Positions 1 through 31,052 of a DNA stretch of 31,052 nt are shown one piece after another. This stretch comes from a virus. Every line of letters begins with the position of its first letter. Positions within the stretch are counted from its first letter, which is position 1. The DNA is taken from the IMG/VR virus record IMGVR_UViG_3300027754_000307, positions 1 to 31,052 of that record. One strand, 5' to 3'. A program made the translations under genes and the position numbers. Under the pieces are notes generated by a model, which saw only the letters and a list, made by a program, of their open reading frames with translations, was not told where the DNA came from and did no database searches.

Positions 1-160
1 TGCGCTCGGTGATGCCAATGTCCAGCCGGTAATTTAACGGCCACTTACGCATGGGATGATTCGATGGGTTGTGGACTACGCAAAACTCGCCTTTGCAGAT
101 AAACGGCAGGTGGGTGGTGTAATCTGCCCAGAATGCTTTTTCGTGTTTGAGCAGCTTCAT
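1..160 (-). CDS. Small phage protein, 3' end beyond window (partial)
   Basis: The frame starts at 160 and runs off the left edge after about 53 codons. Its ATG overlaps the TGA of the preceding gene (ATGA), so it is the last visible gene of the early operon. The protein is basic, with a Cys/His-containing stretch (C-x4-C-x2-H-N-P-S-N-H-P-M) followed by W-P-L and R-L-D. From memory, a family of small phage proteins of unknown function has an H-N-P-S-x-H-x-M-x-x-W-P core; I could not check this. If the molecule were circular and position 1 joined 31052, the frame would stop after one more residue. No function is proposed. Confidence 0.6.
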   Translation of the reverse strand, partial: MKLLKHEKAFWADYTTHLPFICKGEFCVVHNPSNHPMRKWPLNYRLDIGITER

Positions 161-459
161 ATCTCAATCCCTTTCACCTTTGCCAATGCAATGACTCGCT
201 GTTGCCATGAGGCGTGAGGGTCTAATACGATTAGATTATAATAATTCAAATTGAGTTTATTTTCCAAATTCTCCTCGATTAACCAGCACAGGTGCAGGAG
301 TTCGGTGTCGAGGATGCGATTGCCCCGATTCATTACTGGTCTGTCGTAACGAATTTCCTCATACTGCCAGTAAAGTGATTCTTGTTCGTAACAGACTGTT
401 TCCGGCAGCATCTTCGCCAGTGCCTGTTTTAGTTGGTCGTCGGTGTAGTTCATGTTCAT
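157..459 (-). CDS. Tandem paralog family protein, copy 1
   Basis: This 100-aa protein is one of three adjacent paralogs. It shares an N-terminal MNYTDxQLKxALxxMLP segment, a central LDTELLHLCWL(V/I)EE segment and a C-terminal WQQRV(V/I)ALAKVKGIEI segment with its neighbours, while the parts in between differ. It begins MNMNYTD, so a start three residues into the shared motif is possible. The stop overlaps the next ATG, and its own start overlaps the stop of copy 2. There is no signal peptide or membrane segment. The acidic/hydrophobic middle suggests a small globular cytoplasmic protein. The family is unrecognised. Position at the end of an early operon is typical of accessory phage genes, but function is unknown. 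Confidence 0.75.
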   Translation of the reverse strand: MNMNYTDDQLKQALAKMLPETVCYEQESLYWQYEEIRYDRPVMNRGNRILDTELLHLCWLIEENLENKLNLNYYNLIVLDPHASWQQRVIALAKVKGIEI

Positions 460-755
460 ATTTCAATCCCTTTCACTTTTGCCAATGCCACGACACGCTG
501 TTGCCATGAGGCGTGATACAACAGTTTATAGTTTGCAGTTATTGGACGCAGAAATTCTGCATAATCTGCGGATTCAATTTCATTTAGCGTCTCTTCCACC
601 AACCAGCAAATGTGCAGCAGTTCAGTGTCTGAGACTAGGCGATGACTACCAGCGCCAAATTCGGTGTCATAAATGTATAGGTCGCCGCAGTAAAAAATTA
701 AATCTGGCAGCATCATTTCCAATGCCGTTTTAAGTTGGTTGTCGGTGTAGTTCAT
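456..755 (-). CDS. Tandem paralog family protein, copy 2
   Basis: This 99-aa protein is the second of three tandem paralogs. It starts MNYTDNQLK, keeps the SDTELLHICWLVEE core around the middle and ends with the shared WQQRVVALAKVKGIEI tail. The region between core and tail is longer and more tyrosine-rich than in the other copies. The start codon overlaps the stop of copy 3 in an ATGA, and the stop overlaps the start of copy 1, so translation is probably coupled. The last 50-60 bp of copies 1 and 2 are nearly identical at DNA level, so the duplication is fairly recent or the ends are kept alike by gene conversion. Function is unknown. Confidence 0.75.
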   Translation of the reverse strand: MNYTDNQLKTALEMMLPDLIFYCGDLYIYDTEFGAGSHRLVSDTELLHICWLVEETLNEIESADYAEFLRPITANYKLLYHASWQQRVVALAKVKGIEI

Positions 756-1048
756 ATCTTAATCCCTTTCACCTTTGCCAATGCAACTACGCGTCGCTGC
801 CACGTGCAGCGTAGTACTGATATGCTGTCCCAGTAGTCACATTCACTCAAAAACGGCAACTCCTCTTCCACCAACCAGCACAGGTGCAAGAGTTCGGTGT
901 CGAGGACTGGTATCCCTTTTCTACCATAGTTAGGTTTATTAGTAAGCCATCGGATAAAAATAAACTTTGCTTTATAATATTCAATATAAAGTAATTCCGG
1001 CAGCATCTTTGCCAATGCCGCTTTGAGTTGGTTGTCGGTGTAGTTCAT
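752..1048 (-). CDS. Tandem paralog family protein, copy 3
   Basis: The start is placed at 1048, where the conserved MNYTDNQLKAALAKMLPE motif begins. The frame stays open upstream to 1075, but that extension overlaps a duplicated remnant. The 98-aa product has the family core LDTELLHLCWLVEE and the tail WQRRVVALAKVKGIKI, and its middle differs from copies 1 and 2. It is coupled to copy 2 by an ATGA overlap. It is AT-rich compared with the GC-rich early genes upstream of 1650, in keeping with an acquired cargo patch. Function is unknown. Confidence 0.72.
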   Translation of the reverse strand: MNYTDNQLKAALAKMLPELLYIEYYKAKFIFIRWLTNKPNYGRKGIPVLDTELLHLCWLVEEELPFLSECDYWDSISVLRCTWQRRVVALAKVKGIKI

Positions 1049-1060
1049 AAAATTATATTT

Positions 1061-1105
1061 TGGTGGTATTTTCAAGAGTGATATTTATCGGAACATTCCA
1101 TACCA
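1061..1105. repeat. 45-bp imperfect direct repeat, copy A
   Basis: It matches 1405-1449 at 40 of 45 positions by my alignment. In copy B the sequence encodes the last residues and stop of the 73-aa gene. In copy A it is part of the chimeric remnant. The pair marks the breakpoint of a local duplication. Confidence 0.8.
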
Positions 1106-1128
1106 TTTTGTTGACGCCAACAAAATGG
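1103..1128. repeat. Perfect 11-bp inverted repeat with 4-nt loop
   Basis: CCATTTTGTTG, then ACGC, then CAACAAAATGG. No U-tract follows on either strand, so a standard intrinsic terminator is not supported. It lies in the recombined remnant between the 82-aa gene and paralog copy 3 and could be a transcript-folding element or a recombination scar. Confidence 0.7.
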
Positions 1129-1153
1129 TCGGAAACTTTATGGTCGGTGTAGT

Positions 1154-1402
1154 TCATGGCTTTTTTCCCTTTGGGAATTGTCCAATCAGCTTTTTAGCCT
1201 CCGCCGTAATCAATTCCAGCTCCTCCATGTCAATGCGGACACATTCAAACTTATCCTCCCCCACTTGTGACAGCGTAATAAACGGTCCAGCGGCTTCGTC
1301 TTGGATACATAAATGGGTAACGCCCTCGCCATATACAGGATTCACATTTTCTGGATGGATTGATATTCTAGTGATTGTTGTTTTATATTTCATAGCTTTC
1401 AT
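1154..1402 (-). CDS. Hypothetical protein (82 aa)
   Basis: The start is placed at 1402, the first ATG after the stop of the preceding gene; a second in-frame ATG at 1393 (MKYKTTITR) is also possible. The product mixes beta-type segments with an acidic helix near the C-terminus (DMEELELITAEAKKLIGQF) and ends GKKP. It has no signal peptide or membrane span. The stop overlaps the ATG of the broken paralog copy downstream. I do not recognise the family. It belongs to the AT-rich accessory patch. Confidence 0.6.
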   Translation of the reverse strand: MKAMKYKTTITRISIHPENVNPVYGEGVTHLCIQDEAAGPFITLSQVGEDKFECVRIDMEELELITAEAKKLIGQFPKGKKP

Positions 1403-1404
1403 TT

Positions 1405-1449
1405 TGGTGGTGGTTTTAATAGTGATATTTATCGTAACATTCCATACCA
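1405..1449. repeat. 45-bp imperfect direct repeat, copy B
   Basis: Partner of 1061-1105. It covers the C-terminal codons and stop of the 73-aa gene and the start of the spacer before the next gene, and is probably the source copy because it lies in an intact gene context. Confidence 0.8.
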
Positions 1450-1637
1450 ATCTCCTCAAAGTAATGCTTTAAATGTAAAAAAAAGGCTTCAAACGAGTTA
1501 TCGTAATTGCTACGCCAAAACAAATTACAATTATGAGACTCATGGCAGATTGTCCAATGATTGAAAATAACGCACCATTTAATTTCGAATTTATAATGTT
1601 CCGCAACCGCTTTAATGATTGGATTCAATTCGTTCAT
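1416..1637 (-). CDS. Hypothetical protein (73 aa)
   Basis: A small protein rich in aromatic, His and Cys residues (WCVIFNHWTICHESHNC). Its start overlaps the preceding stop as ATGA. It is strikingly AT-rich compared with genes above 1800. The DNA for its last residues (GMECYDKYHY) is duplicated at 1061-1105. No known domain is evident; the Cys/His spacing could bind metal but is not a recognised motif. Confidence 0.6.
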   Translation of the reverse strand: MNELNPIIKAVAEHYKFEIKWCVIFNHWTICHESHNCNLFWRSNYDNSFEAFFLHLKHYFEEIGMECYDKYHY

Positions 1638-1822
1638 AGCTTCCCTATTTTTTCAACTTCGCGCTGGTTAAACTTTAGCTGTTCGTTCCTATAATCCGCC
1701 AATAATCCTTTAAGCCTTTCAATTTTTAGCTTGGCTTTCTGTAATTCAGCGCAGGTTGGAATCAGCCCGTTGTGGTGGATGTAATAAACCCCGCAGGAGG
1801 GGCAACAGTATTCATCGCTCAT
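1634..1822 (-). CDS. Zinc-ribbon plus coiled-coil miniprotein
   Basis: The start is set at 1822 (MSDEYCCPSCG) because the upstream part of the open frame overlaps the previous gene and looks unlike protein. The 62-aa product has a C-C-P-S-C knuckle followed by H-H and a further Cys, then a charged helix (residues about 28-60) suited to a coiled coil. It is coupled to the 73-aa gene by ATGA and starts one base after the preceding TGA. Small zinc-binding phage proteins like this often modulate nucleic-acid enzymes, but the role here is unknown. Confidence 0.65.
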   Translation of the reverse strand: MSDEYCCPSCGVYYIHHNGLIPTCAELQKAKLKIERLKGLLADYRNEQLKFNQREVEKIGKL

Positions 1823-1823
1823 A

Positions 1824-1976
1824 TCAATGGTATCCCTTACAGTTCGAGCAGTCCTCGGCCCCGCACAGTCCATCCGAACATCTCCAGCGCCGGGCATAGG
1901 CCGTCTCCTCAGCCTCCTCGTCCTGGTACTCGGCGGCCGCGTCGAGCTGCTCGTCGTTGATGGATTCGTCGGGCAT
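1824..1976 (-). CDS. Acidic Cys-rich miniprotein (50 aa)
   Basis: A short frame with an acidic first half (residues 1-27) and a C-terminal RRWRCSDGLCGAEDCSNC cluster holding four cysteines in C-x4-C-x4-C-x2-C spacing, which suggests one zinc site. It starts one base after the stop of the 116-aa gene, and the next gene starts one base after its own stop, so it fits the operon tightly. From memory, similar C-S-x-G-x-C-G-x-x-x-C tails occur in small phage proteins of unknown function; unverified. Confidence 0.65.
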   Translation of the reverse strand: MPDESINDEQLDAAAEYQDEEAEETAYARRWRCSDGLCGAEDCSNCKGYH

Positions 1977-1977
1977 A

Positions 1978-2328
1978 TCAGTACGGGACCTCCTCGTTGT
2001 GGTCCTTTGTTTCCACCACCTGTTTCATCGCCGCGAACTTGGCGGGGGCTTCATCCCGCTGGACATAGCCGCCGGACTCTTGCTGACCCGGCTCCCATTC
2101 ATCCACCGCCATATAATGGGTGGCGTATTGTTTCCCCTGGGCGCTTACCTTCGGAGCCTTGAGGCGGATGATTTCCAGCTTTACGCGATCCTTTTTGATG
2201 TTCTGCTTGAGTTGATCCATCAGACTATCCAATCCGTTTGCAGGTATGGACACGCTCAATTTGCTCCCGCCGTTGTCGAATTGGACTTCGTTGATGAATA
2301 CGCCGTTGATGAACTTTTTTTCTTTCAT
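1978..2328 (-). CDS. Early phage hypothetical protein (116 aa)
   Basis: The N-terminal half alternates beta segments (KFINGVFINEV...KLSVSIPANGLDSLMDQLKQN). The C-terminus is acidic and flexible (GYVQRDEAPAKFAAMKQVV...HNEEVPY). An acidic disordered tail after a compact beta domain resembles the layout of single-strand DNA-binding proteins, and the gene shares an operon with a RecE-like exonuclease. That is only a suggestion; no OB-fold signature can be named by eye. It follows the 115-aa gene after a 6-bp gap and precedes the Cys-rich miniprotein. Confidence 0.65.
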   Translation of the reverse strand: MKEKKFINGVFINEVQFDNGGSKLSVSIPANGLDSLMDQLKQNIKKDRVKLEIIRLKAPKVSAQGKQYATHYMAVDEWEPGQQESGGYVQRDEAPAKFAAMKQVVETKDHNEEVPY

Positions 2329-2334
2329 AATTAG

Positions 2335-2682
2335 TTATTTGATTCGGATACCTTTGCACTTTCCGCCTGTTGGACTTTTCACATCGTCCCGCACATACAG
2401 GACAATCTCTTTGCCAGCCCATGCTTTCGTGTCAGGGCCGAACCGAGCGGAAAGGGTTTTGCGATTAGTCGCGTTGAGAACGAGCTGCCGGGGCTTGCCT
2501 GCGAACTTCAGCGAGAATAGCTTGGGCTGCTTGCGGCCGTCCTGCATGACAATATCGCGGTGGACCATGACGCACTCGATGGTGTAGGAAGTCTCTAGTC
2601 CGTCCAGATCTTCACTGGCCAGCCAGGGTGAGGTCCGCATGGCCCCGCTGCGGCCCTCAAAGGGTGTAGATGTTTCGCTCAT
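2335..2682 (-). CDS. Early phage hypothetical protein (115 aa)
   Basis: The gene is coupled to its upstream neighbour by ATGA; an internal ATG at codon 15 is an alternative start. The C-terminal half (KFAGKPRQLVLNATNRKTLSARFG...WAGKEIVLYVRDDV) matches the general look of a small phage family, often found near recombination genes, with a conserved L-V-L-N-x-T-N and G-K-x-I-x-L-Y pattern. I recall this from phage annotation but cannot confirm it here. It is probably cytoplasmic and of unknown biochemical role. Its position next to exonuclease genes suggests DNA metabolism. Confidence 0.65.
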   Translation of the reverse strand: MSETSTPFEGRSGAMRTSPWLASEDLDGLETSYTIECVMVHRDIVMQDGRKQPKLFSLKFAGKPRQLVLNATNRKTLSARFGPDTKAWAGKEIVLYVRDDVKSPTGGKCKGIRIK

Positions 2683-3275
2683 AGCTTCTTAGTGGCGAGC
2701 TTCTTGATGGCTTGGGCCTTCATCTTCTCAAGGATCTCTTCAAGCTGCGTCATGGTCAGAGTGGTCTGGGTCAGGATGGTTAGCTTGTCGCCCTCAATGA
2801 AGTAGCGTTGACCGGGCTTGCTAATCTTTACAGCGGGCGCAGCGGAGTGCTTCATCTGCTCATCCACAGTGCGGACGTGCTTTTCAGCGAACACGAGGCG
2901 AGCCTGTTGCGGCGTCAGGTCTTGAACCTTTTTGATTTCCACGGTGGTCTTGCCGTCTTGCGTCTCAAGGATCTGGACGCCCTGCTCATAAACCTCCGTC
3001 TGCTGGCTCTCTGGCAGCGCGGCGATGTATCTTGCGGCCGGCGAGGTATCGAATAGAAGGTTATAATTCATGGAGCCGCGTCCAACCCGTTCTAGGTTCG
3101 CCAGGACATTCCAGTGCAGGCCGGTCTCTTTATGGATCTTCTGGTAAGCCTTCGGGTCCGCCTCAACCATCTGGACGATGATGGCGGCAGCTTCCCGGAT
3201 AGAGTCCTCGCCCCTCTGGAGCGCGGCCATCAGGTCTTTGGATGTGGGGATTCGTGTGATCGTGTTTATTTTCAT
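2679..3275 (-). CDS. Early phage hypothetical protein (198 aa)
   Basis: A mostly helical protein. The first third (KDLMAALQRGEDSIREAAAIIVQMVEADPKAYQKI) is followed by a segment with S-P-A-A-R-Y-I-A-A-L-P-x-S-Q-Q, then a D-L-T-P-Q-Q-A-R-L-V-F motif and a basic C-terminal helix. I have seen the last two motifs together in unnamed phage early proteins; the function is not known to me. It is linked by ATGA overlaps to both neighbours. A DNA-binding role is possible from the basic ends, but no HTH can be placed with confidence. Confidence 0.65.
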   Translation of the reverse strand: MKINTITRIPTSKDLMAALQRGEDSIREAAAIIVQMVEADPKAYQKIHKETGLHWNVLANLERVGRGSMNYNLLFDTSPAARYIAALPESQQTEVYEQGVQILETQDGKTTVEIKKVQDLTPQQARLVFAEKHVRTVDEQMKHSAAPAVKISKPGQRYFIEGDKLTILTQTTLTMTQLEEILEKMKAQAIKKLATKKL

Positions 3276-3703
3276 AGGTGCATTTTTTTTAGTTTGTTTT
3301 TGACCGAAAAGAGTTGGAAGAACTGGGCTGATTTAAGGGTGACGCGTTTGCCCGAGTACGTGGCGGCGCGATAGGCGGCGTTGTAATCTCTTACTTTCTC
3401 CCGATTGGCGGCGTAGTAGGCGGCGTCGCGGGCTCTTACTTTCTCCCGATTGGCGGCGCGGTAGGCGGCTTTAAGGGCTCTTACTTTCTCCTGATTTACG
3501 GCGCGCCACTTGGCGTAGCGGGCTCTTTTTTTCTCCCGATTGGCGGTTTGGTAGGCGGCTTTGCTGGCTCTTATTTTCTCCCGATTGGCGGCGTAGTAGG
3601 CGGCGTGGTAGGCTGAAAAACACTCCTTGCATTGATTCCCTCCAACTCGAAACATCTCCACCGCCTTAAGGCAGTGACATTTTGTACACTGCTTGTAGCT
3701 CAT
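3272..3703 (-). CDS. Zinc-finger protein with 15-residue ANREK tandem repeats
   Basis: The start is 3703 (MSYKQCTKC), whose ATG overlaps the exonuclease stop; the longer frame only adds sequence antisense-like to that gene. Residues 6-28 form a C-x2-C...C-x2-C zinc knuckle. Residues 35-124 are six 15-residue units of the type AYxAANREKxRAxxA, the last one degenerate, giving a highly basic helical rod. Similar N-terminal knuckle plus A-N-R-E-K/A-N-P-E-K repeats precede HNH nuclease domains in some phage proteins, but no HNH motif is present here. It may be a truncated nuclease or a stand-alone DNA-binding protein. A basic tail (KNKLKKMHL) ends it. Confidence 0.75.
   Translation of the reverse strand: MSYKQCTKCHCLKAVEMFRVGGNQCKECFSAYHAAYYAANREKIRASKAAYQTANREKKRARYAKWRAVNQEKVRALKAAYRAANREKVRARDAAYYAANREKVRDYNAAYRAATYSGKRVTLKSAQFFQLFSVKNKLKKMHL
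3332..3601. repeat. Six 45-bp tandem repeats (coding)
   Basis: In-frame 45-bp units encode the A-Y-x-A-A-N-R-E-K repeats. The phrase 'ctttctcccgattggcggcg' recurs nearly unchanged. Unit number can change by slippage without breaking the frame. Confidence 0.8.
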
Positions 3704-4554
3704 GGGATCAGGTCGTGACTCGTTTCTTCCTCCGCTTCCACCGCCCCGATCAACTCCATCCCGGTGGTGTCGCTGTAAGCCCACGTCGGCAGATCAATCT
3801 CGCCAATGTCCGCGCCAGAATAGTCCTTCCAGATGCCGGACTTCTGGCACTCAGCCAGATCCTGCAACATAGAGTTCACCTCTACGCCGCCCAGCTCGAT
3901 AGCCTGCGGCGCCAGCCGGCGGACGTTGATCAGCGGCACCGGCCCCTTCTCAATTGCCACAAACACAAAGTCCTCCGCCTTCAGCCCATTCTGTTTGGCC
4001 AGCTCCAAGTAGAGCCACGCCTGCCGGTGATAGCCGAAGCTCGATATAGACTTGGAGAACCCTTTGCTGCTCGCGTCCATCGTTGTCTTAATGTCCACGA
4101 TGCGGCCGCCGCCAATCCAGTCCGCCCGGCCCTTGATGCCTATACCCGTCCAATGATCGCCGAACAGGGATACCTCGGATTTGCCATTGGTGAATAGAGT
4201 CGAGGCCAGCGGATGTTTCAGGAGCGCGCCCGCCGTGCGCTGGAGCGAATCCGATTCGCCCTGGCTGATGATGGGCAAGTCCAGATGCTCCTCGCGCCAC
4301 GCCTTCCCGTCCTTCGATGCGAAGGACATCCCCTCCGGCTTCGTGTGATACGCCGCCTTGCCGTCTAGGATCAGACTATGCAGCAGCGTCCCGTACTGCA
4401 TCGCCGGGGTCTGCTCCCGTTCCACCGCGTTCAGGATGTGCTTGGCGTAGTACCACGCCGGACACTTGCGGAAGTCGTCCAGGGCAGACTTGCTCACGCT
4501 GGGCAGTGCGCGGTACTGATCCGCCGGCATATCAAAGACAACCCGGGCGCTCAT
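3700..4554 (-). CDS. RecE/Exo VIII-like PD-(D/E)XK exonuclease
   Basis: This 284-aa protein looks like the nuclease domain of phage exodeoxyribonuclease VIII-type enzymes, which resect double-stranded ends to feed a single-strand annealing protein. Signs are the opening Y-R-A-L-P-S-V-S-K-S-A-L-D-D-F-R-K-C-P motif, G-T-L-L-H-S-L-I-L, the active-site line G-R-A-D-W...I-V-D-I-K-T-T (acidic residue, then D-x-K about a dozen residues later) and Y-H-R-Q-A-W-L-Y. The length fits a stand-alone nuclease domain. Start and stop overlap both neighbours (ATGA). No recognisable RecT or Red-beta partner is encoded in the window, which is unusual. Confidence 0.85.
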   Translation of the reverse strand: MSARVVFDMPADQYRALPSVSKSALDDFRKCPAWYYAKHILNAVEREQTPAMQYGTLLHSLILDGKAAYHTKPEGMSFASKDGKAWREEHLDLPIISQGESDSLQRTAGALLKHPLASTLFTNGKSEVSLFGDHWTGIGIKGRADWIGGGRIVDIKTTMDASSKGFSKSISSFGYHRQAWLYLELAKQNGLKAEDFVFVAIEKGPVPLINVRRLAPQAIELGGVEVNSMLQDLAECQKSGIWKDYSGADIGEIDLPTWAYSDTTGMELIGAVEAEEETSHDLIP

Positions 4555-4850
4555 AGTTGCTCCTTAGCGTCGAGCTTTTGCCGCAGTAAGTTAGCGAGGT
4601 TCTCGGCCTCTAGAAGCCGCTGCCTCAGCCGATTGATGGGGGTCAACTTCTCCTTTTCCGTGAAGAGTTCCGCGAGCGATGTGGCGGTCAGCATTTCTTC
4701 TGATTTAGAGTCCCATACTTGGAACTGGAGGGTGCGCTGGCCGTCAACGTGCCGCGTCACTTCAATGTAAAGCCTTCCAAAGTCTTTACCCGGGCAGAGT
4801 TCGTTGAGTATGGGTTCAAATATTTCGAGCAGTTTTTCGTTTGTTATCAT
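4551..4850 (-). CDS. Hypothetical protein with C-terminal coiled coil (99 aa)
   Basis: Residues 1-65 appear alpha/beta (ILNELCPGKDFGRLYIEV...LQFQVWDSKS). Residues about 66-99 form a leucine-rich helix (RLRQRLLEAENLANLLRQKL), a likely coiled coil. The stop overlaps the exonuclease start (ATGA), so it is probably made in step with that enzyme. The start follows the winged-helix gene by 2 bp. I do not recognise the family; an accessory or regulatory partner of the exonuclease is possible but unproven. Confidence 0.6.
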   Translation of the reverse strand: MITNEKLLEIFEPILNELCPGKDFGRLYIEVTRHVDGQRTLQFQVWDSKSEEMLTATSLAELFTEKEKLTPINRLRQRLLEAENLANLLRQKLDAKEQL

Positions 4851-4852
4851 AA

Positions 4853-5152
4853 TTAGTAGGATTCAAGTTTGAAGACCGATGCTGTCCACACCCGAGCCGA
4901 CAGGCCCGAGACATTCTTACGGCGCTGGCCCGTGGGCTGGATCTCGCGCAACCGGAACAGCTCCGAAAAACGCGGACGGATGGCCAGCACCGTCTCGCCC
5001 AGAGCTGCCGCCGCCTCATCTGCGGTGCAGTCCGCGCGCTTCACCAGATCCAAGCAGCGGTCGCGCAACGCCTGGGCGGAAGGCGCGATGCAAATCGCCG
5101 CCTCCAGACTGGTGTCGGCGCCCTGATGGCCCGGAATGGTGGGGTAGCTCAT
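4853..5152 (-). CDS. Winged-helix DNA-binding protein (99 aa)
   Basis: Residues 17-75 read as a winged helix: helix (APSAQALRDRCLDLVKR), helix-turn-helix (CTADEAAAALGETVLAIRPRFSELFRL) and a wing (REIQPTGQRRKNVSGLSARVW). The T-x-x-E-A-A-x-x-L-G...R-P-R-x-S-E-L pattern matches a common phage winged-helix type in which R-x-x-R-x-x-E-L is the recognition helix. It is probably a transcription or replication regulator in the early operon. It sits 3 bp after the membrane-protein gene and 2 bp before the 99-aa gene. Confidence 0.75.
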   Translation of the reverse strand: MSYPTIPGHQGADTSLEAAICIAPSAQALRDRCLDLVKRADCTADEAAAALGETVLAIRPRFSELFRLREIQPTGQRRKNVSGLSARVWTASVFKLESY

Positions 5153-5155
5153 GGG

Positions 5156-5566
5156 TTAAAAAGCGCCGGCAGCTTCGTCCGTTAAGGCTTCCGCACCACC
5201 ATCCGGCGGGGCGTAGTTAGTAGACCTTTCGGCTTTCCATGCTGACCGGCAAAGAGTTCCAGCCGACGCGGCAAGCCCCGGCGCCGAAAAGCGAGCCCCG
5301 GTATAATCCGCGCCGTCATCCGGTTTTACCGGAGACGGTATTACTCGGCTGGAAAATTGAGGGTCGCCGTGGTCCACGGATTCGCATCCGTGGTAAGCAA
5401 GGACCAGGACTGCGGCGACCACGGCGATGATGAAGAACGTGCGGATCTGTTCATAGCGGTCCCGGTGCTTGTAGTGGGACATGAACTGCGGATCTGAGAC
5501 CAGATACATAGGCAACCGAGTCCGGTCCACTTTCATCCAGGCTTTTTTAGAGGGATCAATCTTCAT
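5156..5566 (-). CDS. Single-pass membrane protein (136 aa)
   Basis: A basic N-terminus (residues 1-43) precedes one hydrophobic span at about residues 44-59 (FFIIAVVAAVLVLAYH), then a Cys (61) and a long low-complexity tail. The positive-inside rule puts the N-terminus in the cytoplasm and the tail in the periplasm. The start overlaps the stop of the HTH-TM-hydrolase gene (ATGA). Next to a peptidoglycan hydrolase, an inner-membrane spanin or lysis-accessory role is conceivable, but the tail lacks obvious coiled coil. Family unrecognised. Confidence 0.6.
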   Translation of the reverse strand: MKIDPSKKAWMKVDRTRLPMYLVSDPQFMSHYKHRDRYEQIRTFFIIAVVAAVLVLAYHGCESVDHGDPQFSSRVIPSPVKPDDGADYTGARFSAPGLAASAGTLCRSAWKAERSTNYAPPDGGAEALTDEAAGAF

Positions 5567-6132
5567 AGTTTTTTGGGTTGGTAGAAACTGACGCGGCCGT
5601 AATGAGCTACACGGGTGCAGTGGCGGAAGTAGGCGTCGTCCAGCTTATCCCCGCCGAAGTACAGCGTTCCCGCCGGCACCAGGTGAGAGGTGGCCGAAGC
5701 CGCGAACGCCTTGCGCGCCTTCGCCCACGTCGCCGGGCTGGCCTTATCCACCACCGGGTTGTGCAGCCCATAGACGCCCCGCAGCGAGCCATACGTCGCC
5801 ACCCGTTCCCGGATGACCTCTGCCACCGCCGTCTGAGTCTGGAGCGATTCTCCGCCCGCCTCACCGATGAGCGCTCGGATCATCTGGTCTTGGGTGACAG
5901 CGGCCATCCCCTGCCCCGCGCCCATCAGCAATAGGACCGCCACCGAAGCCGCGAACATCTTGCCCAGCCGCTTGGCCAGATAGGTGCGGGGATGGATGCG
6001 GACGTGCTGGCGGCTCTCACGGATGACGCCCGGCAGGATGGGCAGCCGGGAGCGCACCCACCTCGGATTGCATTTCTGCCACGCCGCGAACTGCTCCACC
6101 GTCATCAGCTCATCCAGATTGGGGTTGTTCAT
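5563..6132 (-). CDS. HTH-transmembrane-SleB-type hydrolase fusion
   Basis: The 189-aa product has three parts. Residues 8-57 resemble an AlpA/excisionase-type HTH (MTVEQFAAWQKCNPRWVRSRLPILPG...HPRTYLAKRLG). Residues 59-79 are a membrane anchor or signal-anchor (MFAASVAVLLLMGAGQGMAAV). Residues 81-189 match the SleB/Hydrolase_2 cell-wall hydrolase family, with the expected catalytic Glu at 91 (MIRALIGEAGGES...AVAEVIRERV). Arg/Lys before the span predict the hydrolase outside. The start at 6132 overlaps the RHH stop (ATGA), supporting the full-length form. An internal ATG at 5958 would give a 131-aa hydrolase with only the anchor. It is odd to find it in the early operon rather than beside the holin-like genes. 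Confidence 0.8.
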   Translation of the reverse strand: MNNPNLDELMTVEQFAAWQKCNPRWVRSRLPILPGVIRESRQHVRIHPRTYLAKRLGKMFAASVAVLLLMGAGQGMAAVTQDQMIRALIGEAGGESLQTQTAVAEVIRERVATYGSLRGVYGLHNPVVDKASPATWAKARKAFAASATSHLVPAGTLYFGGDKLDDAYFRHCTRVAHYGRVSFYQPKKL

Positions 6133-6296
6133 AATTCCTTACAGGTGCGGTCCAGAGCCATTTCAAGGACTCGGACTTGGGAAAGGTTTTTGCGCTGGGA
6201 GATCTTGCGGAGCAGAACCGCATACTCATTCCGGAACCGGAAAGCCATCAGCTCGCGGCTAGGCTTCGACTTAGGACGTCCGAGTGATTTGTTCAT
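6129..6296 (-). CDS. Ribbon-helix-helix DNA-binding protein
   Basis: The start is set at 6296 (MNKSLGRPKSKPSREL); the longer frame runs back through the operator. The 55-aa product has a basic arm, then a beta strand (MAFRFRN) and two helices (EYAVLLRKISQRKN, SQVRVLEMALDRTCKEL), the MetJ/Arc/CopG layout. RHH dimers insert a beta sheet in the major groove of palindromic operators. One lies immediately upstream at 6306-6324, so autoregulation is likely. It heads the leftward early operon and couples to the next gene by ATGA. Confidence 0.75.
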   Translation of the reverse strand: MNKSLGRPKSKPSRELMAFRFRNEYAVLLRKISQRKNLSQVRVLEMALDRTCKEL

Positions 6297-6305
6297 CTGC
6301 GTGCT

Positions 6306-6324
6306 AGCGTATAGCCTATACGCT
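6306..6324. promoter_or_regulatory. Palindromic operator between divergent RHH genes
   Basis: AGCGTATAG, a single C, then CTATACGCT form a perfect 9+1+9 palindrome. It lies 10 bp upstream of the leftward RHH start and 17 bp before the -35 box of the rightward promoter. Half-site-like GCTATAC sequences recur at 6322-6328 and at 6362-6368, the latter over the rightward -10. It could control both directions, as in a lysis/lysogeny switch. Confidence 0.8.
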
Positions 6325-6340
6325 ATACCGCAAGCATTTT

Positions 6341-6369
6341 TTGACAATGGCAAGCGCCAGTGCTATACA
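6341..6369 (+). promoter_or_regulatory. Sigma70-type promoter for rightward RHH gene
   Basis: TTGACA at 6341-6346, a 17-bp spacer and TATACA at 6364-6369. Transcription would begin near 6376, leaving about 19 bases before the ATG at 6395. It is the best promoter match I found in the window. The GCTATAC over the -10 looks like an operator half-site. Confidence 0.8.
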
Positions 6370-6394
6370 AGAATAGGATTTACCTTTGATTTAT

Positions 6395-6727
6395 ATGGCA
6401 AAAGTAACGCAAAAAAACTTCCGGTTGAGCAGCACCGCCGTGGGGTTGTTGGGCAAGCTGAAGAAAAAATACGGCATTTCCGAGACTGAAGTGCTGGAAC
6501 ATTGCATTGCCCGCTATGCCGGAGAAGTCGGCGTGGATGTCGAGAGCGCCAAGGCGCTGCTCATGGAGCATTTCGGCCGTACGCTGGCTCCACGCCCTTC
6601 CCGGCCTAGTTCAGAAAATCCCAGCGGGAAGGATTCTTTAAAGGCTTCGGGGGCTGCGGCGTTCCATTCGGCGGCAAGCTCTCAGGCAAGAGCTTTTCCG
6701 CAGCCGCAGCCCACTTTAAAAACATAG
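6395..6727 (+). CDS. Ribbon-helix-helix repressor candidate (110 aa)
   Basis: The start is ATG 6395; a TTG at 6386 is in frame but would leave almost no leader. Residues 2-45 have the RHH layout: strand (KVTQKNFRLS), helix (STAVGLLGKLKKKYG), helix (SETEVLEHCIARYAGE). The C-terminus from about residue 70 is Ser/Ala/Pro-rich and disordered, and its DNA overlaps a convergent gene. It is driven by the consensus promoter at 6341-6369 and faces another RHH gene across a shared palindrome. It may be the repressor side of a two-protein switch. No CI- or Cro-like HTH gene was found, which makes this pair the leading switch candidate. Confidence 0.7.
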   Translation: MAKVTQKNFRLSSTAVGLLGKLKKKYGISETEVLEHCIARYAGEVGVDVESAKALLMEHFGRTLAPRPSRPSSENPSGKDSLKASGAAAFHSAASSQARAFPQPQPTLKT

Positions 6728-6818
6728 CCTTCAGCTCTTTAAGGCTGTCGGGTGAGTCCTTGTGGGTGTGGATCAAATCGCGGATGGATGTGGCTATTTC
6801 ATCGTCGTCATGTATCAT
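6606..6818 (-). CDS. Small hypothetical protein, convergent and overlapping (70 aa)
   Basis: The start is placed at 6818 (MIHDDDEIATSIRDLIHTH); the longer frame upstream looks non-protein-like. The product is an acidic helical segment (residues 1-45) with a Pro/Asn/Trp tail. It overlaps the 3' end of the plus-strand RHH gene by about 120 bp in antisense, so one of the two tails may be artefactual. The helical first part resembles a real protein and lies mostly outside the overlap. Function unknown. Confidence 0.45.
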   Translation of the reverse strand: MIHDDDEIATSIRDLIHTHKDSPDSLKELKAMFLKWAAAAEKLLPESLPPNGTPQPPKPLKNPSRWDFLN

Positions 6819-6993
6819 TCGAAAAGCGCGGCTCAGTATTGCACCAGTCAGGCTTACCAGGGCCGTGGGGTACAAGGAACCAAGCCGCGCCACTCGGCGC
6901 GGAAACACTTGGCTCCCATATGAACTGGTAATTCGACTGGGCCAAAACCGCAAATCGAAAAAACATTAGCACCAGACCCAAAAAAAGACAGAT

Positions 6994-7332
6994 ATGATTG
7001 CCACCGCCCACTGCCAGCACTGCTCCGGCCTTTTTGAATACGACGGCATGAGCCGCACCGAGTTCTGCCCTCACTGCGGGAAAGAATCTGCCGTCGGTAA
7101 GTCCGCCCCAGCCCCCGCGCCGGCGGCCGCCCTGGCTGTTGCCAAACGGCTGGTGCCCTGCCCGGACTGCGGCCAGACCAAAAGCACCCGAGCGTTGTGG
7201 TGTCCCGGGTGTGGATCCCTGGGCCTTAGCCTGTTCCGTTTTATCTTAAATATCTATGGAACCATCTGCCTCGTTTCCGTGGTTTTGTTTGTCGTTGGCT
7301 GGATTGTTTTGCAAATAATAAGCCGTATTTAG
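6994..7332 (+). CDS. Double zinc-ribbon membrane protein (112 aa)
   Basis: Two zinc ribbons, C-Q-H-C...C-P-H-C (residues 7-28) and C-P-D-C...C-P-G-C (residues about 56-73), are joined by an Ala/Pro linker. One hydrophobic span near the C-terminus (about 84-108) follows. This makes a tail-anchored protein with the zinc domains in the cytoplasm. It is transcribed toward attP and the integrase, and could be a lysogenic-conversion gene expressed from the prophage, since it lies next to attP. Target unknown. Confidence 0.7.
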   Translation: MIATAHCQHCSGLFEYDGMSRTEFCPHCGKESAVGKSAPAPAPAAALAVAKRLVPCPDCGQTKSTRALWCPGCGSLGLSLFRFILNIYGTICLVSVVLFVVGWIVLQIISRI

Positions 7333-7351
7333 TGCGACAAATTTTGCGACA
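7333..7351. promoter_or_regulatory. Arm-type integrase site candidates, left pair
   Basis: TGCGACA occurs at 7333-7339 and 7345-7351, 12 bp apart, on one side of the tRNA-derived core. The same word occurs three times on the other side just before the integrase. Direct repeats flanking a core fit lambda-type integrase arm sites. Confidence 0.6.
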
Positions 7352-7393
7352 TAATTTTATGACCCCTAAAACCCCAGCAAAAGTATGTGTTTG

Positions 7394-7446
7394 CGGCCTC
7401 CCTTTCACGGAGGTAGCCCGGGTTCGATTCCCGGTAGGGTCGCCAT
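7394..7446 (+). other. attP core: 3' part of tRNA-Glu (TTC)
   Basis: The segment holds a complete anticodon arm (CCTCC, loop CTTTCAC with anticodon TTC, GGAGG), a complete T arm (CCGGG, TTCGATT, CCCGG) and a 3' acceptor ending GCCA. The D arm and 5' acceptor half are missing; upstream sequence does not pair. Tyrosine-integrase phages that insert in tRNA genes carry exactly such a 3' segment to restore the host gene. Phage genes lie on both sides, which suggests attP rather than attL or attR. The host target would be tRNA-Glu. Confidence 0.85.
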
Positions 7447-7566
7447 TCAATCTTCATAAGGGTTTCCTCACAAAAGCATTGAAAACATTAGCGATATTTA
7501 ATGCTTACCTTTTAAAAACTCGCGCTAAACTCGAACAAGCTGAAACGAACTAAAGCTCGATTTCTT

Positions 7567-7593
7567 TGCGACATCGTGCGACATTTTGCGACA
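7567..7593. promoter_or_regulatory. Arm-type integrase site candidates, right triplet
   Basis: TGCGACA at 7567-7573, 7577-7583 and 7587-7593, exactly 10 bp apart and so on one helical face. The last copy ends 6 bp before the integrase ATG, where the ribosome site would be. Integrase binding here could also repress its own gene. Confidence 0.65.
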
Positions 7594-7599
7594 TAAGCT

Positions 7600-8691
7600 A
7601 TGAAAAAAATCGGTCTTTATCCGTGCCGGGTCCATGGCAAAAAGTCGTTCATGGTCCGTTGGTACGATCAAGGGGTCTGCAAAAGGAAATATTTCACCTC
7701 CAAGGACGCCGCCAAGGCGTTCGCCGGCAGGTTGAAGGGGGACCAGATCGGGATTGATGACTTTTGGTCGGGTCTTTCCCAGTCGGATCGGGAAAAGATG
7801 TTCTCGGTCTGGAGGGAGGCGGAACGCCGGAACCTCGACTTGATGGCGCTGGTTACCCGGCCGGATGCGGCGGCGACGGTGGCATCTCCCTCCTGTTCGC
7901 TGGTCCGGCGGGAGATGGTGGATGCGAAGGAGACCTCGGGGCTGTCATCGGATTATGTCTCGTCTCTGTCCCAGATTGTGAAGGCGTTCATCAAGGGGCG
8001 GGAGTCGGTGCCGATGGCGTCGGTGAGCTTTGCGGATGTGGTGACGTTCATGGATGCCCAGAACTTGAGATCCAAGCCGACGGTGCGCGCCCGGCTTTCG
8101 ACCTGGTTCAAGTTTGGGCTGCGGCGCGGGTATTGCCCGGTCAATCTCTGCGAACGGCTGGACGCGGTAAAGGTGCCGAAGGCGCCGGTGCGAATCTTCA
8201 CGCCGGAGGAGGTGGAGACGGCGCTGAAATGGTTCCGGAAACAGCCGCGGGCGTTTGGATGGTTTGTGCTGTCCACGTTCTGCGGGCTGCGTCCGGAGGA
8301 GGCGCAGAAAACGCGCTGGGCAATGGTGGACTTTAACGAGGGCTGGGTGCGGGTGGAGGCGCAGACTTCCAAGGTGAGCCAGCGGCGGGTGGTGTATCCC
8401 CCGCCCCGCGCGCTGGAGCTTTTGAAACAGGCAAAGGGGTTGAAGTCGGAGCTGCCGCTGTCCACCAAGCAACTCCAGATGGAGCGGAACGAGTTCAGGG
8501 TGGCGCTGGAGCTGGAGGAGTGGCCGCATGATGTCACCCGGCACACGGCGGCGTCCATGTGGCTGGCGCTGACGGGAGATGCGGCGGCGGTGGCCCATGC
8601 GCTAGGGCACAGTGAACGCATCCTCCATCGAAACTACAAGGCGCTGGTCACCCGTGCGGAGGCGGAGCGGTTCTGGGCGCTCAGGCCTTAG
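7600..8691 (+). CDS. int: Tyrosine-family site-specific integrase
   Basis: The 363-aa protein carries an N-terminal arm-binding-like region (residues 1-60), a core-binding SAM-like domain (about 110-190) and a catalytic domain (195-363). Catalytic residues by family pattern are Arg231 (CGLRPEEA), Lys258, His310 and Arg314 (WPHDVTRHTAAS), His337 (LGHSE) and Tyr346 (LHRNY). The H-x-x-x-R-H spacing is one residue longer than the usual H-x-x-R-H, a form I associate with Verrucomicrobiota integrases. It lies 153 bp from the tRNA-Glu segment it should recombine. No clear Shine-Dalgarno is seen; the TGCGACA repeats take its place. Confidence 0.92.
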   Translation: MKKIGLYPCRVHGKKSFMVRWYDQGVCKRKYFTSKDAAKAFAGRLKGDQIGIDDFWSGLSQSDREKMFSVWREAERRNLDLMALVTRPDAAATVASPSCSLVRREMVDAKETSGLSSDYVSSLSQIVKAFIKGRESVPMASVSFADVVTFMDAQNLRSKPTVRARLSTWFKFGLRRGYCPVNLCERLDAVKVPKAPVRIFTPEEVETALKWFRKQPRAFGWFVLSTFCGLRPEEAQKTRWAMVDFNEGWVRVEAQTSKVSQRRVVYPPPRALELLKQAKGLKSELPLSTKQLQMERNEFRVALELEEWPHDVTRHTAASMWLALTGDAAAVAHALGHSERILHRNYKALVTRAEAERFWALRP

Positions 8692-8716
8692 TCGTCTAAT
8701 TGCTGTCACTAAATAC

Positions 8717-8745
8717 GCACGATACACCGGACAAGTTTATCGTGC
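8717..8745. repeat. Inverted repeat after integrase (8-bp arms, 13-nt loop)
   Basis: GCACGATA at 8717-8724 and TATCGTGC at 8738-8745. It lies 25 bp after the integrase stop. There is no U-tract, so it may be a weak terminator or a protein site. It shares the CACGA word with two further palindromes downstream. Confidence 0.6.
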
Positions 8746-8813
8746 ATTAGTTGTGTAGCATTGCCTGAATGGCAGCGACAGCACCCGCATGAACATTGGA
8801 TAATTGCATCTGA

Positions 8814-8833
8814 TCACGAAACAGATTTCGTGA
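8814..8833. repeat. Perfect palindrome TCACGAAA/TTTCGTGA
   Basis: 8-bp arms around CAGA in a gene-free stretch (8692-8930). No U-tract. The operator-like symmetry and the shared CACGA word suggest a protein-binding site. Confidence 0.6.
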
Positions 8834-8888
8834 CCAAATTATACGAATATAACGCATAAAGCCGGTTTATCGTTCATAGCTAATACAT

Positions 8889-8914
8889 GTTCACGTATTC
8901 GTGAACGCGTGAAC
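8889..8914. repeat. GTTCACG palindrome plus an extra CGTGAAC half-site
   Basis: GTTCACG, TATT, CGTGAAC form a perfect 7-bp palindrome, and another CGTGAAC follows at 8908-8914. It lies 17 bp beyond the end of the leftward late operon. Three half-sites in 26 bp look like a binding site. Intrinsic termination is not supported. Confidence 0.6.
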
Positions 8915-8930
8915 GCTTGACGCTCCTGCC

Positions 8931-9179
8931 TTAGTCCTCGTCGCGGGGCGGTATGGCGCAGCGTTTCTCGGCCATCTGCTCAATCTCCAGCTCGGAGATC
9001 TTGTTCCCCAGCATCCACTGACGATCGATGATGGCTTGCGCGTGGATGGGGCTGGAGTTGCTGAAGATGGTGGGGACGCCTTCTAGCACCAAGGCGTAGG
9101 GGATGCCCAGCTCGTCCAGAGGGTGGAGGGTGCGGCCGAGGAGGTCGGCGGTGACCTTGGTCTTGTTGGGTTTTGTCAT
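8931..9179 (-). CDS. Hypothetical protein (82 aa)
   Basis: The protein begins with a basic stretch (MTKPNKTKVTADLLGRTL), has a hydrophobic middle (YALVLEGVPTIFSNS) and an acidic C-terminus ending PPRDED. There is no membrane span or known motif. It is the last leftward gene before the region convergent with the integrase and is separated by about 600 bp from the next supported gene, so it may have its own promoter. Function unknown. Confidence 0.55.
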   Translation of the reverse strand: MTKPNKTKVTADLLGRTLHPLDELGIPYALVLEGVPTIFSNSSPIHAQAIIDRQWMLGNKISELEIEQMAEKRCAIPPRDED

Positions 9180-9450
9180 GGTTTTGGTTTACTGAATTGA
9201 GCCTTTTTTATTGCCCAGTAAGAATGGCAACAACGGGTAAATCACAGAGGCGGTTCAATCGGGTGATGAAGTCCGAAAGAAATTACGCTTATGCCCTCAC
9301 AATCGGTAACAACAGGGGGCCGTATCACAGCCGTATTGCTACCGCGCAATGTCTCCATCAGAGGCATTGGTTGCCAAAATTTTAGAGAATAAAGTTTGCC
9401 CCGCCGATTATCTTTGCGTCCAAAGCAACTCTTTTTATTTGTTAGCACTT
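9180..9450. other. Gene-free stretch
   Basis: Short frames exist on both strands (about 70 codons each) but neither has protein-like composition, a ribosome site or neighbours to couple with. I see no tRNA, terminator or clear promoter. The stretch may be a degenerate gene or carry regulatory RNA; nothing more can be supported. Confidence 0.5.
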
Positions 9451-9750
9451 TTAATAATGCCACAGGAACTTATTCTCAAGGTCGCCCTTACGGGTTAGAC
9501 CAAAATTAAATATCCCGCTGCAAGTGTCCGCCGACTTGTCCGGTGACTTGTCCGGTGACTTGTCCGGTGACTTGTCCGGTGACTTGTCCGGTGACTTGTC
9601 CGGTGACTTGGGCCTCCTTTTTCCCCTAACCTGCCAAAGTAAAATCCCGCTGCAAGTGTCCACCGGAATCCAGCAGTATTTGCCCACTTGCACTTCGTTC
9701 GAGCTTTCCATGGCGAATCGCCTAGTATATTCCCGAGACTCGTCCGGCAT
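9451..9750 (-). CDS. Possible PDKS-repeat protein (99 aa), doubtful
   Basis: The frame contains S-P-D-K repeated seven times from a 12-bp minisatellite, flanked on both sides by the same residues (DTCSGI). The repeat is open in several frames because 12 is divisible by 3, so the open frame is weak evidence of coding. The N-terminal part (MESSNEVQVGKYCWIPVDTCSG) looks somewhat protein-like. Repeats of S-P-D-K are basic/acidic and disordered. Confidence 0.35.
   Translation of the reverse strand: MPDESREYTRRFAMESSNEVQVGKYCWIPVDTCSGILLWQVRGKRRPKSPDKSPDKSPDKSPDKSPDKSPDKSADTCSGIFNFGLTRKGDLENKFLWHY
9512..9529. repeat. 18-bp direct repeat, left flank of minisatellite
   Basis: ATCCCGCTGCAAGTGTCC is repeated exactly at 9644-9661. 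The offset of 132 bp equals eleven 12-bp units, suggesting the whole block grew by in-frame duplication. Confidence 0.85.
9529..9612. repeat. 12-bp minisatellite, seven units
   Basis: Units of CGGTGACTTGTC: five perfect copies (9541-9600) with a degenerate unit at each end. Copy number is likely to vary by slippage between relatives. Confidence 0.9.
9644..9661. repeat. 18-bp direct repeat, right flank of minisatellite
   Basis: Exact partner of 9512-9529; together they bracket the 12-bp array. Confidence 0.85.
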
Positions 9751-9787
9751 AGGAACGGGATAAAATGGTTCAACTGGTTACAATTTG

Positions 9788-10033
9788 TTACCGGTTGCAA
9801 GCCCACCGGTAAGCCGGGATGGGGCGGATGCGGCCGTGCTTCCAGACGCGCTCGACTTGCCCGGCGGCGAGGAGCTTGCGGATTTTGAAGTCTGCGGTTG
9901 GCCGGGCAATGCCAGCGGCGGTGGCTATCTCTTCCATGGTCTGGGCGGTCTCATCGAATACCAGGGCGGGGATGAGCTGGCTGGCGAGTAGGGCGGCGAT
10001 GGCATTTGTCTTTTTCAAAGGGAGAGTTTCCAT
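9788..10033 (-). CDS. Small winged-helix/HTH regulator (81 aa)
   Basis: Residues 28-65 read as a winged HTH: E-T-A-Q-T-M-E-E-I-A-T-A-A-G-I-A-R-P-T-A-D-F-K-I-R-K-L-L-A-A-G-Q-V-E-R-V, with recognition helix RPTADFKIRKLLAAG and a wing after it. Related domains (MarR/IclR-like) bind DNA as dimers. It overlaps the phosphoesterase gene by 19 bp and so is translated with it. Candidate late-region regulator or superinfection factor. Confidence 0.7.
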   Translation of the reverse strand: METLPLKKTNAIAALLASQLIPALVFDETAQTMEEIATAAGIARPTADFKIRKLLAAGQVERVWKHGRIRPIPAYRWACNR

Positions 10034-10746
10034 TCTTTTTGTCCCTGTGGCTGGATGTGCAGCCAGCAGACGGTCTGGGTGTCAGTGTATTCACCCCAGA
10101 CGAACCCGGCGGCCCAGCTCAGGGTGGAGCGGCGCGCGCTGGCGTAGTCCATGTTGGGGATGTCCGAGAGCGTTCCGACGCAGTAAGCCGTGGCCGCATC
10201 GGACCTGCGGCCAGTTGCCATCCCCGCGCGGTGCGCGTGGGCGATGATGGTGTTGCCATGGCTCTCGGCGGTGTCGCGCAGGAACGATTCGCCGAATAGG
10301 TAACCGTGGCCGAGAGAGTAGTTGCCGAGCTTGCGCCATGCCCGGATGCCCCAGTCCTCGACGTACTCGGCCTTGAGCTTGGCGGTGGCCATCCGCAGCC
10401 GGTTAATTATCTGCCCGGCGCAGTCGGAAACGATGGCGTTGTGATGGTTCTGGAGCCGCCAGAGCCGCGCCTCGTGGTTGCCATTGAATACCAGGGTGGG
10501 CCGTAGGGCTTTCAGAAACTCAATGCCGGCGTCGATGTCGGGGGTGATGGGTTCGGACTCATCGGTGCTACCTTTGGCTCCGGCGCGGAAGGCGGCGGTG
10601 TCCACAAAGTCGCCCAGGTGGATGGTGGCGGCGGGCTTCCACTGGTCGCGGAAGCGGAGGACGGCATGGGCAGCGATTGGGTCGATGAGGTTCCCGTGGG
10701 AGCAGCCGACGGCGAGGAACTTTTTCCACTTGCGGGTAATGTTCAT
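10015..10746 (-). CDS. Calcineurin-like metallophosphoesterase
   Basis: The 243-aa protein shows the metallophosphoesterase order: first motif G-C-S-H-G-N (residues 14-19), G-D-F-V-D (45-49), G-N-H-E (89-92), G-H-G-Y (146-149) and A-H-A-H-R (169-173). These ligate a two-metal centre that cleaves phosphoesters. In the first motif the usual D-x-H is C15-S16-H17, so one metal ligand is changed. It could act on nucleic acid or signalling nucleotides; the substrate is not predictable. The start overlaps the stop of the 49-aa gene (ATGA). Confidence 0.85.
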   Translation of the reverse strand: MNITRKWKKFLAVGCSHGNLIDPIAAHAVLRFRDQWKPAATIHLGDFVDTAAFRAGAKGSTDESEPITPDIDAGIEFLKALRPTLVFNGNHEARLWRLQNHHNAIVSDCAGQIINRLRMATAKLKAEYVEDWGIRAWRKLGNYSLGHGYLFGESFLRDTAESHGNTIIAHAHRAGMATGRRSDAATAYCVGTLSDIPNMDYASARRSTLSWAAGFVWGEYTDTQTVCWLHIQPQGQKEWKLSL

Positions 10747-10892
10747 TTTTTTAGCGCGTCAGCAGCCATGCTGGTGGTCACCGCCGCCAGATCTCGGGCC
10801 AGATGGGCGATGCTGTTCCTGTCCAGCTTTGGCTTCTCAAACTCTTTCTGGAGCTGGGCCAATTTCTTTTTTGCTCGTGTTTCCAAGTTCAT
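10743..10892 (-). CDS. Small basic helical protein (49 aa)
   Basis: A short frame starts at 10892 (MNLETRAKKKLAQLQKEFEK) and ends in TGA overlapping the phosphoesterase ATG. It starts inside the preceding gene (56-bp overlap). A basic amphipathic helix is followed by an Ala-rich helix (SIAHLARDLAAVTTSMAADAL). The coupling and the need to fill the gap before the phosphoesterase support it as a real gene. Function unknown. Confidence 0.6.
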   Translation of the reverse strand: MNLETRAKKKLAQLQKEFEKPKLDRNSIAHLARDLAAVTTSMAADALKK

Positions 10893-11157
10893 GTTGTTTT
10901 TGGTCGGTTTCCGCAAATTGGAGATAGGCCCGGGCGTCCAGGTAATTGTCGGCGTGGAATATACGGGCGCTGCGGTTGAGCTTGAACGCCACCATCATCA
11001 GCTCCACCAGCCAATCTGGGAGCGGATGGGAGAGGGTCATCCCGTAGTGCTGTTGAATCAGGGCGGTCCAGCTCAGTCCGATGTTCTCGTGGCTGAGGCG
11101 GGGGTCGCCGTAGACCTTGCCGCGCTCGGAAATGATGTCTGCTATTTGATGCGTCAT
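10837..11157 (-). CDS. DUF6378-like phage protein (106 aa)
   Basis: The opening I-S-E-R-G-K-V-Y-G-D-P-R...H-E-N-I-G-L-S-W matches the conserved start of a phage family annotated DUF6378 (E-R-G-K-x-Y-G-D-P). The following helices (LPDWLVELMMVAFKLNRSAR...DNYLDARAYLQFA) fit its all-alpha fold. I believe the family is related to MazG/nucleotide-pyrophosphohydrolase-like helical folds, but that is from memory. It is the first gene after a GC-rich hairpin that separates it from the lysis genes. Confidence 0.7.
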   Translation of the reverse strand: MTHQIADIISERGKVYGDPRLSHENIGLSWTALIQQHYGMTLSHPLPDWLVELMMVAFKLNRSARIFHADNYLDARAYLQFAETDQKQHELGNTSKKEIGPAPERV

Positions 11158-11165
11158 ATGTATTG

Positions 11166-11202
11166 GCGGGCGGCCGGAAACATGACAAAACCGGCCGCCC
11201 GC
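11166..11202 (-). terminator. Perfect 12-bp GC-rich hairpin without U-tract
   Basis: GCGGGCGGCCGG and CCGGCCGCCCGC with a 13-nt A-rich loop, between the last lysis-like gene (ends 11233) and the next start (11157). Stem strength suggests transcript pausing, termination or 3'-end protection. No T-run follows on either strand, so the terminator call is tentative. Confidence 0.5.
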
Positions 11203-11232
11203 TTGCGGAGTCGCGGAAACGTTTTACCGCGA

Positions 11233-11424
11233 CTAAACTGTTTTGGCATCCGGCGCCAGCTTTTCAAAGCTGTCGTCCAGGATCTGCATCTTCAACGCAT
11301 ACCAGTCCTCCGGTGTGGGATCAGGCTTGGCGAAGATGGCGCTGAGTTCCTCCTGGAGGATGGGGCGCAGTTTGATGGCCTGTTCGACGAGGCCGATGAT
11401 GAGGGCGATGGTGGCGGGTGTCAT
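11233..11424 (-). CDS. Small lysis-region protein (63 aa)
   Basis: A hydrophobic N-terminus (TIALIIGLVEQAIKL) is followed by an acidic region with D-P-T-P-E-D-W-Y-A-L-K. From memory, small phage proteins with a hydrophobic start and T-P-E-D-W-x-A-L occur near holin genes. The start overlaps the lipoprotein stop (ATGA). Function unknown. Confidence 0.6.
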   Translation of the reverse strand: MTPATIALIIGLVEQAIKLRPILQEELSAIFAKPDPTPEDWYALKMQILDDSFEKLAPDAKTV

Positions 11425-11798
11425 ATCTTCACTCCAAAGGAACGCAGCAGGGCGAGGAGATCCTCGACGGTGCCAGCCATATTCAGGGTGGCGGTCTGGA
11501 AGGCGGCGCTAGCGATGTGGTTGGTGCCGCCGGTGGAGGCGTACACGGCGCCGGCATCACAGGCAAGCGCGGCGGCGCGCTGATACTGCTCATAGGCTTT
11601 CTTGACGGCGAGGTTTTGTGCCACCGTGGTGTGGCCGGTCTTGGCGAACTGGTTGTAGGCTACCAGAGCGGTCTCCACGCTGACCTTGACGGTGCTGGTG
11701 GCGACGTAGGCGGTGCGCTGGGGCGTGTAATGGCAGCCCGTGCAGAAGGTAAGGCAGGCGCCCAGGGCGAGCAGCAGGGTGGCGAGTGGGAACCTCAT
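11421..11798 (-). CDS. Putative phage lipoprotein (125 aa)
   Basis: The start is set at 11798 (MRFPLATLLLALGACLTFCTGC), because the longer frame upstream is antisense-like. Residues 1-21 form a signal sequence and T-G-C22 resembles a lipobox, predicting a lipid-anchored outer- or inner-membrane protein. The mature part is Ala/Thr-rich and helical. It lies in a cluster of small membrane proteins, so an outer-membrane spanin-like role is conceivable; the mature part is longer than typical Rz1. It overlaps both neighbours by ATGA. Confidence 0.65.
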   Translation of the reverse strand: MRFPLATLLLALGACLTFCTGCHYTPQRTAYVATSTVKVSVETALVAYNQFAKTGHTTVAQNLAVKKAYEQYQRAAALACDAGAVYASTGGTNHIASAAFQTATLNMAGTVEDLLALLRSFGVKI

Positions 11799-11980
11799 GG
11801 CTTGGGTTGGTTGGTGCCGAACCAGATGCCGGCAAGGGTGCCCTTGATGCCGCGCCCGTTGTACAGGGCGTAGAGTCCCCGGGTGATGAATGGGGAAAGG
11901 GAGATGAGGATGAGGACCATGGGTTTGAATTTGTCCGGCACGATGTTGATGAGTGATTCCATAGAGTTCAGCGGTTCCAT
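11795..11980 (-). CDS. Small membrane protein, holin-like (61 aa)
   Basis: The start at 11980 (MEPLNSMESLINIVPDKFKP) gives one clear span (MVLILISLSPFITRGLYALY) and a weaker one near the C-terminus (GTLAGIWFG). It overlaps the start of the lipoprotein gene (ATGA) and the 3' end of the 56-aa gene. Size and position fit a holin or antiholin, but no family is assigned. Confidence 0.6.
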   Translation of the reverse strand: MEPLNSMESLINIVPDKFKPMVLILISLSPFITRGLYALYNGRGIKGTLAGIWFGTNQPKP

Positions 11981-12138
11981 TTTTTGACGACCGAGGCGAT
12001 GGTACAGACGGCAGCACAGAATCCGGCGAGTCCGCAGGCGAGGCTGATCCACTCGTTGCTGGCGTGGAGCGTAACCGAACCCAGAAACCCAACGCCCGAT
12101 GCGGCGGTCCCGGCGGTATGTTTGACGATGTCGTCCAT
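11968..12138 (-). CDS. Small membrane protein, holin-like (56 aa)
   Basis: A short frame starts at 12138 (MDDIVKHTAGTAASGVGFLG). A continuous hydrophobic region (GVGFLGSVTLHA...WISLACGLAGFCAAVCTIASVV) can form two spans and ends in a basic tail (KKWNR). This is the typical shape of a class II holin. It directly precedes a second small membrane protein, so the two may be a holin/antiholin pair. No endolysin gene is adjacent; the only peptidoglycan hydrolase in the window is in the early operon. Confidence 0.6.
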   Translation of the reverse strand: MDDIVKHTAGTAASGVGFLGSVTLHASNEWISLACGLAGFCAAVCTIASVVKKWNR

Positions 12139-12140
12139 AC

Positions 12141-12497
12141 CTATTTCAATTTGATGGCCACGATGAACTTGCCGTCCTGCTCGTAGAGGTACACGGAGGA
12201 CAGGTTGGCCGTGGTAATCGGCACGCTGGCGGTCACTCCCCCCGCTTGAACGGCAGCAATGATGCCTGCCATCTGCTCGGGCGAAAGCGTGATTGGGTCC
12301 ACTGTGGTCACGGTCTGGGTGGTAACGGTTATGGACGGGAGCGGTTGCGGCGCTGCTGGCTCGGCTGGTGCTGAATCAACAACAGGCGCGGCTGGCTCGG
12401 CGATGGGCGCAGTCGGTTCAACGGCAGGTTCCGTGGGCGCGTCTTGGGCGCGGAGGGTTAGAGCGAGGGCGAGGAGGAGGAGGATAGTGTGTTTCAT
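12141..12497 (-). CDS. Secreted Pro/Ala-rich protein (118 aa)
   Basis: A signal peptide (MKHTILLLLALALTLRA, cleavage before QD) precedes a Pro/Ala/Glu-rich linker (residues 20-52) and a small C-terminal domain with S-P-E-Q-M-A-G-I-I-A-A-V and V-Y-L-Y-E-Q-D-G-K-F-I-V. The first five residues and the upstream bases are identical to the 229-aa gene next to it. A mature protein outside the cytoplasm is predicted. Function unknown; it ends the fibre cassette. Confidence 0.7.
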   Translation of the reverse strand: MKHTILLLLALALTLRAQDAPTEPAVEPTAPIAEPAAPVVDSAPAEPAAPQPLPSITVTTQTVTTVDPITLSPEQMAGIIAAVQAGGVTASVPITTANLSSVYLYEQDGKFIVAIKLK

Positions 12498-12503
12498 AGA
12501 TTA
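12484..12503. repeat. 20-bp exact repeat over a signal-peptide start, copy A
   Basis: ATAGTGTGTTTCATAGATTA recurs exactly at 13177-13196. It spans the start codon and first residues (MKHTI) of the 118-aa gene. Confidence 0.85.
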
Positions 12504-13190
12504 TCTAATGCGTGTCACCTTGACATAACTATTGGTGGTGATGTACGGAGGACTTACAGGGTCAACTGCTTGCTGATACAAGATGGGATTATAGGTATTT
12601 GTTTGAGTTGTAATAACTGTAAAAAATCCCCTAGACCAAGAAGCAGGAAAACCTCCCACACTATATATTGGCATAAAATTATTGCCTAATTGAGAATCTA
12701 CATAATTTGCTGCCGCGTAAACATAGCCTCTATCAACCGTTCCAAGCCAAACATCGGTTCCTATTTTTTGCAAATTACCGCTTATTCCTCCCGATGCTGA
12801 AGCTGTTGCGCCCCATACAATTATTTCCACCGCCCATGTGCCGGGTGTAAGAGTAAAACTTAACGCGCAATTTGTTCTTGCCGCTCCTACTCCAGTTGTA
12901 TTTGTTGCGCCATAAATGTTTGTAGTTGAATAATACAACGTAGTAAGCCCAACAATGTTAGTCGGAGAAATATTCGTCAACCCGCTCCCATTGCCCGTCA
13001 GAACGCTATTGGTCAGGCCAACGCCGCCATACACGCCGTTTGTTCCGCCATACGCCGTAACGTTGGTGATTGCGCTGCCATCCAGACCGTTGATAGGAGT
13101 GGAGATAACGACGCCGCCAGCCGTGGTTATTCCAGCTTGAGAAACACTTGCTAGGAATAGCGCAAGGAGGAGAAATATAGTGTGTTTCAT
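12501..13190 (-). CDS. Fibre-like protein with signal peptide (229 aa)
   Basis: Residues 1-19 are a signal peptide (MKHTIFLLLALFLASVSQA). A Gly/Asn/Thr-rich fibre segment follows with a G-N-G-S-G-L-T-N-I joint at 66-74. After that comes a distinct C-terminal domain with beta-sandwich-like segments (LSFTLTPGTWAVEIIVWGATASASGG). The GC-rich N-terminal DNA changes to AT-rich DNA just at the joint, so the C-terminal domain looks swapped in. It probably serves as a receptor-binding or adhesion protein. The signal peptide is unexpected for a virion protein. Confidence 0.75.
   Translation of the reverse strand: MKHTIFLLLALFLASVSQAGITTAGGVVISTPINGLDGSAITNVTAYGGTNGVYGGVGLTNSVLTGNGSGLTNISPTNIVGLTTLYYSTTNIYGATNTTGVGAARTNCALSFTLTPGTWAVEIIVWGATASASGGISGNLQKIGTDVWLGTVDRGYVYAAANYVDSQLGNNFMPIYSVGGFPASWSRGFFTVITTQTNTYNPILYQQAVDPVSPPYITTNSYVKVTRIR
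12969..13002. repeat. 34-bp fibre joint repeat, copy A (GNGSGLTNI)
   Basis: It matches 13686-13719 at 30 of 34 positions. It encodes the joint in the 229-aa protein and lies at a GC-rich to AT-rich switch. Confidence 0.8.
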
Positions 13191-13196
13191 AGATTA
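13177..13196. repeat. 20-bp exact repeat over a signal-peptide start, copy B
   Basis: Exact partner of 12484-12503, spanning the start of the 229-aa gene. The pair indicates duplication of the leader. Confidence 0.85.
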
Positions 13197-15623
13197 GTAG
13201 GCGTAAAGTCTGATTCCCAAAATCCAAATTGGAGATGTGTATCTATAACTGGCATTTCCAATTTCAACATTTAATTGAGCATTGGTCATTGCGGTAGTAA
13301 GCACATTGGTAAAATTAACAAGATTCAATCCACTATTAAAAGTGGTGGGTAAATCTTTTGATAAATCTATATTGGTTCCAGTTGTTAAATCATAGCCAAC
13401 AAAGGTCTGATGTTGGTATGCAATGGAAAATGTATTTGTGGCAACAATAATAAAGGAAATCACAAGATTCTTGTATGGAGTATAATCATCGGGGTCAATG
13501 CGCCACGGAACGCTAATATAGGTTCCATTTGTGGCCACTTGGAGGCAATGCAAATACCCACCTTGAGAAGCATTTGGAATTGCTTGCCATGATGTGTTAG
13601 CTGGCAATCCGCCGTAAGTATTGTATCCCGACAAGACTTGCTGAACTGGATAAAATTTAGATTTTGAAGAAATGGCAGATATGGGAATATTCGTCAACCC
13701 GCTTCCATCTCCCGCCAGATTGGTAAATGTAATAGACGATGCCGTCAGGTTGCCGCTGATAGATAGGTTAGTCGATACTGTCAGCGTTGGAGTGGTGAGT
13801 GAGGTAGCTGTAAGGAGTCCGTTGGTCTGGGTTACGCCGCCCACTTTGCCATTGCCGTTCACGTCCAGCGCGGTCTGTGCGCCGACGGCGAGGCCGGTGA
13901 GGGTTGGGCTGGCGTTGTTGGTAACGGCTGCTGCGATTGTTACAATCTGTCCTGCCGTTAGGTTGGTCACGCTGGACGCGGCAAAAGCGGTGGAGTTGCT
14001 ATAAGCCGCCGTTCCGAGGCCCGTTATTCCAGTCGATGGGATGTTGGTTAATCCAGTTCCGTTACCAGTAAATGTGCCGACGTAATTTTGATTGGCTGAT
14101 GGAACGGTTCCAACTGTTATGTGCGAGACGTTGCCATTGCCAATCAAGAAACGCCAAGTCGGATTGCCAGTTGTTGACGTGACATACCAGCGCAAGAGCA
14201 ACTGCGGGCTGTTGGTCAGATTCACGTTAAGATAAGGCGTGTTGGTCAAAGCGATTGCCAAGTTAACGGGAACTGCAATATCCGAACTGTAAGTATTGTC
14301 AGAAGAATAGCCCAGTTTTACTGACGTTCCGTTGGTATTGTAAAGCCACATTTCAGGGTGCGCCGTTATAGAACCGCCGCCAGTTATTTGGACGTAGGTG
14401 TAAAGGTTAATCGGAACGGACTGGATGTAGGAGATTGAATTAGTCTGGAGCCGTGCGGTAAAATACGTCCCGTTTGTGAACGATGAGATTGTATTAGTCT
14501 GGGATGTTGTGGGATTTACCAGCACCATGGTTGATGGCGTTCCAACATTGGTGATGGAAACCCCGGAAGAATTGGTTGAGAAATACAAATCAAAGTTGGC
14601 CGCCATTACGGATTGGACATATTCAGCCGTGACAAATTCATTGGCAAGCGGGTCGAGTCGGCTGGTCGATACATCGTAGGCGTGGTTGGTGACGTAAAGA
14701 TTATTTGCGATAAAGACGTTGCTTAACATTGTCGCCGAATTGGTGACGGTGACGGTTCCATTCAGATTGATTTTGCCGTCTCGGTATCCGCCAGAACCTG
14801 TTCCGGCGGCAATGTTAACATCTGAACCGCGTCCGTAAACAGTAGGGTCGCTGCTGTTGCCGGAACCATTTCCGGCTTGAATAGATAAATCGGCAGCGCT
14901 GTTTTGCGCTCCGTAGGATGTTCCAGTTGCAATGCTGACTGTTCCGCCGGAGCTATTGGGACCGGCGTTATCTCCACCGCCCGACTGAATGTTAATTCCG
15001 GCTCCATCAATACTGTTCCCTGTTTGATTAATATTAAGCGTTCCTGTTGAGTTAAAGAGAGTGCCCTGAATGTCGGCAAAATTCGTAACTGTGATGGACG
15101 CAAAGTTGGTGACTGTCGCGGCAGCGGGCGCGGACGCATTGATCTTAACCAGCGCGCCATTGGTGGTGAAAGTGATGTTGGTGCCGGGGGAAAGGATCAG
15201 TGAGAATCGGGCATCACTGGCAGCCTGGCTGTAGGCGATTGCCCCGTAATAAAGATTGGTGCTGATTACCGTGTAGGCGCTGGCATTCACATTCCCGGTG
15301 ACGTTGGTTCCGAACCAGTTGGTGAGCTGTCCGATGCTGCCGCCATTGGCGTCTTGCAGGATGACGCGGTAGCTGAACCCGTTGTACAGGTTGCTGACCG
15401 TGAGGGCGCCGGCCGTGCTGGTCTGGCGGGTGATCGTGGTGGGGAACACGATGTTGGTACCGACCAGACCGATGGGCTGGATGGGGGTGATCTGGACGCG
15501 CTTGACGGACTGAGGCGATCCGGTGAAGTCGGCGAAGTTGTAGGTGGCGTTGACTGTTTGGCTGGAGCAGTGAAGCCGGCCCGCCAGCAGAAGCAGCGCA
15601 ATGAGGAAACTCAGCTTTTTCAT
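13194..15623 (-). CDS. Large fibre-like protein with signal peptide (809 aa)
   Basis: A signal peptide (MKKLSFLIALLLLAGRLHC) precedes an Asn/Thr/Gly-rich protein. A beta-rich N-terminal domain (residues 25-130) leads to a repetitive fibre body and two G-x-G-x-G-L-T-N-I-P joints (about 520 and 636-644). The C-terminal domain of about 165 residues is encoded by AT-rich DNA beginning at the second joint. Size and composition fit a side or tail fibre that binds host surface. The five-copy AGTCAAGTTT element precedes its start. No chaperone gene is recognised nearby. Confidence 0.75.
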   Translation of the reverse strand: MKKLSFLIALLLLAGRLHCSSQTVNATYNFADFTGSPQSVKRVQITPIQPIGLVGTNIVFPTTITRQTSTAGALTVSNLYNGFSYRVILQDANGGSIGQLTNWFGTNVTGNVNASAYTVISTNLYYGAIAYSQAASDARFSLILSPGTNITFTTNGALVKINASAPAAATVTNFASITVTNFADIQGTLFNSTGTLNINQTGNSIDGAGINIQSGGGDNAGPNSSGGTVSIATGTSYGAQNSAADLSIQAGNGSGNSSDPTVYGRGSDVNIAAGTGSGGYRDGKINLNGTVTVTNSATMLSNVFIANNLYVTNHAYDVSTSRLDPLANEFVTAEYVQSVMAANFDLYFSTNSSGVSITNVGTPSTMVLVNPTTSQTNTISSFTNGTYFTARLQTNSISYIQSVPINLYTYVQITGGGSITAHPEMWLYNTNGTSVKLGYSSDNTYSSDIAVPVNLAIALTNTPYLNVNLTNSPQLLLRWYVTSTTGNPTWRFLIGNGNVSHITVGTVPSANQNYVGTFTGNGTGLTNIPSTGITGLGTAAYSNSTAFAASSVTNLTAGQIVTIAAAVTNNASPTLTGLAVGAQTALDVNGNGKVGGVTQTNGLLTATSLTTPTLTVSTNLSISGNLTASSITFTNLAGDGSGLTNIPISAISSKSKFYPVQQVLSGYNTYGGLPANTSWQAIPNASQGGYLHCLQVATNGTYISVPWRIDPDDYTPYKNLVISFIIVATNTFSIAYQHQTFVGYDLTTGTNIDLSKDLPTTFNSGLNLVNFTNVLTTAMTNAQLNVEIGNASYRYTSPIWILGIRLYAY
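13686..13719. repeat. 34-bp fibre joint repeat, copy B (GDGSGLTNI)
   Basis: Partner of copy A in the 809-aa gene. Sequence below it (13200-13680) is AT-rich, above it GC-rich. Confidence 0.8.
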
Positions 15624-15625
15624 GT

Positions 15626-15651
15626 TCTATAATGGGCGAGGAGTCAAGTTT
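15626..15651 (-). promoter_or_regulatory. Conserved start-site element, copy 1
   Basis: On the minus strand it reads AAACTTGACT, 10 bp, TATAGA, and ends 2 bp before the ATG of the 809-aa fibre. One of five AGTCAAGTTT (plus-strand) copies in the window; see the finding. Confidence 0.75.
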
Positions 15652-15676
15652 ACAAGGGGGAGGGCTGGGGTCGGGT

Positions 15677-15991
15677 TCAACCGTTAATGGGAGCAATCTT
15701 GTTGAGCTGCTCGCGGCGTTTGGAGCATCCGCCGCAGCCTTGAATGTTCGTTCCAGCCACGGAATCAATGGCCTTGGCAATGGGGTTGGCTATCTTGTGG
15801 ACGATGTCGCCCAGCCCTCGGACGCCATTCAACCTCTCGGGCGTGAATTGCGTGACGATGGCTTCCAGCGCGTTGTTCTCAATCAAAAGCCAGTCTCCTT
15901 GGACGTCGCCGGCCTCGATGAGGGCATCGGCGTATCCGGCGGGACGGGTGAGGCGGCAGTCGGCGATGTGCTGGAGGCTGATTTTTACCAT
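15677..15991 (-). CDS. Conserved phage tail-region protein (104 aa)
   Basis: The start M-V-K-I-S-L-Q-H-I-A-D-C-R-L-T-R-P-A-G-Y and the ending C-G-G-C-S-K-R-R-E-Q-L-N-K match a small protein type I have often seen in phage tail regions, with an unknown role. The C-x2-C followed by K-R-R may bind metal. It overlaps the 259-aa gene by 7 bp. About 50 bp separate it from the fibre gene, and that gap holds start-site element 1. Confidence 0.65.
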   Translation of the reverse strand: MVKISLQHIADCRLTRPAGYADALIEAGDVQGDWLLIENNALEAIVTQFTPERLNGVRGLGDIVHKIANPIAKAIDSVAGTNIQGCGGCSKRREQLNKIAPING

Positions 15992-16764
15992 GTGTTCGTG
16001 GGGATGGCGATGCGGCGCCAGTCATTGTTGCCCACGCTTATGTAGAGGTAGTTGGTGTCCGCACCAATTAGGCCGGCGCCGAGGCCGTAGGTGCTGGAGC
16101 CCGAGTTGGTGACGGTGGCGGGCACGAGCCGAACTTTCTCAAACTCGAAGGACTGGGACTTGAACTGGTTGAACCGGCCGTTTAGTTCAGGCGATGCAAG
16201 CGCGTAGACGGCGACCGATCCGGTGCTGGTTCCGCCCAGGCTGGACAGGTAGGTGCCGGTGTAGGTGTAATTGGTGTAGACGTTGGTGTAGGTGACGGAG
16301 TTGGTCCCGAAGACGTTGGTGAGGTAGTTGGTGAAGGTGTAGGCGGTGGCAAGGTTGGTGCGCGTCCATGGCAGCCATGTGGAGCCATCGGTGGACATAT
16401 AATTGGTGAAGGATTTATTGGTTCCAGTCAGCGATCCGGAGACATCGAACTGCCAGACGTTGGTGAACCGGCCGAAGTAATTAGATGTGCCGAAGGCGTA
16501 GCCGTTAGTGAGTAGCAGGGTGGTGAGGCCCGAGCTGCGGACAAAGCCCGTGGTCGCTGGGTTGGTGACGATGGCAAGGGTGTTGGAGAAGTTGACGCCC
16601 AGCTGGTTTGCCAGCCACAAGTCGTTGGCATTGATCTTGAGCCAGGTGGCGCGGCCAATGCGTTCGCCCGTGCCGGTGTCGTTGGTGGCGCCCACGTTGA
16701 TGAAGTTGAGTTGGGCGGATGCGGTGCAGGCCCACACGAGGAGGATAAGGATAGCGTTTTTCAT
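15985..16764 (-). CDS. Fibre protein with signal peptide and tail-attachment motif (259 aa)
   Basis: A signal peptide (MKNAILILLVWACTASA, cleavage before QL) is followed at once by F-I-N-V-G-A-T-N-D-T-G-T-G-E-R-I-G-R-A-T-W-L-K-I-N-A-N. This is a variant of the N-D-G-T-G-D-x-L-R-x-A-F-x-K-I-N-x-N motif typical of tail or baseplate fibre N-termini. An Asn/Thr/Tyr-rich fibre body follows, and the C-terminus ends Y-L-Y-I-S-V-G-N-N-D-W-R-R-I-A-I-P. The attachment motif argues for a virion protein, while the leader argues for export. Confidence 0.8.
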   Translation of the reverse strand: MKNAILILLVWACTASAQLNFINVGATNDTGTGERIGRATWLKINANDLWLANQLGVNFSNTLAIVTNPATTGFVRSSGLTTLLLTNGYAFGTSNYFGRFTNVWQFDVSGSLTGTNKSFTNYMSTDGSTWLPWTRTNLATAYTFTNYLTNVFGTNSVTYTNVYTNYTYTGTYLSSLGGTSTGSVAVYALASPELNGRFNQFKSQSFEFEKVRLVPATVTNSGSSTYGLGAGLIGADTNYLYISVGNNDWRRIAIPTNTW

Positions 16765-16766
16765 AA

Positions 16767-19142
16767 TCAGGGAATGAACAGGGAATCAGCCAGTCCCCAG
16801 CCGGCATCGGTGTCGGAGGAGATGGCGTTGGTGTTGAGGGAGTCCGCGTAATTGGTGGCCACTCCTGGCTGCGCGGTAAAGCTGGCGGCTGGCTGGCCGT
16901 AGTTCCAGACGGCGGAACAAGTGGTGGACCAATCCGATTGCCCTGGCATCTTATTCCATTGCGGGTATTGGTCGGTCAAGAACTGGAGGGCAGCGCCGGC
17001 GGGGGCATAGAGCCGGGCTTCGACGAGCGGGGTTGTCACGGGATCGCAATAGTCATGGGTGCAGGGCGAGCCGTCCTTGTTCTTGCGGGCGCAGGCGGGG
17101 TCGGGGGTGACTTCGTCAGAGACCTTGGCGTCCTGTGCATCAATCCAGAACCGGTCCGACATAGCCTGCTGGACGGCGGAATACCAATGCTCAGTGGGCA
17201 GGATGGACGGATAATCGCTGTAGAAGTTGGTGGTGGCGGCTGGCCACTTGCCAAGCTCGGGAGATCCGGGCGGCAGGATGGCGATGATGCCTGGCTTCTG
17301 GCCGATGGGTTTGACGTTGCCTTCCTGAGCGGACAGAGCGCCGTTGAAATCCACGGACCGGACGTAGTAACCCTTTGGCGAGAGATCCACAGAGCAGGTG
17401 GACGGTGCCCCGGGATAGCGCAGGGTGGCTGTGGGCTGGCAGTTGGCGTCCAAGGCGTACAGGGAGGACATCAGGGAGCAATCGCCGAAGGCTCCGCCGT
17501 GGTCGTCGATGGCGCACTGGTTGGGCTGGGGACCGCAGGGAGCGGTGTAGTTCTGGGAGGGCAGCGGCTCCTTGATCTCGGCCCACTTCGCCGCCCAGAA
17601 TGCCTCCTGATTATTCGCCACGAAAGCGCAGCCGTGGTTTACAAATGGAGGAAGGTTGTATTGATAGTTTTCTTTAAACCGGCTGAATGGAGCCCATCCA
17701 GCTCCTCTGCAACTTGTGTCCAACGCTCCATCTGTCCAATGAGTTGTGGTGGTTGGCAGGTAAGACGGAGCGTAATTGCCGTAAGTGTAACAAAGGCTTC
17801 CGCCAAAATCGCAACCAGCCCCTGAATCAATGTAATGATATTCTTGCTCGTAAAAATCAAACCAGCCCTTGTCGTAATACGCTGCCGGAAGCGGTGCGCC
17901 GTAAATAGAGCCATCGTAAATGGCAAGCAGGTTTGTATCGGCAGGTGTTTCGCAATAACCGTATCCAACTCCGCCATTTATTTCTTTTGGAATAACCATT
18001 GGAGCTACATTGCAGTTACCATCTGTGCGCCAAGGATAAACAGCATCGTCGGTCATATCCCACTGATTAAGAAGAACAAGAGCGTCTGCTTGGCAAGCAG
18101 CAGCCGTATATGCAGAATTTAATGAAATTGTAATATCAAATCCAAAAGATTGAATAACAACTTGTGGGTCTTCAACTATTGGGTCCATATCCTGCCTAGC
18201 AGTCCCTGTAACGCTTACTGTACAAGTTGTTTCAGTTAATGAAATGCTTCCAGTTAATGTAATTAAAGTAGAACCGTATCCCAACGGGTCGCACCGAAGC
18301 CGAGGAACTAAATCAAATAGGAAATTTTGAAAGTTTTCTGGAGTTCCTTGATAATAAATAATATCAAAGTTGGCTTCCCCTGTTTCGCAATCCCTTATAA
18401 AATAAGGAAAATTACAAGTAACAATTCCCCTATCTGCATTTACGGCGCAGATATTAATCATTTGAACCTTGTTAAAAGTTTGCGCTTCTTCTTCTGTTGT
18501 TGTTGTTCCTGCCGTTCTTAACAAATTTAAAGTGCCGCCAAAGCTAATATATGAAGGAGGGTCTGTAAGCGTGGTACGCGCGTCTATAAAACCATTAGAA
18601 TTAAAATTTCCAGAACAATCTAAAATTCCTCCAGCAGTTAAACTTTGACTGCTGGAGCATCCCATGCTGGCTTGACCAAGATAAGAAATAATGCCACTTG
18701 CTGGGTAAAAAGTTTTAACTTGCTCATTGTAAGACATGGAGTTGATTGCAAATCCTCTATATTTTGTATCAACTTTTGGGTTTGCAACATAATCAGAAAC
18801 AAATCCATACCTTCCTTGCCAGTATTTCTTTGCATGAACGGCTTTGAATCCTTTCTTTGCAGAGCAGAGATTAGACATCAGGGGGACGCCTGTGGCAAAA
18901 GTTTGGGCAGGAAATGGAGACGGCCACTCACCTTTTCCTGTGCCATTAGTGCCGCAAGATGGGATGCTGTATGGGTCTGGATAGCAATTAGCATAAGTAT
19001 CAGAACGATATATTGGAAGCGTTCCGTCTGCCAATGCAGCGCCGCACTCCGCATCCGGAGACGTCTGGCCTGTAAGCCACGCCTTGATATTGGTGTTATT
19101 GGCCCTTGTAGGGATAGGGCAGCAGTTAATATAGCTGCTCAT
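16767..19142 (-). CDS. Large Cys-rich tail-tip or adhesin protein (791 aa)
   Basis: No signal peptide. The protein is rich in Cys, Tyr, Trp and Gly (MSSYINCCPIPTRANNTNIK; many C-pairs such as SIPSCGTNG and GWAPFSR) and looks like a multi-domain beta protein. Position after tape measure and two tail genes and before fibres suggests a tail-tip, hub or receptor-binding protein. DNA for residues of roughly 80-500 (about 17640-18900) is clearly AT-rich, whereas both ends are GC-rich, so the middle looks replaced. No known domain can be named. Confidence 0.7.
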   Translation of the reverse strand: MSSYINCCPIPTRANNTNIKAWLTGQTSPDAECGAALADGTLPIYRSDTYANCYPDPYSIPSCGTNGTGKGEWPSPFPAQTFATGVPLMSNLCSAKKGFKAVHAKKYWQGRYGFVSDYVANPKVDTKYRGFAINSMSYNEQVKTFYPASGIISYLGQASMGCSSSQSLTAGGILDCSGNFNSNGFIDARTTLTDPPSYISFGGTLNLLRTAGTTTTEEEAQTFNKVQMINICAVNADRGIVTCNFPYFIRDCETGEANFDIIYYQGTPENFQNFLFDLVPRLRCDPLGYGSTLITLTGSISLTETTCTVSVTGTARQDMDPIVEDPQVVIQSFGFDITISLNSAYTAAACQADALVLLNQWDMTDDAVYPWRTDGNCNVAPMVIPKEINGGVGYGYCETPADTNLLAIYDGSIYGAPLPAAYYDKGWFDFYEQEYHYIDSGAGCDFGGSLCYTYGNYAPSYLPTTTTHWTDGALDTSCRGAGWAPFSRFKENYQYNLPPFVNHGCAFVANNQEAFWAAKWAEIKEPLPSQNYTAPCGPQPNQCAIDDHGGAFGDCSLMSSLYALDANCQPTATLRYPGAPSTCSVDLSPKGYYVRSVDFNGALSAQEGNVKPIGQKPGIIAILPPGSPELGKWPAATTNFYSDYPSILPTEHWYSAVQQAMSDRFWIDAQDAKVSDEVTPDPACARKNKDGSPCTHDYCDPVTTPLVEARLYAPAGAALQFLTDQYPQWNKMPGQSDWSTTCSAVWNYGQPAASFTAQPGVATNYADSLNTNAISSDTDAGWGLADSLFIP

Positions 19143-19145
19143 GCA

Positions 19146-19643
19146 CTAGATGGTGACAGTGGTTCCGCCCGCGCAGATGCTCGAGGGCGTTATAAATTCC
19201 CAATAGTTCCCATCGTTGTCAGGATCAAGGCTTCCGCTGTCGGCCGGCACGGTGGGGATGTAGGCGGGGTCGTCGGTTCCATCATTCAGAAGGGCGGGGA
19301 CATCTTGCAGGCAGACCCATTTGCCAGCCACGGCCTTGGTGGAGGTGCCTGAACATAAAATGCCCGCAGTGACAATGGAGTCCGATTCAAGGATTTTGAC
19401 CACCTGATTTTTTTTATAAGAATTAACAGTGGGGTCGCCGTAGAGCTTTTTGCCATCAACCCACATCCAGCCCATGTTTCCGGCTCCTCCGGCAGTGACT
19501 CCAAGAACCGTTCCCGATAGCGACTGGCTATTGATGCGGTAACCGACGCCAGGATTGATCTGGCAGCTCTTGGCGGATTCCAAGAGCTGATTCAGCCATG
19601 GCACCAAGGAGTGGCCGCCTGTCAGTTTAGCTGGCCACTTCAT
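19146..19643 (-). CDS. Tail-region structural protein (165 aa)
   Basis: The start is placed at 19643 (MKWPAKLTGGHSLVPWLNQL) because its ATG overlaps the previous TGA (TGATG); the longer frame intrudes into that gene. The N-terminal segment resembles small tail-region proteins that begin with W-P-x-K...W-L-N-x-L. The C-terminus ends in a Gly/Thr-rich strand. It probably belongs to the distal tail. Family unrecognised. Confidence 0.65.
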   Translation of the reverse strand: MKWPAKLTGGHSLVPWLNQLLESAKSCQINPGVGYRINSQSLSGTVLGVTAGGAGNMGWMWVDGKKLYGDPTVNSYKKNQVVKILESDSIVTAGILCSGTSTKAVAGKWVCLQDVPALLNDGTDDPAYIPTVPADSGSLDPDNDGNYWEFITPSSICAGGTTVTI

Positions 19644-20410
19644 CAGATAAAGTTGTAAAGATCGTATGACCAGAGTCCCCACTCAAACTCCTGCTGCAAA
19701 TTCCATTTGCCTCCGCCGACCTGTGAGATGGTGGGGTACTTCTTCATCCATCCGTATTTCATTGTCAGTCCGTCTGATCGGGTTGGGTTAGAGTTAGAAG
19801 GAAGATTAAATAAAAGGGTGCCCGGTGTGCCTTCCAAACTTTTTAGGCTTCCAGCGTAAATGATGCTGCCGACATTGGTAAGAGACTGGGCGATGGTATA
19901 ATCGCGTCGAACAACCCGAGTGTGGCGCAGGACAGGCGCGAATATCCGAACGGATTTCACACCTGCCAAACTTAGCTTAAGCAGGGTTTCAGCAGCTGCA
20001 ATCTGGGGGCCGGAACCGGTGAAAGCGGGGGTTGTGTTGGGGCTATCAATATAAGTTTGAAGCAGTTTTTTGTTGCCATCCGTGAGCAAATTGACGGTGG
20101 CGTTGTCAGAATCAAGGATGTCCTTTTCAACCTGGTTGGGCTGCAACTCCCAGACATCTGAAAGCGGGGTGTTGGGGTCGGACTGGCCGCCGGTCTGGGA
20201 ATAATCATTGGTGGCTTCTAGCCGGTAGCATCCGCCGGAAAGAGGGGTGACGGACCATTCGTATCCCTTTAGAACAAGGGAGTCTCCCCGCGCCTGGGCG
20301 CTGGCCTCGTCGGTAAAGTCCTCGACGTATTTTTCGCCATACCCGGTGGCTTTTTTCCAGAAAGAGCTTTTGGGCTGAACGACGCTGAGTTGTCCTGTTT
20401 TAATGGCCAT
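19643..20410 (-). CDS. Tail-region structural protein (255 aa)
   Basis: A mixed alpha/beta protein with N-terminal Y-G-E-K-Y-V-E-D-F-T-D, a middle helix set (VEKDILDSDNATVNLLTDGN) and an aromatic C-terminus (WNLQQEFEWGLWSYDLYNF). It starts 3 bp after the tape measure stop and is coupled to the next gene by TGATG. Gene order suggests a distal-tail or tail-tip role. Confidence 0.65.
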   Translation of the reverse strand: MAIKTGQLSVVQPKSSFWKKATGYGEKYVEDFTDEASAQARGDSLVLKGYEWSVTPLSGGCYRLEATNDYSQTGGQSDPNTPLSDVWELQPNQVEKDILDSDNATVNLLTDGNKKLLQTYIDSPNTTPAFTGSGPQIAAAETLLKLSLAGVKSVRIFAPVLRHTRVVRRDYTIAQSLTNVGSIIYAGSLKSLEGTPGTLLFNLPSNSNPTRSDGLTMKYGWMKKYPTISQVGGGKWNLQQEFEWGLWSYDLYNFI

Positions 20411-20413
20411 AAA

Positions 20414-21655
20414 TTAATTTCCGGGAATGCCAAACCCGTCTCCGCCGGAGGTTATTTTTTCAAGCAGGGTGTTGGTTTTCTCGGCGGCGCTAAGTTGTTT
20501 TTTTGCTATCTGTTCAATGGCCGATGCTCCTGAATTGGCTCCAAGAAAGTTTCCCACACTGGTCAGCGAATCCATGGAGCGGAGCTGCGCCTTGGGGGCA
20601 GCAGCGGTTGGAATGGCTCCAATGGTTTCTGGTTTTTTTCTGTCTGCTATCTTTTTGGCAAGCGCATCTGCGGAGGCTTTTTTTGCTGCGTCTTGTTGGT
20701 TGGCAGTTTCTTGGACGGCCTGACCGACGCCATCCATAAGAGGGGTTGAGGTGATTGCTGCATTGCCAAGGTATTTCTTCTTATTGGCATCCGCCTGCTC
20801 TTGCGTGATTTTACCTTCTTTGACTTTTCTGTCTTGTTGGTCCGTGTATTTTTGCGCGCGCTTTTCAGCATCAGCTTTTTCAGAAGAACTAGCAGACCCC
20901 ATTATGTTTCCAAGGGCTTCGCCTATTGCTGCCTGAGATTGTCCGATGTGGTCGGCAAGATAAGAAAAAGCATTGGCTACTGCTAAAATGGCGGGAGCAA
21001 TTCCAGCCATCAGCCGGATTCCAAGCTGGTCAAACTGGTCTCCAATGGCATCCAGTTGCCCGATGGTTTCCTCGGACATGACCGAACCGGAGGCGGTGGC
21101 CGCGGCGCGCCCTTCATCTATTCCGTCGATAAAAGCGGGGACAAGGATTCCAGCTCCCCTTCCGCCTACCTGTTTGAAAGCGGATTTGATTTCATCATTG
21201 TTTCCCAGCTTTTTGAATTGGCCGGCGATGTTGTCCAGGATCTCGCTGGTGCCCTTGGTCTTCAGGTCGGACATTCCGACGCCCAGTTTTTGGAAAGCGC
21301 CCTGAGCGGCAGCGTTTCCACCCAAGGCTGCTAAGCGCGCGGCTCCCAGTTTTTCAAAGACTTGAGTCAGGTCATCGACGCTCCCGCCGTTCTGCTTAAG
21401 GACGTACTGCATTTGCTGCAAGTAATCAGTCCCCACATGGAGCCGGTCTGCCAGATCGGTGATGTGCCCGGCGTAATCAATCGTCTTTTTGGTTAGCGCC
21501 ACGATGGCGCCCACCGAGAAGGCGCCGGCAATGGCTGACTTGATGCCGCCCAGCCCAGAGCTTGCAAACTTGCTGGCCTCGGACTGGGCACGGTTCAGAC
21601 CGCGGGAAAACCCACTGCCATCCAAGGAGATTTCACCCACCAGTTTAAGCGCCAC
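20414..21655 (-). CDS. Tail tape measure protein (413 aa)
   Basis: It begins with the tape-measure pattern L-V-G-E-I-S-L-D-G-S-G-F-S-R-G-L-N-R-A-Q-S-E-A, has a hydrophobic segment (residues about 36-54), long helices with alternating Ala/Gln, a second hydrophobic region (about 215-235) and a heptad-like C-terminus (AIEQIAKKQLSAAEKTNTLLEKI). Position after tail tube and assembly genes fits. At 413 residues it is short; the usual length rule of about 0.15 nm per residue implies a tail near 60 nm. The start overlaps the assembly-protein gene by 11 bp. Confidence 0.85.
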   Translation of the reverse strand: MALKLVGEISLDGSGFSRGLNRAQSEASKFASSGLGGIKSAIAGAFSVGAIVALTKKTIDYAGHITDLADRLHVGTDYLQQMQYVLKQNGGSVDDLTQVFEKLGAARLAALGGNAAAQGAFQKLGVGMSDLKTKGTSEILDNIAGQFKKLGNNDEIKSAFKQVGGRGAGILVPAFIDGIDEGRAAATASGSVMSEETIGQLDAIGDQFDQLGIRLMAGIAPAILAVANAFSYLADHIGQSQAAIGEALGNIMGSASSSEKADAEKRAQKYTDQQDRKVKEGKITQEQADANKKKYLGNAAITSTPLMDGVGQAVQETANQQDAAKKASADALAKKIADRKKPETIGAIPTAAAPKAQLRSMDSLTSVGNFLGANSGASAIEQIAKKQLSAAEKTNTLLEKITSGGDGFGIPGN

Positions 21656-22208
21656 TTGAGACCTCCTGTTTTTCGATGATGGCTATTTCTTCCGGAGTCA
21701 TCAACTTGATGGCGCCTTCGTTTTCGGCGTATTTGAAGTAATCGGCAAAGGCCTTGGAAAGGGGCTGAGTATCTAGGTCGTGCTGGGTCCAGCCGAGCTT
21801 GGAGCGGAGGACCACCTCCACGCACTGGGCCCAGTGGGCTCCGGAGCTTCCGCCGGACCGCTCTTCCCAGAACTTGGGGACAATGGACTGCGCCTCGATA
21901 TACTCTTTGAAAAGGATTGCCTTCTCGTTCAAGTCAAAGACTCCAATCTTGGCGCCCCATTCGTGGATGGATTCATCCCGGCCATCGGATTCAATGAAGT
22001 CTGCAAACTCGGCAGGTTTCATGGAGCAGCACAGCACGCCCAAGATGAGATCGTCCCGGGTGGGGGTGCATTCCAGCTCAGAAACAAAGGCGCACTCAAA
22101 CCGCCGGAGCAGCTTGTAGTGCGACAATGAAAAAGGCCGGAGCCGCAGGCCCAGAATCTGCCACGGCTCCGGCATTGTCGCCGTGAAATAATCAGCGGCG
22201 GGTTTCAT
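21645..22208 (-). CDS. Tail assembly chaperone-like protein (187 aa)
   Basis: It lies between tail tube and tape measure genes, the position of lambda gpG/gpT-type chaperones. The content fits: M-P-E-P-W-Q-I-L-G-L-R-L-R-P-F-S-L-S-H at the start, a Cys pair, an acidic middle, and a helical C-terminus (MTPEEIAIIEKQEVS). No obvious slippery heptamer with a second overlapping frame was found, so frameshifting is not claimed. Confidence 0.7.
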   Translation of the reverse strand: MKPAADYFTATMPEPWQILGLRLRPFSLSHYKLLRRFECAFVSELECTPTRDDLILGVLCCSMKPAEFADFIESDGRDESIHEWGAKIGVFDLNEKAILFKEYIEAQSIVPKFWEERSGGSSGAHWAQCVEVVLRSKLGWTQHDLDTQPLSKAFADYFKYAENEGAIKLMTPEEIAIIEKQEVSSGA

Positions 22209-22217
22209 GTTGTCAGA

Positions 22218-22637
22218 TCAGGCAGGCGTGACGGTGATGCCGGCGTGCTGTTCAAGCGTGAGGGTGACCTTGGAGGCATCCGCATTGCTCTTGGCCGTTT
22301 TGATTCCAACCACCAGCCAGTGGCTGTCCACCAGCTCCGGCATGGAGGCGCAGGCGGAGATGTTGATGACGGTCCGCATCAGGCCCAGCAGGGTGGTTTG
22401 AGCCGCTACGGCAAGCGCGGCAGTCGTGCTTGAGGGGATCACTTCCAGCGTGGCCTTCTTGTGCAGGTTGTAGAACACGCGGGTGGACAAGTCGCCCGAA
22501 GCGTTCTTGATCTGAGCCTCTTCGTGGCCGGGTTCGTAGTCCGCGGACTGGAGGAGGTTGCCGGAGCCGATGCCTGTGATTCCGTCCGTTCCGGTAAAGC
22601 CGAAATTGACAAAAGCGCCTGATTGGGTTGCTGCCAT
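22218..22637 (-). CDS. Major tail tube protein candidate (139 aa)
   Basis: The N-terminus (QSGAFVNFGFTGTDGITGIG) and a body with beta strands separated by one helix (LHKKATLEVIPSS...LMRTVINISAC...KVTLTLEQHAGITV) match the tail-tube fold layout. It is the last neck/tail gene before the assembly protein. Small for a tube protein but plausible for a short siphovirus tail. Confidence 0.7.
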   Translation of the reverse strand: MAATQSGAFVNFGFTGTDGITGIGSGNLLQSADYEPGHEEAQIKNASGDLSTRVFYNLHKKATLEVIPSSTTAALAVAAQTTLLGLMRTVINISACASMPELVDSHWLVVGIKTAKSNADASKVTLTLEQHAGITVTPA

Positions 22638-22656
22638 AATTTAGTGGGGGATGGGG

Positions 22657-23019
22657 TTAGGGTTCAGTTGCGGTGACGTTGACGACGCACGAAGCGGTGT
22701 TGGCGCGCCAGTAAAGCGTTGCGGCGGAATCCGGAGGGAAGAAGCAGCCGCGGCCCGCTGTCAGCTTGCAAAAGATGTGAGTGCCGTCATTGGCTGTGGC
22801 GAGCTGGATGTAGTTGGTGCCATCCGTGTTCTTCACCATAAGCAGGTTGAAGCTGGACAGGGCGTCCAATGGAATGGCCGTCCAGGCTGTGGTCACAACC
22901 CAGCTCTTGGCGTAGTAGTCCGTTCCTGCAAGGTCCTCAGACAGCGACAGCGTGTCGGACACGCGGAGGTTGTTTTTTGTGACTGCAAAAGTGATGTTTG
23001 TCTGCTTCTCGCCGGCCAT
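22657..23019 (-). CDS. Virion-region beta protein (120 aa)
   Basis: An all-beta protein (TNITFAVTKNNLRVSDTLSLSEDL...SCVVNVTATEP) with a Gly-Arg-Gly-Cys turn. It is preceded by start-site element 2, whose TAGA touches the ATG. Placement between tail terminator and tail tube suggests a minor or decorating tail protein. Family unrecognised. Confidence 0.65.
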   Translation of the reverse strand: MAGEKQTNITFAVTKNNLRVSDTLSLSEDLAGTDYYAKSWVVTTAWTAIPLDALSSFNLLMVKNTDGTNYIQLATANDGTHIFCKLTAGRGCFFPPDSAATLYWRANTASCVVNVTATEP

Positions 23020-23045
23020 TCTATTAAGTGGTTGAAGTCAAGTTT
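23020..23045 (-). promoter_or_regulatory. Conserved start-site element, copy 2
   Basis: AAACTTGACT, 10 bp, AATAGA, directly abutting the ATG of the 120-aa gene, in a 33-bp noncoding gap. Confidence 0.75.
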
Positions 23046-23052
23046 CTCGGGC

Positions 23053-23514
23053 TTAAGCAGGCCTTGAATAAATGCGGAACTTAAAGCCGGAGCCGTGGAA
23101 GAACTCGGTATGCTCGCGCATGGGCGAACGGCCGGAGACCTTGTAGATGTAGATGCCGGAGGCGATTGAAGAGATGTCCTGCTCGATGGAGGCGGACATC
23201 ATGGCCAGATTGAGGACCGCGGCCGCGGCCCTGTGATCCTCCAGCGAGGAGGTGATGGAATCACCATCCACCTGGCTCCGGATGGGGGTGCGTATTTCGA
23301 CGATGCAGTTTCCCCAGAAGTTGCCAGTGTAAAGGGGCTCCTCCTCAAGATCGCCAGCAACGTAGACCAAGAGGGTTTGGCCGTCCTTGATGCCTTCACT
23401 TTCTCCAGCGAAAATGCGGTAGGTGCCGTCGTCGGCCTTCAAGGAATCCGGAAACGGCTGGGTGATGAGGTAAGCCGCCAGCGCGGTCTCTAAGGTTTCG
23501 GGATGCTCTGCCAT
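23053..23514 (-). CDS. Tail terminator-like neck protein (153 aa)
   Basis: Layout fits the gpU/minor-tail terminator type. An opening helix (ETLETALAAYLITQ) is followed by beta strands with L-L-V-Y-V-A-G-D-L-E-E-E-P-L, V-E-I-R-T-P-I-R-S and a final strand-rich segment (YIYKVSGRSPMRE...FRIYSRP). Position after the gp10/Z-like gene supports this. The start codon overlaps start-site element 3. Confidence 0.7.
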   Translation of the reverse strand: MAEHPETLETALAAYLITQPFPDSLKADDGTYRIFAGESEGIKDGQTLLVYVAGDLEEEPLYTGNFWGNCIVEIRTPIRSQVDGDSITSSLEDHRAAAAVLNLAMMSASIEQDISSIASGIYIYKVSGRSPMREHTEFFHGSGFKFRIYSRPA

Positions 23515-23539
23515 CTATAAGACGGCCAGAGTCAAGTTT
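23514..23539 (-). promoter_or_regulatory. Conserved start-site element, copy 3
   Basis: AAACTTGACT, 10 bp, TATAGA, with the final A of TATAGA being the A of the start ATG of the tail terminator-like gene. Its far end touches the previous gene's stop codon. Confidence 0.75.
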
Positions 23540-24231
23540 TACGCGGTCCGGATTCCCTTTGCTCTGGCAGACTCTTTCATTTTTCGCTCCATGTACTGCT
23601 TCATGGATGCGGTCTCCATGTCGATAGCCCTCTGAAGCGCCGGCTGCGCGATGGCTCCCATGGGGTCGGGCGTGGTAGACAGTTTAGAGAATGACGAGTT
23701 GATAATCTTGGCGATGCTGCGTCCGCCGGTGGCCAGGCTGTAGGATCCGAGCGGCTTTTTGATGGCGCTGGCTTCTCGGTCGGAGGGGGCCGCCTTGCTT
23801 TTGTTTTCCGCCACCGGTGCAAAGGCTTTGATGGCTGGTATCCAACCGGACGCCATGAAAGCCCTGGCGTCTTGGCGGCGCTTGATGAACCCCTTGACGG
23901 CCTCTTTCATGGCGGACCCGAAGAGACCCGGCTTGCCAGTTTTGCCGCGTCTCCAGTTTATGAGCAGGGCGGCAATGGGGACGCCTTCCGAGTTTTTAGC
24001 TAGGGACTTGCGGTTTTTACCTTTGGCCGTGGTGCGCGTGGTGTGGATGAGAGCCGATAGATCGTCTTTGATTTTGGACTTTTCAGGGCGGAACGTCTCG
24101 CGGCAGGCGGCGCGGGCTATAAAATAGGCCTTGGTATTGACGATGACATCAAAGTCCTTGCGACTTTGAGCGGCGTATTGCCTGATGGTGCGGTCAAATT
24201 CCCGCGTATTAATCTGGAAAGTGGCTGCCAT
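23539..24231 (-). CDS. HK97 gp10/lambda Z-like neck protein (230 aa)
   Basis: The N-terminal helix (REFDRTIRQYAAQSRKDFDVIVNTKAYFIARAA) and basic body fit tail-completion proteins of the gp10/gpZ group, which join the tail to the head. The long Lys/Arg-rich insert (residues about 70-150) makes it larger than HK97 gp10. Overlaps the previous gene by one base. Confidence 0.7.
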   Translation of the reverse strand: MAATFQINTREFDRTIRQYAAQSRKDFDVIVNTKAYFIARAACRETFRPEKSKIKDDLSALIHTTRTTAKGKNRKSLAKNSEGVPIAALLINWRRGKTGKPGLFGSAMKEAVKGFIKRRQDARAFMASGWIPAIKAFAPVAENKSKAAPSDREASAIKKPLGSYSLATGGRSIAKIINSSFSKLSTTPDPMGAIAQPALQRAIDMETASMKQYMERKMKESARAKGIRTA

Positions 24232-24563
24232 CAGAGGCCTTGGGCGGCAGCATTGGCGGTAATCCGCACTTGGGCGCCACCCGGGGCGACGAAGACATCA
24301 TTGATCCGATAGGATTTGCCGGTCTGGCCGGGGTACTTAAAGACCTGATTGCTGGTGGGCAGCACTGTGAAATCGGAAGCCAAGCAAATAAGAGACAGGT
24401 CTGAATCCATGGAGAGACCGCCGATGGAGTTATTCAGGCCTATACGGGCGCTGGCGGGCAGGGCGCGCACAAGCCGTCCGCCATACCATACGGACGGACA
24501 ATCGCTTCCAAGCTCGTCCTGAAGCGATTGCAGGCCGTCCGCATGGTCGGCGTAGGCGTTCAT
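24231..24563 (-). CDS. Head-tail joining protein, gpFII-like (110 aa)
   Basis: A beta-rich protein with D-C-P-S-V-W-Y-G-G-R near the start and a C-terminal K-S-Y-R-I-N-D-V-F-V-A-P-G-G-A-Q-V-R-I-T. The latter resembles stopper/head-closure proteins, in which a loop reaches into the portal channel. Gene order (after capsid, before gp10/Z) agrees. Single-base overlaps on both sides. Confidence 0.65.
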   Translation of the reverse strand: MNAYADHADGLQSLQDELGSDCPSVWYGGRLVRALPASARIGLNNSIGGLSMDSDLSLICLASDFTVLPTSNQVFKYPGQTGKSYRINDVFVAPGGAQVRITANAAAQGL

Positions 24564-24778
24564 TATCTGCGCTTGCGAGCCGGCAGGGCCGACTCCTTAG
24601 TTTCTGTAAGAATGGGCGGAACGGATTCGGGGGACGGAAGGGTTGCGCCTGCCGCAGCGATTTTGGCGCGCCCGGTGCCGATGGCCGAATAGCCGTCCGC
24701 TTCTTTGACATCCAGCACTTCGCCCGCGGCGCGTGAGACGCCAGCGATGAAGCATGGATAAGTGATTTCGATGAGCAT
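24563..24778 (-). CDS. Small post-capsid protein (71 aa)
   Basis: A compact beta start (IEITYPCFIAGVSRAAGEVLDVKEADGYSAIGTGRAKI) resembles small phage proteins with G-E-V-x-D-V-x-x-x-x-A-x-x-L-I-x-x-G-x-A. A Pro/Lys/Arg-rich tail follows. Its ATG lies 3 bp past the U-tract of the post-capsid terminator, so no room for a Shine-Dalgarno remains outside the hairpin. Confidence 0.65.
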   Translation of the reverse strand: MLIEITYPCFIAGVSRAAGEVLDVKEADGYSAIGTGRAKIAAAGATLPSPESVPPILTETKESALPARKRR

Positions 24779-24781
24779 TGT

Positions 24782-24817
24782 AAAAAAGGGCCGGAGCAGG
24801 TTGCCCCACTCCGGCCC
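24782..24817 (-). terminator. Intrinsic terminator after the capsid gene
   Basis: On the minus strand: GGGCCGGAG, 12-nt loop, CTCCGGCCC, then TTTTTT. A 9-bp GC-rich perfect stem with a six-U tract is a strong intrinsic terminator. It would cap most transcripts after the capsid gene and let a minority read into the neck and tail genes, giving high capsid to tail ratios. Confidence 0.9.
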
Positions 24818-24832
24818 GTTGACGTTTCCGAA

Positions 24833-26629
24833 TTACGCTGCGCCGGAGTCCGTGGAGGCGGCAAAAGATCCCGCGTTACGCACGCCGATGTCGGCAAGCA
24901 TATTGACGGTGATCTTGATCTGGTTCTTGTCGGCCAGCGAGTACGGGTCAACCGTGACATCCATCCCGATCCAGTCGGCGATGATGAGGTCGTTGAAGTT
25001 GCCGAAGATCACGCGGTTGGTCGGAACCTGGAGCGTGGCCATGGCTTGATACCCGTTGACCTGGTTGTTTTCCCAGATGAAGGACGGGAACGTGCTGCCG
25101 ATTTTCGCGGCCGCTTTGAGCTTGGCGCGCGTGTTGGGCGTGGTGACGTAGGCGGGGTTTCCGCGCAACGCATTCGCATTGGCGACCTGAGTTTCCAAAT
25201 CCACAATCTTGGCGTAGGTCGCCGCGGTTGTGAACGTGGTGGTGCCGATGCCCGAGGTGCTGAGGATGCCGACCGGGGATGAGCCGCTGCCGTCGCCGGC
25301 CAGCGCCGCACGATCCAGCTCGATGGCGAGGATGCGGGCAAAGTCCTCACGGACCAGCGATTCCACGTCCACGCTCGACTGGGCGAGCAACTGCTTGCTG
25401 ATGGCGGAGACCGCCGAGAGGCGGTGGGGGCTCAGGGCCACCTGACCGAACGTCAGGTTGGAAGCCGTGGTCTGTCCGTTTTCAGCGACCCAGTACGCCG
25501 TCGCGCCGCCGCTCTGGCTGGGGATGGCGATGTTGCCTTGGAGACCGGACAGGGTGCGGGCACCCAGCTCCTTGGTCACCGTCATGTTGCGGAGCAGCTC
25601 GATGAGGGAGCCGCCCAGCACGTTGGTCTGCACGCTGTATTTGCCCGTGCTGTTGGTGGTCGCCGTCAGGTCGCGCTTGCTGGAGACCTCGGACGGGATG
25701 AAGAAACCGCTGGTGTCGCGGCCCGTCAGTTTGGCCATGGCTTCCGAAGCGGCGCGCTCAAGGCCGGCGTCTTTCCAGTTGCCAGTGACGTGAGCGCGGA
25801 TCGCCTTGATGAGGCTGTAGTCCCGCACCTCAGCAACGCTCATCCCGATTTCCGAGCTGGTGTTGATGGGCTTGGCGGCCAACTGGGTTTCGGTGATGTG
25901 GCGATAGAAGTCCTCGGTGGACTTGCCTTCGCGGATGAAAGCCTGGGCGGCTTCCACGGCGTTGAACTTGCGGCCGACTTCCAAGATTTCGTTGACGCGC
26001 TTGAGCTGGCTGTTGCCGGCTTCCGCACGGATTTTGGCCTCGTCGATGACGGGCATAGAGGGTGTTTCCATATAAGTTTTTGTTGTTAAAGAGACTTCTG
26101 CGGTTGGTTGTTTTTCGGTCTCGGGAGCATTGCGCCCGACGCCGACGGTTTCATCTGCGGGAATTGGAACGGTAGAGGCCTCAAAAGCCTTGAAAGCGAA
26201 CCGGCGAGTTTCCAGCCCGTCGATCATTTCAGACTTGAGCAGCTTGGTGGTCTGGTATCCGAAACTTACCAAGCTCCGGATTCCATCCTTCATATCGCCC
26301 AAAATTTCAGTTCCACGCTCAGAGCGGGACAGCTTGACCACGCCGCGGCCAATGCAATCAGGACCGACCGATACGCTTCCGCGCTTGAAGGCTCCCGCCT
26401 GGTCGTCGGGATTGTGATTCACCAGAAAGGCTCCGCCGGCGTTGAGGCGTGAAAGGTCGGCATTGCCGTTGCCATGGTCGAGGACTTCCATGTAGGTCTT
26501 GCCGGTAGTGTAATCGGTGCGAGCCACGGGCTTTTCGGACGAGAAGGCGATGGCAATCTCGCGCTCCTCGGGCGTGATGGCCGAGGCGTCCACTTCCATT
26601 TCCCGGTATAGCATCTTGGGGGCGCTCAT
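24833..26629 (-). CDS. Fused prohead protease and HK97-fold major capsid protein
   Basis: Residues 1-165 match the S78-type prohead protease, with likely catalytic His72 (GAFLVNHN) and Ser122 (RSLVSFGY) and the closing A-S-T-V-P-I-P-A-D-E-T-V-G-V-G-R. A helical scaffold-like delta region (about 185-265) follows. From about 270 on the HK97 capsid fold appears (GSLIELLRNMTVTKELGARTL...YWVAENGQTTASNLTFGQVALSPHRLS...DGSGSSPVGIL). Maturation presumably cuts between protease and capsid parts. Start-site element 4 abuts its ATG. Confidence 0.92.
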   Translation of the reverse strand: MSAPKMLYREMEVDASAITPEEREIAIAFSSEKPVARTDYTTGKTYMEVLDHGNGNADLSRLNAGGAFLVNHNPDDQAGAFKRGSVSVGPDCIGRGVVKLSRSERGTEILGDMKDGIRSLVSFGYQTTKLLKSEMIDGLETRRFAFKAFEASTVPIPADETVGVGRNAPETEKQPTAEVSLTTKTYMETPSMPVIDEAKIRAEAGNSQLKRVNEILEVGRKFNAVEAAQAFIREGKSTEDFYRHITETQLAAKPINTSSEIGMSVAEVRDYSLIKAIRAHVTGNWKDAGLERAASEAMAKLTGRDTSGFFIPSEVSSKRDLTATTNSTGKYSVQTNVLGGSLIELLRNMTVTKELGARTLSGLQGNIAIPSQSGGATAYWVAENGQTTASNLTFGQVALSPHRLSAVSAISKQLLAQSSVDVESLVREDFARILAIELDRAALAGDGSGSSPVGILSTSGIGTTTFTTAATYAKIVDLETQVANANALRGNPAYVTTPNTRAKLKAAAKIGSTFPSFIWENNQVNGYQAMATLQVPTNRVIFGNFNDLIIADWIGMDVTVDPYSLADKNQIKITVNMLADIGVRNAGSFAASTDSGAA

Positions 26630-26655
26630 TCTATCAAGGCTTGGAAGTCAAGTTT
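26630..26655 (-). promoter_or_regulatory. Conserved start-site element, copy 4
   Basis: AAACTTGACT, 10 bp, GATAGA, abutting the capsid ATG. Here the outer box lies inside the last codons of the portal gene (NLTSKP), so it is kept although it also encodes protein. Confidence 0.75.
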
Positions 26656-28115
26656 TCGGGTTTCTTTTTGTCTGGAATGACGGTTTGTCCGGGCATAGCC
26701 ACCGGCTCCAGACCGTACTGTTTCATCATGGCCTGCTCTTCTTTGAGCGATTCAAACACGTCCTCGATGTCGCGGCCGGTCTCGGAGATGTTTTCCGTGC
26801 GCGTTTCGAGCAGGTTATTGACTGCAAGGATGGTGGCCTCGATGTCGGATTTGGGGTCTACCCATCCCCAGCGGCGGGGGCACCAGGTGTCTGCGGCAAA
26901 CTTCGACAGCTTGGAGAATGGCAGGTTGATCTGTCCGGACACGATGGCCAGCGGAAGCCATTCACGGAAGACGGGGCGGAAAAAGGAATCAATCATCCAG
27001 TTCTGGATTTGCTTGAACTCTTCCCGATCTTCCAGCACGCCGGCGCGGATGGAGGAGTAGTTGACGCCTTCAAGGTCGTTCGCCAGGGAATTGTAAGAAA
27101 CGCCCAGTCCGGAGGCCACGCCGCGGAGGGCGGTCTTGATGTACTCGCTGTAAGAGGTGCCAGGATAAGTGGGGTTGTTCTGGATGGGTTCCACGCCCAT
27201 GGGGAGATCGGTCCACATTCCCGGTTCTGCCTCGCGCTCCTGTGAGCCGTCTTGCTGCATCTCTCCATTGAATCCCTCGGGGGTGGCCTTCTTGAACCAG
27301 CCACCTTGGCAGGCGGCGGCGCGGTAGGCTACCAGTGCGGCCTCTTCCATCCCGGACAACATCTTCAGCCGGAGCATGGAGGGGGCCAGCCAGGGGATGC
27401 CGACGGATTGCAAGCTGCGGTCGGGCCGGTAGATGTGGATGATCTCATCGGCAGAATAGCGCACACGGTTGAAACCGTTGGCGCTGTAAAGGTCGCCGGG
27501 GTGCCGGGTCCAAAGCCAATAGGCCACCGGCTTCTTCCACTCATCCAGCTCCACGCCCATCCGGATTTCGTTCCCATTAGCGGTGGCTGGGATGTTGTGG
27601 TAGACGTCGAGGTAATCTATTTCAATCAGTTGAAGCGAAAACTTGAACGGGTTATTGGCTCCCTTAACTTTGCGGACAAGGATGCCGCCATCCCGAGCGG
27701 TGGAACGCAGGATGATGCGGGCCATTTCATGCAGTGAAAGCTGCCCTGTGACGCCGCAGTTCTCGCGCTGACTCCAAATATCCCATGCTTCTTCCACACG
27801 GGAGTTGGCGCCCTTGTCCAGGACGCCGCCGGGGTCGCGGACTTTCATCTGCAATTTGACGCCGGTGGATCCGAGGACGTTGTTCTCAATAATTTTGAGG
27901 TAGCGCTGGGAATAGGGGTCATCCCGTTCCAATTGGCGGCAGCGGGACCGGAGCTTGACGACATCGTTTCTAGCCTCGGTGTCAGCGCTGGTGTTGGTTG
28001 TCAGCCAATCGTTGGTGATGCGGTTGAGCGCTGCCCCAGCATAATTGCGCTGGGCCATGGGAGAAGATCCCTTGAACGCCTTGATGGCATTCCCTATCCG
28101 GGTGGATAATTTCAT
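26634..28115 (-). CDS. Portal protein, lambda gpB-like (493 aa)
   Basis: The start is 28115 (MKLSTRIGNAIKAFKGSSPM), whose ATG overlaps the previous stop; the longer frame is not protein-like. Portal features: R-D-D-P-Y-S-Q-R-Y-L-K-I-I-E-N-N-V-L-G-S-T-G-V-K-L-Q, E-I-D-Y-L-D, V-A-Y-W-L-W-T-R-H-P-G-D, A-D-E-I-I-H-I-Y-R-P-D-R and G-I-P-W-L-A-P-S-M-L-R-L. It forms the dodecameric channel for DNA packaging and recruits terminase. Length is close to the family norm. Confidence 0.92.
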   Translation of the reverse strand: MKLSTRIGNAIKAFKGSSPMAQRNYAGAALNRITNDWLTTNTSADTEARNDVVKLRSRCRQLERDDPYSQRYLKIIENNVLGSTGVKLQMKVRDPGGVLDKGANSRVEEAWDIWSQRENCGVTGQLSLHEMARIILRSTARDGGILVRKVKGANNPFKFSLQLIEIDYLDVYHNIPATANGNEIRMGVELDEWKKPVAYWLWTRHPGDLYSANGFNRVRYSADEIIHIYRPDRSLQSVGIPWLAPSMLRLKMLSGMEEAALVAYRAAACQGGWFKKATPEGFNGEMQQDGSQEREAEPGMWTDLPMGVEPIQNNPTYPGTSYSEYIKTALRGVASGLGVSYNSLANDLEGVNYSSIRAGVLEDREEFKQIQNWMIDSFFRPVFREWLPLAIVSGQINLPFSKLSKFAADTWCPRRWGWVDPKSDIEATILAVNNLLETRTENISETGRDIEDVFESLKEEQAMMKQYGLEPVAMPGQTVIPDKKKPENLTSKP

Positions 28116-28684
28116 CGTGGAAAGGTGAACCGCGTGAAGATGTTGTTGGTGGAAGACCGGCCTTGTGCAGCCATTTCGGCAGCTTCTTCTTTCAGGACAA
28201 TCGTCTTGTAACGGTCGCGGAGCTTGAGCAGTTGCTCGGGCATGAGCCGGTTCAGGGTGGTGCCATCCACAATAGAGTTCAGGATGGAAGACGAAGCCCG
28301 GCCCTCGATGACCAATTCCACGGCATCCAGCGTCCGGCGCGCCTGCGTGCGAGTGTCCGCACCCGGGTCCAGCGTCTGGAGGTTCACCGTTACGATGATT
28401 TTGCCACGCCATACCTGAATACGCTTGCCAGTGACGATGGCGTAACCAGCCACCGAATACTCTCCGGGTATCAGGTTGGCGCTGTCGGTGGTCAAAATGG
28501 ACAGCAGATGACTGGAACCCGAGGCGCTGGAGACGACATCCAGAGAGGAGAGGCCGTTCCCGCGGAAGCAGTAGGTCATCGAATACCCATCCGCTGGCCT
28601 GTAATCATCCAGGTATCTAGTCCAAGAAAGCGAGTCGCCGGCGGCAAAGGTTAGAGGCTCGGTTGTGGGTATTGGTTGCGCCAT
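28112..28684 (-). CDS. gpW-like head joining protein with N-terminal beta domain (190 aa)
   Basis: In lambda a short gpW lies between terminase and portal. This gene holds that position but is about three times longer. The C-terminal part (residues about 105-190) has gpW-like content (T-R-T-Q-A-R-R-T-L-D-A-V-E-x-V-I...M-P-E-Q-L-L-K-L-R-D-R-Y). The N-terminal 100 residues are a beta domain (EPLTFAAGDSLSWTRYLDDY...PGEYSVAGYAIVTGKR), possibly an Ig-like surface domain. It couples to the portal gene by ATGA. Confidence 0.75.
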   Translation of the reverse strand: MAQPIPTTEPLTFAAGDSLSWTRYLDDYRPADGYSMTYCFRGNGLSSLDVVSSASGSSHLLSILTTDSANLIPGEYSVAGYAIVTGKRIQVWRGKIIVTVNLQTLDPGADTRTQARRTLDAVELVIEGRASSSILNSIVDGTTLNRLMPEQLLKLRDRYKTIVLKEEAAEMAAQGRSSTNNIFTRFTFPR

Positions 28685-28689
28685 TAAAA

Positions 28690-28705
28690 TAAGCGTGTCC
28701 GCTTA
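28690..28705. repeat. 6-bp hairpin upstream of gpW-like gene
   Basis: TAAGCG, TGTC, CGCTTA. It lies between start-site element 5 and the ATG, where the other copies of the element have their TATAGA box. Confidence 0.55.
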
Positions 28706-28717
28706 CATAAAGGGGCA

Positions 28718-28727
28718 AGTCAAGTTT
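28718..28727 (-). promoter_or_regulatory. Conserved start-site element, copy 5 (outer box only)
   Basis: AAACTTGACT follows the TerL stop by 2 bp. The TATAGA box is replaced by TGTAAG and the ATG is about 34 bp away, so the copy is diverged. Confidence 0.65.
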
Positions 28728-28728
28728 C

Positions 28729-30612
28729 CTACTTCCATCCAGAGATGAAGCCGCCGCGCCTGGGCGGACGATTAAAGATGGGGGCGGGTTTGGGTGTGGC
28801 CTTAACTATGGGGCTTTCGGGCTTGTTCTGGTTCAGGATGTAATCCACCTGCTGGCTTCTGTTGGCCATGTTCTCCTGTAGTTTCTCCCAGTTGACGTTG
28901 AGGACGTGGAGGGCGGCATGGTTATAGACGCGAATATCCAGCGCCTCGTTGCGCTTGTTGGGGCGTATGTTCTCCCATGTTTGGGTTTGAACTCCACGGG
29001 CCCACTTGCTCACCACCTTCTCGGCCGTCAACTGGGCAAAGAACTCATCATCGTAATGCTTTGGAAAATGAAGGTATCGGGGACCGGCTTCGGTAATCTT
29101 TAGGCGGGAATAGATTGTGGTCTTGAACTCGGACGTGTCCACCAGCAGAGCGGAGGATCTGGAGCCGCGGCGGGGGACCTCTACTGGGTGGCGGAGTCTT
29201 GTTTTCGCGCCTTTGATGGCGTAAACCTGAGCGGGTCGCTGGGATTTGACAAAGGCATAGGCCGCGGCGGTGGCGTACCCGGAGTCAACGCAGCCGATTT
29301 GGGGTCGGATTTTCCCATAGATGGGGTGAATAAACTCGGTGGCTGCAAATTCGGAAAGGTTTCTCCAGATATCCTTGGAGCTGTTAGGGTCGCCAATAAG
29401 GTAGGCGCGGCGGATTCCCCAGCATTCCTCGCCCATTCCCCAGCCCACAATCTCCGCCTCAATGCGCTCTCCCTGAATATCGGCTGCCCAGGTAAGAACC
29501 AGCACGCCTTCCGGCAGCTCGGTGACATAGTCTTCACGCCGGTTTCCAATGTCAGCAGGATCTATCTTTTCGCCAACTCCTTCCCAAGTCTCAGCCAGAA
29601 AGGTATTCACCCAGGTCTTCAAGGTTTCCTCTCCGCCATGCTTTGCTTCAAGAAACTGAGATGCCATTTGATGAAGCCTGGAACGATAGCCGCGCTTATG
29701 CTTGAACGGGGAATAGATGCCGTTGAGGTGGTAGCCGCGCTTGCCATTAAACTCGGCAGTGGCGCGCCACTCTCCGGACTTAATCATACCGACGCGCTGA
29801 CCATCATCCAGTAGCTCCAAACATTTCTCGCACCGTAGCATAGCTTCCTCGGGCTTTCCATCAGGCCAAACCATGTTGCCCCATTTGAGGGTTTGATATT
29901 CTCCGCACTTGGGACATGGACAGAACCAGTAGCGCTGGTCTGTCTGCAAAAATTCGGACTCAATTCGGGAGAGCCCCTTGAGCGTGGGAGTGCTGGTGAG
30001 GATGATGACGGAATTGTAAAAGCTCTCGGTGCGTCGGATGGCGAGCGCGCACGGGTCGCCTTCCGTTCCGGCAGAGGCTGGGAATCGGTCCACCTCATCC
30101 AGAAGCACGACGCGCCGCGGCCGGCCTGCCAGACCGGAAGGGGCGTTGGCTCCGACAATGGCGATGTTCCCGCCCGTGAAACTTTTGTGGAGGATCGTGT
30201 TCCCAGAATCCCGGCTGCGGTTGTCCCGCACCTTGCCATCAAAACAGGAGCAGTCCCGCAACATGGGAACCAGACGCTCTTTGCTCCAGCTCTCGGCGAA
30301 CTCAATGGTGGGCTGGACCACAAGAATGGGAGCCGGGTCGCAGTCGATGAAGTAGCCGACCACGTTATTGATGATTTCAGTCTTGCCAGTCTGGGATGCG
30401 AACATGGCGCACACGGTCTGGACGGCATCATCATTCACGGCGTCCATCACCTCCGTCTGATAGGGTGCGGTGGCGGTGCGGTACTTGTTAGCCTGGGCGC
30501 TGGATTCTTTTGACAGATACCGGTGAGCGTTGGCCCATTGCGAACAGGTAAGGTCAGGAGGCGGGGTTAGTATCCGCGTCGTCTTCCTCAGCGATTGCAT
30601 CACGATGCTCAT
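28729..30612 (-). CDS. terL: Terminase large subunit, lambda gpA-like
   Basis: The 627-aa protein carries an N-terminal ATPase with Walker A A-S-Q-T-G-K-T-E (72-79), Walker B V-V-L-L-D-E-V-D (168-175) and a coupling T-S-T-P-T (206-210). A gpA-type zinc knuckle C-P-C-P-K-C...C-E-K-C lies at 231-264. A C-terminal nuclease follows with acidic motifs (WAADIQ; GCVDSGYA). It cuts concatemers and pumps DNA through the portal. The start overlaps terS by 59 bp; a second ATG four codons on is possible. Confidence 0.95.
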   Translation of the reverse strand: MSIVMQSLRKTTRILTPPPDLTCSQWANAHRYLSKESSAQANKYRTATAPYQTEVMDAVNDDAVQTVCAMFASQTGKTEIINNVVGYFIDCDPAPILVVQPTIEFAESWSKERLVPMLRDCSCFDGKVRDNRSRDSGNTILHKSFTGGNIAIVGANAPSGLAGRPRRVVLLDEVDRFPASAGTEGDPCALAIRRTESFYNSVIILTSTPTLKGLSRIESEFLQTDQRYWFCPCPKCGEYQTLKWGNMVWPDGKPEEAMLRCEKCLELLDDGQRVGMIKSGEWRATAEFNGKRGYHLNGIYSPFKHKRGYRSRLHQMASQFLEAKHGGEETLKTWVNTFLAETWEGVGEKIDPADIGNRREDYVTELPEGVLVLTWAADIQGERIEAEIVGWGMGEECWGIRRAYLIGDPNSSKDIWRNLSEFAATEFIHPIYGKIRPQIGCVDSGYATAAAYAFVKSQRPAQVYAIKGAKTRLRHPVEVPRRGSRSSALLVDTSEFKTTIYSRLKITEAGPRYLHFPKHYDDEFFAQLTAEKVVSKWARGVQTQTWENIRPNKRNEALDIRVYNHAALHVLNVNWEKLQENMANRSQQVDYILNQNKPESPIVKATPKPAPIFNRPPRRGGFISGWK

Positions 30613-31000
30613 TTTTTATGTGGATGGGTTCAATCAGGCGGCGAAGGTTGTTTATCAGGTCGGCCTTCTCTTCTTTGGATTGGCCACTGGCGAGGATTCC
30701 AGACTTTAAAGCAACAAGCACAGTGGCGAAATGGGCGCGGACATCTTCCGCCGGCAACAGCTCACGGCGAAGCGCGGCGTTTTTGATGGCTTGCGAGTCT
30801 GCCTGCTCGCGCACCAGGCGGAGCTTTTCGGATTCGATGTCGCCGAAGACAGCCCGGCAAATATCTGTCGTGGCGTATTTGTTGTCAGCACCAGCCAGGA
30901 CGCCAGTCCCGGCGATGCGAGAAGCCAGTAAAGTGCGGCTGCATCCGAACTCTCGGGATGCCGCCTCCACTGTCCACCGAATTGGCTTGTGAGCTGACAT
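30554..31000 (-). CDS. terS: Terminase small subunit, Nu1-like (148 aa)
   Basis: The N-terminal winged-HTH (TVEAASREFGCSRTLLASRI) is followed by T-T-D-I-C-R-A-V-F-G-D, a pattern like Nu1-type small terminases. A helical oligomerisation region (ESEKLRLVREQADSQAIKNAALRREL) follows, and an acidic C-terminus is suited to TerL contact. An AAGGA ribosome site lies 12 bp upstream of the ATG. It recognises the packaging site, which in lambda-like phages lies just upstream, partly in or beyond the last 52 bp of this window. Confidence 0.85.
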   Translation of the reverse strand: MSAHKPIRWTVEAASREFGCSRTLLASRIAGTGVLAGADNKYATTDICRAVFGDIESEKLRLVREQADSQAIKNAALRRELLPAEDVRAHFATVLVALKSGILASGQSKEEKADLINNLRRLIEPIHIKNEHRDAIAEEDDADTNPAS

Positions 31001-31052
31001 GTCTAGTATTTTTCCTTACTTTATCGCTAAAGGCATTCGGGACTCGGTCACC
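31001..31052. other. Noncoding leader upstream of terS
   Basis: No gene is visible. It contains the terS ribosome site (about 31012-31018). The cos or pac site may be here or to the right; no palindrome stands out. Confidence 0.4.

Follow-up and report, generated by a model that had tools for sequence, protein, structure and literature searches.

A start-anchored box precedes selected late genes in two related phage sets that include viruses of Verrucomicrobiota

The window analysed here, a stretch of viral DNA of 31,052 nucleotides, carries five copies of an element that is a real, conserved late-gene start box, characterized by its sequence, position, direction, conservation and late-only distribution. 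Our preferred reading, which is tentative and to which we give somewhat less than an even chance, is that the element acts as a late promoter specific to these phages, from which mRNAs with a short leader or none would be made. In a wider sense, it is quite possible that the box represents an undescribed late-gene start code in one terminase lineage of Verrucomicrobiota phages, in which one TTGAC(A/T) box, placed 13-17 nt ahead of the start codon and accompanied by neither a -10 element nor a Shine-Dalgarno sequence, would be read by a phage factor and would yield near-leaderless or leaderless mRNAs gene by gene. The literature searches made gave no paper dealing with the control of late genes in phages of Verrucomicrobiota.

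When the letters of the window were searched, the decamer AGTCAAGTTT was found in five exact copies (15642, 23036, 23530, 26646 and 28718), all on the plus strand and none on the minus strand, and thus in the same sense relative to the genes, as originally predicted. In gene sense, i.e. on the minus strand, it reads AAACTTGACT and lies upstream of five late genes. In four copies a TCTAT(A/T/C) box, which is (T/A/G)ATAGA in gene sense, was confirmed 16 nt from the decamer (15626, 23020, 23514 and 26630), with gaps to the ATG of 2, 0, a one-base overlap and 0, respectively, exactly as claimed. The remaining copy, AAACTTGACT-N10-TGTAAG (28702..28727), has TGTAAG in the place of this partner and is displaced, with 33 nt between TTGACT and the ATG (28684) of the head-tail joining protein gene (190 aa, 28112..28684; PHROG 5774, E = 1.2e-28), the first gene behind it. 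The second copy, AAACTTGACT-N10-GATAGA (26630..26655), directly precedes the ATG (26629) of the protease-capsid fusion, or major head protein, gene (598 aa, 24833..26629; Phage_capsid, E = 1.9e-44; PHROG 617, E = 4e-129). The third, AAACTTGACT-N10-TATAGA (23514..23539), shares its final base with the ATG (23514) of a 153-aa gene (23053..23514), and the fourth, AAACTTGACT-N10-AATAGA (23020..23045), precedes a 120-aa gene (22657..23019, ATG 23019) that is 76-77% identical in the relatives L007 and L096; neither gene could be assigned to a family. The fifth, AAACTTGACT-N10-TATAGA (15626..15651), precedes a repeat-rich fibre-like ORF of 809 aa (13194..15623, ATG 15623). All these elements and genes are on the minus strand, and their identities agree with the capsid, neck and fibre targets proposed from the sequence. 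All copies had been placed between a stop codon and the next start codon, which is right except for the 26646 copy; this one lies within the last portal codons, a location that had itself been pointed out.

According to the original prediction, well under one copy would be expected in random sequence. This is correct for the AGTCAAGTTT word (0.02-0.12 per simulated sequence) but some 10-mer with at least five dispersed copies occurred in 6/180 Markov simulations. The copy count is therefore weaker evidence than first thought, and the element was judged real because of its placement at junctions and its conservation in relatives. A search of Rfam gave no match.

The proposed check was whether related phages have the element at corresponding junctions; they carry it there in diverged form, so that the original prediction was not refuted. 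In a first set of phages (set 1), whose capsid proteins are 36-74% identical, the boxes at the same junctions have just the core TTGACT in common. L006 is near-identical to the window phage and keeps four copies of the element. L007 (capsid 74% and terminase 55% identical) has no CTTGACT; it contains ATTGACTTCTCCCGGTCT in four copies, which lie at precisely the same four junctions as window copies, with 17 identical bases in all four, and the exact 17-mer was found, besides L007, only as one coding match in an unrelated contig. In L096, which belongs to the 39-kb contig G321 (portal 43% and, on the same contig, terminase 76% identical), TTGACT is present at five of five junctions and before a 110-aa gene, and it precedes six late starts in L160 and five in L161. 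The portal-capsid junction is boxed in L006, L007 and G321/L096, and L160 has a box before its capsid ORF; the junction of the 153-aa gene is boxed in L007, G321, L160 and L161, and that of the 120-aa gene in L007 and G321. Homologs of the fibre-like gene are preceded by a box in G321 and L160, and a displaced copy is also kept at the head-tail joining junction of L007 (54 nt).

The consensus first derived, AAACTTGACT-N10-(T/A/G)ATAGA, therefore describes the window phage but is too narrow for its relatives, which conserve TTGAC(T/A) at a near-fixed distance to the start codon. The TATAGA partner is confined to the window phage, and the relatives have another partner or none (variants of the partner are TATAGA, CTCCCGGTCTGT or an A-rich sequence). 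TTGACT lay 13-19 nt from the start codon at 26 of 29 set 1 sites and 25, 33 and 54 nt from it at the others, in a collection that was selected for TTGACT, with starts chosen from ORFs and homology and with orthologous junctions that are not independent. The three displaced copies retain both the box and the partner position, and the conservation after the box amounts to 5.5 bits when the sites are anchored on the box versus 2.3 bits when they are anchored on the start codon.

A second set of relatives (set 2) was found by a terminase search, with ~50% identity in the terminase; several of its loci are near-duplicates of one another, and it includes L157, a prophage in a genome of the order Limisphaerales. 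In these phages TTGAC(A/T, rarely C/G) stands 13-17 nt before many late starts, namely those of the small terminase, 81-aa, capsid and 236-aa genes and of the successive 258-, 136- and 130-aa genes. The conserved part consists only of TTGACW followed by a C-rich stretch, and TATAGA is absent. In several neighbouring pairs, coordinate arithmetic shows the upstream gene to end on the TGA within the box. Behind the 130-aa gene, the late region includes a tRNA-Met (CAT) gene (L157:2958-3033 and L233:17849-17924), and the minus strands of L165+ and L232/L235/L233 contain a candidate ORF of ~220-266 codons with TTGACG 14 nt before its ATG.

A region on the plus strand of the window (7370..8691), in which a tRNA-Glu-like candidate attP (7370-7445) adjoins a tyrosine integrase gene (7600-8691), served as host marker. 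The 3' half of the tRNA-Glu-like sequence appears intact, and an exact search of GTDB genomes with 41 nt of it matched 39 stretches; wherever a title gives a taxon it is Verrucomicrobiota, in most cases subdivision 3/Limisphaerales, while a few titles read just 'bacterium'. The tRNA-Glu-like sequence is probably attP and would link the window phage to Verrucomicrobiota subdivision 3. Because of this match a Verrucomicrobiota host is proposed for the window phage, and the relationship of L007, L096, L160, L161 and most of set 2 suggests the same for them. At least some phages of the two related sets infect Verrucomicrobiota bacteria.

The frequency of the box was compared between groups using the same ORF caller and start rule, a box being counted 12-19 nt before a candidate start. 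Boxed ORFs amounted to 22/65 (34%) in set 1 and 36/189 (19%) in set 2, compared with 30/1277 (2.3%) in control phages, 6/615 (1.0%) in the host and 2/99 in other Limisphaerales prophages. Fisher tests on these counts gave p-values of ~1e-5 to 1e-19, which overstate the case because the sites are related and the box had been found in these phages before counting. None of the called ORFs of the early regions is boxed (0/23 in the window, 0/29 in G321), and by this count the box is restricted to late genes. A host-wide signal was rejected, with 1131 occurrences of TTGACT-N13-17-ATG versus 997 of the reversed control in 20 Limisphaerales genomes. Host ORFs showed no box peak at -26..-19, and an apparent TTGAC peak at -36 to -43 traces largely to what seems to be a single coding sequence recurring among the tRNA-fetched loci. 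With the exception of L157, no box was seen in host-order prophages with distant capsid proteins, and a capsid-protein scan of genome contigs gave no match. A TTTGAAACA repeat in L020 was considered and judged not convincing.

The box matches the host sigma70 -35 hexamer TTGAC(A/G) found upstream of Limisphaerales 16S genes. There, a TA-rich element follows the hexamer after ~17 bp, whereas at the phage boxes that position is coding sequence. A sigma70 promoter (-35, 16-18 bp spacer, -10) is therefore excluded, because its -10 would lie in the ORF: the position falls at or inside the start codon, where no TATAAT-like hexamer is present, and the boxes were not among the promoter-scan matches. 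The original prediction had reached the same view, and also stands in that the sites lack Shine-Dalgarno sequences, as no purine-rich core complementary to CCUCC was seen 5-10 nt before the starts.

Under the late-promoter reading, the directional TTGAC(T/A) box would place the transcription start on the start codon or a few bases ahead of it, and the resulting leaderless or short-leader mRNAs would serve selected late genes (capsid, neck, tail, fibre). The box would be read not by the ordinary host sigma70 holoenzyme but by something else, presumably an initiation factor encoded or modified by the phage, with the TATAGA partner 10 nt downstream of the box in the window phage and a different or no partner in the relatives. 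Genes past the terminator that lack a box would be transcribed at a lower level. The transcriptional action, the transcription start site and the factor are inferred.

The intrinsic terminator in question (24782..24817, minus strand), with a 13-bp stem followed by T6, is located directly 3' of the capsid gene and is the best terminator-like site of the late region. With a box in front and this terminator behind, the capsid gene would be insulated, and strong intrinsic terminators stand behind the boxed capsid genes of nine phages from both sets (window, L007, G321, L160, L157, L229, L232, L233 and L235). This resembles phage T7, whose capsid gene lies between the phi10 promoter and a terminator; T7 encodes its own polymerase, and the late promoters of T4 depend on a phage-encoded sigma factor. 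The gene behind the capsid terminator has no box despite a free gap, and neither has the 139-aa gene despite a free leader of 19 nt in the window and 44 nt in L007. Such unboxed genes with gaps, the displaced intact copies and the box-anchored conservation support the promoter reading, as do the terminators, the diverged boxes at shared junctions in L007, L096/G321, L160 and L161, the lack of boxed early ORFs, and the recurrence of TTGAC(A/T) 13-17 nt ahead of late starts in set 2. In G321 a minus-strand block separates the capsid and 110-aa genes, and in L160 a 433-codon minus-strand ORF occupies the equivalent place. The divergent start codons are only 41 nt (G321) and 47 nt (L160) apart, and the junction consists mostly of two back-to-back boxes, so that the promoter of each side would be the box itself or be hidden in the opposite gene.

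Several observations count against a promoter. The narrow range of box-to-start distances would suit a ribosome signal, and a box precedes each of several successive set 2 genes. The box-to-start stretch of set 2 is GC-rich (33.5% AT versus 38.2% for the genomes), and hence offers no visible melting region. The Pfam/PHROG matches listed for the early ORFs of the window and G321, genomes that are possibly incomplete, include neither an RNA polymerase nor a sigma factor, and in a search for a shared regulator all that the two early regions had in common was a metallophosphoesterase and some short proteins of weak similarity.

Some of these points would favour a translation-initiation element, in which UUGAC(U/A) 13-17 nt before the start would recruit or position the ribosome, directly or via a phage RNA-binding protein, in hosts where use of Shine-Dalgarno sequences may be scarce. 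We consider this unlikely, although the tight spacing in both sets and the absence of a promoter-like AT stretch in set 2 speak for it, as does the finding that in six set 2 phages 13/13 genes with gaps of 13-24 nt are boxed versus 7/35 of those overlapping or lying at most 3 nt from the previous stop. G321 encodes a KH-domain protein, which would suit such a mechanism, and some Verrucomicrobia are reported to be Shine-Dalgarno-scarce (PMC10783764). Against it, displaced copies remain intact, genes with long free leaders such as the 139-aa gene lack the box, and early phage genes and host genes lack it as well. Leaders of the T7 gene 10 type enhance translation by pairing with 16S rRNA; however, the host 16S 3' end has kept CCTCC, and an examination of two complete and two partial 16S genes revealed nothing that would pair specifically with the box (AGTCAA or TGTCAA), only the common GACGTCAAGTC stretch. 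No RNA structure was found at the box. A KhpA/KhpB-type KH domain protein, possibly an RNA-binding regulator, is encoded at L158:7454-8095 (E = 5.6e-8).

Less probable still is a silencer in the manner of stoperators, i.e. an asymmetric, transcription-oriented site at which a phage repressor would keep late genes off in the prophage. The box is asymmetric, oriented and located at junctions, it is uniform in any one phage but drifts from phage to phage, and the phages look temperate; moreover, TTGACA-N-CC of set 2 resembles the reverse complement of what we take to be the L5 stoperator. Cluster A stoperators are likewise asymmetric and oriented with transcription, and their consensus drifts between related phages (PMC6550527). 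However, they are repressor-bound at 20-30 sites genome-wide, including the early promoter, and are not described as start-anchored (PMC6550527), whereas the box is start-anchored, confined to late genes and absent from the called early ORFs of the window and G321. A silencer would not be expected to keep a set distance from the start codon, and no repressor was identified in these phages. An inert boundary sequence maintained by inter-module recombination or intragenome copying, without regulatory function, is very improbable, since copies more alike within one phage than between phages, such as the four of L007, would fit it but strand, late-only distribution and start distance in two sets with diverged flanks would be left unexplained.

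Of the promoter, translation and regulator-site readings offered at the outset, the evidence thus leans to a late promoter without proving it. The nearest described pattern is the start-associated SAS/ESAS of cluster K mycobacteriophages, a short, asymmetric, oriented repeat tied to starts in one phage group and nearly absent from the host, whose function is unproven (PMC3203893). Yet SAS (GGGATAGGAGCCC) has an AGGAG core pairing with 16S, stands 3-7 bp from the start and precedes non-structural genes (PMC3203893), whereas the box has no Shine-Dalgarno core, stands 13-17 nt from the start and precedes late genes; with sequence, distance and gene class all different, the two are not identical. 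The late promoters of phage AR9, AACA-N6-TA/G, are also short motifs unlike sigma70 before many late genes, with leaders of 26-491 nt (PMC5312081), but AR9 encodes its own polymerase and none was recognised among the matches listed for the window and G321. By analogy, the box appears to work most like a late promoter, without assignment to a known family.

A start-anchored late box in two phage sets provides a motif for late-gene finding, start-codon correction and the grouping of uncultivated phages, and it points to a phage transcription or translation factor. Other features were noted in these genomes. In L096, the minus-strand block between the capsid and 110-aa genes (4106-7598) encodes a TPR protein, an FkbM methyltransferase and a glycosyltransferase, possibly a virion glycosylation cassette. 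The window itself contains three tandem paralogous genes of ~100 aa each that are 51-58% identical (157-1075), five imperfect 45-bp repeats (3364-3649) in a Cys-rich ORF (3272-3784) and, within another ORF, a tandem 12-bp unit (GTGACTTGTCCG) in about six copies (9537-9608).
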